Shown here: piece by piece, positions 1 through 46,741 of the stretch
Numbering within the stretch: the first letter of the stretch is position 1
Layout of the letters: the number at the start of each line of letters is the position of its first letter
From: Alphaproteobacteria bacterium
Lineage (GTDB): Bacteria; Pseudomonadota; Alphaproteobacteria; UBA828
DNA length: 46,741 nucleotides
Assembly (NCBI GenBank): GCA_022820945.1
Contig: JAJEEP010000082.1
Span: 1-46,741, forward strand
Reading direction: 5' to 3'
Notes under the pieces: generated by a model
Told to the model about the DNA's origin: nothing
The model's input: the letters and a program-made list of their open reading frames with translations, nothing else
Database searches by the model: none
Position numbers and translations under genes: made by a program

Positions 1-79
1 CCGAACCGTTCCGACGGCGGATCGTCTCGGAGATCGATGCTAACTACTGGTGATCGCCAGGCTGCCGGCTTCTCTCACC

Positions 80-475
80 TCACGGGAACGCTGACGAGCG
101 AACCCTACGACGCCAACTCCGCGTAGCGGCTTCGTTCAACAACCGGCGCCCATAAATGTCGCTCAACCTGCCAACGATCGGGAAGGCGAGCGTGACTGCG
201 ACCAGGTACGAGGTTGCAGCCCAGGTGTAGCGGTCGAAACCACCCAGGTCGGCGATGATGAGGGGCATCGTCGTGGCGACCACGGTCTGGCTCAGGGCGC
301 CCAGAAACATGGCCAGCATCACGCAGGTCATCGATGCCCTGGCCTGCCGCTTCGGCGGCGGCACGAAGCCGCCCTCGTCCTTGAGACCGTCGTCGTTCGG
401 GGCGCCGTCGTCGGAATCGATGTTCGCATCCGAATTGACGTGCTGCCCGCGGCTGCTCCGTTCTACCCCGGTCAT
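80..475 (-). pseudogene. Truncated MFS drug-efflux transporter (DHA2/EmrB-like), N-terminal remnant
   Basis: The reading frame gives 131 residues. After a charged N-terminus of about 45 residues come a first membrane segment (MLAMFLGALSQTVVATTMPL, the typical helix 1 of 14-TM drug:H+ antiporters), a second hydrophobic segment and the MFS motif A, GRLSDIYGRR. Right after motif A the sequence turns into an arginine-rich tail unlike the family and stops, whereas intact relatives run to about 450-550 residues. I see no continuation in another frame between 1 and 80. The gene is therefore truncated and almost certainly non-functional as a transporter. It lies downstream of the acyltransferase gene on the same strand, 91 bp away. 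Family assignment is firm for the first 100 residues; pseudogene status is inferred from the missing helices. Confidence 0.75.
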
Positions 476-566
476 TGCCAGCTGAAGTCCCTGCCCCTCA
501 CCGGAGGTGGTGAAGCGCGCCGGGCGGGTGGCGAAGCGGCGATATCGAGCCGCGAAATGGCGGAGG

Positions 567-1772
567 TCAAGACGCGGACCGGGGGTAGCGGCGACCGTTC
601 AGCTGTTCCCCAATAAACGTCGATCGTACGAAGTACCGGTAGGTTACCAGGATGAGCCCGATTGCGATGGCCACGACCAGTGCGGCCTTGACGATCCCCG
701 GTGCCGGCACGTTCGCGAGAAGGAGGGGCAGCAAGATGACGAACGGCACGTGGACGATATAGATCCAGTAAGAGGCGTCTGCCATGTAGCGCCAGCGGGG
801 GCTCGGATGGTTCATGTAGCGAAGGAACAATCCGAACAGGCCATAGGCCAGGAACCACATGGACAGCGAAAGGAAAACAACCGCCCCCAGATGAAGGACT
901 TCCGAAGTGCCGGCGCAGGTCCTGCCCGGATCGGGATTGCAGCCGAGCTCGAAGAAGGCGAGGTAGCCGGCAGAGCATATGAGTCCGGCTGCGAGGAAGC
1001 TCCATGCCGGGCGCTTGAAGCCTTCCAGTACCTCACGGCGGTGGAAAAGCAGCCAGCCGAAAGCGAAGAAAAGGCCGAATAGCCCCAACAGACGCAGGGG
1101 CGGGAGCGGTCCTGCGTAATAGTCGATCGCCCACGACTGCATCGGGTACAGCATGACGCCCGCCAGCAGAGCCAGCACTCCGATACCACCCCGGTGCACC
1201 GCGCTTTCAAAGAGGTCCAGCAAGCGTGCGCGCAGGTTCGCAGGGATGCGGCGGGCGAGCACGGTCAGTGCACCGGCGAGCACATACAGGATCATCAAGT
1301 GGTAGAGGAACCACAGATGCATGAACATGTAGCGCCATGAGCTGGGCGACGTAATCTCCTCCAGGCTGTAGACATGGGTCGGCGGGACGGAGCTGAACTG
1401 GGAGGCGAACGGCACGACGAAGTACATCGTGGCTGCCAGGAGGGGCCAAGCCACCAGAAAGGGCACCCCGATCCGACTCCATCGCTGCCGCAGGAACGCC
1501 CGGATGCCGCGAGTCTCGACCAGGTATGCCACGAAAAACCCCGCAATTGCGAAGAAGACCGGCAATTGGAAGACCCGGATGAAGACGATCAGCCAGTGAA
1601 CGAGGATGTCGGCGTGAGCGTCCCTGAACGGCCATGCCGCGAAAACGGTGGGTTCGTAGCTCATCGCCGAGTGCCGGACCACTCCGAGCATCATCACGAC
1701 CGCCCGCAACCGGTCGAGCGAATGGTACCGCGGTATGGTGACCCGGGACCGGCCGGTGGGGTCGTCCCGCAC
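567..1772 (-). CDS. Acyltransferase family 3 integral membrane protein (OpgC/OafA type)
   Basis: About 401 residues, the usual size for acyltransferase-3 proteins. The N-terminus has the family signature YHSLDRLRAVVMMLGVVRH, with the conserved Arg and a His at the end of helix 1, followed by about nine further hydrophobic segments and short basic loops such as RQRWSRIGVPF. Such proteins transfer acyl groups (acetyl, succinyl and others) to periplasmic glucans, lipids or secondary metabolites at the inner membrane. The start is taken as GTG, because the conserved first motif begins about 15 residues in and no ATG lies close enough. The gene begins 4 nt after the stop of the GPP34-P450 fusion gene, so the two are probably one transcript. 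The acceptor substrate cannot be told from sequence. Confidence 0.85.
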   Translation of the reverse strand: MRDDPTGRSRVTIPRYHSLDRLRAVVMMLGVVRHSAMSYEPTVFAAWPFRDAHADILVHWLIVFIRVFQLPVFFAIAGFFVAYLVETRGIRAFLRQRWSRIGVPFLVAWPLLAATMYFVVPFASQFSSVPPTHVYSLEEITSPSSWRYMFMHLWFLYHLMILYVLAGALTVLARRIPANLRARLLDLFESAVHRGGIGVLALLAGVMLYPMQSWAIDYYAGPLPPLRLLGLFGLFFAFGWLLFHRREVLEGFKRPAWSFLAAGLICSAGYLAFFELGCNPDPGRTCAGTSEVLHLGAVVFLSLSMWFLAYGLFGLFLRYMNHPSPRWRYMADASYWIYIVHVPFVILLPLLLANVPAPGIVKAALVVAIAIGLILVTYRYFVRSTFIGEQLNGRRYPRSAS

Positions 1773-1776
1773 CCTT

Positions 1777-3774
1777 CTAGTTCGTATCCGAGCCGGCGCT
1801 TGACCGGCGACCGTGGATGCGGACTTTGAAACCGACGGGCTGCATCGTCGGGAACGATCTCACCCGCAGCACGTCCTGAGGATCGAGGGGCTGCAGAGCG
1901 AGCTCGCGCAGAATGGTGGCCATGGTGAGGCCGATCTGCACGGGAACGAGACCGCTTCCGAGACACCGGTGGCTGCCGGCCCCGAAGGGGGCGTAGGCGC
2001 CCCGTTGCCGGTGCTCGCCCCGGTCCTGTGTGTAGCGGTCGATGTCGAAGCGCTCCGGCCGGGGAAAGTACTCTTCGAGGCCGTGTCCTACTGCCGTGCC
2101 GATCATGACCAGCCGGCCGGCGGGAACGGTGTGGCCCGCAAACTCGAAGGAGTTGCTGACCGTTCGAAGCACGGCTGGCGAGACCGGATGGAGGCGCAGC
2201 GTCTCCATCACTGCCCGGCGCGAGACATCCAGCCGCCGCAGCCCCTCACCCGGCTTCAAGTCCTGCTCAAAGAAGGCGTCTGCCTCGGCGGTCATGCGCT
2301 CCATCAGATCCGGGTGCTTCAGGACGTTGTAGAGCATGAACGAACAGGTGCTCGCCGTCGTGTCCAGTCCCACCATGTAAGGGGCTACCACGTTCAGAGG
2401 CAGATTGGTCTCGGGAACGAGCTGCGGATCGATCGACCGGAGCTCGAGCATGAGGTCCAGGAAGTCCGGGTTCCCCTCGCGCGGACCACTCCGTTCCTTG
2501 TGCGCGAGGACCTTCTCCGCCAGTTCAAAAGCGCGCTCGCGCGCTCGCCTGAAACGCGGAAACTTCATGATGTGGGGGAACACCGCCGAACTCAGAAGCA
2601 GCCCGCCGAGCAGCGTGGTCAGATCGCTCGTGTAACCGCGGGGCGATTGACCCGTCATCATGTGCCCCATCTGCTCTGCGATGAGGTTCTGGAACGCCGG
2701 CAACGCCTCGAACGATTTCCCTACCGGCCACTTCGCGATCTCGGTGCGGGCAATATCGACGATCTCGGCACCGCTGTCCTTCGCGACGCTTGCCGAATAA
2801 CCCTTGGCCTGAACCTTCCGCATGGTGACGTGGTCGACGCCATCCATCGTCAGGATGGAACGCGACGCGCCCATCTGGTTGTGGAAGTTCGCCATGGGCT
2901 CGAGCGACCGGAATACCGTTCCACCATGAGTCGTAAGGAAGTTGGTCGCGTCCGGGCCGACCATGCATATGAAACCGCGTCCGGGAGCACGAATCCTGAA
3001 GATCGGTCCGAGTTCCCTGTACTGGCGGATAAGGAAAGTCACCAGACCTCTACTCATTGCGAGGCCGTTTCCCAAGAGGGGCAGGCCCGGGGCGACCGGG
3101 ATCTCTTTCGGTCGCGCGGGCTTGGCGGGCAGTTCGCCGGGCTTCTCGAGCTCCTTGATCGCCTGGCCCATTGTCCTGGCGATCAGGTCGAGATTTCGCA
3201 GCAACTCGATGCGGTCACGGACCTGTGCCCGTTCCTCCGGCTCCAGGATCGTGCGAAACACGCCGCACGCATCGGCAAGTGCGACGATCCCTATGTCGCG
3301 GGGATCGGGAATATCGTCGCTGAACAGGAGCCGCATGATTCGAAGTCTGGTCTCTTCGACCCACTGGCCGTCCGCGACGGGATAGCGCCGTGAGCGGGAC
3401 ACCGATGGAACCAGCGACAACGGCCCGTCCGTTTCGGAACTCAGAATGCCGCGATCGGTCAGGCGCGCGAGCGCGGCTTCGCGGATCCGGTCTCCCCGGC
3501 CGGCCGTTCTTTCGAGCCAGTAGCCCGTGTCATGCTCCTGCTCGGCGCCGGCGATCTCGGCCAGTGTTGAATCGAGGATGTCTTCGCCTAGTGGAGTGGC
3601 GTCCACCAGCATCAGCCGCTCGAAATCGGTGTCGATGCGGTCCTCGAGCGCGAGGTCCATCAGCACCGCCCCGGCGAGCGCAAGGTCGAGCGAGCGCTCT
3701 GGCATGCCTGGAGCCAATTCCCCCCGCCCTTCGTCGAGAACGAGAAGCAGGATCTCCTCGGCGTACCTGAGCAT
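1777..3774 (-). CDS. GPP34-domain/cytochrome P450 fusion protein
   Basis: A 665-residue protein with two parts. Residues 1-205 resemble the GPP34/GOLPH3 family (PF05719): AEEILLLVLDEGRGEL, then ALAGAVLMDLALEDRID, a two-helix pattern typical of bacterial GPP34 proteins. A proline-rich linker (about 210-225) leads to a full cytochrome P450. That part has the I-helix oxygen-binding motif GLDTTAST, the K-helix ExxR as ETLR, and the heme loop FGAGSHRCLG with the cysteine ligand near residue 604. The start at ATG 3774 puts the GPP34 motif at the N-terminus; an ATG 16 codons upstream is possible. P450s hydroxylate or otherwise oxidise hydrophobic substrates with electrons from a ferredoxin or reductase, and none is encoded nearby. 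GPP34 domains in eukaryotes bind PI4P membranes, so the fused domain may tether the enzyme to a membrane; this is inference. Likely in an operon with the acyltransferase that follows. Confidence 0.88.
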   Translation of the reverse strand: MLRYAEEILLLVLDEGRGELAPGMPERSLDLALAGAVLMDLALEDRIDTDFERLMLVDATPLGEDILDSTLAEIAGAEQEHDTGYWLERTAGRGDRIREAALARLTDRGILSSETDGPLSLVPSVSRSRRYPVADGQWVEETRLRIMRLLFSDDIPDPRDIGIVALADACGVFRTILEPEERAQVRDRIELLRNLDLIARTMGQAIKELEKPGELPAKPARPKEIPVAPGLPLLGNGLAMSRGLVTFLIRQYRELGPIFRIRAPGRGFICMVGPDATNFLTTHGGTVFRSLEPMANFHNQMGASRSILTMDGVDHVTMRKVQAKGYSASVAKDSGAEIVDIARTEIAKWPVGKSFEALPAFQNLIAEQMGHMMTGQSPRGYTSDLTTLLGGLLLSSAVFPHIMKFPRFRRARERAFELAEKVLAHKERSGPREGNPDFLDLMLELRSIDPQLVPETNLPLNVVAPYMVGLDTTASTCSFMLYNVLKHPDLMERMTAEADAFFEQDLKPGEGLRRLDVSRRAVMETLRLHPVSPAVLRTVSNSFEFAGHTVPAGRLVMIGTAVGHGLEEYFPRPERFDIDRYTQDRGEHRQRGAYAPFGAGSHRCLGSGLVPVQIGLTMATILRELALQPLDPQDVLRVRSFPTMQPVGFKVRIHGRRSSAGSDTN

Positions 3775-4425
3775 GGCTATTCGTCGTTTCGCCCGATACC
3801 GACCTGCAGCCGGTCGTTTCACCCGGCTCGCTCACCGCCAGCCAGGTTCGCGTAGATCGCGTCCTAACCCTTGGTGCGGGAGGCTCGCACCCTATGCAGC
3901 GTCCGGCAGCAGGGCAGGCGGTTCAGGCTGCTACGGCTGGCAGCCCGGTGACGGCATTGTCGCTCACTGAAACGACGGATTCCAGCGTCAAGTGCCGCGC
4001 GCTCTTTACAGTCCACTTGTCGTTCCGCTCGACGCGAAACATCGTGTCGTCGCTGGTCATCAGTCAGTTTGTTGCTCGGCGTGCAATTGTACCCCCCAAG
4101 TATCAACCCGCTTCAATAGGTTATCGCGCCGATCGGCGCGCAACCCGCGTGCCGAACAACACTTCGAGAAAGGACGATGATGCTGCGCGAGGTGAAGGCG
4201 CTGCTGGGCAACCGGTCGATCCAGGGTCTCGCGCCGTCCGTTGCCGCCGCGCGGGTGCTGGGGTACGAGGCGGGTATTGAGGCGACAACACTCCAATGGT
4301 TCCCTAGGGATTCACCACCCTCACTGGGCTCCCAACGCGCCCGCGAGGGACGTCGATTCTAGCGCGACGCTTCGTGAGGCGCCCGGCGGTTCCGCCGAGC
4401 GCCTCAATCCTCGCCAGGTTCGCGA
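3775..4425. other. Intergenic stretch between the GPP34-P450 and TbpB-like genes
   Basis: No intact gene is visible. The left part should hold the promoter of the GPP34-P450 gene on the minus strand. The only recognisable coding content is the relaxase/helicase scrap at 4168-4302, listed separately. No tRNA or convincing terminator was found. Confidence 0.5.
4168..4302 (+). pseudogene. Fragment of a MobF/TrwC-TraA-type relaxase-helicase
   Basis: Some 42 codons starting at ATG 4177 read MMLREVKALLG, then GLAPSVAAARVLGYEAGI and ATTLQWF. This matches the stretch just after Walker A in the SF1 helicase part of conjugative relaxases (TTMLREV, then APSxAAARVLxxEAGI, then TLxxF). The Walker A lysine region upstream is not preserved, and after LQWF the match ends at unrelated sequence. 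It is a small relic of a mobilisable or conjugative element, not a gene. The identification rests on pattern recognition of one motif, so it needs a database check. Confidence 0.5.
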
Positions 4426-5559
4426 TCACCGGGCGAAACTTCGGTTCGCCGGTATCGCGACCATCGCCGGCGCAGGCGCGATGCGGACGGTACAGGTCGA
4501 TTCGTCGGCCTGCCGGTTGCCTCCGAACGAACCCACGACTTCGCTGCGTTCGAAGACGCCCACGACGCCGGCATGGTCCGCCCCGACGAAGCGGCCCTGG
4601 ATGTAGTTGTCGCCACCGACCGGCTTGGCACCAAACGAAGCGCCGCCGAGCGGGACGTTCTCGAACGGCGCGATCGTCCTGCCCTCCAGCCTGGCGCCGG
4701 TCTCCAGGCCCCGAAGATTGCCGAAGGCGACATCCACGTCCGGATCGTTGAGGTCGCCGACGACCAGCGTCGCATCGCCCCGGAGGAACTGGCCCCGGGT
4801 CACGGCGTCGCTCACATCCACCCCGATCATCATGCCCTTCCAGGTCGCGGACATGCCCCGCACAGGTGCCGGCACTCCGGTGCTCGCCACGCCCAGTGCG
4901 CTGGCGTCGAAGACCGTCCCGATCCCGATCGGCCGGCCCCGCCCGTCCCGCACGGTCAGGGTGGTCTCGTTGACGAAGAAGGCCCCGTCGTCGAGCCAGG
5001 CGCCGAAGAACTTCGCGCTAAACGCCCGTTCTCCACTTCGCTGGCCGAAGCCTTCCACGAGCGTAACGCCGTCAACGGGTTCGGCCTGCGGCTTGAGCTC
5101 CAGGGAATCCTTCAGCCGCGCCGAGAAATGACTGCTACCGAAATCCGCCCGGGGATTGCCGAGCGCCTGCTGCAGGGCGCCGTCGACACCCTCGGCTGTC
5201 GCGCTCACGCCGCACACCGTGCCCTCGCATTTCGTGAAGGTGCGGGACGAGACTCCGTCGAACCGGAACACGTGCTGGTCGCTCGCCAGCGCGACGGTGG
5301 CCGCTTCCACCCGTGTCACTGTTTCCCGCTTGACCCCTTCGGCGGTCGGAGGCAAAGGCATCCGGATGACCTCCCGGTCCGGATCACCGTCCGCTGGGTC
5401 CGTCGCGTCAGAGATGCAGCCGCCTCGCCGCCTCCACGGCACGACCGAACGACTACATCGTTCAAGCGACAAGAGCACGCTTCGGAGCGAAATGAAGTGG
5501 TACCTATTTGGTATCTGGAGATTTGGACCGAAGCCGCGCGCGGCGAAAGCGGGACTCAT
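4426..5559 (-). CDS. TbpB-like beta-barrel (transferrin-binding-protein-like) surface protein
   Basis: Up to 377 residues. The C-terminal end has the pattern of the TbpB barrel domain (PF01298): GDNYIQGRFVGADHAGVVG followed by VFERSEVVGSFGG, that is, the 'IxGxFxGxxxxExxGxF' strand pair closing the barrel. A pair of Cys residues (TKCEGTVC) lies near the middle. Members of this group in alphaproteobacteria are usually outer-membrane-anchored lipoproteins of unknown ligand. The N-terminus here is doubtful: the longest frame starts with about 45 residues that form neither a signal peptide nor a good lipobox (the nearest Cys follows RRRGG). Either the true start is internal or the signal region is damaged. 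An AT-rich element at 5568-5580 could be the -10 region of its promoter. The ligand is unknown. Confidence 0.65.
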   Translation of the reverse strand: MSPAFAARGFGPNLQIPNRYHFISLRSVLLSLERCSRSVVPWRRRGGCISDATDPADGDPDREVIRMPLPPTAEGVKRETVTRVEAATVALASDQHVFRFDGVSSRTFTKCEGTVCGVSATAEGVDGALQQALGNPRADFGSSHFSARLKDSLELKPQAEPVDGVTLVEGFGQRSGERAFSAKFFGAWLDDGAFFVNETTLTVRDGRGRPIGIGTVFDASALGVASTGVPAPVRGMSATWKGMMIGVDVSDAVTRGQFLRGDATLVVGDLNDPDVDVAFGNLRGLETGARLEGRTIAPFENVPLGGASFGAKPVGGDNYIQGRFVGADHAGVVGVFERSEVVGSFGGNRQADESTCTVRIAPAPAMVAIPANRSFAR

Positions 5560-5942
5560 AAAGTGCTGTTATATAATAACTAATTTTTTCTTCTTGTGGT
5601 GCAGGGGATGATGAGAGGCATTGTGCCAATTACAATGGTGCGGTGCACGGCGCGCGGTGGACGCGCCATCATCGCGCCATGGAAGGCGACAGCCAACGAG
5701 CCGCCGCGGGTGGAGGCATTATGGGTGGGTGCCTTCGGAGCGTACGGCCTTGGCCCGAAGTTCGTGAGGCGGGCGCAACGGTTGTCGAGGGCGGCCGTTG
5801 CCTGTCCCGCCGATCCCGGTTATCTCACCGGTCTCGCGGAATCCCGGCGAATCCCGCCAAAAAATTGTGTTCTCTGTCCCACTCGGGTCGCGCAAGGGCG
5901 TGCGGGAGGCGCGCAGGCTACGACCGAGCGGAAAACGCCGGG
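5560..5942. other. Non-coding gap between the TbpB-like gene and denD
   Basis: No gene is recognised. The left edge has the perfect inverted repeat GTTAT-ATA-ATAAC (5568-5580) next to an A/T run (5581-5595). It may act as the -10 region for the minus-strand TbpB-like gene or as a weak terminator. The rest is GC-rich and shows no coding pattern that I could match. Confidence 0.45.
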
Positions 5943-6932
5943 TTACGCGTCTACGTAGTCCTCGATGTACTCGCGCACTACCTCGTCGAGCGGCGGGTTG
6001 GCGGGCAGGCCGAGGGCCGCCGCGCGCTCCGCCTTCGCGTAGGCTGGCCAGGAGCCGACCAGCCGCTGCACCGCCGCATCGGGCGCGTCGATGACGGCGC
6101 CGAGCTTGCGGCCCGCGCCCAGGCGCTCCAGCGCGGCCACCATCTCGCCCGCCGTCGCCGAGAAGGAGGGCAGGTTGACGGTGCGGTCGTCGCCGAGTGC
6201 CGCGCTCGGCACCTCGTGAAGGGCGACGAGGCCGGCCACGATGGTGCGGTAGCCGCCGAGGACGATGCGCGTGTCCCGGCTCACCGGAAGCTCGTGGTCG
6301 ATGCCGGCGAGCGGCTCGCGGAAGAGCCCGCTGGCGAAGCCGGAGGCCGCCTTGTTGGGCTTGCCCGGCCGCACGATCACGGTGGGCGGGCGCCCGCCGC
6401 GGCCGTCCAGCCAGCCCTTGCGGGTGTAATCGGCCACCAGGTGCTCGTTGATGACCTTGGTCACGCCATAGGTGCCTTGCGGTGTGATCTTGGTCGCGTC
6501 GGAGATCGTCTCGGGCAGCGCGCTGCCGCCGTAGACCGCGATGCTGCTGGTGAAGACCAGGCGCGGCAGACCCGGCGCGGCGCGGCAGGCGTCGAGGACG
6601 TTGAGGCCGCCGGTCAGGTTCACCGCCAGCGCGAGGTCGAAGTCCTGCTCGGCGCCGGCGCTCACCACCGAGGCGAAGTGGAAGACCGAGAGCGACTCGC
6701 CCGCGACGAGCGCGCGCACCGTCTCGCCGTCCGCGACATCGCCCGCGACCATCGCCACCCGTGCGTCGTCGAGGCCCGCCGGCGCCTGCTCCGGCACGGC
6801 GGCGTCGAAGAGGACCAGCTCGTCGATCGGCTCCTGCGCGCCGTAGGCGCCGGTGAGCGTGCCGCGATCGAGCAACGCCTGCGCGAGCTTCTGCCCCAAA
6901 AAACCCAGTCCGCCCGTGATCACCACCTTCAT
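5943..6932 (-). CDS. denD: NAD-dependent D-erythronate dehydrogenase-like SDR (DenD family)
   Basis: A 329-residue extended short-chain dehydrogenase. Features in order: the Rossmann motif GGLGFLGQ at residues 7-14; FTSSIAVYGG with the catalytic Ser/Thr; the YGVTK catalytic Tyr-Lys pair; and VIVRPGKPNKAASGFASGLF, a stretch typical of the DenD group of epimerase-like dehydrogenases. DenD oxidises D-erythronate to 2-keto-D-erythronate (2-oxo-tetronate), the first step of a four-carbon sugar-acid route. The later tetronate kinase and isomerase genes are not in the window. Start ATG 6932 is chosen because the nucleotide-binding motif begins five residues in. The gene is divergent from the D-threonine-aldolase-like gene across about 150 bp, suggesting shared regulation. 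Precise substrate is inferred from family resemblance. Confidence 0.8.
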   Translation of the reverse strand: MKVVITGGLGFLGQKLAQALLDRGTLTGAYGAQEPIDELVLFDAAVPEQAPAGLDDARVAMVAGDVADGETVRALVAGESLSVFHFASVVSAGAEQDFDLALAVNLTGGLNVLDACRAAPGLPRLVFTSSIAVYGGSALPETISDATKITPQGTYGVTKVINEHLVADYTRKGWLDGRGGRPPTVIVRPGKPNKAASGFASGLFREPLAGIDHELPVSRDTRIVLGGYRTIVAGLVALHEVPSAALGDDRTVNLPSFSATAGEMVAALERLGAGRKLGAVIDAPDAAVQRLVGSWPAYAKAERAAALGLPANPPLDEVVREYIEDYVDA

Positions 6933-7083
6933 GCGTGCTCTCCGTCCTTTCGGTCTGCGTTCGTGCCCAACATATCCTATTGGCAGGGCGCGCCGGTATG
7001 CGGATGATAGCCGCCCGGACCGTGCCGCCCACCGCGGGAGCGCGCGGCAGGGCAGGGAAGCACGGCGGGCCATGGGGGGCAGA

Positions 7084-8232
7084 ATGACCAGATCGGCGGC
7101 GCTTGGGCCGAACGAATCTCTGATCGACGAGCGCGAATCGCGGGCCCGCCTGATCACGCCCGCTCTGGTGCTCGATCTCGACACGATGGAGCGCAACATC
7201 GCGACCATGGCGGCTTATGCGGTGGAGCAGGATGTCGCCGTCCGCCCTCACGCCAAGACCCACAAGAGCGTGCAGATCGCGCGCCGCCAGCTTGACGCAG
7301 GTGCGCTCGGCATCTGCTGCGCCACACTGGGCGAGGCCGAGGCGCTGGCGGCAGGCGGGATCGAGGGGCTGCTCATCACCTCGCCCATCGTGGCACCCGC
7401 CAAGATCAACCGGCTCATGGCGCTGCGCCGGAACAACGAGTCGCTCATGGTGGCGGCGGATGACATGGACAACCTGCGCGCGCTGGAAAGCGCAGCCGCC
7501 GCGTCGGGCTTCGTGCTGGACGTGGTGATCGATGTCGATGTCGGCCTGCACCGCACCGGCACCCGTGACGCGGAGACGGCGGCGGCGCTGGCGGAGGTTG
7601 CGGATGCCAGCGAGAGCCTACGCTTCGCCGGGCTTCAGGGCTACGCCGGGCACGTGCAGCACATCGAGGATTTCGGGGACCGCCGCTCGACCTCCCACGG
7701 CGACCTGGCGCCGCTCCGCGATGCCCGCGACCGGCTCGTGGAGCGGGGCGTCGAGGTGCCCATTGTCTCAGGCGCCGGCACCGGCACCCACGATATTGAC
7801 CCGGAGATCGGGCTGATGACCGAGCTCCAGGTGGGCTCCTACGCGGTGATGGACGTGGAGTATCTCGACGTTCAGGCACGCGGCGGCGGAGACTGGCGCT
7901 TCGAGCCGGCGCTCTTCGTCCGCTCGACCGTGGTTTCCGCAAGCCACGACGGCAGCGCGACCATGGATGCCGGCCTCAAGTGCTTCGCCACCGACGGGCC
8001 GTTGCCGCGCTTCCACACCGGCGTGCCCATCGGCGCGCACTACCAGCATTTCGGCGACGAGCACGGGCGCATCGTGTTCGCGAGCGCCAACGAGCGGCTC
8101 AGGATCGGCGCGGCGCTGGAGTGCATCGTGCCGCACTGCGACCCCACGGTGAACCTCTACGACCACTACCACTGCGTGCGCGGCGAGACCCTGGTCGACA
8201 TCTGGCCCATCGAGGCCCGCGGCCGACACTAG
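7084..8232 (+). CDS. D-threonine aldolase/D-serine dehydratase-like PLP enzyme (DSD1/alanine-racemase fold)
   Basis: About 382 residues. The N-terminal TIM barrel carries the PLP lysine in RPHAKTHKS, and TPALVLDLDTMERN is the usual family opening. The C-terminal beta domain ends with the metal-site pattern PHCDPTVNLYDHYH, typical of D-threonine aldolase and D-serine dehydratase relatives that use a divalent metal. Known members cleave D-threonine or 3-hydroxy D-amino acids to glycine and an aldehyde, or dehydrate D-serine; which applies here is not clear. ATG 7084 has a G-rich run just upstream; ATG 7072 is in frame and also possible. It leads a plus-strand unit with two ABC ATPase genes (18 nt gap to the first), which suggests import of its substrate or a related sugar acid. 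Confidence 0.85.
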   Translation: MTRSAALGPNESLIDERESRARLITPALVLDLDTMERNIATMAAYAVEQDVAVRPHAKTHKSVQIARRQLDAGALGICCATLGEAEALAAGGIEGLLITSPIVAPAKINRLMALRRNNESLMVAADDMDNLRALESAAAASGFVLDVVIDVDVGLHRTGTRDAETAAALAEVADASESLRFAGLQGYAGHVQHIEDFGDRRSTSHGDLAPLRDARDRLVERGVEVPIVSGAGTGTHDIDPEIGLMTELQVGSYAVMDVEYLDVQARGGGDWRFEPALFVRSTVVSASHDGSATMDAGLKCFATDGPLPRFHTGVPIGAHYQHFGDEHGRIVFASANERLRIGAALECIVPHCDPTVNLYDHYHCVRGETLVDIWPIEARGRH

Positions 8233-8250
8233 AGAAGGTAGGGACGGATC

Positions 8251-9354
8251 GTGGCGTCGATCTCGCTTGCCGGCCTGACCAAGCGCTTCGGCGACCTGAC
8301 GGCGGTCGCCTCCCTCGATCTCGAGATCAAGGACAAGGAGTTCGTGGCGCTGCTGGGGCCGTCCGGCTGCGGCAAGACCACGACCATGAACATGATCGCG
8401 GGCATCGAGACACCGTCGGAGGGGCAAATCCTGTTCGACGGCAACGACATGCGCATGGTGCCGGCCAACCGACGCAAGGTCGGCTTCGTCTTTCAGAACT
8501 ACGCCATCTTCACGCACCTCACGGTGCGCAAGAACCTTGCGTTCGGCCTGCAGGTTCGGGGCCTGCCCAAGGCCGAGGTCGAGCAGCGGGTCGGCGCCAT
8601 GGCGCAGCTGATGCGCCTGGAGGACAGGCTCGACTGGCCCACCGCGAAGCTCAGCGTGAACGAGCTGCAGAAGGTCGCGATCGGGCGCTCGGCCATAACC
8701 GAGCCCGAGATCTTTCTGCTGGACGAGCCGCTGAGCAATCTGGATGCGGCCTTCCGCGCCTTCATGCGGACCGAGCTCAAGCACCTGCAGCACCAGTTCC
8801 AGCAGACCATGGTCTATGTCACCCACGACCAGATCGAGGCGATGAGCCTGGCGGACCGGATCGCGGTGATGGACCTCGGCGTACTGCAGCAGTACGGCTC
8901 GCCCATCGAGGTCTACAACGAGCCGCGCAACGTCTTCGTCGCCAACTTCATGGGCAGCCCGAGCATGAACCTGGTGCCGTGCCGGCTGGCGGGAGGGGAC
9001 GGCGCCTACGCGCTCGATTTCGGCGAGGGCGGCAGCGCGGCGGTGGAGGACGGCGCGCTCAAGCGGCGCTGCGATGGGGCGCGGGATGCGGAGCTGATCT
9101 TCGGCGCCCGGCCGGAGGACCTGGAGATCGAGCCGCCGGGCAATACCGCGCCCGGCATCGAGGCGACGGTAACATTCGTCGAGCCCATCGGCCCGCGCAC
9201 GATCGTTCATCTTGCCGCCGGCGAGCGCCGCCTGAAGATCGCCAAGGGCAAGATGTACGGCATCGAGCTCGGCGCCCGGGTCAAGGCGATGCTGCCGCCG
9301 GGCAAGTGCCACCTGTTCGATGCGGAGACGGGCGTGGCGCTGGGCCTCGCCTAG
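8251..9354 (+). CDS. ABC transporter ATP-binding protein (MalK/UgpC-type) with degenerate signature motif
   Basis: A 367-residue ATPase of the carbohydrate-importer type. Walker A is GPSGCGKTT (about residues 36-44), the Q-loop is FQNYAIF, Walker B is IFLLDEP, the H-loop is YVTHDQ, and a C-terminal TOBE-like regulatory region starts near residue 290. The ABC signature that normally reads LSGGQ is LSVNELQ here, which would weaken one of the two ATP sites of a dimer. The start is GTG 8251, preceded by an A/G-rich AGAAGG element. The second ATPase gene follows 44 bp later with a canonical signature. The pair probably works as an asymmetric heterodimer. No permease or binding protein gene is in the window. 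Confidence 0.88.
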   Translation: MASISLAGLTKRFGDLTAVASLDLEIKDKEFVALLGPSGCGKTTTMNMIAGIETPSEGQILFDGNDMRMVPANRRKVGFVFQNYAIFTHLTVRKNLAFGLQVRGLPKAEVEQRVGAMAQLMRLEDRLDWPTAKLSVNELQKVAIGRSAITEPEIFLLDEPLSNLDAAFRAFMRTELKHLQHQFQQTMVYVTHDQIEAMSLADRIAVMDLGVLQQYGSPIEVYNEPRNVFVANFMGSPSMNLVPCRLAGGDGAYALDFGEGGSAAVEDGALKRRCDGARDAELIFGARPEDLEIEPPGNTAPGIEATVTFVEPIGPRTIVHLAAGERRLKIAKGKMYGIELGARVKAMLPPGKCHLFDAETGVALGLA

Positions 9355-9398
9355 CGCCAGCCTCTGTCACGCGCCTAGGGGAGCGCTCCGAAACCACC

Positions 9399-10478
9399 AT
9401 GGCCCGGCTGGAACTGAGGAACGCGAGCAAGTCGTACGGCAAGACCGTTGCGGTGAAGGACATCGACCTCGTGGTCGAGGACAACGAGTTCTTCTGCATC
9501 TTCGGCCCGCCGAGCTCGGGCAAGACGACGATCCTGCGCCTGCTTCTCGGGCTAGTGGCGCCTGACGAGGGCGAGATCGTCATCGGCGACGCGGCCGTGA
9601 GCGATCAGGGGCCGAAGGAGCGCAACCTGGCGATGGTGTTCCAGAACCTCGCGCTCTTCCCGCACATGACCGCCGGGCAGAACCTCGCCTTTCCGCTGGT
9701 GGAGCGGAAGCTGGAGAAGGCCGCGGTCATGGCGCGGGTGGCCGAGGTGGCGGAGACGCTCCACATCACGCCGCTGCTGGACAAGCCGCCGGCGCACCTG
9801 AGCGGGGGCGAGCGCCAGCGCGTCGCCATCGGGCGGGCGCTGGTGCGGGACCCTGCGGCCTTCCTGATGGACGAGCCGATTGCGGCGCTCGATGCCAGGC
9901 TGCGCGAGGAGATGCGGGTGGAGCTCAAGCGGCTTCAGCGCGAGCTGCATCACACCATCGTCTATGTCACGCACGATCAGGAGGAGGCGATGTCGATCGC
10001 GGATCGCATCGCCGTGATGGAGGCCGGCGAGATCCGCCAGGTGGGCACGCCGGCCGAGATCTACAATTTGCCCAACAGCCGCTACGTGGCCGAGCTGATC
10101 GGCTCGCCGCCGATGAACTTCGTGGACGGCACGCTCGGTGAGGGCGGGCGCTTCCAGGGGCGCGAGGTGCCGCTCTCGATCACGCTGGAGGGCGCCGATG
10201 GCGTGGGGCCTGCGGCGCTTGCGGTGCGGCCCGAGGACCTGGAGATCGCCGCAGCCGGCTCTGCGGCGAACGGCGGGGTCGAGGCCTCGATCTACGAGGT
10301 GGAGCCCTTGGGCGCGTTCACCATCGTGGATGTCAGCGCGGGCGAGCGGATCCTCAAGGTGCAGGCACCGGGCCAGCCCCAGTTCACCCTCGGCGAGCGG
10401 GTGAGTCTCGTCCTCGATCCCGCCCGCTGCCACCTCTTCCACGGGGAGACCGGCGACCTCATCAGCTCGGCACGGTAA
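9399..10478 (+). CDS. ABC transporter ATP-binding protein (MalK/UgpC-type), canonical partner
   Basis: A 359-residue ATPase similar in layout to its upstream neighbour: Walker A GPPSSGKTT, Q-loop FQNLALFPHM, signature LSGGERQRVAIGR, Walker B AFLMDEPIAALD, H-loop YVTHDQEEAM, then a TOBE-type C-terminal domain. All catalytic motifs are standard, so this subunit supplies the intact signature motif of the presumed heterodimer. Start ATG 9399 is set by the family N-terminus MARLELRNASKSYG. Transport direction is probably import of a sugar, polyol or sugar acid, judged from the MalK-type C-terminus and from the neighbouring DenD and D-threonine-aldolase-like genes. The membrane subunits must be encoded elsewhere. 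After its stop comes a short gap and the vapBC operator. Confidence 0.88.
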   Translation: MARLELRNASKSYGKTVAVKDIDLVVEDNEFFCIFGPPSSGKTTILRLLLGLVAPDEGEIVIGDAAVSDQGPKERNLAMVFQNLALFPHMTAGQNLAFPLVERKLEKAAVMARVAEVAETLHITPLLDKPPAHLSGGERQRVAIGRALVRDPAAFLMDEPIAALDARLREEMRVELKRLQRELHHTIVYVTHDQEEAMSIADRIAVMEAGEIRQVGTPAEIYNLPNSRYVAELIGSPPMNFVDGTLGEGGRFQGREVPLSITLEGADGVGPAALAVRPEDLEIAAAGSAANGGVEASIYEVEPLGAFTIVDVSAGERILKVQAPGQPQFTLGERVSLVLDPARCHLFHGETGDLISSAR

Positions 10479-10517
10479 AGGGCGCAAGGGCGTTGTCTGC
10501 GACCGGGGTGCCGGGGT

Positions 10518-10548
10518 AGGGTAGAAAGTAGATTGGGTGTTCTACCCT
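10518..10548. promoter_or_regulatory. Palindromic operator of vapBC
   Basis: A perfect 9-bp inverted repeat, AGGGTAGAA then 13 bp then TTCTACCCT, ends 10 bp before the vapB start codon. The half-site spacing of about two helical turns fits binding by a VapB dimer pair, the usual autoregulation of type II toxin-antitoxin operons. The repeat is seen directly; its function is inferred from position. Confidence 0.65.
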
Positions 10549-10558
10549 GGCGGTAACG

Positions 10559-10816
10559 ATGAGCCTCAATATCAAGAACGAAGAGACCTGCCGGCTGGCC
10601 CGCGAGCTCGCGCAGCTCACCGGTGAGAGCATGACCGGTGCTATCACCGTCGCGCTTCGAGAGCGGTTGGAGCGCGAGACGCACGAGCGCAGCGTGGAGG
10701 AACGCGTGAAGAAGATACGCGCGATCGCCGAGCGTTGCGCCAAGGATCTCAAGCCAGGACCTTCGGCTGTGGAGCACGGCGACCTGCTCTATGACGAGCG
10801 GGGCCTGCCCAAGTGA
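10559..10816 (+). CDS. vapB: VapB-type antitoxin
   Basis: An 85-residue protein of the Rv0623/PSK-type VapB family (PF07704). The N-terminal part MSLNIKNEETCRLARELAQL is the typical DNA-binding ribbon-helix segment, followed by TGESMTGAITVALRERLER and a charged helical tail that would wrap the toxin. It neutralises VapC by occupying the PIN active site and represses the operon. The vapC start overlaps its stop by 4 nt (GTGA), which ties translation of the two. The antitoxin is first in the operon, as is usual, and a palindrome sits just upstream. Confidence 0.9.
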   Translation: MSLNIKNEETCRLARELAQLTGESMTGAITVALRERLERETHERSVEERVKKIRAIAERCAKDLKPGPSAVEHGDLLYDERGLPK

Positions 10817-11199
10817 TCGTCGATAGTTCGGCTCTGCTCGCCGTTCTCTTTCGGGAGCCAGACGCCGAACGCTACGAGGCAGCGCTCGCCGCGGCGTCCG
10901 CTTGCCGCATGTCGCTCGCCAACGTCTTCGAGGCATCTATCGTGTGGGAGGGTCGCGGTGGCCCGGCAGCGGCCCATCGCCTCGATCTGTTCATGGAACA
11001 GGTCGGGATAGAAATGGTTCCGGTGACGGCCGAGCACGTCACCGCGGCCCGCCAAGCCTGGCGGCGCTTCGGCAAGGGAAATCATCCGGCGGCGCTGAAC
11101 TTCGGCGATTGCTTCGCCTACGCGCTTGCCGAGGTGACCGGAGAACCCTTGCTGTTCAAAGGCGACGACTTCGCGCTCACCGATATCGAGGCGGCGTAG
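10813..11199 (+). CDS. vapC: VapC-type PIN-domain ribonuclease toxin
   Basis: A 128-residue PIN domain. The conserved acidic residues are visible: Asp in VIVDSSALLAVLF near the N-terminus, Glu in NVFEASIV, Asp in FGDCFAYALA and Asp in KGDDFALTD near the end. This quartet coordinates Mg/Mn for RNA cleavage; VapC toxins cut initiator tRNA, other tRNAs or the rRNA sarcin-ricin loop when the antitoxin is lost. The start is GTG 10813, overlapping the vapB stop. The gene ends in a hairpin shared with the convergent dehydrogenase gene. The RNA target cannot be told from sequence. Confidence 0.92.
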   Translation: MIVDSSALLAVLFREPDAERYEAALAAASACRMSLANVFEASIVWEGRGGPAAAHRLDLFMEQVGIEMVPVTAEHVTAARQAWRRFGKGNHPAALNFGDCFAYALAEVTGEPLLFKGDDFALTDIEAA

Positions 11200-11212
11200 G
11201 CGCGACGCCTAC
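11196..11212. terminator. Hairpin between convergent vapC and dehydrogenase genes
   Basis: The perfect inverted repeat GTAGGCG-CGA-CGCCTAC contains the stop codons of both convergent genes (TAG in each arm). Position and symmetry suggest a bidirectional transcription terminator, although no long T-run follows on either side. Confidence 0.5.
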
Positions 11213-12093
11213 ATGTTCTGCAGCAGGTGGATCAGGCTGGAAGTATCCCAACGGTTGCCGCCGCGCTGCTGGACGTGGGCGTAGAACTGGTCCACCAGCA
11301 TGGACATCGGCAGAAGGGCGCCGTTCTTCTTGCCCTCCTCGAAACAGAGGCTCAGGTCCTTACGCATCCAGTCGACGGCGAAGCCGAACTCGAATTCGCC
11401 CTTCAGCATGGTCGAGCCGCGGTTCTCCATCTGCCAGGACTGCGCCGCGCCCTTGGAGATGACGTCCAGCACTGTTTCCCCGTCGAGGCCCGCGCGCTGG
11501 GCGAAGTTGAGGGCTTCCGCGAGGCCCTGAACCACGCCCGCGATGCAGATCTGGTTCACCATCTTGGTGAGCTGGCCGTTCCCCGCCGGGCCCATGTGGG
11601 TCACGTTGCGCGCGAACGCGTCGATGACCGGCTGGGCACGGGCAAACTCGGCCTCGTCGCCGCCCACCATCACGGTCAGCACGCCGTTCTCGGCACCCGC
11701 TTGGCCGCCAGAGACTGGTGCATCGAGGAAGCCCACGCCCCGTTCCTTCGCTGCGGCATAGACCTCGCGAGCGACGACGGCGGAATCGGTCGTGTGGTCG
11801 ATGAAGATGGCGCCTTCCGCCATGCCGGCAAGCGCGCCGTCCTCGCCGTAGACGACTGCGCGCAGGTCGTCATCGGCGCCGACGCAGGCGAACACCATCT
11901 CGGCGCCCTGGGCGGCAGCGGCGGGAGTGGGTGCTGTGCGGCCCTGGTGGGTCTCTGTCCACTGCTTGGCCTTGGCCTCGGTCCGGTTGTAGACGGTGAC
12001 CTCATGACCCGCATTCGCGAGGTGCCCCGCCATGGGAAACCCCATCACGCCGAGCCCGAGAAACGCCACCTTGGTGCCCCCGCCATCACTCAT
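11209..12093 (-). CDS. 3-hydroxyisobutyrate dehydrogenase / beta-hydroxyacid dehydrogenase family protein
   Basis: A 294-residue NAD(P)-dependent dehydrogenase. The Rossmann motif GLGVMGFPMAGHL is at about residues 12-24, the substrate-binding motif DAPVSGGQAGAENG near 125, and the catalytic lysine in GNGQLTKMVNQ near 175, followed by the all-helical C-terminal domain. Family members oxidise 3-hydroxyisobutyrate, tartronate semialdehyde, 2-hydroxy-3-oxopropionate or related acids; the exact substrate is not determined here. Start ATG 12091-12093 is the closest to the nucleotide-binding motif. It is transcribed away from nosR, so the 200-bp gap upstream holds two divergent promoters. Confidence 0.88.
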   Translation of the reverse strand: MSDGGGTKVAFLGLGVMGFPMAGHLANAGHEVTVYNRTEAKAKQWTETHQGRTAPTPAAAAQGAEMVFACVGADDDLRAVVYGEDGALAGMAEGAIFIDHTTDSAVVAREVYAAAKERGVGFLDAPVSGGQAGAENGVLTVMVGGDEAEFARAQPVIDAFARNVTHMGPAGNGQLTKMVNQICIAGVVQGLAEALNFAQRAGLDGETVLDVISKGAAQSWQMENRGSTMLKGEFEFGFAVDWMRKDLSLCFEEGKKNGALLPMSMLVDQFYAHVQQRGGNRWDTSSLIHLLQNM

Positions 12094-12184
12094 CAGTCGT
12101 CCTCCCCGCCGGCTTCTCGCGCCAAAGCGCGGCATCGTAGCGACGCCGAAACAGGCGGGCAATGACGGCCCCGGCACCTGTCTG

Positions 12185-12198
12185 TTGACGCAGATCAA
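12185..12198. promoter_or_regulatory. FNR/Dnr-type box upstream of nosR
   Basis: TTGAC-GCAG-ATCAA differs by one base from the FNR/CRP-family consensus TTGAT-N4-ATCAA. It lies about 100 bp before the nosR start codon, in the only gap that could hold the operon promoter. This fits activation of nos genes by FNR, Dnr or NnrR under low oxygen with N-oxides. The site is seen; the regulator is inferred. Confidence 0.6.
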
Positions 12199-12292
12199 GG
12201 CGCTGGCACGTGCGCGCTTCAGACTGGCTTTGCGGGAGTCCATCGCCGCACTTCGCGGGAGCCGATCAAACACTCGCCACGACGCGCATGCC

Positions 12293-14545
12293 ATGACAGC
12301 GGGTTCGTATTCCGGCGCGAAGCGCCTCACAGCCGCGGCGCGCACGGCCCGGCTCGGAGCCGGCGCAGTGGCATCGTTGCTACTGCTGGCGCTCCTCGTT
12401 CATGCAGCTGGCGAAGCCCGTGCTGCCGTCAAGCTCGGCAGTGCGCTCGCTGCGGTGGAGCCCGGAGACCTGGTGCCGGGCGCCGACCGTTTCGGTCCGG
12501 TCGAAGGCGCGCCGCCCCGCGCGCAGGCACTCGAAGGATCCACGCTGAAGGGCTACGTCTTCCTGAACACGGACATCGCGGGAGCCGTGGGGTATTCGGG
12601 CAAGCCTATCCATCTCCTCATCGGGCTCGATACCGAGGGCACGATCACCGGCGCCGTGCTGCACAAGCACCACGAGCCCATTGTCCTGATCGGGATACCG
12701 GAGCGCCGGATTGAGAGCTTCATCGCGGACTACGTCGGCCTCAACGTGAGCGAGCTCCTGGAGGAACGCGATGCCGGGGACCATTCGCTCGATATCATCG
12801 CGGGCGCCACTGTCACCATCCTGGTGATCGACGACGCCATCCGCCGCTCGTCTGTCCGGATGGCGCGCGTGCTGGGCCTCGCCGGGCTCGGTGGGGAGCA
12901 GGTTTCCGGCTCGCAGCCTCGGGGCGAGCTCGACACCGCCCAGGAAGGCGTGGACGACTGGATGACCCTGATCGGCGACGGCTCCGTGCGCCGGCTCAAC
13001 CTCAACGTCGGCGAGGTGACCGGTGACTTCGCGGCTGCGGGCAAGGAGAAGGCCGCCGCAAGACCCGAGAGCGACGACCCCGAGGCGCGGTTCATCGATC
13101 TCTATGCGGGACTGGTCAGCGCCCCGGTGATCGGCCGCAGCCTGCTGGGCGATGCCGAGTACGAGAACCTCCGCGCGCGTCTGGAGCCCGGCCAGCACGC
13201 GCTGCTGATCGCCGCCAACGGCCTCTATTCGTTCAAGGGCTCGGGCTTCGTGCGCGGCGGAATCTTCGACCGCATCCAGCTTGTCCAGGGCGATGGCAGC
13301 GTCCGCTTCCGCGACCGCCAGTACAAGCACCTGGGTGAGGTCGAGGCGGACCTGGCGCAGCCATTCGCCGAGGTGGGGCTCTTCGTGGTGCCGAACGAGG
13401 CCGAGTTCGACCCGACCGCGCCGTGGAGACTCCAGCTCCTGGTGCAGCGCGCGATCGGCGCCCTCGACAAGGACTTCCTGCTCTACGAGCTCTCCTACAC
13501 CCTGCCTGCACGCTATCTGAAGCCGCTGCCCGGGCCTGCGCCTGCGGCCATCGACCAGGCCCTGGCCGAGCCGGAAGCGGCCCCGGAACTCTGGCGGCGA
13601 ATCTGGGAAGACCGGATCGTCGACGTGGCGGTGCTGGGCGCCGCACTGATCGCGCTCACCCTGATCTTCTTCTTCCAGGACTGGTTCGCGCGCCGGCCCA
13701 AGCTCGCGACAGGCGTGCGGGTGGGCTTCCTGATCTTCATCGTCGCCTGGCTCGGCGGCTTCGCCCAGGCCCAGCTCTCGGTGGTCAACATCCTGACCTT
13801 CGGCAACGCGCTGATCACCGAGTTCCGCTGGTCCTACTTCCTGATGGACCCGCTGATCTTCCTGCTCTGGTGCGGCACGGCGATCGCGCTGATCTTCTGG
13901 GGCCGGGGCGTGTTCTGCGGCTGGCTCTGCCCCTTCGGCGCGCTGCAGGAGCTGCTCAACAAGGCGGCGCGCCTCGCACGGGTACCGCAGCTGACCCTGC
14001 CCTGGGGCCTGCACGAGCGGATGTGGCCGGTGAAGTACGTGATCTTCATCGGCATCTTCGGGGTCTCCCTTTACGACCTCGCCTTCGCCGAGCGCCTGGC
14101 GGAGGTCGAGCCCTTCAAGACCACGGTGATCCTGCACTTCGCCCACGACTGGCCGTTCGTGGCCTGGGCCGGCGTGCTGCTTGCGGTCGGGCTCTTCATC
14201 GAGCGCTTCTTCTGCCGCTACATCTGCCCGCTGGGAGCGGCGCTCGCGATCCCCGGCAAGGTCAGGATCATGGAGTGGCTGCGCCGCCACAAGGAATGCG
14301 GCGCGCCCTGCCATCGCTGCGCCCAGGAATGCATGGTGCAGGCGATCCATCCGGACGGGCACATCAACCAGAACGAGTGCTTGTATTGCCTGCACTGTCA
14401 GCAGGTCTACCACGATGAGCACCGCTGCCCGCCGATGATCCAGCGGCGCCTCAGGCGCGACCGTCGGCGGGCACGCGCCTCCGCCAACATTACCGTTCCA
14501 TCCACGACAACCGCAGGCCCAACCGGCACAGCCACGAGTCCCTGA
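12293..14545 (+). CDS. nosR: NosR, membrane flavo-iron-sulfur protein for N2O reduction
   Basis: About 750 residues. An N-terminal hydrophobic signal segment is followed by a periplasmic FMN-binding domain, with the flavinylation-type motif IIAGATVT near residue 165. A large periplasmic part and about five membrane helices follow, with the cytoplasmic polyferredoxin-type motifs [14 protein letters not shown] and [15 protein letters not shown], and a C-terminal 4Fe-4S pair region ([12 protein letters not shown], then CLYCLHC). NosR is needed for expression and for electron supply to NosZ. The start at ATG 12293 gives a proper signal segment; longer in-frame starts lack support. It is the first gene of the nos operon, with an FNR-type box about 100 bp upstream. 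The nearby nosX encodes the ApbE-type flavin transferase that modifies the FMN domain. Confidence 0.96.
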
Positions 14546-14568
14546 TGCCAAGCAGAGAGGAGAAAGCC

Positions 14569-16500
14569 ATGTCGAAGAAGCAACACGATGCACCGGAGAA
14601 GACCGGCGTCACGCGCCGCGACCTGATCGGCAGCACGGCGAAGATCGCGACCGTCGGTGGGGTGGTTGCCGCCGGTGTGGCCGGCGTGACCCCGGCAGAT
14701 CCGCCGCGCAAGGCGCAGGCCGCCACCGATGCGGGCTCGGCCCACGTGGGGCCGGGGCAGCTCGACGAGTACTACGGCTTCTGGTCGTCCGGTCAGTCCG
14801 GCGAAGTGCGCGTCTTCGGCGTGCCCTCCATGCGCGAGCTCCTGCGTATTCCGGTATTCAACCGCTGCAGCGCCACCGGCTGGGGGCTCACCAACGAGAG
14901 CCGCAAGATCATGACCGAGGGGCTCACGCCCGAGACGCGGAAGTTCCTCGAATCCCGCGGCGGCATCTACACCAACGGCGATGCGCACCACCCGCACATG
15001 TCGTTCACCGACGGCACCTATGACGGGCGCTACGTCTGGATCAACGACAAGGCGAACACGCGCGTCGCCCGCATTCGCTGCGACGTGATGAAGGTCGACA
15101 AGATCGTGGAGATCCCCAACGCCAATGACATCCACGGCCTGCGGCCCCAGAAGTATCCGCGCACCGGCTACGTATTCTGCAACGGCGAGCACGAGATTCC
15201 GCTGCCCAACGACGGCTCCGTGCTCAACGATCCGTCGCAATACATCGCGATCTTCACAGCGCTCGACGGCGACACCATGGAGGTCGCCTGGCAGGTGATC
15301 GTCGACGGCAACCTCGACAACGTCGATGCCGACTATCAGGGCAAGTACGCGGTCTCTACCTGCTACAATTCCGAGATGGGCATGAACCTGGAGGAGATGA
15401 CCGCCGCCGAGCAGGACTGGGCCGTCGTCTTCAACATCGCCCGTATCGAGCAGGGGGTGGCGGACGGCGATTACATCGTCCATCAGGGGGTCAAGGTGCT
15501 CGACGGCCGCAAGGGCTCGCCCTACACCCGCTACATCCCGATCTCCACCAGCCCGCACGGCGTCAACACCGCGCCCGACGGCCACCACATCGTCATCAAC
15601 GGCAAGCTGTCGCCCACCGTCTCGGTGATCGACGTGCGCCGCCTCGACGATCTGTTCGAGGACAAGATCGCGCCGCGTGACGTGATCGTGGCCGAGCCGG
15701 AGCTGGGCCTCGGCCCGCTGCACACCGCCTTCGACGGGAAGGGCAATTGCTTCACCACGATCTTCCTCGACAGCCAGGTATGCAAGTGGAACATGGAGGC
15801 CGCGATTCGCCAGTACAATGGCGAGGAGGTAGACCCGATCCTCGAGAAGATCGACGTGCACTACCAGCCGGGGCACAACCACACCTCCATGGGCGAAACC
15901 AAGGAGGCGGACGGCAAGTGGCTGGTCTCGCTCAACAAGTTCTCGAAGGACCGGTTCATCAACGTGGGCCCGCTCAAGCCGGAATGCGAGCAGCTCATCG
16001 ACATTTCCGGCGACAGGATGCAGCTGGTCCATGACGGCCCGACCTTCTCCGAGCCTCACGACTGCATCATCGTCCACCGCTCCAAGGTGAACCCGAACCA
16101 GATCTGGGACCGCGAAGACCCGACCTGGGAGGACGCGCGCCAGCAGGCGGCGGCGGACGGGGTCGATCTCGACTGGGGCGAGGACGTGATCCGCGACGGC
16201 AACAAGGTGCGCGTCTACATGTACTCGATCGCGCCCGCCTTCAGCCTCGAATCCTTCGAGGTGAACGAGGGAGACGAGGTCACCGTCTACATCACCAACC
16301 AGGACGATGTGGACGACCTCAGCCATGGCTGGTCCCTTTCCAACTACGGGGTGGCCATGGAGGTGGCGCCTCAGGCGACCGCGTCGGTGACCTTTACCGC
16401 CGACCGTCCCGGCGTCCACTGGTTCTACTGCCAGTGGTTCTGTCATGCGCTGCACATGGAGATGCGCGGGCGCATGTTCGTGAACCCGAAGACCGCCTGA
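14569..16500 (+). CDS. nosZ: Nitrous-oxide reductase NosZ (clade I, Tat-exported)
   Basis: A 643-residue periplasmic copper enzyme reducing N2O to N2. A twin-arginine signal (TRRDLIGS near residue 15, then a hydrophobic run) marks the Tat-type clade I enzyme. The seven-bladed propeller carries CuZ histidines, for example in DAHHPHMSF near residue 138. The C-terminal cupredoxin domain has the CuA motif [14 protein letters not shown] with ligands C621, C625, H629 and M632. ATG 14569 is preferred over ATG 14545 because a good GGAGAAA ribosome-binding site lies just before it and the Tat motif then sits in the normal place. It follows nosR by 23 nt and its stop overlaps nosD as TGATG. Confidence 0.97.
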
Positions 16501-17770
16501 TGCACCTGTTGCGCGCGGCGCTCGCTCTCGGTGCGGCGGTGGCGTTGCTTGCCATCGCTGCCGGGGGGGTGCGCGCCGCGCCCGCGGCCGTCATCGAGGT
16601 CTCGCCCGGCGAAGGGTCGCTTCAGTCCGCGCTGGATGCCGCCCCGTCCGGTGCGGTGCTGCGGCTCGCGCCGGGCATCTACCCTGGGCCGATCGTAATC
16701 GACCGGCCCCTTGCGCTGGAGGGGTTGCCGGGCGCCATTCTCGACGGAAGGGGGCGGGGGCGCGTGCTGAGCGTCGCAGCGCCGGACGTGGTGGTGCGCG
16801 GGCTCACCGTCCGCAACTCCGGCACGAGCCTCGCCGAGACCGACGCCGGCATCTTCCTCGACAAGCCGGCCAAGGGTGCGCTGATCGAAAGCAACCGGCT
16901 GGAGAACAACCTGTTCGGAATCTACCTGCACGGCGCCAGGAACGCGCTGGTGCGGGGCAACGAGGTGATCGGCAACCGGAGCTTGCGCATGAGCGAGCGC
17001 GGCAACGGCATCCATCTGTGGGCGGCCAGGGGCTCGGTGGTGGAGGGCAACACCGTGCGCTACGGCCGCGACGGCATCTTCGTCACCACCAGCCGCAAGA
17101 ACGCGTTCCGGGGCAACCGCTTCCGCGACCTGCGTTTCGCCATCCATTACATGTACACCCACGACAGCGAGGTGAGCGGCAACGTCTCCCACGACAACCA
17201 TGTGGGCTTCGCGCTGATGTATTCCGATCGCTTGCGCGTGTTCGACAACCGCTCTACAGGCGACCGCGACCACGGCTTCCTCTTCAACTTCACCAACAAG
17301 TCGCGCATCGAACGCAATCTGGTGCACGCGGGCCGCGACAAGTGCGTCTTCCTCTACAATGCGAACCGCAACGTGCTCAGCGGCAATCTCTTCGAGGGCT
17401 GCGCCATCGGCATCCACTTCACGGCAGGCTCCGAGGGCAATCGCATCGCGGGCAACGGCTTCATCGGCAACGCGACGCAGGTGAAGTATGTCGGCACACG
17501 TCACGTCGAATGGTCCGACGAGGGCGTCGGCAACTACTGGAGCGATAATCCCGCCCTCGACCTCGACGGCGACGGCATCGGCGACGTGCCCTACAGGCCC
17601 AACGACCTCGTCGATCAGGTGGTGTGGCGCCATCCGCTGGCCAAGCTGCTGCTGACCAGCCCGTCGGTGCGCATCCTGCGCTGGGCTCACGACCGCTTCC
17701 CCTCCGTCTATCCCGGCGGCGTGATCGATTCCGCCCCGCTCATGCGCCCGCCGGAGTTGGAGACCGGGTG

Positions 17771-17771
<1 letters not shown>
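16500..17771 (+). CDS. nosD: NosD, periplasmic beta-helix protein for CuZ assembly
   Basis: A 423-residue protein with an N-terminal signal peptide (about residues 1-25) and then a right-handed parallel beta-helix made of CASH/NosD repeats, seen as regularly spaced GN and N-x-x-x-G steps (SNRLENNLFGIYLHGARN, RGNEVIGN, EGNTVRYGRDGIF). NosD works with the NosFY ABC complex to deliver sulfur or copper for the CuZ centre of NosZ. The start overlaps the nosZ stop by one base (TGATG), and its own stop overlaps nosF in the same way, so translation is coupled. Length is normal for the family. Confidence 0.96.
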
Positions 17772-18702
<931 letters not shown>

Positions 18703-18706
<4 letters not shown>

Positions 18707-19530
18707 CCGCGGTCACGGCCATCGCCGGGCGGGAGGTGCTGGCCGGCGTCCGCAACCGCTGGATGCTCGCGGCTTCCCTGCTGCTCGGCGTGCTGGCGCT
18801 GACGCTGGCCTTCATCGGCTCGACCCCGGCAGGTCCGGTCGCGGCATCGCCGCTGGCGATTACGGTGGTAAGCCTCTCCAGCCTCTCTGTCTTTCTGGTT
18901 CCGCTCATCGGCCTGCTGGTGAGCTACGACACGCTTGTGGGCGAGATCGAGCGGGGCACGATGCCGCTCCTGATGACCTACCCGGTCACGCGCTGGCGCA
19001 TCGTGCTCGGCAAGTTCGCCGGCCAGGTGGCGATCCTCGCGATCGCCACTATCGTGGGCTTCGGCGTTGCCGCGCTGGTCACGGGCCTCGGCGACGGCGG
19101 CGATGCCGAGGCGTGGACCGCCTTCGGCACCATGGTCGGCGGCTCGATCCTGCTCGGCGCCGCCTTCATCGCGCTCGGCACGCTCTTCAGCGCCGTGGTG
19201 GCCGAGCGCGGCACGGCGGCCGGGATTTCGGCGGCGGTGTGGCTGGTCTTCGTCGTGCTCTTCGACATGGCGCTGCTCGCCGTGCTCGTGGCGGACGAGG
19301 GGCAGGTGGTCTCCGGCGATCTCTTCCGCGTGCTCCTCCTGCTCAACCCGACCGACGTGTACCGCATGTTGACGCTCGCGGGCTCCGAGACCGTGGGCGC
19401 GCTCTCCGGCATGGCGGGGGTGAGCGCCGAGGCTGCCTTCGGCCATGCGGTCCTGCTGCCGGTCATGGTGCTCTGGATCGCGGTGCCCCTCGGCCTCGCG
19501 GGCCTCCTGTTCGGGAGGAAGGAGCTGTGA
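18703..19530 (+). CDS. nosY: NosY, ABC permease for NosZ maturation
   Basis: A 275-residue integral membrane protein with about six hydrophobic helices, for example MLAASLLLGVLALTLAFIG near residue 20 and the pair at 180-215. The cytoplasmic coupling stretch YDTLVGEIERGTMPLLMTYP is characteristic of NosY/ABC-2 type permeases. It forms the membrane part of the NosDFY complex. The start is GTG 18703, overlapping the nosF stop as GTGA; the stop overlaps nosL in the same manner. Confidence 0.95.
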
Positions 19531-20075
19531 GGCGCTCGCTTGCCCTGCTGGCCATCGGCCTGCTCGCGCTCTCCGGGCTCTCCGGCTGCGGCGAGGACGA
19601 CGAGGTCGTCGCCAAGCCCGCGCCGGTGGAGCCGACGCGCGAAGCCTCGGGCCACTACTGCGGCATGATCCTGCTCGACCACAGCGGGCCCAAGGCGCAG
19701 GTTCACCTGCCCGGCGAGCCGGAGCCCGTCTGGTTCTCTTCGGTGCGCGACGCCATCGCCTTCACCATGCTGCCGGAGGAGCCGCGCAACTTCACCGCGA
19801 TCTACGTCAACGACATGGGCGTCGCCCAGTGGGAGGCACCGGAGCCCGGCACCTGGATCGATGCCAACGGCGCCTGGTACGTGATCGGGAGCGACCGGAT
19901 GGGCGGCATGGGGGTGCCCGAAGCGGTGCCGTTCGCGGCGCGCGATGCGGCCGAGGGCTTCGTGGCGGCGCACGGCGGGCGCATCGTCGCGCTCACCGAC
20001 GTGCCGGAGAGCTACATCTTCGCCTACGCCGACGAGGACGACGCCGCGGCACCGGCGCACGGGGGGCACGAATGA
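19527..20075 (+). CDS. nosL: NosL, copper chaperone lipoprotein
   Basis: A 182-residue outer-membrane-type lipoprotein. The signal peptide ends in the lipobox LSGC with the lipidated cysteine at residue 21. The Cu(I)-binding segment is GHYCGMILLDH, and a second methionine-rich motif RMGGMGVPEA lies near residue 125. NosL delivers Cu(I) to apo-NosZ in the periplasm. The start is GTG 19527 in a GTGA overlap with nosY, and the stop overlaps nosX as ATGA. Length is normal for NosL; the C-terminus ends in a short His-containing tail (AHGGHE) that might also bind metal. Confidence 0.95.
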   Translation: MRRSLALLAIGLLALSGLSGCGEDDEVVAKPAPVEPTREASGHYCGMILLDHSGPKAQVHLPGEPEPVWFSSVRDAIAFTMLPEEPRNFTAIYVNDMGVAQWEAPEPGTWIDANGAWYVIGSDRMGGMGVPEAVPFAARDAAEGFVAAHGGRIVALTDVPESYIFAYADEDDAAAPAHGGHE

Positions 20076-21064
20076 ACCGAGAGACGGGAGCCCGACCCAC
20101 CCGGCGCCGCTTCATCGCTATCGCGGCTGCAGCGGCCGGCCTGCCTTTCGCGGCGCTCCGGGCCGGCGCCGAGACTGCCCCTCTGCACCGCTGGTCCGGC
20201 ATCGCGCTGGGAGCGGCGGCGGAGATCGTCCTTCACGACCCCGATGCCACCCGCGCGCGCCGGCTGATCGCGCGCTGCGTCGCCGAGATCGACCGGCTGG
20301 AGGACGTGTTCAGCCTCTACCGGCCCGCGAGCGCCATCGGCCGCCTCAACCGGGATGGCCGCCTCGCGGCGCCGCCTCTGGAGCTGGTTGCGCTGCTGGC
20401 CGAGGCGCGTACCTACTCGGAGCGGACGGAGGGCGCCTTCGACGTCACCGTACAGCCGCTCTGGCGCCTCTACGCCGCGCACTTTGCGCGCCCCGGCGCC
20501 GATCCGCGCGGGCCAGACGAGGCCGCGCATGCCAGAGCGCAGGCGCTGGTGGACTATCGTGCCGTCGAGTTCGAGCCTGCGGGGGTCCGCTTCGCCCGGC
20601 CGGGCATGGCGGTCACCCTCAACGGCATCGCCCAGGGCTACATCACCGACCGCGTGGCGGCCTCGCTGCAGGACGCCGGCATGAGCGACGTTCTGCTTGA
20701 CATCGGCGAGGTCCGGGCGCTCGGCCGGCATCCCGACGGCCGCCCCTGGCACGTCGGCCTCCGCCAAGCAGCAGAGCCCGACACCGTCGCACGCACCGTT
20801 ACGCTGAGCGATCGCGCCGTCGCCACCTCGGCCGGCATCGCGAGCTCGTTCGATGCGAGCGGCCGCCACCACCACCTGTTCGACCCCGCGACCGGCCGGC
20901 CCGCGCCGGGAACCGGGCAGGTCTCGGTGATCGCGCCCCGCGCCACCATGGCCGACGCCCTCTCCACCGCGCTCGCCGTCTCCTCGCCCGCGCGGGCCCT
21001 CACGTATGCCGCCCGCTTCCCCGAGATCGAGGTGCTGACCGATACGGTGAGCCAACCGTCGTAG
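20072..21064 (+). CDS. nosX: NosX, ApbE-family FAD:protein FMN transferase
   Basis: A 330-residue exported ApbE-like protein. The N-terminus has a twin-arginine signal (TRRRFIAIAAAAAGLP). Conserved ApbE segments follow: VFSLYRPASAIGRLN, TLNGIAQGYITDRVA and HHHLFDPATGRPAPG, and a metal/FAD site Asp in ATMADALSTALAV. NosX attaches FMN covalently to the threonine of the NosR flavin domain. It overlaps nosL as ATGA and is the last nos gene; the next gene, thrB, starts 69 bp later. Confidence 0.93.
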   Translation: MNRETGARPTRRRFIAIAAAAAGLPFAALRAGAETAPLHRWSGIALGAAAEIVLHDPDATRARRLIARCVAEIDRLEDVFSLYRPASAIGRLNRDGRLAAPPLELVALLAEARTYSERTEGAFDVTVQPLWRLYAAHFARPGADPRGPDEAAHARAQALVDYRAVEFEPAGVRFARPGMAVTLNGIAQGYITDRVAASLQDAGMSDVLLDIGEVRALGRHPDGRPWHVGLRQAAEPDTVARTVTLSDRAVATSAGIASSFDASGRHHHLFDPATGRPAPGTGQVSVIAPRATMADALSTALAVSSPARALTYAARFPEIEVLTDTVSQPS

Positions 21065-21133
21065 CGGCTCCCCTCCGCGCCGCGCGTTGGTTAGGATGCG
21101 CGCCGAGTCCTCTTCCCGCCGAGCGGGCGCCCG

Positions 21134-22099
21134 ATGGCCGTCTACACCGAAGTCTCCGACGACGAGCTTGCCGCGTTCATCGCGGAGTACGACATCGGCA
21201 CAGCCGTCTCCTGCAAGGGCATCGCCGAGGGGGTAGAGAACTCCAACTACCTGTTGCTCACCGAGGGCGGCCCCTACATCCTCACGCTCTACGAGAAGCG
21301 GGTCGATGCCAAGGACCTGCCCTTCTTCCTCGGCCTCATCGAGCACCTGGCGGCGCGCGGCGTGCCCTGCCCGGTGCCGGTCCACGGGCGCGACGGCGCG
21401 GTGCTGCGCACGCTCTGCGAGCGCCCGGCGGCGATCACGAGCTTCCTTGCAGGCGTCTGGCCGCGCCGCCCGCGGCCCGGCCACTGCGCCGAGCTGGGCG
21501 AGGCACTCGCAAGGATGCACCTCGCTGGGCTGGACTACGAGCCTGAGCGCTCCAACGCGCTCTCCGTCGACAGCTGGCGGCCGCTCTTCGAGCGCTGCCG
21601 CGCCGGCGCCAACGACGTGGTTCCCGGCCTCACCGCCGAGGTCTCGGCGGCCCTCGACCGCATCGAGGCGGAATGGCCTCGCGAGCTGCCGCGCGGGGTG
21701 GTCCACGCCGACCTCTTCCCCGACAACGTTTTCTTCGAGCGCGAAACGCTCAGCGGCCTGATCGACTTCTACTTCGCCTGCAACGATGCGCTGGTCTACG
21801 ACCTCGCTGTCTGCCTCAACGCCTGGTGCTTCGAGCCCGACCTCAGCTTCAACGTCACCAAGGCGCGCCTGATGATCGGGCGCTACCGCGCGGTGCGCCG
21901 CTGCTCCGAGGCCGAGATTGCGGCACTCCCCCGACTCGCGGAGGGTGCTGCGCTGCGCTTCCTGCTCACCCGCCTCTATGACTGGATCAACCAGGTGGAT
22001 GGCGCCCTGGTCAAACCCAAGGACCCGCGCGAGTACCTGCACAAGCTCCGCTTCCATCGCGGCGTCTCGGGCCCCGGTGCCTACGGCATCGAGCCGTGA
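21134..22099 (+). CDS. thrB: Homoserine kinase (ThrB, APH-fold type)
   Basis: A 321-residue kinase of the aminoglycoside-phosphotransferase fold, the ThrB type of alphaproteobacteria and pseudomonads rather than the GHMP type of E. coli. Visible motifs: [13 protein letters not shown] in the nucleotide-binding lobe, the catalytic loop [13 protein letters not shown], and the Mg-binding [11 protein letters not shown]. It phosphorylates L-homoserine in threonine synthesis. The stop overlaps the GTG start of rnhA (GTGA), an arrangement I recall from other alphaproteobacteria. No regulatory site was seen in the 69 bp after nosX. Confidence 0.95.
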
Positions 22100-22530
22100 G
22101 CGTCGCGATCTATACCGACGGTGCCTGCCGCGGCAATCCGGGGCCGGGTGGCTGGGGCGCGGTGCTGCTCTACGGCACGCACCGGCGCGAGATCAGCGGC
22201 GCGCACCCGCGCACCACCAACAACCGCATGGAGCTCACGGCCGCGATCCGGGCGCTGGAGGCGCTCACCCGCCGCTCCGCCGTCGCCCTCTACACCGACA
22301 GCACCTACGTGAAGGACGGAATCACCCGCTGGCTCCCCAACTGGAAGGCCAAGGGCTGGCGCACTGCCTCCAAGTCCCCGGTCAAGAACCGCGACCTGTG
22401 GGAGGCCCTCGATGCCCTCGCACAGCGCCACGACGTGACCTGGCACTGGGTGAAGGGCCACGCCGGCGATCCGGAGAACGAGCGCGCCGACACCCTCGCG
22501 CGCGAGGCGCTGAAGGCCGCAGCAGCGTAA
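22096..22530 (+). CDS. rnhA: Ribonuclease HI
   Basis: A 144-residue RNase HI with all four catalytic acids in context: [18 protein letters not shown] (Asp 7), [10 protein letters not shown] (Glu), [13 protein letters not shown] (Asp) and [15 protein letters not shown] (Asp near 132). It removes RNA from RNA:DNA hybrids. The start is GTG overlapping the thrB stop. It is convergent with the large oxidoreductase gene, with only 16 bp between their stops. Confidence 0.96.
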
Positions 22531-22546
22531 ACGGCTGCCGAGCCAG

Positions 22547-25500
22547 CTATTCCGCGGCGCTGGCCTGGGCCGCGGGCGCGCGGAAGGCGGCCAGCAGCTC
22601 GGCCTCGCGCTCCTTCGCGCAGGCGATGTTGGCCTCCTTCACATGGCCGAAGCCCCGCATGGCGAGCGGCACCTCGGCGATCTCCACGGCGAGCCCGTGG
22701 TTGTCGGACTCCAGGCCCGCGAGCAGGGTCTCCACCGTGGCCTCGTATTCGCCGATCAGCGCGCGCTCCCGGCGCCGCTCGGCGCTGTAGCCGAAGATGT
22801 CGAGCGGGGTGCCGCGCAGGCCCTTGAACTTGGCCAGCAGGCGGAAGGCCGCGAGCATCCAGGGGCCGTAGAGGCGCTTCTTCAGGTGGCCGGTCGCAGG
22901 ATCGCGCCCGGCGAATAGCGGCGGCGCCATGCTGAACCGAAGCCCGACCGAGCCCTCGAACTCCGCCGCCACCTGCGCCCGGAAGCGGCCGTCGGTGTAG
23001 AGCCGGGCCACCTCGTACTCGTCCTTGTAGGCGAGCAGCTTGTGATAGGCGCGGGCGACCGCCTCGCCGAAGCCCTCGCGGCCCGGCGCCCGTGCCCGCT
23101 CGGCCTCGCGCGCGCGGCTCACCAGGGCGCGGTAGCGGCTGGCCAGCGCCGTGTCCTGATAGGCCCGGAGGTCGGAGGCACAGCGCTCGATCAGCGCGTC
23201 CAGCCCTTGCGTCTGCGGCTCTTGCGGCAGGGTGCCGGTTTCGGCCGCTGCGGTGGCGACGGCATCGGCATCGTGCGCGGCGGCCCGGCCCCAGCGGAAG
23301 GCGCGCAAGTTGGCCTCGACCGCGACGGCGTTGAGCGCGATCGCCCGCTCGATGGCGTCTGCGCCGAGAGGGATAAGCCCGCGCTGGTAGGCGTACCCCA
23401 AGAGGAAGAGGTTGGTATAGACGGCATCGCCGATCAGCGCTGTCGCCAGGCGGGTCGCGTCCACGACATCGAGCGTACGCGCCGCCGCCCCGACCACACC
23501 TTCGAGCTGGGCACCGGGGAACTCGAGGTCTGGCGTACGGGTGAAGTCTCCGGTCGTGATCGGGCCGCCGTTGACCACGGCGTGCGAGGCGCTCTTGTCG
23601 AGCCGCGTCACCGCCTCGCGGCTCGCCGCCACAACCCGGTCGATCCCCAGCAGCAGCCGGGCGCCGCCGACGGCGATGCGGACGGCGTGCAGGTCCTCGG
23701 GCCGCTCGGCGATGCGGATATGGCTGGTGACGGCGCCGTACTTCTGGGCGAGGCCGGCCTTGTCGAGCACCGTCGCGCCCTTGCCCTCGAGCCGCGCCGC
23801 CGTCCCCAGAAGTGCGGCGAGGGTGACGATCCCGGTGCCGCCGACGCCCGCCAGCAGGATGCCGTAGGGCTCGGTACACGAGGGCCGGGCTGGCTCGGGC
23901 AGCGCGGCGATGGGCCGCTCGGATACGCCCGACGATGCGCCCGCCCGCCGCTTCCCGCCCTTGACCAGCACGAAGCTCGGGCAGAAGCCCTTGATGCAGG
24001 AGAAATCCTTGTTGCAGGCGGACTGGTCGATCGCCCGCTTGCGCCCGAACTCGGTCTCCAGCGGCACCACCGAGAGGCAGTTCGACTGCACGCCGCAGTC
24101 GCCGCAGCCCTCGCACACGTCCGGGTTGATGATGACCCGCCAGTCCGGGTCCTCCAGCAGCCCGCGCTTGCGCCGGCGCCGCTTCTCGGTCGCGCACATC
24201 TGGTCGTAGACGATGGCCGAGACGCCTTCCCACTGGCGCAGGTCGCGCTGCACCCGGTCGAGCTCGTCCCGGTGATGGATCGTGACGCCGTCGGCGAACT
24301 GCCCGTCGAAGGGGTACTTCTCGGGCTGGTCCGTGACCACCGCGATGCGGCCGACGCCCTCCGCATGAATCTGCCGGGTCACGCGCTGGACCGAGAGCGG
24401 CCCGTCCATGGGCTGGCCACCGGTCATCGCCACCGCGTCGTTGTAGAGAATCTTGTAGGTCATGCTGACGCCGGCGGCGACGGCGGCGCGGATCGCGAGA
24501 ATGCCCGAGTGGAAGTAGGTGCCGTCCCCGATGTTCTGGAAGATGTGCTCGGTGTCGGTGAAGGGCGCCTGCCCGATCCAGTTCGCCCCCTCGCCGCCCA
24601 TGTGGGTGTAGGTGTCGGTCTCGCGGTCCATCCACTGCGCCATGTAGTGGCAGCCGATGCCAGCGAGCGCGCGGCTCCCTTCGGGCACCTTGGTCGATGA
24701 GTTGTGCGGGCAGCCCGAGCAGAAGTAGGGCACCCGCTCCATCGCCGCAGGCTCCCCGGCGGCGCTGTCCGCCCACCTGGAACGCAGCAGCCTCAGCCGC
24801 GCCTCGATATCCGCGTCCGAGCCGAGGCGCAGCAGCCGCTCGGCCAGCGTCTGCGCGACTCCGCCGGGGTCGAGCTCGCCCGAGGCGCGGAGCAGCGGGC
24901 GCCCCTCCTCGTCGCACTTGCCGATGACGCGGGGCCGCTCGCTCGCGGGGAGGTTGTAGAGCAGCTCCTTGATCTGGCCTTCGATGAAGTCCCGCTTCTC
25001 CTCGACCACCAGAATCTCGTCGAGCCCGCCGGCGAAGCACCTGATGCCCTCCGGCTCCAGCGGCCAGCTCATGCCGACCTTGTAGAGCGCGATCCCGAGG
25101 CGCCGCGCCGTGCGCTCGTCGATGCCGAGGTCGTCCAGCGCCTGGCGCACGTCGAGGTAGGACTTGCCCGTGGTGACTATGCCGAGCCTGCGCCCCGGCC
25201 CGTCGATCACCGTGCGGTCGAGCCCGTTCGCCCGGCCGTAGGCGCGCGCGGCGTCGAGCTTGTGCTCGAGCAGCCGTTCCTCCTGGTCGAGCGGAAAGTC
25301 CGGCCAGCGGATGTTGAGCCCCCCTGCGGGCAGCGCGTAGTCCTCCGGCGTGACGACGGCCACCCGGTGCGGGTCCACCGAGACGATGGCCGAGCTGTCC
25401 ACCGTCTCGGCGATGCAGATGAAGCCGACCCAGAGGCCGGCGTATCGCGAGAGTCCCCAGCCGTGCAGCCCATAGTCCAGGAACTCCTGCACGCCGGCCG

Positions 25501-26017
25501 GGTTGATCACCGGCATGGTCGCGCTCACGAAGTTGAACTCGCTCTGGTGCGCCGTCGTGGAGGAGGCGCAGACGTGGTCGTCGCCGGCCAGCGCGAGCAC
25601 GCCGCCGTGGGCCGCCGTGCCGGCGAGATTGGCGTGCTTGAAGACGTCGATCGTGCGGTCGACGCCCGGCCCCTTGCCGTACCAGATGGCGAAGACGCCG
25701 TCGTGCCTGGCGCCGGGGAAGAGCCCGACCTGCTGGGTGCCCCAGAGCGCGGTGGCCGCCGTGTCCTCGTTGACGCCGGGCTGGAAGTGCACACCGTGCT
25801 TCTCGATGAACGGTTTGGCCTGCCACAGTGCCCGGTCGAAGTTGCCGAGCGGCGAGCCGCGATAGCCCGAGATCATGCAAGCGGTGTCGAGCCCGGCCGC
25901 CTTGTCGCGCAGGTGCTGCATCATCGGCAGCCTGACCAGCGCCTGGGTGCCGGTCATGTAGACCTCGCCCGCCTGGGCAGCGTACTTGTCGTCGAGTGAG
26001 ACCGCGGCGAGTGTCAT
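22547..26017 (-). CDS. Indolepyruvate:ferredoxin oxidoreductase, single-chain (IorA-IorB-like) form
   Basis: A 1,156-residue fused 2-ketoacid:ferredoxin oxidoreductase. The N-terminal pyrimidine/TPP half has GEVYMTGTQALVRLPMMQ and SGYRGSPLGNFD. The central TPP-binding part has the cysteine-containing CSGCPHNSSTK and GIGCHYMAQWMD. A ferredoxin-like pair of 4Fe-4S motifs follows (CEGCGDCGVQSNC, then CNKDFSC and GFCPSF near residue 640). The C-terminal gamma domain starts near 720 (GVGGTGIVTLAALLG). It decarboxylates aryl or branched 2-oxoacids to acyl-CoA with reduction of ferredoxin. ATG 26017 is chosen because AGGA lies 7 nt upstream and the conserved part follows at once; an ATG 16 codons upstream adds an unconserved basic stretch. 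Substrate range is inferred. Confidence 0.93.
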   Translation of the reverse strand: MTLAAVSLDDKYAAQAGEVYMTGTQALVRLPMMQHLRDKAAGLDTACMISGYRGSPLGNFDRALWQAKPFIEKHGVHFQPGVNEDTAATALWGTQQVGLFPGARHDGVFAIWYGKGPGVDRTIDVFKHANLAGTAAHGGVLALAGDDHVCASSTTAHQSEFNFVSATMPVINPAGVQEFLDYGLHGWGLSRYAGLWVGFICIAETVDSSAIVSVDPHRVAVVTPEDYALPAGGLNIRWPDFPLDQEERLLEHKLDAARAYGRANGLDRTVIDGPGRRLGIVTTGKSYLDVRQALDDLGIDERTARRLGIALYKVGMSWPLEPEGIRCFAGGLDEILVVEEKRDFIEGQIKELLYNLPASERPRVIGKCDEEGRPLLRASGELDPGGVAQTLAERLLRLGSDADIEARLRLLRSRWADSAAGEPAAMERVPYFCSGCPHNSSTKVPEGSRALAGIGCHYMAQWMDRETDTYTHMGGEGANWIGQAPFTDTEHIFQNIGDGTYFHSGILAIRAAVAAGVSMTYKILYNDAVAMTGGQPMDGPLSVQRVTRQIHAEGVGRIAVVTDQPEKYPFDGQFADGVTIHHRDELDRVQRDLRQWEGVSAIVYDQMCATEKRRRRKRGLLEDPDWRVIINPDVCEGCGDCGVQSNCLSVVPLETEFGRKRAIDQSACNKDFSCIKGFCPSFVLVKGGKRRAGASSGVSERPIAALPEPARPSCTEPYGILLAGVGGTGIVTLAALLGTAARLEGKGATVLDKAGLAQKYGAVTSHIRIAERPEDLHAVRIAVGGARLLLGIDRVVAASREAVTRLDKSASHAVVNGGPITTGDFTRTPDLEFPGAQLEGVVGAAARTLDVVDATRLATALIGDAVYTNLFLLGYAYQRGLIPLGADAIERAIALNAVAVEANLRAFRWGRAAAHDADAVATAAAETGTLPQEPQTQGLDALIERCASDLRAYQDTALASRYRALVSRAREAERARAPGREGFGEAVARAYHKLLAYKDEYEVARLYTDGRFRAQVAAEFEGSVGLRFSMAPPLFAGRDPATGHLKKRLYGPWMLAAFRLLAKFKGLRGTPLDIFGYSAERRRERALIGEYEATVETLLAGLESDNHGLAVEIAEVPLAMRGFGHVKEANIACAKEREAELLAAFRAPAAQASAAE

Positions 26018-26065
26018 CGCAATTCCTGTCCTCGGCGTCCGGATCTTCTTGAGGCTAGGCCGCAA

Positions 26066-26584
26066 GCGGCCGCCGCCGGGTGCGCGGCCGCGCCGCCATC
26101 ATACCCCAAGGCGCCCCGTCGGCGCGAAGCGGCGGCGGACGGACCCCCAAGAACTCAATTTCATGCGGCCTATTCCGGCCTACTCCGGCTCAAGGTGGCC
26201 CAAGGTGGCCCAAGGTGGTCCAAAGCGAGTGGCTCAAGGTGGACCAAGAAGGCGCGGTTGCAGGGGACGATCTCGGGAGAGAGCCCTTTGTCACACTTGG
26301 CCAAGTCCGGATTCCTCGCGTCCGTGCGGCGGGCATCGCATGTGGCGGCGTTCTGGCGGTCTGCACAACGCATCCGTCGAGACTGACTCAGTCCGCCCGG
26401 CCCGTGCACCGCACCATGGTTCGGTGCGCCGGTGTGCCGTTTCCCGGATGCGCCCGACGATTGATCGGCGCCTACGCGGTCGGTTCCGGTCGCTTCCTCA
26501 CTTCGTCATGGACTCGTTCCGGGCATCCACAGGTTGCAGCAGGAGAACAAGTGACGGGCGCGGGCTGCTCCACCGCACGCGGCG
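26066..26584. other. Non-coding stretch between the oxidoreductase gene and the aldolase remnant
   Basis: No gene recognised on either strand. It contains the short 10-bp tandem repeats at 26191-26244 (listed separately). It should also hold the promoter of the oxidoreductase gene at its left edge. Confidence 0.45.
26191..26244. repeat. 10-bp tandem repeat CAAGGTGGCC, three adjacent copies plus one
   Basis: CAAGGTGGCC occurs at 26191 and 26201, then CAAGGTGGTC at 26211 directly adjacent; a further CAAGGTGGAC follows at 26235 after a 14-bp gap. The period equals about one helical turn. It could be a multi-site protein-binding array or simple slippage; there is no further evidence either way. 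Confidence 0.6.
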
Positions 26585-26826
26585 TCAGTAGATGCTCCCG
26601 CTCTTGACCTCGGCGTGGTCCCGGCCTGTCAGGCTTTGCCATGCGGCGACCGAGGCCCCGGCAGCGGCCGCGAGCAGCCGCGAATCCGCCGCGACCGTGG
26701 TCCACTCGTAGCCCCACTCGATGGTGCGGAGCGCGTACTCGGGCGTCCCGCAATGGATGCCCGCCTTGATGCCGTTCGCCCTGCAGACATCGGCGATGCG
26801 GCGGCTACAGAGGTCGATGGCTGTTG
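26585..26826 (-). pseudogene. C-terminal fragment of HpcH/HpaI aldolase family gene, cut at the island border
   Basis: Reading the minus strand gives an open frame without a start. It contains AIDLCSRRIADVCRANG, then KAGIHCGTPEYALRTIEWGY, EWTTVAADSRLLAAAAGASV and a terminal SGSIY stop. GIHCGTPEYA followed by a hydrophobic TTVxxDxRLLAAA stretch is the C-terminal end of class II HpcH/HpaI aldolases (2-keto-3-deoxy sugar-acid and 4-hydroxy-2-oxovalerate-type enzymes). The match stops abruptly near 26826, beyond which the composition changes and accessory genes begin. About 80 of some 250 codons remain, so it is a truncated pseudogene. It marks the left edge of the accessory region. Confidence 0.75.
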
Positions 26827-26905
26827 TTAAGCGTGGAAAAATGAGGGGTTTAGTCCCGAGAGTAACCGCGGCGTCGGATTCGGCGAAGTAGACTAAGTAG
26901 GGTTT

Positions 26906-27166
26906 CTAAGGAGAGTCCTTTGAGCGGTCCGAATCGGGGTCATCCCATCCGTCCAGCAGAAGTTGCCGAAGGTGCTGAAAGTCCTCCTCGGTCTTCAGGA
27001 CCCGAACCTTGCTGCTGTCCATGTCACGAAGTGCCGACTCCAGAAGACTACGCGGAGATGCGAGAGGAGTTCTTTCGGGCGGGGCGGGAATTTGACGCAT
27101 GGCGTCGAGCACAGCGCGAAGGACGTCGTGAACCGCCTCGCGAGAGTACCGGTGTAGCGTAGGCAT
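26906..27166 (-). CDS. Hypothetical 86-residue protein
   Basis: I do not recognise this protein. It is soluble and helical, opening MPTLHRYSREAVHDVLRAVL, with two amphipathic stretches and an acidic tail (LDGWDDPDSDRSKDSP). It is the third gene of a compact minus-strand row after the GIY-YIG gene and a 36-residue membrane peptide, 24 nt downstream of the latter. A plus-strand frame over the same bases starts with TTG after an AAGGAG, but that AAGGAG is part of the inverted repeat AAGGA-GAG-TCCTT at the end of this gene and the product has an odd CCCPC run, so I prefer the minus strand. Function unknown. Confidence 0.5.
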   Translation of the reverse strand: MPTLHRYSREAVHDVLRAVLDAMRQIPAPPERTPLASPRSLLESALRDMDSSKVRVLKTEEDFQHLRQLLLDGWDDPDSDRSKDSP

Positions 27167-27190
27167 CGGAATTCAGTCCCCCCGATCCAG

Positions 27191-27301
27191 TCAGCCTGAG
27201 GATACCACGACCACCGCCCCGGCCAGCAGCAGCGCGACTAGGATCCCCGCCACGGGGTAGACGACCCAGTGCCACCAGCGGGAGCGGGGCAGGAGGTTCA
27301 C
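27191..27301 (-). CDS. 36-residue single-span membrane peptide coupled to the GIY-YIG gene
   Basis: A GTG start overlaps the TGA stop of the GIY-YIG gene (GTGA), giving 36 residues: a short basic start (NLLPRSRWWHW) and one hydrophobic helix rich in Val, Ala and Leu (YPVAGILVALLLAGAVVVV), ending in SSG. The overlap, the tryptophan/arginine flank before the helix and the neat helix length argue for a real small membrane protein rather than chance. Its role is unknown; small hydrophobic peptides next to nucleases are sometimes toxins or membrane anchors, but nothing here proves that. Confidence 0.45.
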   Translation of the reverse strand: MNLLPRSRWWHWVVYPVAGILVALLLAGAVVVVSSG

Positions 27302-27909
27302 GACTCCTCCTCGTCCCGGATCACCGTCAGGGTCTTGCCCCCGTACCGCCACGAGTCCGGACCGCTCACGGACTTCCACCTCTTACCCAGGTCACGGAGC
27401 ACGATCAACGCCGCGGCGGACAACGTGGTCGGCGCGCCCCTAAACTCGATCTGCTGATCGTCGACGACCTTGCACTTCACGTTCTCGTCCCACACCGACT
27501 CGAGTTCGGTCCCCGGACCGACCCCTATCATGCTGAATTTGAAGCGGTCCCTCCGGCGCCGCGAGACCTCGAGACTGGCGCGATCATCGGCGGCGTTCTG
27601 CTCGTCGACGACGTCGCTCTGGGGGGTGACGTCCTTGGCCCCGAACCCCTCGAGGATCGCGATCGGTTGATCGGGTGAGATCCGAAAGAACTCTCGCGAC
27701 CGTCTTACTCGTCGATCCGCGAATGCCTTGAAGAGAGTGGCCTCGGCCGAGTCGGCGTCCTCGAACTCCCACGCGGCGACGCACTCGAACGGGACCGGAA
27801 TCCCGGTGGTGTCAAGGTTGCGTAACCGCTGCTCGATGGTCTGACTGGTCTTGCCGATCTTCACGAGCCCCGGCATCTCCGGGTTGGTTATGACGTACAC
27901 GATGCCCAT
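27298..27909 (-). CDS. GIY-YIG/T5orf172 domain protein with DUF4357-like C-terminus
   Basis: A 203-residue protein. The N-terminus MGIVYVITNPEMPGLVKIGK is the T5orf172 variant of the GIY-YIG fold (PF10544), continuing TIEQRLRNLDTTGIP and an Arg-rich region RRVRRSREFFRIS. A charged linker (about 100-130) leads to a C-terminal segment FRGAPTTLSAAALIVL with GGKTLTVIRDEEES at the end, matching the DUF4357 pattern (TTLSxAA, then GxxLxxIR). Such proteins are seen with phage, mobile elements and restriction systems, and the domain may be a nuclease or DNA-binding part. The start has a clean AGGAG 7 nt upstream. It heads a three-gene row with the small membrane peptide and the 86-residue protein. Confidence 0.85.
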   Translation of the reverse strand: MGIVYVITNPEMPGLVKIGKTSQTIEQRLRNLDTTGIPVPFECVAAWEFEDADSAEATLFKAFADRRVRRSREFFRISPDQPIAILEGFGAKDVTPQSDVVDEQNAADDRASLEVSRRRRDRFKFSMIGVGPGTELESVWDENVKCKVVDDQQIEFRGAPTTLSAAALIVLRDLGKRWKSVSGPDSWRYGGKTLTVIRDEEES

Positions 27910-28003
27910 GAACCGCTCCTCCCGTTGCCTCCGTCACGGCCCTGGTGTCGGGCCGTTGCAGACAACACGCACAGGATGCGGATGACCCCGCCTATTCACC
28001 TAA

Positions 28004-28024
28004 GTGCCGGGAGCTACCCGGCAC
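28004..28024. other. Perfect hairpin-forming inverted repeat
   Basis: GTGCCGGG-AGCTA-CCCGGCAC, an 8-bp perfect stem with a 5-nt loop, lies in the gap between the divergent GIY-YIG gene and the small plus-strand genes. No T-run follows. It may be an operator for one of the divergent units or a structured leader element. Confidence 0.45.
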
Positions 28025-28118
28025 CGGGCTAGAGGCTGTTCTATTCAGCGGGCGACCCGACTCAGCGGGTGCCTGTGGTGTTATCTGCGGGGATGAGCGT
28101 AGGGGCGGGGACGGCGGG

Positions 28119-28152
28119 GGGTCAAGGGCGGTTCTTGACCCGCAACACGGGT
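28119..28152 (+). promoter_or_regulatory. Two overlapping, mutually exclusive inverted repeats before the 90-residue gene
   Basis: GGGTCAAG-ggcggtt-CTTGACCC (28119-28141) shares its right arm with ACCCG-caaca-CGGGT (28138-28152), ending 18 bp before the ATG at 28171. Only one stem can form at a time in RNA; as DNA it could be an operator. No function is proven. Confidence 0.4.
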
Positions 28153-28170
28153 CGCGATAGGGGAAGGGCC

Positions 28171-28443
28171 ATGCCTCTGACCCGACGAGAGATGCTGGGC
28201 ACAACGGCACTTGTGACTGCCATAGCCGTCACCGACATGCTCGGACCGAACGGTTCATGGGGGCCGCTCGTATGGCCCGATGACGACCCACCACCGGTGC
28301 GCCTGAGTGCAGACTTCAAAGCTTCGATCGGCGGCAACGTCATCGAACTCCGAGGCGACGCGGGCGTCACGGCGAAGGCGCGGGCATCGGTCACCGTCAT
28401 CCCGGCGACCTCAAACCGACAAAACCCCAAGATCGCGGCGTGA
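28171..28443 (+). CDS. Hypothetical small exported protein with Tat-like leader
   Basis: A 90-residue protein. The N-terminus MPLTRREMLGTTALVTAIAV has a twin-arginine followed by a hydrophobic stretch, like a Tat signal or single anchor. The rest (about 60 residues) has no family I recognise, with a proline-rich patch DDDPPPVRLS and a beta-like C-terminal half. The start is supported by a G/A-rich GGGGAAGGG just upstream and inverted repeats before it. The next gene overlaps its stop as GTGA, so the two are a small operon. Function unknown. Confidence 0.5.
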   Translation: MPLTRREMLGTTALVTAIAVTDMLGPNGSWGPLVWPDDDPPPVRLSADFKASIGGNVIELRGDAGVTAKARASVTVIPATSNRQNPKIAA

Positions 28444-28685
28444 CCGACAAGAGAACCACCGCCGAGCGCCTAAATGACCTTGAGGAGCGTATGGGACGCC
28501 TCGAGGGCAGAATGATCGCACTTTCGAACAGCGTGGAGCGGCTGCGGAAGGACCTGGACGGCCACTTCGACCGGCTGATCAAACTCCTCGAAGAAAGACT
28601 CCCGGAGAACCCGAACCGGATCAAGGAGGGCGAACCGATGGACATCAGGGAGCTTGGAATCGGCGTAGCGGACGAAAGCGACTGA
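28440..28685 (+). CDS. Hypothetical small coiled-coil protein
   Basis: An 81-residue charged protein starting at GTG 28440 within the stop of the preceding gene. Residues 8-55 have heptad spacing (LNDLEERMGRLEGRMIALSN, then VERLRKDLDGHFDRLIKLL), a clear coiled-coil pattern, followed by a short acidic tail. It resembles many small uncharacterised phage and plasmid proteins. It probably oligomerises; nothing more can be said. Confidence 0.5.
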   Translation: MTDKRTTAERLNDLEERMGRLEGRMIALSNSVERLRKDLDGHFDRLIKLLEERLPENPNRIKEGEPMDIRELGIGVADESD

Positions 28686-28928
28686 CCATCGATTTCGAGC
28701 TGCCGTTCCGCCAGTATATAAGCTCCCTAAGTAGGTGGAGCAGAGGGGAGTCGATAATATAGGTTAACATGTTGTTTTTGCGTTCTTTTCGTTGTTACCA
28801 TATGTTTATCCCCACATGCTTCCCACCATAACCAACTGGAACACAACGGAGTTCTCGGGCGGAACCGAGACTGCACCACAGAGGCGGTCTCTTCATTCGC
28901 GTGCGAAGGCAACAGACCGTGTCCCCGC

Positions 28929-29936
28929 TCATTCCGAAGCCCCGGCCAGCAGATTGACGATCAATCGGATCATGAGGTCCTTGCCGGCCGGTGCGCTTTC
29001 GGCGACCAGCAGAGTCAGTGCCGTCAACGCCTGCGGATTGAGCCCGTGTTCGATCGCCTCCTGCTTCAGGTAGAGCAGGAATAGCAGCGACCCGATGCGC
29101 TTGTTGCCGTCGGTGAAGGGATGGTCCTTGACCACGAAATACAGCAGGTGCGCCGCCTTCTCCTCGCGGCTGCGGTAGAGGGGCTCGCCGAACATGGTCT
29201 GCTCGATATTGCCCAGGATGCCGGCCAGCGCATCGCCGCGTGGACTGCCGAACAGAGGCGAGGCCTGCTCGCGCGCCATCAGCTCGCGCCGGAACTCCGC
29301 GATCGCGCTGACGGCCCGGTCGTGATCGAGCACGCCCGACGACGGCCCCGTGCCCGGCGGTTCCGGCAGCCGGTCCTCGTCGTATTCCAGCAGCAGGCGC
29401 CATGTATCGGCATAGCCCGCGATCAGGTCCAGCACCGCCTGTCCGGTATCGTCCACCAGGGCCTGGTTGCTGAGCGTCCGCGCCAGCAGGTCGAGGGTCT
29501 CCCGCGCTTCCCGCAGGCCGCGCTCGGCCAGCCGGCGCTCGTTGACGGTGAAGCCTTGCACCAGATGACCGTGCAGAGTGCGCGTGGCCCATTGGCGGAA
29601 CCGCACGCCGCGCTTGGTGTTGACGCGGTAGCCGACCGAGATGATGGCGTCCAGATTGTAGTGCTTCAGCCGGCGCCGGACCTTGCGCCTGCCTTCGGTC
29701 TGAACTACCGAGAAATCCTCGGAAGTTGCTCTCTCCTCCAGCTCGCCACTCGAATAGACGTTCCTCAGATGGAGGCCGACATTATCGGCCGTGCTGTCGA
29801 ACACTTCCGCCATCTGCCGCTGGGTCAGCCAGACCGTTTCCCGGTCGAGACGCACATCGACCCGCACCTCGCCGCCAGCGTCCTCGTACACGGCGACCTC
29901 GCCGCCGACTGCGCTCTCCGGCGTTTCGTCGTTCAT
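28929..29936 (-). CDS. RhuM-like/Fic-Doc fusion protein
   Basis: A 335-residue protein. The N-terminal half is the RhuM (virulence protein) family: VRLDRETVWLTQRQMAEVF with a helix-turn-helix-like start, LHLRNVYSSGELEE, then LKHYNLDAIISVGYRVNT and FRQWATRTLHGHLVQGFTVN. The C-terminal half is a Fic/Doc domain with the active-site loop HPFTDGNKRIG, histidine at about residue 272. The GNKR form is that of Doc-type enzymes that phosphorylate or AMPylate targets. Such fusions are common in mobile islands and are thought to act as toxins or modifiers of host proteins. A good GGAGCGGGGAACGGG leads to the ATG. The HU gene lies 84 bp upstream on the same strand. The target is unknown. Confidence 0.92.
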   Translation of the reverse strand: MNDETPESAVGGEVAVYEDAGGEVRVDVRLDRETVWLTQRQMAEVFDSTADNVGLHLRNVYSSGELEERATSEDFSVVQTEGRRKVRRRLKHYNLDAIISVGYRVNTKRGVRFRQWATRTLHGHLVQGFTVNERRLAERGLREARETLDLLARTLSNQALVDDTGQAVLDLIAGYADTWRLLLEYDEDRLPEPPGTGPSSGVLDHDRAVSAIAEFRRELMAREQASPLFGSPRGDALAGILGNIEQTMFGEPLYRSREEKAAHLLYFVVKDHPFTDGNKRIGSLLFLLYLKQEAIEHGLNPQALTALTLLVAESAPAGKDLMIRLIVNLLAGASE

Positions 29937-30020
29937 CCCGTTCCCCGCTCCATCGACCGCCGGCGATTCCGTCGCATTCCGGCGCGATCCACAATCAACG
30001 CGCCCGCCATCCGCCCGCGG

Positions 30021-30293
30021 TCAGTTCAGCGAGTCCTTCAGCGGCTTGCCGGCCTTGAACGACACGCCGGCCGACGGGCCGATGGCGATGCGTTCGCCGG
30101 TGCGCGGGTTCCTGCCTTCGCGGGCCGGCCGATCCTTCCTGGTGAACCTGCCAAAGCCGACGATGGAAACGTCCTCGCCCCGCGCCAGGGCCTCCGCGAT
30201 GGCGTCGAACACGCTACGAACAGCGGCCTGTGCCGCCTGTTTCGTGATACCCGCCTCGCCGGCCACGCGCTCGACGATCTCTGCCTTCTTCAC
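30021..30293 (-). CDS. HU-family DNA-binding protein
   Basis: A 90-residue HU/IHF-like protein, full length. The dimerisation helices (KAEIVERVAGEAGITKQAAQ) are followed by the DNA-binding arm GFGRFTRKDRPAREGRNPRT and the C-terminal FKAGKPLKDSLN. The start is GTG with AGGAG 9 nt upstream. It bends and compacts DNA. It is one of two HU-type sequences in the island; the other, at 41384, is decayed. It lies upstream of the RhuM-Fic gene on the same strand and may share its transcript. The asparagine-rich end differs slightly from chromosomal HU, which would fit an accessory paralogue, but this is inference. Confidence 0.93.
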   Translation of the reverse strand: MKKAEIVERVAGEAGITKQAAQAAVRSVFDAIAEALARGEDVSIVGFGRFTRKDRPAREGRNPRTGERIAIGPSAGVSFKAGKPLKDSLN

Positions 30294-31002
30294 TCTCTCG
30301 CTCTCCTGTTCTTGCGGATGATATCAGGCATGACCCGTGGGCCGCTGCCGCCCTGTTGCGCCGTGATCGGGTCGCCAGAGACGCCGATCGATCCGGCGCC
30401 CGATCCCTAATCCTACCTGTCCACCGGGTCAATCTCAGGCTCGTTCCCGAGCGCCCTTCGCCGTCGAGAGGGGAGTGTCGGCCGGAAGCGGGGCGGCGGT
30501 CGGGCGTCCGGGGGAGGGCGTCCGGGCCGCTGTTTTCCCTCATCGGCACGAAGGAGACGGCACCATGACGGCAGCCATGGCGATGCCCGGCAACACGGCG
30601 GAGACATTCCTGGTTCATTTCTTCGGCAGGTTGCGATCCCATCTCGAAGGTCGCACATGCCCTAATTTCGTCAGAAACGGCCACTCGGGGCTGCGCGGGT
30701 CTCGCAAACCCGCAAAATTTCTTGCTTATTCCATTTGTCCGACGAAACGTGCGCGGCGTCTGTCATCGTGCCGCAACCGGATCGATTCAATCCCCAGACA
30801 ACGACAGGCCTTCCATATCCTCGTCAGCGACTTTCCTTGCTCCCCTAGGACACGCCTCGGCCCTGCCCGCACGGCGCACGACCGGCCTTCGGTCGACCGC
30901 CGTTCTTGACGCCTTCGATTGACAGTGCCATATTTCGAACATCAGAGCATTACGCTCCGGGGTCGGCCAAGCCGGCCGGCATAGGGCTCGGGCAACCGGG
31001 CC
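30294..31002. other. Gap of about 700 bp between the HU and DUF3800 genes, with one doubtful reading frame
   Basis: No recognised gene. A plus-strand frame at 30565-30909 (114 codons) has a textbook AAGGAG 8 nt before its ATG and a plausible first part (MTAAMAMPGNTAETFLVHFF), but the remainder is Arg/Pro-rich and matches nothing I know. It looks like the 5' end of an old gene that ran into foreign sequence. The right end of the gap carries the hairpin at 30980-31007. Confidence 0.4.
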
Positions 31003-31007
31003 CTATG
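30980..31007. terminator. Strong GCAA-tetraloop hairpin at the end of the DUF3800 gene
   Basis: CATAGGGCTCGG-GCAA-CCGGGCCCTATG forms a 12-bp stem with one G-T wobble, closed by a GCAA loop as read on the plus strand. It overlaps the stop codon of the DUF3800 gene. TTTGTT follows on the plus strand, but no T-run on the minus strand, so its efficiency as a minus-strand terminator is uncertain. It may alternatively protect the 3' end of that mRNA. Confidence 0.55.
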
Positions 31008-31842
31008 TTTGTTCGTGGCCTTCCAAGCCGTCAAAGCAACTGTACTTGATCCCAAGCAGCGGCCGATCCTCGGATGACAGGACCGCGTCGATCAGGCGAC
31101 CGGCCCTCATCAAGGCAAGGTACGGCTTGTAGCCTGCATCGTACCCAGCCTTCGCCATAGGGTAGAGATAAAGATCGGCAATCTGGAGCATGGGCGTTTT
31201 CTTCGTGCGGCCTTTCGGCTCCCCAAGCACCAACTCCCTGAACTCACCAGCTTCTAGGCCACGATAGGGGGCTGCATTGTCGCCATCGAACGGCATGCCT
31301 TCCGCCTTGAGCCCCTTCATGAAAGCAACAATGTCTCGATCCTCTTGCTTGCCCGATCTTTCGAAGAACACTCGGAGCCGTCGTCCCTTCGAGCGGGCAT
31401 ACTTGGCCGATCGCTCGATCAGAATCGAGAACGCCGTCTTGTCCATGCGCCAGGGACGACCTCCATACCGTTCGGCATAGCGCGCCACGTACCCGGGACG
31501 ATGGATAATGGCTGCGATTCCCATCACCGGAAGACTGACTAGAAACTCCTCGAGCTCAGGCAAGAATTCCACCGCCCGCTCGGGATTCTTCAGCCATGAG
31601 AAATGGCCCCGACCGCCGCGAATTTCGTATGAGTGCAATGGATAAGTGATTCCCCACGCGTTACAGAATTCTCGATGGGCATCCCAAACCCGGTGCAAAT
31701 CTTCCCTGTCGATTAGCACACCGCCCAAGCCGAAGCAGTCCATACCATCATGCCTTTCCTCCGCTGGAACGTGATCTGGCTGACGACTCCCCGTATCATC
31801 GACAAACAAGTGGACTTCTTGACCCTTACGGGTTCCGTTCAT
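31003..31842 (-). CDS. DUF3800 family protein (putative RNase H-fold nuclease)
   Basis: A 279-residue protein of the DUF3800 family. The N-terminal motif VHLFVDDTGSRQ carries the paired aspartates of a likely metal site. Further conserved elements are the LHSYEIRGG histidine/glutamate, RVFFERSGKQED, and MLQIADLYLYPMAKAG near the C-terminus, where an aspartate again sits in a helix start. The fold is predicted to be RNase H-like, and family members are frequent in phage-defence islands and near restriction systems, though activity is unproven. AAAGGGAC lies just before the ATG. It follows the nurA-herA operon on the same strand after 191 bp and could be its last gene or an independent unit. 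A strong hairpin lies at its 3' end. Confidence 0.8.
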   Translation of the reverse strand: MNGTRKGQEVHLFVDDTGSRQPDHVPAEERHDGMDCFGLGGVLIDREDLHRVWDAHREFCNAWGITYPLHSYEIRGGRGHFSWLKNPERAVEFLPELEEFLVSLPVMGIAAIIHRPGYVARYAERYGGRPWRMDKTAFSILIERSAKYARSKGRRLRVFFERSGKQEDRDIVAFMKGLKAEGMPFDGDNAAPYRGLEAGEFRELVLGEPKGRTKKTPMLQIADLYLYPMAKAGYDAGYKPYLALMRAGRLIDAVLSSEDRPLLGIKYSCFDGLEGHEQT

Positions 31843-32033
31843 GTCCCTTTCGGTCCCTCATTATGACGCAGCCAGGACCCACATTCACGGCATCCTAGAG
31901 CGAGTTCGAATTACTACCCGCTCCTGACGGGAGACGGTCTCTTGTATCGGCGCAGACATTCTGTCCCACAAAGTGCGTGATACCGCAAATCGAAACCGAT
32001 GCGGTCGGCACCATCCCTACTGACTTACTTCGG

Positions 32034-33554
32034 TCAATTTTCGGGTGTCGCATCAAGTGCGTCTGCACCAGATTCGTCGACGGTGTGTCCTTCGGACATC
32101 TGTTTCAGTATTGCCTCTATCAAATCGAGCGCGGAGTCGGGAGGCAGGCTATGCACGATCGTGCCGAATGCCGATTGCACGGCCGCACGGGAGCCAGACG
32201 GTACCGTGTTGAACGCCGGCGCGGAGCCGGTGTCGAGTGCACCGAGCTCGCTTTCATAATGGGCGACTGTTTGCAGAGCAGTCTCAGGTCTTTCCCCTCG
32301 GACTTGCTCCAGAATTTGCCGGATTGCAGGAACCCGCTCCCGCTCACCTTCGATAAGAGCATCTGCATCCGCAGGGCGGAGATAGCCAGAACGGGCGAGT
32401 TCGTAGGCGGCCTTCAGCCTGTGGATGCCAGCGTCGACATTTCGCAGCTTGTTGCGTTGAGATGAGGCTTGGCGACAGCGTGAACTAATTTCCTGCGCGA
32501 TGGCGCCGATGTGATTCTCAAGGTTACGCATGTGGGGCCCGGCCTCAAAATAGTCGCGCCGGCCATTGGGAACGATGCGTCTATCCAAGATGTGGATTTC
32601 GCCGACGCACCAGCCGTTGAACCTCGGCTCCTGGAAGAGGTGCTCAAAAATACGGTCCGTACCGATCTGCATGTTTCCAACCCGTGCTCGAAGACCCCGT
32701 ATCCCTAGCCGTCGAGGAATGGAGCCGGAGTAGGGTGTGTGCGCGAGCCAGAGTATCGCCGCTGGATCCTCGCCATCGATGCGGGGAATAACGCGGGTTT
32801 CAATAGTCTCGAAAGAGGCATGAAAATCATCTGTCAGCGGAATGGCGTCCCGGAACGGTCGCTCGACCCGCTGTCGGTCGTCGTTGATACGGATGTCCAA
32901 AACCAAATGATCGGTATATCCCTCTAGGAGCTTGCCCAGCTCCGTCGAGAGCGGGAAGCTCGCCGCCAACGGCACCGGACAGACTTCTCCAAGATAGCTG
33001 CGGACCCTCTCTTCGTTGAGGAGCGTCGAGGCCGCATGGCGGTTGATCCGGTCAATGGTGACCTGGAAGAAGCGTTCCGGCCATTCGCCGCACGCGACCT
33101 GGGATGTTGTCGCGGACTCCCGGATTGCGGTTTCGGCGTCAACGAGCGCAAGGTCCAGCTCCCGCAGTGCACGCGCGTTCCAGGAAACGCGCGTGGGAGG
33201 AGAGTCCCCGCAGGTGCGAGTGGTGAAATGCAGCTCTTCAGCAAATGCGAGTCCGGACAGCCTTCCGATGCCGCGGAAGCCGCGATCGATCGACCGATCC
33301 TTGGAGCTGCGCCCAACATCGATCAACCGGCGAACGGCTTCGCCAGACGACAGGCCTGTACCGTCATCCAGAATGGTTATTCGGGAGTTCAGCGGATCGA
33401 TCGTGATCCTCACGCAACCCGCGCTTGAGCCCTGAGCCGCGATCGCATCTGCCGCGTTCTGCACATACTCCCGGTACAGAACAAGCGGGTTGTCATACAT
33501 GCCCGCGGTGACGAGACGAAGCAACTCACCGCCGAGAACGGGGGGGTCGGCCAT
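32034..33554 (-). CDS. GHKL/Hsp90-MutL-type ATPase, paralogue A of the operon
   Basis: A 506-residue ATPase. The GHKL fold starts at once: YREYVQNAADAI with catalytic E29 and Mg-binding N33, the ADP-lid motifs DDGTGL at 63-68 and GFRGIG at 92-97. A middle domain of S5-fold type follows, with GLRARVGNMQIG and WCVGEIHILDRRIVPNGRRD near 320-340, then helices and an acidic disordered tail. Such ATPases dimerise by N-terminal domain closure on ATP binding (MutL, MORC, Hsp90). It is a clear paralogue of the 35267-36835 protein but lacks that protein's long coiled coil. Its ATG overlaps the stop of the radical SAM gene by one base (TGATG), so the two are translationally coupled. It is the fifth gene of the operon. 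Confidence 0.88.
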   Translation of the reverse strand: MADPPVLGGELLRLVTAGMYDNPLVLYREYVQNAADAIAAQGSSAGCVRITIDPLNSRITILDDGTGLSSGEAVRRLIDVGRSSKDRSIDRGFRGIGRLSGLAFAEELHFTTRTCGDSPPTRVSWNARALRELDLALVDAETAIRESATTSQVACGEWPERFFQVTIDRINRHAASTLLNEERVRSYLGEVCPVPLAASFPLSTELGKLLEGYTDHLVLDIRINDDRQRVERPFRDAIPLTDDFHASFETIETRVIPRIDGEDPAAILWLAHTPYSGSIPRRLGIRGLRARVGNMQIGTDRIFEHLFQEPRFNGWCVGEIHILDRRIVPNGRRDYFEAGPHMRNLENHIGAIAQEISSRCRQASSQRNKLRNVDAGIHRLKAAYELARSGYLRPADADALIEGERERVPAIRQILEQVRGERPETALQTVAHYESELGALDTGSAPAFNTVPSGSRAAVQSAFGTIVHSLPPDSALDLIEAILKQMSEGHTVDESGADALDATPEN

Positions 33555-35194
33555 CAGGTAGCACCGGCGCTGAGGTGCTGCGCCGACATCCCATCGATAG
33601 ACAGTTCGTCAATAGCCTCAAACAGCCCCGCGTCTTCAACGGCGACATCGGATTCCGGAAGCAACTCGTCGGGGGTGAGCTCCGGGAACACCTGAGCAAT
33701 GTCGGTGACCTTGGCAGCCTTCGTATCAATGGCGTGAAAGCGAGCGAGCTCACGGATGGAAGGGTTCACGGACTTGTCGGAAACAAGCGCAAGGTACGCC
33801 TCACGGCGAGGACTCTCGAGCAGGATGTCACTCAGTCGAGCAATGAGCTCGGTTCGCTCCCCAGGCGCAAGACGCCGGTGCAGCGCCTGGTAGTCGTCAA
33901 GCATTGGCCGGCCCTCGCCGTGCTCGAAGAAGTCGCGTTGAAAGATGAAGGCGTGGGGAAGAGTCAGCAGGCGCTCGAACTCTTCGAAGCTGTTGCCGAA
34001 CGCCCTGTGGAAGAACTCGTCGCTTCCGGAAACGACGCCGTGGGTCGCCTGAAGCATGATCTGGAACGACCTGAGGTAGTAGCGGGTCCAGTGTTTGCCC
34101 ACGTGAGAGCGATCTTTCATGGTGACCGGGAGATATCGCATCGGAAACGACCAGATACGAACGCCAAGGCGCGCGTTCAGCTCGATGTTGATGCTCATGC
34201 GCTGATACAGGTCGCCCGGCGTGTCCATGAAGTTGTAAAGCATGTAGTTGGAAAGCGACCTCAGGCCGTAGTCGGCAGCCATTTCTACCGATCGCTCATA
34301 GACACCGCGCATACCCACATGGTCGAAAGCAATGCGCAGGGGATCAATGCAGACCTTGGCCATCTCGCGCAGATACATCGGGGTCTTCGCAAGGATCCGT
34401 GCATCGACCCCCTGGTTGAAATCGACGCGCCGCTTGATTGCAGGAGCTCCTTCCCGTTGAAACATCGCGCCGCGCTCAAAGCCAAGGTCTTGGATTTCGG
34501 CGATTACCTCCTGGTACCGACTACTGGCCGCGACGTTGTTGTCCATGAGTATGAGGTCCTTCTTGGGACCAAATTGCTCGTCGATGCCGGCAACAAGATT
34601 GGTGATGGGAGGCATCTCGCGCTGACCTCCTTCGAGTTTCGGGACGCCGCAGAATGCGCATTTGCGCACACAGCCGCGGGATGCGTAGCCGAAATAGGCA
34701 TCGTGGACCGGATAGCGGTACGCAACGTCTTCAAGAATGTCGTAGGCGGGAACAAGCTCCTCGATGGGCGTGCCGAGAATGTCCTGCGCACCGAAGTCGC
34801 CCTCTTCCGCTGACAACTGAAGGGAATGAGCAGGCGCTTGGTCGAGGAGCCCCCTGATAAACCGCACCCCCGCCCAGCGGGGTTCGCGGATGAAGTCGTC
34901 GAACATGAGGGACGCAGCGATCCCGCCCACAAAGACGCGCTCCGCCTGTCCGCGGGCTGCGCGCAACGCGAAATCGATAGCCGCTGCCGTTCGCCGCCAT
35001 TCGAAACTGAACAGCGTCGTCACGTACACGCGGTCCCAAACCCGCTCGAGGGCTGCAGGCGTGTCTCCCTTGACGAACAAGACGTCATCGCCGCAGCCGA
35101 GAGGGCCGTGATAAGCCGCGATTTTCATCAGGCCGAGCGGTGGATACTTGTTCCGGTAGCCGGGTTCAATGAGAAGGATGTTCTTCTTGGGCAT
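33554..35194 (-). CDS. Radical SAM enzyme with B12-binding-like N-terminal domain
   Basis: A 546-residue protein. Residues 1-150 have the Rossmann-like start NILLIEPGYRNKYPPLGLMK and VFVGGIAASL, as in cobalamin-binding radical SAM (MiaB/BchE-like) proteins, but no DxHxxG motif is visible, so B12 binding is doubtful. The radical SAM motif is CVRKCAFC (C175, C179, C182), followed by DLILMDNN and FNQGVDARILAKTP, both typical of the SAM barrel. The C-terminal 200 residues are helical and unique. It cleaves SAM to make a 5'-deoxyadenosyl radical; the substrate is unknown. ATG 35194 is preferred to GTG 35236 because the conserved strand begins four residues in. It lies between the two GHKL genes. 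Confidence 0.87.
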   Translation of the reverse strand: MPKKNILLIEPGYRNKYPPLGLMKIAAYHGPLGCGDDVLFVKGDTPAALERVWDRVYVTTLFSFEWRRTAAAIDFALRAARGQAERVFVGGIAASLMFDDFIREPRWAGVRFIRGLLDQAPAHSLQLSAEEGDFGAQDILGTPIEELVPAYDILEDVAYRYPVHDAYFGYASRGCVRKCAFCGVPKLEGGQREMPPITNLVAGIDEQFGPKKDLILMDNNVAASSRYQEVIAEIQDLGFERGAMFQREGAPAIKRRVDFNQGVDARILAKTPMYLREMAKVCIDPLRIAFDHVGMRGVYERSVEMAADYGLRSLSNYMLYNFMDTPGDLYQRMSINIELNARLGVRIWSFPMRYLPVTMKDRSHVGKHWTRYYLRSFQIMLQATHGVVSGSDEFFHRAFGNSFEEFERLLTLPHAFIFQRDFFEHGEGRPMLDDYQALHRRLAPGERTELIARLSDILLESPRREAYLALVSDKSVNPSIRELARFHAIDTKAAKVTDIAQVFPELTPDELLPESDVAVEDAGLFEAIDELSIDGMSAQHLSAGAT

Positions 35195-35266
35195 GACGAA
35201 CCTACCCGCCCCGTAACGCGGTTCTGCGGAAGGCACCCATGCCGGATGTCAGTGCGGTAGCCATTG

Positions 35267-36835
35267 TCAGCGGTTCCGGCCTCCCGGCCGCAGTGCAGCG
35301 ATGACGCGTTGCTCAATGGCGGCGAAGCGCTTTTCGTCGTCAAGCTCCTCCTTCACGACCGCCAGAACCGTGCGGACGGCTCCCCGCGCCTGCTTGTTGA
35401 GATGGGACATCGATGCATCGGCATCCGTGCGCTCAACTTTCCGGATTTCCTCCTGCAGCTCTTCCACTGCCAGAAGCGTCTCTCCGAGTTGCGTGCGCTC
35501 CTCCGCGGTTCGGTTGCGCTCCTTGATCGAGGTTTTGAGCCGCTCGGCTTCCTTATTCAGCGTCTCGATTAGCTGCGTCTTCTCGTTGTGGGACGTCAGC
35601 CCTTCTTCAAGCCGGCGTCGGGCCTTCGTGGTCGCGCGCTCCGCCCTTTGAGTGATCTTGCGCACGGAGGTGTTGCGGTCTTTGGATTCGTCGCGGATCT
35701 CCTTTTCGATACGCCGCATCTCGTCGGCGAGCTGTGCGTGAAGCCGAGAGAGTGCGTCCGAGGGCTCGAAATCGTCCCGCTGGGAATTCGGCACCAGGGC
35801 CGGGTCCACAACATGCACCTCACCGAAGCACCACATGGCCAAGGGACGAGTAGTCCAGAGCGCCTGCACGAGCGATTGGTCGCCGATCGCAATGTTGTGC
35901 ATGCGTACGCGAAGCCCTCCAAAGGGGACGTCGGCAAGAGCCCCGCTCCTTGGGTGCTGGGCAAGCCAACCCCACCAGCCCTGATAGTCGCCGTTTCTTG
36001 GTAGGGCCACGACGTCGGTGACTTCCACTCGGCGGCGCTTCTGTCCACGCCCGTCTCTGGTCGCGAATGAGTCCTTGAACGGGCGATACACTTCGCGAAG
36101 GACCGCTCCGTCCGCTCCGCGAATACGGATCGAGACAGTATCGAGGGACTCGGGATATCCGGCATTCTCGGCGAACGAACGGATTTTAGTTTGGAATTTC
36201 CAGGTCGTGGGGTCTTGGCGCACCGGCGCCGCCTGCTCTAGGTAACTCGACAAGGCCTCAACGTCGAGCAAGGCGGGGTTACTCACCTGCTCGAGAGAGA
36301 CCTGCAAAAATCTCGCATTGGAGTCAGATGATCGTTCTTCAGGCGTGCAGTTACTATTGATCGCGTCGGCAATGGTCGTGGGCGCCTGCCCCGGACGCGT
36401 CAGGCGATTGATGGCCTCCGCGTCGAACGTGACGGCGCAGGTCCGGTCGCCGCCGTCGCTGGTTTCGAAGACGAGCCGGCCGCAGTAGCTGATCCCGGCC
36501 ATGCGGCCAATCCCGCGGAAGCCAGCGTTGGCGGCTGCCGCGTCGGCAGAATCGGCCTTGTCCGAGTAACCAATGTCCACCAGCCGAACGATAGCTTCTT
36601 CCGGGCTAAGCCCCGTACCGTCGTCACGGAGCCGAAGCGATTTCGTGTGGGGATCGACAGTGACGTCGATGCAACCCTCTTCAGGGCCTAGTAGGCCTTG
36701 ACGGCGTGCGGCGCGGATGCTGTCGAATGCATTCTGGATGTACTCTCGTACGCAGTGCAGCGGCTCGCTGTACATCCCGAGAGTAATGGTTTCTAGCAGA
36801 TGGACGCCTAGTTGAGTTTCGGGGGCTTGGGGCAT
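35267..36835 (-). CDS. GHKL/Hsp90-MutL-type ATPase with C-terminal coiled coil, paralogue B
   Basis: A 522-residue ATPase. N-terminal GHKL motifs: VREYIQNAFDSI with E31 and N35, DDGTGL at 71-76 and GFRGIG at 105-110. The middle domain has GLRVRMHNIAIG and WCFGEVHVVDPALVPNSQRD, matching paralogue A step by step. Residues from about 370 to 500 form a long charged coiled coil (EKEIRDESKDRNTSVRK, then EAERLKTSIKERNRTAEE), absent from A. Its ATG is 3 nt after the herA stop. The pair A and B could form a heterodimer as MutL-alpha proteins do; this is inference from paralogy and operon position. The coiled coil would allow a second contact, for example with HerA. Confidence 0.88.
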   Translation of the reverse strand: MPQAPETQLGVHLLETITLGMYSEPLHCVREYIQNAFDSIRAARRQGLLGPEEGCIDVTVDPHTKSLRLRDDGTGLSPEEAIVRLVDIGYSDKADSADAAAANAGFRGIGRMAGISYCGRLVFETSDGGDRTCAVTFDAEAINRLTRPGQAPTTIADAINSNCTPEERSSDSNARFLQVSLEQVSNPALLDVEALSSYLEQAAPVRQDPTTWKFQTKIRSFAENAGYPESLDTVSIRIRGADGAVLREVYRPFKDSFATRDGRGQKRRRVEVTDVVALPRNGDYQGWWGWLAQHPRSGALADVPFGGLRVRMHNIAIGDQSLVQALWTTRPLAMWCFGEVHVVDPALVPNSQRDDFEPSDALSRLHAQLADEMRRIEKEIRDESKDRNTSVRKITQRAERATTKARRRLEEGLTSHNEKTQLIETLNKEAERLKTSIKERNRTAEERTQLGETLLAVEELQEEIRKVERTDADASMSHLNKQARGAVRTVLAVVKEELDDEKRFAAIEQRVIAALRPGGRNR

Positions 36836-36838
36836 GGG

Positions 36839-38515
36839 CTATCCCTGCCGATAGGCGTTGCGCGGGAAACGAAGCTTCAACGTTCCCGCGCTGAACCGTG
36901 TATGGCTCACGAGTAGCTCGCCCTTGCGGAGAAATGGGACACGCCGAGACTGCGGTCGCAGGCGAATCTCCGAGTCCTTCTGGGACTCAACAGCGGTCGT
37001 CCGACCGAAGACGTGCGTGCCGGAGTTACCGGTAACCCGGTCGTCGACGCTGGTGCGGAACTGCTCGGCCCCGAACAGGATGATGCCCTCCGAGCGGCCG
37101 CGTTCGCTGATCTCCCTGAGGTGTCCCGTCAGGGACCGGGCCCCACCGTGCTTGGGCGCGAACTTGTTCAACTCGTCTGCGAAAAGCACCACCGTGCGGG
37201 CCTCCGCACTCCTACCTTGCTCCTCGTCGTCGTCCGGCTCTGATGGCACCGGCTCTCGTAGGGCGGAGATCACGTCGCCGACCACGAATGCTTGCAGATA
37301 GTCAGGAAGTTTCGCGATATCGACGACGGCAACCTGGCCCGGCTGAAGGCGGCACAGACTGTCTGACAAGGACACCTGTCGATAGTCCTCGGCGCGTCGC
37401 GCCAACTCGGTGAAAATGCCGTTTCGAGTGCGCTGACCGAACAGGCGGAAAAACCGGCGCCAGGACACGACCGGTATCCGACTCTTGTCCGGGGTCTCCC
37501 TCGCCCAGCTGGCGACTTTGCTACGCAGCGCGCTCCATGGGTCCTCTCCGCCAACATTCTCCCTGCAATATTCGACGCAACTCACGAGCGTCTGGGCAGG
37601 GTCGTCCATGTCCTCGAAGAGTAGATGGAGACGTTCCAGGGCGTTCTCGACATCGTAGAAGTATCGATGAGCTCGCCCAGCATCGACATTAGCGGAGACC
37701 TCCTCCGCGCTCAGCATGGTCTGAACCCGGGCCGGCTCGCTGGACGAATAGGGATAGAAATACGTCACCTCGGACAACGGCTTGCATTCCAGGTCACACC
37801 TTTCCCAGTCGGCTCGGGTCTGATCGTTCAAGTCTGGATCTGATTCGTGAAGCCGAAGGAGGTCGGCGCCTTTGACATTGAGAACGACGAATGCCGGCTT
37901 CGTGCCAGCGGGCCAGTCTTCCGCCCGCTGCTGGATAGCGGACAGGATGAACATGGCGTAGGAGGTCTTCGTCGCCAGCCCTGAGACGCCAGAAATGTTG
38001 AGGTGTGCACCCTCGGGGCCCACCAGGTAATCCGCATCCATATCGACGCTGATGACGATGCTCTTGTCCTCGGGCCCGGACATGGTGATGTATCCGGCCG
38101 GTGTGTTGCGGCGGTACTCGTCGATGCCGAGCGCTCTGCGCACCCCGTCTTCGTCCGGCCAACGGACCCGGGATCCATGGGGCACGGGCATTTCGATGTC
38201 GTTCGTGTTGTACAACACAGTAGCGTCAGCATAGGTGGTGACGACGCGGCCGACGCGAGGCGACTGCGACGAGTTCCCGAAGTCGGAGGATATGAAGCCG
38301 CTCAGAGGGCTCGGTTCGTCCGAAACCTGGTGGATTTCGTCGATGATTGCATAAAAGCGGCCTATGTCGAGGTCGCCGTTCTCCGGCGGCTGCACCTGGA
38401 CGAAGTCGAATGGCTTGAGGTTGACCCCAGCGGCCAACCAGAAACGGAACGAGCCGGTTGATGTCGGATGATTCTCTGTCGCAACGACGCGACCTATCGG
38501 GGAGTCGGTGCTCAT
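36839..38515 (-). CDS. herA: HerA-like AAA/FtsK-superfamily DNA translocase
   Basis: A 558-residue HerA-type ATPase. The N-terminal 125 residues form the HAS-barrel region (SPIGRVVATENHPTSTGSFR, then FDFVQVQ). Walker A is GVSGLATKTS at about 176-185, with the Lys-Thr pair in place. VVLNVKGADLL follows, then Walker B as VVLFADELNKFAP, and the C-terminal part has HLREISERGRSEGIILFG with the arginine-finger region. Hexameric HerA pumps DNA and works with NurA in DNA-end resection in archaea. ATG 38515 is preferred; a TTG two codons upstream is possible. It follows nurA by 34 nt and is 3 nt from the next gene. The acidic insertion EPDDDEEQGRS before Walker B is unusual. Confidence 0.9.
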   Translation of the reverse strand: MSTDSPIGRVVATENHPTSTGSFRFWLAAGVNLKPFDFVQVQPPENGDLDIGRFYAIIDEIHQVSDEPSPLSGFISSDFGNSSQSPRVGRVVTTYADATVLYNTNDIEMPVPHGSRVRWPDEDGVRRALGIDEYRRNTPAGYITMSGPEDKSIVISVDMDADYLVGPEGAHLNISGVSGLATKTSYAMFILSAIQQRAEDWPAGTKPAFVVLNVKGADLLRLHESDPDLNDQTRADWERCDLECKPLSEVTYFYPYSSSEPARVQTMLSAEEVSANVDAGRAHRYFYDVENALERLHLLFEDMDDPAQTLVSCVEYCRENVGGEDPWSALRSKVASWARETPDKSRIPVVSWRRFFRLFGQRTRNGIFTELARRAEDYRQVSLSDSLCRLQPGQVAVVDIAKLPDYLQAFVVGDVISALREPVPSEPDDDEEQGRSAEARTVVLFADELNKFAPKHGGARSLTGHLREISERGRSEGIILFGAEQFRTSVDDRVTGNSGTHVFGRTTAVESQKDSEIRLRPQSRRVPFLRKGELLVSHTRFSAGTLKLRFPRNAYRQG

Positions 38516-38549
38516 TGGCAACGTTCCAAATTGGTGGACGGCGGCAGTC

Positions 38550-39644
38550 TCAGAGGCATGCTCGAATACTCCGGTCGCTGCGGAACTGTGTCTTGATGTA
38601 GCGCTCCGTCAGATGCACGGGATAGAGGTGGCTAGCCCAGCGGGCGTCTATATTGGGGGTGGCGGGAGCGCGGAGCGCGAGAACGTGTTCGCTTATCCGG
38701 TTGCACCTCGCCGCATCCATCGTGGGCGAGTCATGAGAGGGATCGTCTGGAAAGACCTCGATCTTGACCACGCCGTCTGGGTATTCGAGGCTCGCCATGC
38801 GACTTCGTCCGTGCAGCCGCAGATACCACGAGGCAATCGTAAGGTTGCGGTGAGCCGTCCCTCGGGCCGGCGTCCGGTGGCCCGCAGGAAGCCGCGAAAT
38901 CAGGGTCCCGACCCGTTCGGCGCTGCTACCGCTCTGATACGGTCGGTGCAGGTCGAAGGACTTGGCAACACCGACGACATTCCGGAAGGCCTCCTTGTGT
39001 CGGTCCATGTCGAAGTAGAATTCGATCGAACCGTCTATGAGCAGGAGCGCTTCACGAGAGATCGCGCCGGCCTTGGCCATTGAGACGATTCGGTCGACTT
39101 CCATTCTGTGCATCTTGTGGAGCACCCGCGCACGAGCGCGGTCCACCGGCGGTCTGCCATCAGTGTCATCGACCTCGTAACGATCGAACGAAAGGTCCAG
39201 CGGAAGCCGCGAATCCTTAGCGGCCTCGCAGGCGGCCGATTCAGCGTCGGCGAGGTCCTCATCGGAAAACGAGTTGGGGAAAAGGAGGATGTTGGTCGAG
39301 TCGTAGTGCTTGAGCTGGAGCCGGGAGTCCTCAAGTTCCGTGGTCGCTACACCGATCTGGGCAATAATCAGCGGAAGATAGCGATTCTTGGTATCGACCA
39401 CATAGCCAGCATTGGTAATGCGCTGGGATCCGTCGATGAAGAACCTGAACAGAAGCGGGTCGTCGGCGTCGAGCCCGGAAACCGGCAGAAATCGCCTGCC
39501 AGGCCGCGGGGTCTCCAGGAACTTGCCTCGTGGGGGCCTGGTGTCACGCTCGTCAGGGGCTCGTGAAAGGTCGACATCGTCAACGCCGGCTGGCGCGTAG
39601 CAGGTGAACTTGCCCTCCCGGAGGGCAGCGAGGATGCCGGTCAT
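38550..39644 (-). CDS. nurA: NurA-like nuclease, first gene of the operon
   Basis: A 364-residue protein with the NurA domain (RNase H-like fold). The first catalytic motif is FFIDGSQRITNAG with D71, next to PLIIAQIGVATTEL; the second acidic motif is LLLIDGSIEFY, and NVVGVAKSF fits the conserved 'GVxKs' strand. The C-terminal segment SLEYPDGVVKIEVFP and HLYPVHLTERYIKT also match the family layout. NurA is a 5'-3' exonuclease and ssDNA endonuclease that works in the HerA ring. Its ATG begins the operon; about 690 bp without a gene lie upstream, so the promoter must be there. Domain assignment is by pattern; the first Asp is clear, the remaining acids are tentative. Confidence 0.82.
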   Translation of the reverse strand: MTGILAALREGKFTCYAPAGVDDVDLSRAPDERDTRPPRGKFLETPRPGRRFLPVSGLDADDPLLFRFFIDGSQRITNAGYVVDTKNRYLPLIIAQIGVATTELEDSRLQLKHYDSTNILLFPNSFSDEDLADAESAACEAAKDSRLPLDLSFDRYEVDDTDGRPPVDRARARVLHKMHRMEVDRIVSMAKAGAISREALLLIDGSIEFYFDMDRHKEAFRNVVGVAKSFDLHRPYQSGSSAERVGTLISRLPAGHRTPARGTAHRNLTIASWYLRLHGRSRMASLEYPDGVVKIEVFPDDPSHDSPTMDAARCNRISEHVLALRAPATPNIDARWASHLYPVHLTERYIKTQFRSDRSIRACL

Positions 39645-40333
39645 GGCCCTGTACGGAAGTACAATGCCTCACCGACATATGGCGTGGCTTCGGGCGGGAA
39701 GGCTGGAGGCTGGCGGTGCGGTAGGGTCATCGCCTCTCGATCTACCGGATGTTTCGGCTCGAACCTCATTTGGCTTTAGACAATGCTCACGACTCGGCGC
39801 TCGACACTCTTCCTCGGGAGACCCCTACTTGAAGCGCGCTGACTGTAGGTGAGCCGGGCCAGCATGGCCAGAGGCCCTCATTCTCTCGGAAGCGGCCACC
39901 GATCCCCAACCAAGGGAGCTCTCCGAACCGGGAGGCCGTTGGACCGTCTCGTCAGCACGCTCCCTCTTCAGCCTCTATGCAGGCAATGCCGCCGTCCGGA
40001 ATCGCATCCAACCAGGCCATGGCAGGCGCGTCACGTGCTCTACGCCCAGCGGTAAGCCGGCCGCGATGCCGAAGCCCAGCCTGCGCTCGCCACTCTCCCT
40101 CTTGGACAGCCGTGTCGCCTTCAGAGCCGCGCGCCACGCCCCCGCGGCCGTCCTCGTTATCTGCTTTGCTTGCATCGCCATCCAATATTGACGGGTCGTC
40201 GACTCCAATCTTCAATGCATTACGAACCAGGCCATCCCTACTCGGACCTGCAATCATTGGTCCTCTCCCGTTACAGAATGTTCAGATATGTACCTCTTGG
40301 GGCAACCTAGACAACCTTTCCCAGAACATCATT
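39645..40333. other. About 690 bp without a recognised gene, upstream of nurA
   Basis: It should contain the promoter of the five-gene operon. No clear coding sequence is seen; on the minus strand two overlapping open frames (39952-40257 and 39975-40208) show protein-like bits, such as LGFGIAAGLPLGVEHV, but no family match, and could be decayed coding DNA. Composition changes from GC-rich to AT-rich near 40290. No perfect long repeats were found. Confidence 0.4.
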
Positions 40334-40975
40334 CTAGTAACCTTTCTTGGTCTTATCTGCAATCAATCGACCGCGAACACAGACTTGAAACACCATCAGC
40401 AGCAAGAACCCGGCAATGGCTACTCCCCACTGACTTAGTTCTACGTTCAGATTTTCCAATGACGAGCTCTTGTCCAGAAACAGTGCGAGTATTCCCGCTC
40501 CGAAGTAAGCAGAATTCATGAACGCACAGACATGATATAGTACTAAGCTTGCACCAAAACCGCCAAATGGCGGCTTGTCTCTATTCGTTGGCAGTACGGG
40601 TTCTCCGAAGAGATCTGCGCCAGGCATCTTAAAGAAGTAGTCCCTAATGGAATTTACAGATCTAGCATATACAACCGAATTAAGGCGAAGCTTTTCAATG
40701 TATAGTATGACAGCTGCACCGATTACACTAAGAAATATAGCCGAAACACCGAAGATAAAGAAAGCCAGTATGCGGCCATCTTGCTTAATTTCGGCGTCGG
40801 AAAAATTTAGTAGGGCTAAACCAACGGTGGTGATGGGAATCGCTACAATTAGAAGAAAATATCGGTAGAATGTTGCAAGCACTTCGTTTGTCTTGAAGTA
40901 CGCTTGGGAAATATTGTCATACTCCTTAAGTTGAAATCGCTTGAAATCGTCGGACATTTCTTCACTTGAGTTCAT
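40334..40975 (-). CDS. Four-helix membrane protein of unknown function, AT-rich gene
   Basis: A 213-residue protein. A soluble N-terminus (about 35 residues, with KEYDNISQAYFKTNEVL) is followed by four predicted membrane helices: FYRYFLLIVAIPITTVGLAL, ILAFFIFGVSAIFLSVIGAA, LVLYHVCAFMNSAYFGAGIL and WGVAIAGFLLLMVFQVCV. A conserved-looking loop PPFGGFGASLV lies before the third helix. I do not recognise the family. Base composition is markedly more AT-rich than its neighbours, suggesting separate acquisition. A tiny frame ends 8 nt upstream. Membrane proteins of this shape are seen as effectors or signal partners in defence islands, but nothing here proves such a role. Confidence 0.65.
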   Translation of the reverse strand: MNSSEEMSDDFKRFQLKEYDNISQAYFKTNEVLATFYRYFLLIVAIPITTVGLALLNFSDAEIKQDGRILAFFIFGVSAIFLSVIGAAVILYIEKLRLNSVVYARSVNSIRDYFFKMPGADLFGEPVLPTNRDKPPFGGFGASLVLYHVCAFMNSAYFGAGILALFLDKSSSLENLNVELSQWGVAIAGFLLLMVFQVCVRGRLIADKTKKGY

Positions 40976-40983
40976 AGCGTTCT

Positions 40984-41154
40984 CTAGACTATTGCCGGCG
41001 GAAGGATTTCGCGAATCTTAACATACATTTCACGATCTTCATTGATCTTCAAAATACCTCTGAAGCACTCGAAGGAAGATGCAGGGTGTGTAACCGATGC
41101 CCATTGGTTCACGACAGATCGCAGACATGGCTTCGTCAATTCGACGCTCAACAT
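40984..41154 (-). CDS. Possible 56-residue reading frame just before the membrane-protein gene
   Basis: The frame starts at ATG 41152-41154 and reads MLSVELTKPCLRSVVNQWAS with a basic C-terminal part (ILKINEDREMYVKIREILPP), ending 8 nt before the membrane-protein start. In the overlapping frame, 41039-41161, a GTG start gives 40 residues (VANVERRIDEAMSAICREP, then GYTPCIFLRVLQRYFEDQ). That pattern resembles a small uncharacterised family with the form 'EAMxxIxxxxxxxxGYxPxxFLxML', cut off at the end. Either the first is a real leader gene or the whole stretch is a frameshifted remnant; I cannot decide. Confidence 0.3.
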   Translation of the reverse strand: MLSVELTKPCLRSVVNQWASVTHPASSFECFRGILKINEDREMYVKIREILPPAIV

Positions 41155-41383
41155 TCGCCACTGGATGTTCCCCCGCTCTTGCGACGCGTAGATGGGTTAT
41201 CTCCTTGCCTCATACGCGATGCGGCATTCAGACCCGTCGCTGTCTGTCCACCGGTCGATCCCTCGGCTACCTTAGCTTTTCCCGACGCCATCCCGGCAGC
41301 TTGCATAGACCCCATCATCGCATAGCAATCGGCCGGAACCATATCCAAGCGGTTTGCGGCGGCCGGAGACGCCGTCGGCCGCG

Positions 41384-41650
41384 TCACGGTCCCAACCTTG
41401 CACTCGCATTCACCGCATCCCTCAGCGCTTCCCCCGCCTTGAACGTCGGTGACCTCGGCGCCGGAATTCCTAGGGCCTCCCCGGTCCTGGGACTCCGTAC
41501 CGAACGTGCCGCTATACTTCTGATGCCAATGGTCCCAAATCCCGCAGTCCGGCCCTCCTCACCACTGGCAGGGACTTCCACGATGATAGCGATCACACTA
41601 TCCACCACGCCCCCGAAGGCTGCCTCGCCCACCATCGCAATAAAGCGGAC
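41384..41650 (-). pseudogene. Decayed HU/IHF-family gene
   Basis: A minus-strand frame carries the HU pattern with substitutions: GFGTIGIRSIAARSVRSPRT followed by GEALGIPAPRSPTFKAGEALRDAVN, against the family's 'GFGTFxxxxRAARxGRNPRTG' and 'FKAGKxLKDAVN'. The start of the gene (about 25 residues of the first helices) is missing or unreadable, and conserved residues of the DNA-binding arm are changed (RNPRTG to RSPRTG and GFGTF to GFGTI). It begins just after the Hsp90-like gene on the same strand. It is a truncated HU remnant rather than a working protein. A second, intact HU gene lies at 30021-30293. Confidence 0.65.
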
Positions 41651-41662
41651 TCGAAGAAGCGT

Positions 41663-43993
41663 CTATTCTGAACTACGACTCTGATAGTCAATATGGAGAA
41701 TGTCGCACTTCACCTCGAAGCGCTTTCTTTCATTTTCCTCAGGAAGAAAATTCGCTTGTATAGCATTTGGGATCGGTATGAAAATGCGATTCTTCATAAC
41801 AATGGTACAAGAAACGATCGACCCACCGCCAGATTGGTCGCTGATGAGTCTACGTGTCTGGAGATCATAGTACAGGCCGAACTTTTCTGAATGGTGTTGA
41901 AATATGAACAATGCCTTTTGCCCGCCCCAAACTACGGACGTGCGGTGCGGCTGCAGGAAGAAGTCTCCGTTCTCATCTCGGATACGATCTGTTATTGCAA
42001 GAAAACACTTGTAATCCTTCAGAGATGGCTCATTTGGCCCGATAGTCAACAGTTTCTTGTCGGTTTCCAAATCCAGCCGCTGGATCGGGGGCATAGGGCC
42101 GTGATCCGACCCATTCTGCTGTTCGATTGCTGACTGGTTTTCGATAACACCGGGAACCACGTCACGCATCGAACCCGCCGCCGCGGTGTCAACCACCTGA
42201 TAGCTTCGAGTCGCAACCTTGCCGGAACGCTCCGCTGCCTGCTGAAAGCTCAGCCTACCGCTCATGTAATCTTTCCAAAGCGACGTGAGGCTCTCAAGGT
42301 CCGACGCCTCATATTCGAATACCTCCCGCGTTCGATGAATGGACTTGAGAAAGGCCTCGGCACCTTGGCGCGTTGCAGTCGGTACAAGATCGGATACGCG
42401 AGGAAAGATCATGTTGCGCACAAAGTCTTTTACCATATCACTGAATGCTGAAAACTGAGTTTCATAAATTTCAAGTATTAGCCGAATGGTGTTCCCGGCT
42501 GGATCGAGGAAAAGCTCGACTGGTTTCTGTCGCTTTGTGACCAAGACCGGCAGGCCGTGAGAAATCCGGCCGAACTTGATATGCGAGTCCAGAAAGTAGT
42601 CATTCGAGAGGATTGAACCGAGTCGGAACGCCAACGCCTTTTCCGCCGCGCTGGTTTCCAGGGCCGATTTCTCTTCCAAGATACTTGGATCATCCGAGAG
42701 CTCTTCGATCCTGCAGTACATTCTGAGATACTGGAGCTCGCAATCCCGTCGAGGCGAACCGCGTGTCGGCATAATAATAGGCCGGTCCTCGGAAGCGTGT
42801 TCGACCGTCGCTCTGTCGGTGCCGGAATAGACAAGCACAGGTGCGTTTTCCGACTGACTCTTGACTTCATGTAACGGCACCGTGTCTCCAGGCTCCATAC
42901 GAACACGGAGGTTTGAACACAGATCGAAGCGCCCCCGTCCCGCAGCCCAGGCCACAAACGGGGCGCTCGCATTGCTTTCCGGTCGCTCGGCAAGATGGAG
43001 CGAGACGAATTCATCGGCTCCAGATGCCATGCGTTGCAGTACTTGCATGCTGTCCGTGGTCAGGGCTTCCCGGCCAGCAGTCGGTTGAAGGAACAGGAAA
43101 TCAGCGACCCCGCCGAATCCGTACACCGAGTTCACGCTGGCAGTCGCCAAGCCAAAGCCGCTACGAAAAGTCCGAAGGTTGCCGACACCCTGGCGCAGGA
43201 TCATGCTGCCTGCCAACTCTTGAGAGTCGACTTCGACATTTCGCAACGCAATCCGTACTTCACCGTTCACGGCTCCCATCAACTCCACGTCCGCCTTCAA
43301 GCCATTAGCTAGCTGAACACCCTGATCTTCCACAGACCAGGTCCGGTTCGCCAAGGCAGGTATCGATTCGTCAATGGGATGACCGCTAGCCTTGCTGCCG
43401 TTTACATACACGTCGATCGGCAGGAACGCCACGAACTGTGAGATGTAAGCTTGGGCCTGGTCGACATGGATGGGATGATCCGATTGCATCACCGCCGTGA
43501 CCGTGGTTCCTGGACTGCCTGTCGGAGATCGTGGCTCGAAGCTGATGCAGTCTTCGGTAACCGACAGCGTAGAGCGGAACGCTGCGCAGGCCGTGCGCTC
43601 GCTTGAGAGAACATCCTCCGTTTCGACATGCAGCTCTTCGGCAATACCGAAATTCGCCATGGCGCCGATGCCAAAGGTTCCGACAACGCCGGCCGCTCGG
43701 GCGTCCTCGGTGTTCTTGCTGCTGGAACCTGCACGCCAGAAGTGGTTGCGCAAATCCTCGCGCGACATGCCGATGCCGTTATCGGTCACGCACACGCGCC
43801 CGGCTTCAATAGTGATGTCGATACGGGGATCGAATTCCTGGCCCATGTGCCGTCTTTGCAGTATTGCATCGAAGGAGTTCTGGACGTTTTCTCGCAGCAG
43901 GGCGAAGGGTGTCGGATAGATTTGCGCCGCAAGGACTTCAATCATCCGGCTGATTTCAACAGCGAACGGAATTCGTTCGGACACTTCAGTCAT
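41663..43993 (-). CDS. Hsp90/HtpG-like ATPase paired with a phosphoesterase
   Basis: A 776-residue protein. The N-terminal GHKL domain is HtpG-like: LLRENVQNSFDAI with E35 and N39, DNGIGM at 71-76, and GTFGIGAMANF at 105-115, plus a middle domain with GVGNLRTFRSGFGLATASVN. The C-terminal 350 residues are unlike HtpG: no canonical dimerisation domain is seen, and instead there is a beta-rich tail with DFFLQPHRTSVVWGGQKALF and FGLYYDLQTRRLISDQ. It is therefore not the housekeeping chaperone. The ATG overlaps the stop of the metallophosphoesterase gene by 4 nt (ATGA), so the two are co-translated. Function is unknown; the pair may form a nucleotide- or DNA-acting sensor-effector, as an inference. 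Confidence 0.82.
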   Translation of the reverse strand: MTEVSERIPFAVEISRMIEVLAAQIYPTPFALLRENVQNSFDAILQRRHMGQEFDPRIDITIEAGRVCVTDNGIGMSREDLRNHFWRAGSSSKNTEDARAAGVVGTFGIGAMANFGIAEELHVETEDVLSSERTACAAFRSTLSVTEDCISFEPRSPTGSPGTTVTAVMQSDHPIHVDQAQAYISQFVAFLPIDVYVNGSKASGHPIDESIPALANRTWSVEDQGVQLANGLKADVELMGAVNGEVRIALRNVEVDSQELAGSMILRQGVGNLRTFRSGFGLATASVNSVYGFGGVADFLFLQPTAGREALTTDSMQVLQRMASGADEFVSLHLAERPESNASAPFVAWAAGRGRFDLCSNLRVRMEPGDTVPLHEVKSQSENAPVLVYSGTDRATVEHASEDRPIIMPTRGSPRRDCELQYLRMYCRIEELSDDPSILEEKSALETSAAEKALAFRLGSILSNDYFLDSHIKFGRISHGLPVLVTKRQKPVELFLDPAGNTIRLILEIYETQFSAFSDMVKDFVRNMIFPRVSDLVPTATRQGAEAFLKSIHRTREVFEYEASDLESLTSLWKDYMSGRLSFQQAAERSGKVATRSYQVVDTAAAGSMRDVVPGVIENQSAIEQQNGSDHGPMPPIQRLDLETDKKLLTIGPNEPSLKDYKCFLAITDRIRDENGDFFLQPHRTSVVWGGQKALFIFQHHSEKFGLYYDLQTRRLISDQSGGGSIVSCTIVMKNRIFIPIPNAIQANFLPEENERKRFEVKCDILHIDYQSRSSE

Positions 43994-45468
43994 CGTCCCA
44001 TGGCCTCCTGTGCGCGTGCCCGGCTACGGAGCTCCGACTCCTGAGATTCTGGAAGCCGCAGGTTCCGTGAATAACGGTCCAAGGCACCGATTGCGCCCTC
44101 GAAGTCACGCAAACGGCAATATGCATCGAATCGTTGCACGAGCTCCTCGATCGTGGCCGGAGGGTCCGTCGTATCCACGATCCCCTGCCAATCCCGCGCA
44201 ACCATTGCTGCTTTGAGAAAAAGCTGTCGCTGATAGCTTCCCGGCGGAAACCCGTCGAGCGATTTCAAGATCGCTATGGCCTGCGCGGCCTCGCCCGACA
44301 TCACTGCCGCCTCCGCCTCGTCAATGCGCGCGCTTATGCGCGTGGACCGCACATCGACCATCTCTCCGACGGCATTCCGCGGCCTTGTCCAACTGAGGTC
44401 GAAATAGCTGGCCCCGCCAAATTCCGACAATTGTGCCCGGGAGAACAGGTTCGCGACCGTCATCGCCCTGACGTGGCTGCGAACGCTGCCAAAATCCCCG
44501 GCTATTTCCAGCATGTTGTATTGGCGATGGGTCCCGACAGGAAGGTCGTCTGCGCCAGCGCACAACGATCCGGCGCTTATGACAGCCATTCTTTCCTGAT
44601 CGGGCAGGCGGATCTCCTGCGCTGTCGCTTGTGCCTTGTGCTGATGGCCATGTAGCCCCAGCCGGAAGCCGCGACCGATCATGCCGCGGACGACATCCGA
44701 GTCCATATAGTCGGTACGATATGGAGATCCCTCGATACTGTGATGCCAGACCGCTACCCGCAGATCGTGCACCTTCCCCGAGTCATTCAAGTCAAGATCG
44801 CTGCGGGCAATGCTCCCTTGCCGGATCATCCCATGAAAAGCAAAACAGTCATTCCCATGGCACGAATTGTAAGCGGCGACCCCTATCCGATCATCGAAAA
44901 GGCTGAAGAGGCGCACGTCGCGAGGATTTTGCACGGTCATCAATCCAGGAACACGTTCGTAGAACCTCTCGAAAAACTGCCAGAATGAGTCAAGACGCCG
45001 TTCGTAGAGACCGGGATCCGCAATGCGGTAAAGGGTACGAGTCTTCCAGTCCCATCGCAGCAGGGAATCTTCGGCATGCAGTTCGGCTCTCAGATCACCG
45101 GGAATCGCTTCGTCCGGCACCGGCGCAAGGGCGTTGAACGCCGTATTCCAATCAACATCGTGATTGCCAGGGACCATGATCAGCCGCGACCGGTCTCCTT
45201 CGAGGAACCGCTGCACCAGTTCGTCGAGAAACTCCTCCGCAACCAAATACTGTTCTTCAATCTCAGTTGCGAAGTCCTCGGTACGGAGCGGAACTCCCCG
45301 AATGAGGTCGCCGCTGACGACAATTGCTTGCGGTGCCTGGATAGAAGGCTCCTCACGAATGTACCGGTCCCTGTCGCGAACGAGCGCCGAGATCAACTCG
45401 TCGTTGGAGATTGGATCGCGCGGGGACCGATGGAGGTCCGATATGTGCATGATCGAGAAGGGTTTCAT
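43990..45468 (-). CDS. Calcineurin-like metallophosphoesterase with helical C-terminus
   Basis: A 492-residue protein with the full metallophosphoesterase motif set: ISDLH (Asp-His near residue 10), VVSGDLIRG, MVPGNHDVDWN, VWHHSIEGS and LHGHQHK. These bind two metal ions in enzymes cutting phosphodiesters or phosphomonoesters of nucleic acids, cyclic nucleotides or proteins. After the catalytic domain (to about 340) come helices of TPR-like look (ARIDEAEAAVMSGEAAQA, then FDAYCRLRDFEGAIGALDRY). ATG 45468 is chosen because the catalytic strand begins three residues in; a TTG upstream is possible. Its stop overlaps the Hsp90-like gene start, making a two-gene unit. Substrate unknown. Confidence 0.88.
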   Translation of the reverse strand: MKPFSIMHISDLHRSPRDPISNDELISALVRDRDRYIREEPSIQAPQAIVVSGDLIRGVPLRTEDFATEIEEQYLVAEEFLDELVQRFLEGDRSRLIMVPGNHDVDWNTAFNALAPVPDEAIPGDLRAELHAEDSLLRWDWKTRTLYRIADPGLYERRLDSFWQFFERFYERVPGLMTVQNPRDVRLFSLFDDRIGVAAYNSCHGNDCFAFHGMIRQGSIARSDLDLNDSGKVHDLRVAVWHHSIEGSPYRTDYMDSDVVRGMIGRGFRLGLHGHQHKAQATAQEIRLPDQERMAVISAGSLCAGADDLPVGTHRQYNMLEIAGDFGSVRSHVRAMTVANLFSRAQLSEFGGASYFDLSWTRPRNAVGEMVDVRSTRISARIDEAEAAVMSGEAAQAIAILKSLDGFPPGSYQRQLFLKAAMVARDWQGIVDTTDPPATIEELVQRFDAYCRLRDFEGAIGALDRYSRNLRLPESQESELRSRARAQEAMGR

Positions 45469-46030
45469 GGCCACGGGCCGCCTCAACCCATCTCGCCACC
45501 GCCGGCGCGCAGCGTGGCGTCTTCGGTCGACGGCACCGGTCCATTATCCCTCGTCACCCCGCGATAACCCGGGAGCCCCTGACTGGCCGCTTCGATCTTT
45601 CCAATCATACCTCGCGCCCAGTCACCCACGCCTTCGCATCAGTTCCTCGTTCACCAAGTCCCGAGTCGTCCTCTGCCAGACATACTCCATGATTGGGATC
45701 GTCTCCAGCGCTTGGCCGTCGAGGAGGGATCCCGCGGTCCCGGCGTAGGTATTCCAGTCGACGTTTCCGGCGCACAGCAGCACGTGGGCGCTGCGCTGCA
45801 TCCGCAGCGCCCTGCCCTCGCGATGCGGCTCCAACCGGGCGAAGAACGCGGCCCTCAGACGCCGCATGCCGCGACTGCTGTGCCATCCTCACGGTTCTCG
45901 AATCGCGCGCGCAAAATTCATTCTCTCGCACCCGGCCATCAGCGATCCCGCGACCTGCAGCAATCTGACTTCACGCGTCGCGCGTAGCATGCCGAGCTCC
46001 GATCCGGCACCCGGCTCCCACGGGACCTGC
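45469..46030. other. Coding debris and spacer right of the phosphoesterase gene
   Basis: No intact gene. Promoter of the phosphoesterase-Hsp90 unit expected at the left edge. Contains one protein-like minus-strand frame (45622-45867), listed separately; the remainder shows no pattern I could match. Confidence 0.4.
45622..45867 (-). pseudogene. Possible C-terminal coding remnant, unknown family
   Basis: The minus-strand frame reads RSAHVLLCAGNVDWNTYAG, then SLLDGQALETIPIMEYVWQR and a charged end TRDLVNEELMRRRG. The amino-acid balance is protein-like, whereas the overlapping frame is Arg/Pro-rich. The segment GNVDWNT recalls GNHDVDWNT of the neighbouring phosphoesterase, but the resemblance is short and the other motifs are absent. 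No start or family is evident; it is probably the end of a decayed gene. Confidence 0.3.
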
Positions 46031-46263
46031 TCATTCCTTCCACCCCGGCGGTCCGGTCAGCACCATGTCGTATTCATCGAGCACCGCCAGGAACTCCGCA
46101 TGCCGAACCAGCTCGGCAATACCGCTCGCCCACAGGGGGCTGTGTTCCGCCCAGAACAGCGCCATACGGAAACCGGAATTCTCGGTGTCGCCGTTTGCGT
46201 ACGGAACCGCATGCCGACCGACAAACAATCCTCCACAGTCCTTGAAGTGCCAGGCAAACTAGG
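46031..46263 (-). pseudogene. Coding remnant interrupted by a stop codon, unknown family
   Basis: The minus strand gives FAWHFKDCGGLFVGRHAVPY, then ANGDTENSGFRMALFWAEHS and a regular C-terminus (ELVRHAEFLAVLDEYDMVLTG, ending PGWKE). The composition is very protein-like, but an in-frame TAG lies directly before FAWHF (near 46260) and there is no proper start; the TTG at 46228 is a poor candidate. I do not recognise the family. The preserved end and lost beginning point to a gene broken by recombination or by mutation. Confidence 0.4.
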
Positions 46264-46361
46264 GATCGAGAGGTACAAGGAAGAACTTCCATCATAACCT
46301 GAGTACGCCCATATACCAACTGTCTGGCCTTAACACAGATAGAGTGGTCGATACATTATCT

Positions 46362-46628
46362 TTAGTTTAGTATTATATGCTCCTTTTCCCACCAGTAATC
46401 TAGTCGATGTGCGCCGGTTCCACCCAATTCAAGGTAGGCCACTTTCGTCTTTTGATAAGCGTCAATATATTGTGCTAGTCGCCCCGCTGTCTTTACCTCC
46501 GTCGAACTAGATCCACGCCTGCTGAGAACTGATAGCTTTGGAGCTTGTGCCAAAGAAAAATAGAACATGGTGGAAAAAAGTGCTGACTCCGAAAATTCCA
46601 GGTAACTGCCCAGGTGGTTCATGGGCAT
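46362..46628 (-). CDS. Hypothetical 88-residue protein, AT-rich
   Basis: A minus-strand frame starting at ATG 46628 (or ATG 46622). It has a hydrophobic N-terminal third (LGSYLEFSESALFSTMFYFS) and a mixed rest with VAYLELGGTGAHRLDYWW. It is clearly more AT-rich than the core genes, as is the DNA around it, and no family is recognised. It could be the remainder of a larger gene. Confidence that it is expressed is low. Confidence 0.35.
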   Translation of the reverse strand: MPMNHLGSYLEFSESALFSTMFYFSLAQAPKLSVLSRRGSSSTEVKTAGRLAQYIDAYQKTKVAYLELGGTGAHRLDYWWEKEHIILN

Positions 46629-46662
46629 AATTCCGCTGTTGGAGAGCCCTTGCCGGGCGGGC

Positions 46663-46741
46663 TTACGCGCACTTGACGGTGGCGATGAGCCGATCCGATG
46701 GGCTGGTCAGGGCTTCGATGATGTTCCAGCCCTGCTTTCTG
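46663..46741 (-). CDS. 3' end of a gene running off the window, possibly a transposase
   Basis: The last 26 codons read RKQGWNIIEALTSPSDRLIA and end in TVKCA before a TAA stop. A short 'KQGWNIxExL' C-terminus of this kind is familiar from some insertion-sequence transposases, but the stretch is too short for a firm call. If correct, an IS element borders the island on the right. Confidence 0.35.
   Translation of the reverse strand, partial: RKQGWNIIEALTSPSDRLIATVKCA

Follow-up and report, generated by a model that had tools for sequence, protein, structure and literature searches.

Judged by their sequences and those of related loci, the five genes analysed here look like one version of a modular family that combines a core - a radical SAM enzyme (rSAM) and an Hsp90-like ATPase (GHKL-2) - with exchangeable partner modules, in our case NurA- and HerA-like proteins together with a second Hsp90-like ATPase (GHKL-1). 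A defence function is likely for this predicted modular system, and our preferred, albeit tentative, reading sees the operon as the NurA-HerA version of an unnamed anti-invader system whose core would mark host DNA or nucleotides.

The operon and its proteins

The window, i.e. the whole stretch of DNA analysed (46,741 nt), comes from contig JAJEEP010000082.1 (assembly GCA_022820945.1) of an Alphaproteobacteria bacterium of the UBA828 lineage. Its minus strand carries, from 39644 to 32034 and in the order of transcription, genes for NurA-like, HerA-like, GHKL-1, rSAM and GHKL-2 proteins (Table 1). An earlier sequence-only reading had seen five packed same-strand genes, and open reading frames and joint sequences bear this out with spacings of 34 nt (NurA-HerA), 3 nt (HerA-GHKL-1) and 72 nt (GHKL-1-rSAM) and a 1-nt overlap of rSAM and GHKL-2. 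HerA starts at ATG 38515 (a TTG at 38521, giving 560 aa, is a possible alternative) and rSAM at ATG 35194, which we prefer over a possible GTG start at 35236 because relatives such as those in loci L011 and L012 start at that ATG. A promoter and terminator scan of 31000-41000 stayed at background level.

Table 1. Genes of the operon and of its surroundings in the window
Feature	Position	Strand	Basis and remarks
NurA-like nuclease, 364 aa	38550..39644	-	relatives' profile against PDB; putative effector module
HerA-like DNA-pump ATPase, 558 aa	36839..38515	-	relatives' profile against PDB; putative effector module
GHKL-1, Hsp90-like ATPase, 522 aa	35267..36835	-	Pfam HATPase_c_3; putative effector (nuclease-linked) class
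Radical SAM (rSAM) enzyme, 546 aa from ATG	33554..35194	-	PHROG, motif, fold; core
GHKL-2, Hsp90-like ATPase, 506 aa	32034..33554	-	Pfam HATPase_c_3, fold; core (rSAM-linked) class
DUF3800 protein, possible accessory	31003..31842	-	Pfam E 5.4e-7; 191 nt downstream of operon
Fic-like protein, neighbour	28929..29936	-	PADLOC candidate PDC-S23 E 6.7e-117; NCBIfam DOC_P1 E 1.5e-5, below cut-off
GIY-YIG/T5orf172 protein, neighbour	27298..27909	-	Pfam E 3.4e-15; PADLOC candidate PDC-S57 E 4.4e-67
Third Hsp90-like ATPase, 776 aa, neighbour outside system	41663..43993	-	HATPase_c_3 E 4.9e-11
Calcineurin-like phosphoesterase, neighbour	43990..45486	-	Metallophos E 5.8e-10; overlaps third ATPase gene

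DNA pumping and resection are established for the HerA-NurA family of Deinococcus and archaea. Our HerA- and NurA-like proteins match no Pfam model (at E 0.1 the latter has no NCBIfam or PADLOC match either) and were identified only through profiles of their relatives searched against PDB. The HerA profile (13 relatives) found HerA chain 7f6d_B of the Deinococcus HerA-NurA pair (E 4.9e-57) over two stretches, profile positions 3-257 and 395-557, comprising HAS barrel and RecA-like core, while the sole PDB match of the NurA profile (12 relatives) up to E 10 was NurA chain 7f6d_H (E 0.0031), the partner chain of that very HerA. Both identities proposed by the sequence-only reading are thus confirmed. 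In the NurA-like protein, E182, D204 and H339 are kept in 12/12 rows, D71 in the 11/11 rows covering it and G72 and Y341 in every row that covers them; the acidic and His residues among these (D71, E182, D204, H339) we take to be the NurA active-site set. The HerA-like protein has a G[IV]SGLAxKTS P-loop in 13/13 rows and keeps, equally in 13/13, K185/T186 (Walker A), D220 (catalytic Asp) and D449/E450 (Walker B), which in the 7f6d_B alignment fall on K175/T176, D220 and D487/E488 of drHerA, functional residues named in PMC9960219. The NurA-like protein had no match among plasmids. Pfam HerA_C gives no match anywhere in the window's own genome, so this model is blind to HerA of our type.

The rSAM protein matches PHROG 9298 (2e-37) and, weakly and below cut-off, a Pfam model (E 0.0022). 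Together with its fold and a CX3CX2C motif (C189, C193, C196) present in 28/28 aligned rows and in 89/90 of a wider set, this upholds its assignment as a radical SAM enzyme. A Rossmann N-terminus of the B12-domain type precedes the single motif and a helical C-terminus follows. The best fold matches of the predicted model are MiaB/RimO methylthiotransferases and the B12-type enzymes AprD4, MgmA and TsrM, with moderate TM-scores to the model (0.36-0.43 in the first nine Foldseek rows). From this group our protein differs by its helical C-terminus and in lacking second-cluster cysteines and DxHxxG. Although its N-domain matches B12 domains by fold, DxHxxG occurs within the first 180 aa in 0/28 rows; some B12 radical SAM enzymes also do without this motif, and AprD4 binds no B12. 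MiaB/RimO methylthiotransferases bind a second cluster through three cysteines of their N-terminal part. Here, C189, C193 and C196 are the only cysteines in all 28 rows, and the other columns with Cys in at least five rows, 296 (19/28) and 283 (8/28), lie outside the N-domain. We rejected a methylthiotransferase identity since the cysteines of one cluster only are conserved. MiaB modifies bases, MgmA and RimO act on proteins and AprD4, TsrM and CysS on small molecules; as the fold is common to protein- and small-molecule-acting enzymes, it does not point to DNA, and a DNA mark, a small molecule or a protein may be what the enzyme works on.

Both ATPases match Pfam HATPase_c_3 (GHKL-1, E 2.1e-9; GHKL-2, E 3.6e-10), and GHKL-1 also NCBIfam HSP90 family protein, albeit below cut-off (E 1.4e-11). 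With a predicted structure of pLDDT 88.3 and pTM 0.82, GHKL-2 found Hsp90-family chains, and no MORC chain, in all of its best 50 of 430 Foldseek matches (E<=0.001) over alignments of 402-494 columns, the best being TRAP1 5tvu (E 5.0e-15), with moderate TM-scores to the model of 0.44-0.48. On this structural model, GHKL-2 resembles Hsp90 in both its N-terminal and its middle part. HtpG cut-offs are not reached by either ATPase (NCBIfam PRK05218, 23-26 bits versus 371; PRK14083, 44-49 versus 455). Of the 'MutL/MORC/Hsp90-type' label in the sequence-only reading, the Hsp90-like part stands (Pfam; fold of GHKL-2), MORC is possible and MutL was rejected: GHKL-2 scores 15.8 bits against an NCBIfam cut-off of 391, and for GHKL-1 no such match is listed. 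Bergerat motifs were found, using loose patterns, in 125/130 GHKL reading frames, and the search of the operon proteins gave a weak NCBIfam match to BbrUII/HgiDII-type restriction enzymes. All 36 rSAM-following GHKLs sampled (of 95 rows) fall on one side of a branch with support 75 in the GHKL tree, where GHKL-1 groups with 15 rows of GHKLs that come after HerA and 21 that come after PIN nucleases. By sequence, then, there are two GHKL classes, rSAM-linked and nuclease-linked, each tied to its own module, and for this reason GHKL-1 and GHKL-2 are probably not the single 'ATPase pair' that had been proposed.

A core with exchangeable partners

Of the NurA-HerA version, 10 loci have the complete set of five genes in this order, and 5 more have NurA-HerA-GHKL-rSAM only. 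Because the order recurs in 14 loci besides ours (5 without the second GHKL), the set is not a chance one, and co-occurrence as anticipated by the sequence-only reading is borne out. Its idea of one system of these five genes needs revision: the set is conserved, but a fixed five-gene system was rejected, as the core is also combined with other modules and the 5 loci above lack the second GHKL.

Our genome scan with rSAM yielded at least 479 confirmed relatives, of which the best 80 were analysed. A GHKL directly follows rSAM in 79 of these 80 loci (77 by threshold and 2 with overlapping ORF calls), the remaining one being a contig end. The NurA-HerA-GHKL module accompanies this core in 8 of the best 80; elsewhere we see ParB-like/SNF2, PIN-GHKL or DndB/DpdB-like modules, and 8 loci have no partner module that we recognised. 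Partner modules contain nuclease, helicase or DndB-like proteins, with ParB-N proteins in the commonest one. The PIN partner is a PIN_8 nuclease, one DndB-like protein has a weak HEPN match and the SNF2 helicase of sister versions matches ZorD and DpdE models. To our minds, several of the exchangeable modules probably cut DNA or RNA. On the rSAM tree - made by a quick method and with long branches including those of L101, L104, L174 and L175 - the NurA-HerA label changes 8 times (7 without loci lacking a recognised module), and branches with good support require at least 5 of these changes. Our rSAM is 84% identical to that of L011, and in one supported set of five it stands with L011 and L012 (NurA-HerA), L013 (ParB/SNF2) and L014 (DndB-like).

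Searched in reverse with HerA, viral contigs have GHKL-rSAM adjoining NurA-HerA in 4/5 loci, 2 of which were already in the rSAM scan. HerA (E<=1e-30) occurs in 2/397 other genomes of the phylum, both with the full set (one is the L078 contig), and rSAM in 1/384 other genomes of the class, as a partial match. By record titles many bacterial lineages carry the family, albeit with unsure host phyla, since many loci come from metagenome-assembled genomes. Departures from the scheme are Marinitoga camini virus 1, where NurA-HerA and rSAM are convergent and no GHKL was found, and locus L178 with NurA-HerA but neither GHKL nor rSAM. Viral rSAM relatives from L107 on share about 23-36% identity and may do something else.

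Matches to rSAM were also found in 16 plasmid records, nearly full-length in 12, of which 7 are predicted to be conjugative; plasmid pNL1 of Novosphingobium aromaticivorans carries the PIN version. These records, and the ParB-N proteins of the commonest module, are what could be expected if the family served replicon maintenance or element competition on plasmids and integrative elements, with ParB-like and SNF2 proteins acting in segregation or rival-plasmid exclusion. We regard this as quite unlikely, since chromosome-sized contigs carry the system too (L034 on OY282431.1, 3.6 Mb) and a ParB-like gene was found in 0/8 NurA-HerA loci among the best 80. Moreover, anti-plasmid action would itself still be defence.

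Defence setting and a candidate mechanism

Flanks of NurA-HerA loci (13/15; L009 and L078 left out) have 93 ORFs that match 86 PADLOC models for known or candidate defence at E<=1e-10, as opposed to 73 ORFs matching 4 in a control drawn from the window's genome (8 stretches) and a second genome (2 stretches); the counts are of models, not genes. Among the flank models listed (25 of 86) is mad3, which control ORFs match as well (2 and 5 members in the two sets). The ORFs are mechanical longest-frame calls and include some antisense ones, one of which displaced the window's Fic ORF. The flank matches accord with the defence-island setting that the sequence-only reading had suggested. The neighbours of viral rSAM relatives (up to five genes away, 71 loci) include clusters - named from one representative each - of ParB-N6/N4 methyltransferases (11 loci), PAPS-reductase-like proteins (9) and C5 methyltransferases (8).

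No model of PADLOC-DB 2.0.0 (2023) matches the operon proteins well (none for NurA and rSAM; best E 0.00027-0.011 for the others), and a named system of this gene content was found neither in PADLOC and NCBIfam nor in open-licence PMC literature, in keeping with the sequence-only reading. Dpd (7-deazaguanine DNA) and Dnd/Ssp (phosphorothioate) are restriction-modification systems. Our family is like them in that sister versions have DndB/DpdB-like DGQHR proteins and a core is combined with exchangeable parts, and unlike them in having a radical SAM enzyme as its putative writer. Membership was rejected as no such PADLOC model matches the five window proteins; DGQHR proteins of the sister version at L003 reach 42 and 56 bits versus a DpdB cut-off of 300. 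Sir2-HerA and DUF4297-HerA defence systems pair a HerA-family ATPase with an effector, for which NurA is substituted here; rSAM and Hsp90-like partners are added, and the best PDB match of our HerA is a NurA-partner HerA. Prokaryotic viperins are radical SAM enzymes in an antiviral setting, from which ours differs by its B12-domain-type N-terminus, MiaB/AprD4/TsrM-like fold and Hsp90-like neighbour (79 of best 80 loci). As for GHKL and nuclease in defence, there is a precedent in VcSduA, a Shedu protein with a GHKL domain whose anti-phage activity, according to PMC12137116, was abolished when either site was changed. Like VcSduA and BbrUII/HgiDII-type enzymes, our operon couples a GHKL ATPase to a nuclease. 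Unlike them, it does so with separate genes, Hsp90-like N-terminal and middle parts, a HerA-NurA nuclease and a second, rSAM-linked GHKL class.

With Deinococcus and archaeal HerA-NurA (7f6d; PMC9960219) our pair has in common the families, ATPase residues, P-loop type and gene adjacency; what differs is that here the pair shares an operon with rSAM and two Hsp90-like ATPases and is located in defence islands. That paper describes HerA and NurA of this type as a resection complex in Deinococcus, and distant plasmid HerA relatives (24-28% identity) have genes for SbcD and SbcC or SMC-family proteins as neighbours in three annotated records (H30 and H32 left out; L172 is without annotation). A DNA repair or end-resection operon gained with the island, in which rSAM would repair a base or nucleotide lesion assisted by the ATPases, might thus be envisaged. 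To us this seems very unlikely given the sporadic spread of rSAM and HerA (above), and partner exchange and defence-gene flanks are unlike a housekeeping operon.

Conserved order, exchanged partners, two GHKL classes and flanks rich in defence models are why we favour an anti-invader system. Its core would label host DNA or nucleotides as self by means of a radical-SAM modification, with GHKL-2 as an ATP-driven clamp that may load or mature rSAM on its substrate. GHKL-1 would clamp or sense DNA without the mark, or the infection state, and license HerA to pump duplex into NurA for degradation. In other bacteria, the partners of the core are ParB-like/SNF2 modules, pairs of a PIN nuclease and a GHKL, or DndB-like proteins. 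We infer defence, DNA as rSAM substrate, self marking and the clamp roles alike. The scheme put forward in the sequence-only reading, in which ATPases would sense or clamp, rSAM would yield a modification or small molecule and NurA/HerA would degrade the target, is plausible. A DNA mark is suggested by partners related to DndB/DpdB, by the modification-type genes near viral rSAM relatives and by a fold common to base-modifying MiaB; counting against it, we recognised no subunit for sequence specificity in the NurA-HerA version, and none of its 8 loci among the best 80 was found to have DndB-like proteins. We also count against our explanation the 8 of 80 loci without recognised partner module, the arrangements in Marinitoga camini virus 1 and L178, the distant viral relatives, the moderate TM-scores and the quick, long-branched rSAM tree.

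Alternatively, an anti-invader system may operate without any DNA mark, rSAM yielding a small-molecule signal or antiviral nucleotide, or modifying a protein (e.g. an Hsp90-like partner or nuclease) upon infection so that nuclease modules are switched on. Its fold relatives do act on proteins and small molecules, one core with partners as different as PIN_8 and DndB-like proteins with weak HEPN is typical of signalling cores, and flanks with defence genes fit as well. This is possible, though we lean somewhat away from it: DndB/DpdB-like and ParB-like partners and DNA-modification genes near viral rSAM lean towards DNA, and Pfam, PADLOC and NCBIfam recognise no signal-binding domain in the NurA-HerA version.

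Taken further, the DNA-mark reading would amount to restriction-modification-like immunity of a new class: rSAM and its Hsp90-like partner would write a so far unknown host-DNA mark, exchangeable effectors would destroy or silence unmarked invaders under the second Hsp90-like ATPase, and phages would mark their own DNA with related rSAM enzymes. In this full form we consider it rather unlikely. If true, our reading would bring an immune family with a core chemistry (rSAM plus dedicated Hsp90-like ATPase) that our searches met in no named system and with clean core/effector exchange, and a defence role for HerA-NurA, known as a repair machine; the function of phage rSAM family PHROG 9298 would become testable, and a possible new DNA mark is predicted that mass spectrometry could detect in cultured hosts.

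Other genes of the island

GIY-YIG, Fic and DUF3800 proteins, named in the sequence-only reading as island members, are all recovered, GIY-YIG/T5orf172 and DUF3800 by Pfam and the Fic-like protein by PADLOC (PDC-S23). In L012 and L175, too, DUF3800 is found close to the system (Pfam on three loci including the window). A further Hsp90-like ATPase and phosphoesterase pair (45486-41663), absent from that reading, belongs to the island as well; the ATPase matches NCBIfam HSP90 family protein (E 5.9e-26) and the phosphoesterase Pfam EAD8 (E 0.008) and NCBIfam DS9_1_antiphage (E 9.2e-15), all below cut-off.

Identity of the operon genes

The five genes read from sequence alone as a candidate undescribed defence system, encoding NurA, HerA, two Hsp90-like ATPases (GHKL-1 following HerA, GHKL-2 following the radical SAM gene) and a radical SAM enzyme (rSAM), are present as claimed, judged by their ORFs and the sequence at the joints.

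Open reading frames of the operon in the window
Gene	Positions	Strand	Type
NurA-like	39644-38550	-	ORF
HerA-like	38515-36839	-	ORF
GHKL-1	36835-35267	-	ORF
rSAM	35194-33554	-	ORF
GHKL-2	33554-32034	-	ORF

Among the five proteins, confident naming by Pfam, NCBIfam and PADLOC was confined to the GHKL domains; NurA and HerA had no Pfam match at E 0.1, and Pfam HerA_C did not match the operon HerA even in a search across the window's own genome. When compared with the PDB, a profile of 13 HerA relatives (A6) matched chain 7f6d_B at E 4.9e-57, and the sole match of a profile of 12 NurA relatives (A5) was the NurA of 7f6d (E 0.0031), a structure which we take to be the Deinococcus radiodurans HerA-NurA complex. 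Window HerA residues K185, T186, D220, D449 and E450, invariant in 13/13 rows, align with drHerA K175, T176, D220 and Walker B D487 and E488, all named in PMC9960219. The P-loop G[IV]SGLAxKTS is common to all 13 HerA relatives, and that of the 7f6d chain is very similar. Since K175, T176 and D220 of 7f6d_B coincide with drHerA numbering in the A6 alignment, the assignment of 7f6d to D. radiodurans fits. As for NurA, E182, D204, H339 and Y341 (12/12 rows) and D71 (11/11 covering rows) are invariant and presumably make up the catalytic set. HerA genes with this P-loop are likely under-annotated, as Pfam, HerA_C included, misses the window HerA (36839-38515, minus strand).

Conservation and exchange of modules

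The operon is a real, conserved and modular gene system. The proposed grouping is borne out, with all five families in order at 10 loci by HMM annotation of gene neighbourhoods (the window, L011, L012, L019, L024, L028, L034, L060, L078 and L184, counting L028, whose NurA is cut by the contig end), and five more (L009, L102, L103, L174, L175) carry NurA-HerA-GHKL-rSAM without the second GHKL; L009 is a gut contig deposited, unverified, as phage. The reverse search from HerA leads back to the same set: GHKL and rSAM accompany HerA at four of five viral loci (L174, L175, L176 = L103, L177 = L102), and in 398 genomes of the phylum the HerA profile (E<=1e-30) matched, besides the window's own, only two; each of these has the complete five-gene set, and G441 alone is new, G526 being the same contig as L078. 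Exceptions are L178, with NurA-HerA but neither GHKL nor rSAM, and Marinitoga camini virus 1 (L007, 8019-11845), where an rSAM relative lies convergent to NurA and HerA and the stretch examined yielded no GHKL.

Searches from rSAM gave at least 479 confirmed relatives in genomes, of which the best 80 were analysed, and 115 in viral contigs (79 loci kept). GHKL directly follows rSAM in 77 of these best 80 by threshold and in two more (L085, L090) where ORF calls overlap, while at the remaining locus, L068, the contig ends with rSAM. Module labels in the same 80, assigned within about 9 kb of rSAM and several of them overlapping, were NurA-HerA (8 loci, none with another module), ParB-N with SNF2 (36, and ParB-like only in 7 more), PIN (16), large DGQHR (14), small DGQHR (27) and no recognised module (8). 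By representative, the module proteins are PIN_8, DndB/DGQHR (TIGR03187 above and DpdB below cut-off) and an SNF2 helicase that hits the ZorD and DpdE models; the ParB-N assignment stays below cut-off, as does a weak Swt1-HEPN match in a large DGQHR protein. On plasmids, rSAM relatives occur in 16 records; in 12, which also carry GHKL relatives, identity is 55.6-57.5% and query coverage 93-95%. NurA relatives were absent from the plasmids searched, and the six opened of the 12 show DGQHR-rSAM-GHKL joined by PIN-GHKL, by ParB/SNF2 or by both.

On a quick rSAM tree of 101 rows (14 of them NurA-HerA), the NurA-HerA label needs 8 changes, or 7 without rows lacking a recognised module, and well-supported branches force at least 5. 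A supported group of five joins the window rSAM to L011 and L012, both of its own type, and to L013 (ParB/SNF2) and L014 (large DGQHR). A GHKL-rSAM pair in L104 (8494-11632), without recognised nuclease module, sits on a very long branch.

GHKL-1 and GHKL-2 share 33% identity across 387 aligned positions, and Bergerat motifs, by loose patterns, occur in 125 of 130 GHKL ORFs. The predicted structure of GHKL-2 (pLDDT 88.3) has Hsp90-family proteins as all 50 top-listed matches of 430 at E<=0.001, among which TRAP1 5tvu ranks first (E 5.0e-15); their TM-scores to the model lie at 0.44-0.48. As a 74-row GHKL tree separates, at a split with support of only 75, 36 sampled rSAM-following GHKLs from 15 that follow HerA and 21 that follow PIN, PIN-linked nested among HerA-linked, GHKL-2 appears to be part of the core and GHKL-1 of the nuclease module, the two modules apparently meeting in the 72 nt that separate GHKL-1 from rSAM.

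Putative defence role and chemistry

That the system serves defence of some kind is, to our minds, very probable. At E<=1e-10, 86 PADLOC models were matched by 93 flanking ORFs of 13 of the 15 NurA-HerA loci, against 4 by 73 control ORFs taken from 10 stretches, eight in the window's genome and two in G441, both counts being of models, not genes; the control models were mad3 (5 members), mad8 (2), RTasRmuC (1) and caspase (1). The 25 flank models listed of the 86 include LmuA/B/C, PtuA and AriA, presumably of Lamassu, Septu and PARIS, and several PDC candidates. From position and size, the Lamassu matches would be L011:13283-16728 and L176:3125-6388; by Pfam, L011:15610-16728 is an ABC-3C protein carrying an Mrr-like domain. 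Plasmid locus L005 has a patatin and DncV-like gene pair within about 10 kb.

Hints on chemistry come from the surroundings of rSAM relatives at 71 viral loci (L099-L169), where neighbours within five genes were clustered and identified by Pfam of representatives: a ParB-N6/N4-methyltransferase fusion at 11 loci, a PAPS-reductase-like protein at 9 (immediately upstream in 7) and a C5 methyltransferase at 8, which a further cluster of 5 resembles by eye. These may be a phage DNA-modification set. Because of such neighbours and the DndB/DpdB-like partners, we lean towards a system acting in DNA or nucleotide modification. A mechanism built on a DNA mark is possible, if less likely than not. The viral rSAM relatives are of PHROG 9298 type.

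Novelty and neighbouring gene sets

Within the coverage of open-licence PMC and PADLOC 2023, none of the named systems tested has the rSAM-Hsp90-like core of this one. No description of the five-gene combination was found in open-licence PMC titles, abstract starts and passages, and in such parts of PMC10853773, PMC12839542 and PMC4158269, HerA, DndB or radical SAM occur separately. Since coverage was open-licence PMC and the 2023 PADLOC release, the combination is possibly described elsewhere.

Distant plasmid HerA relatives (24-28% identity) precede SbcD- and SbcC/SMC-type genes in 3/3 annotated records opened, a fourth lacking annotation. This arrangement in L170, L171 and L173 (cyanobacterial and Streptomyces plasmids), the first two of which also match NurA weakly, we read as a bacterial HerA-NurA-Mre11-Rad50-like operon. 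In the window itself (41663-45486, minus strand), the genes of a calcineurin-like phosphoesterase and a 776-aa Hsp90-like ATPase share 4 nt; the phosphoesterase matches EAD8 weakly and DS9_1 antiphage below cut-off. The pair may be a two-gene defence candidate of its own within the island.
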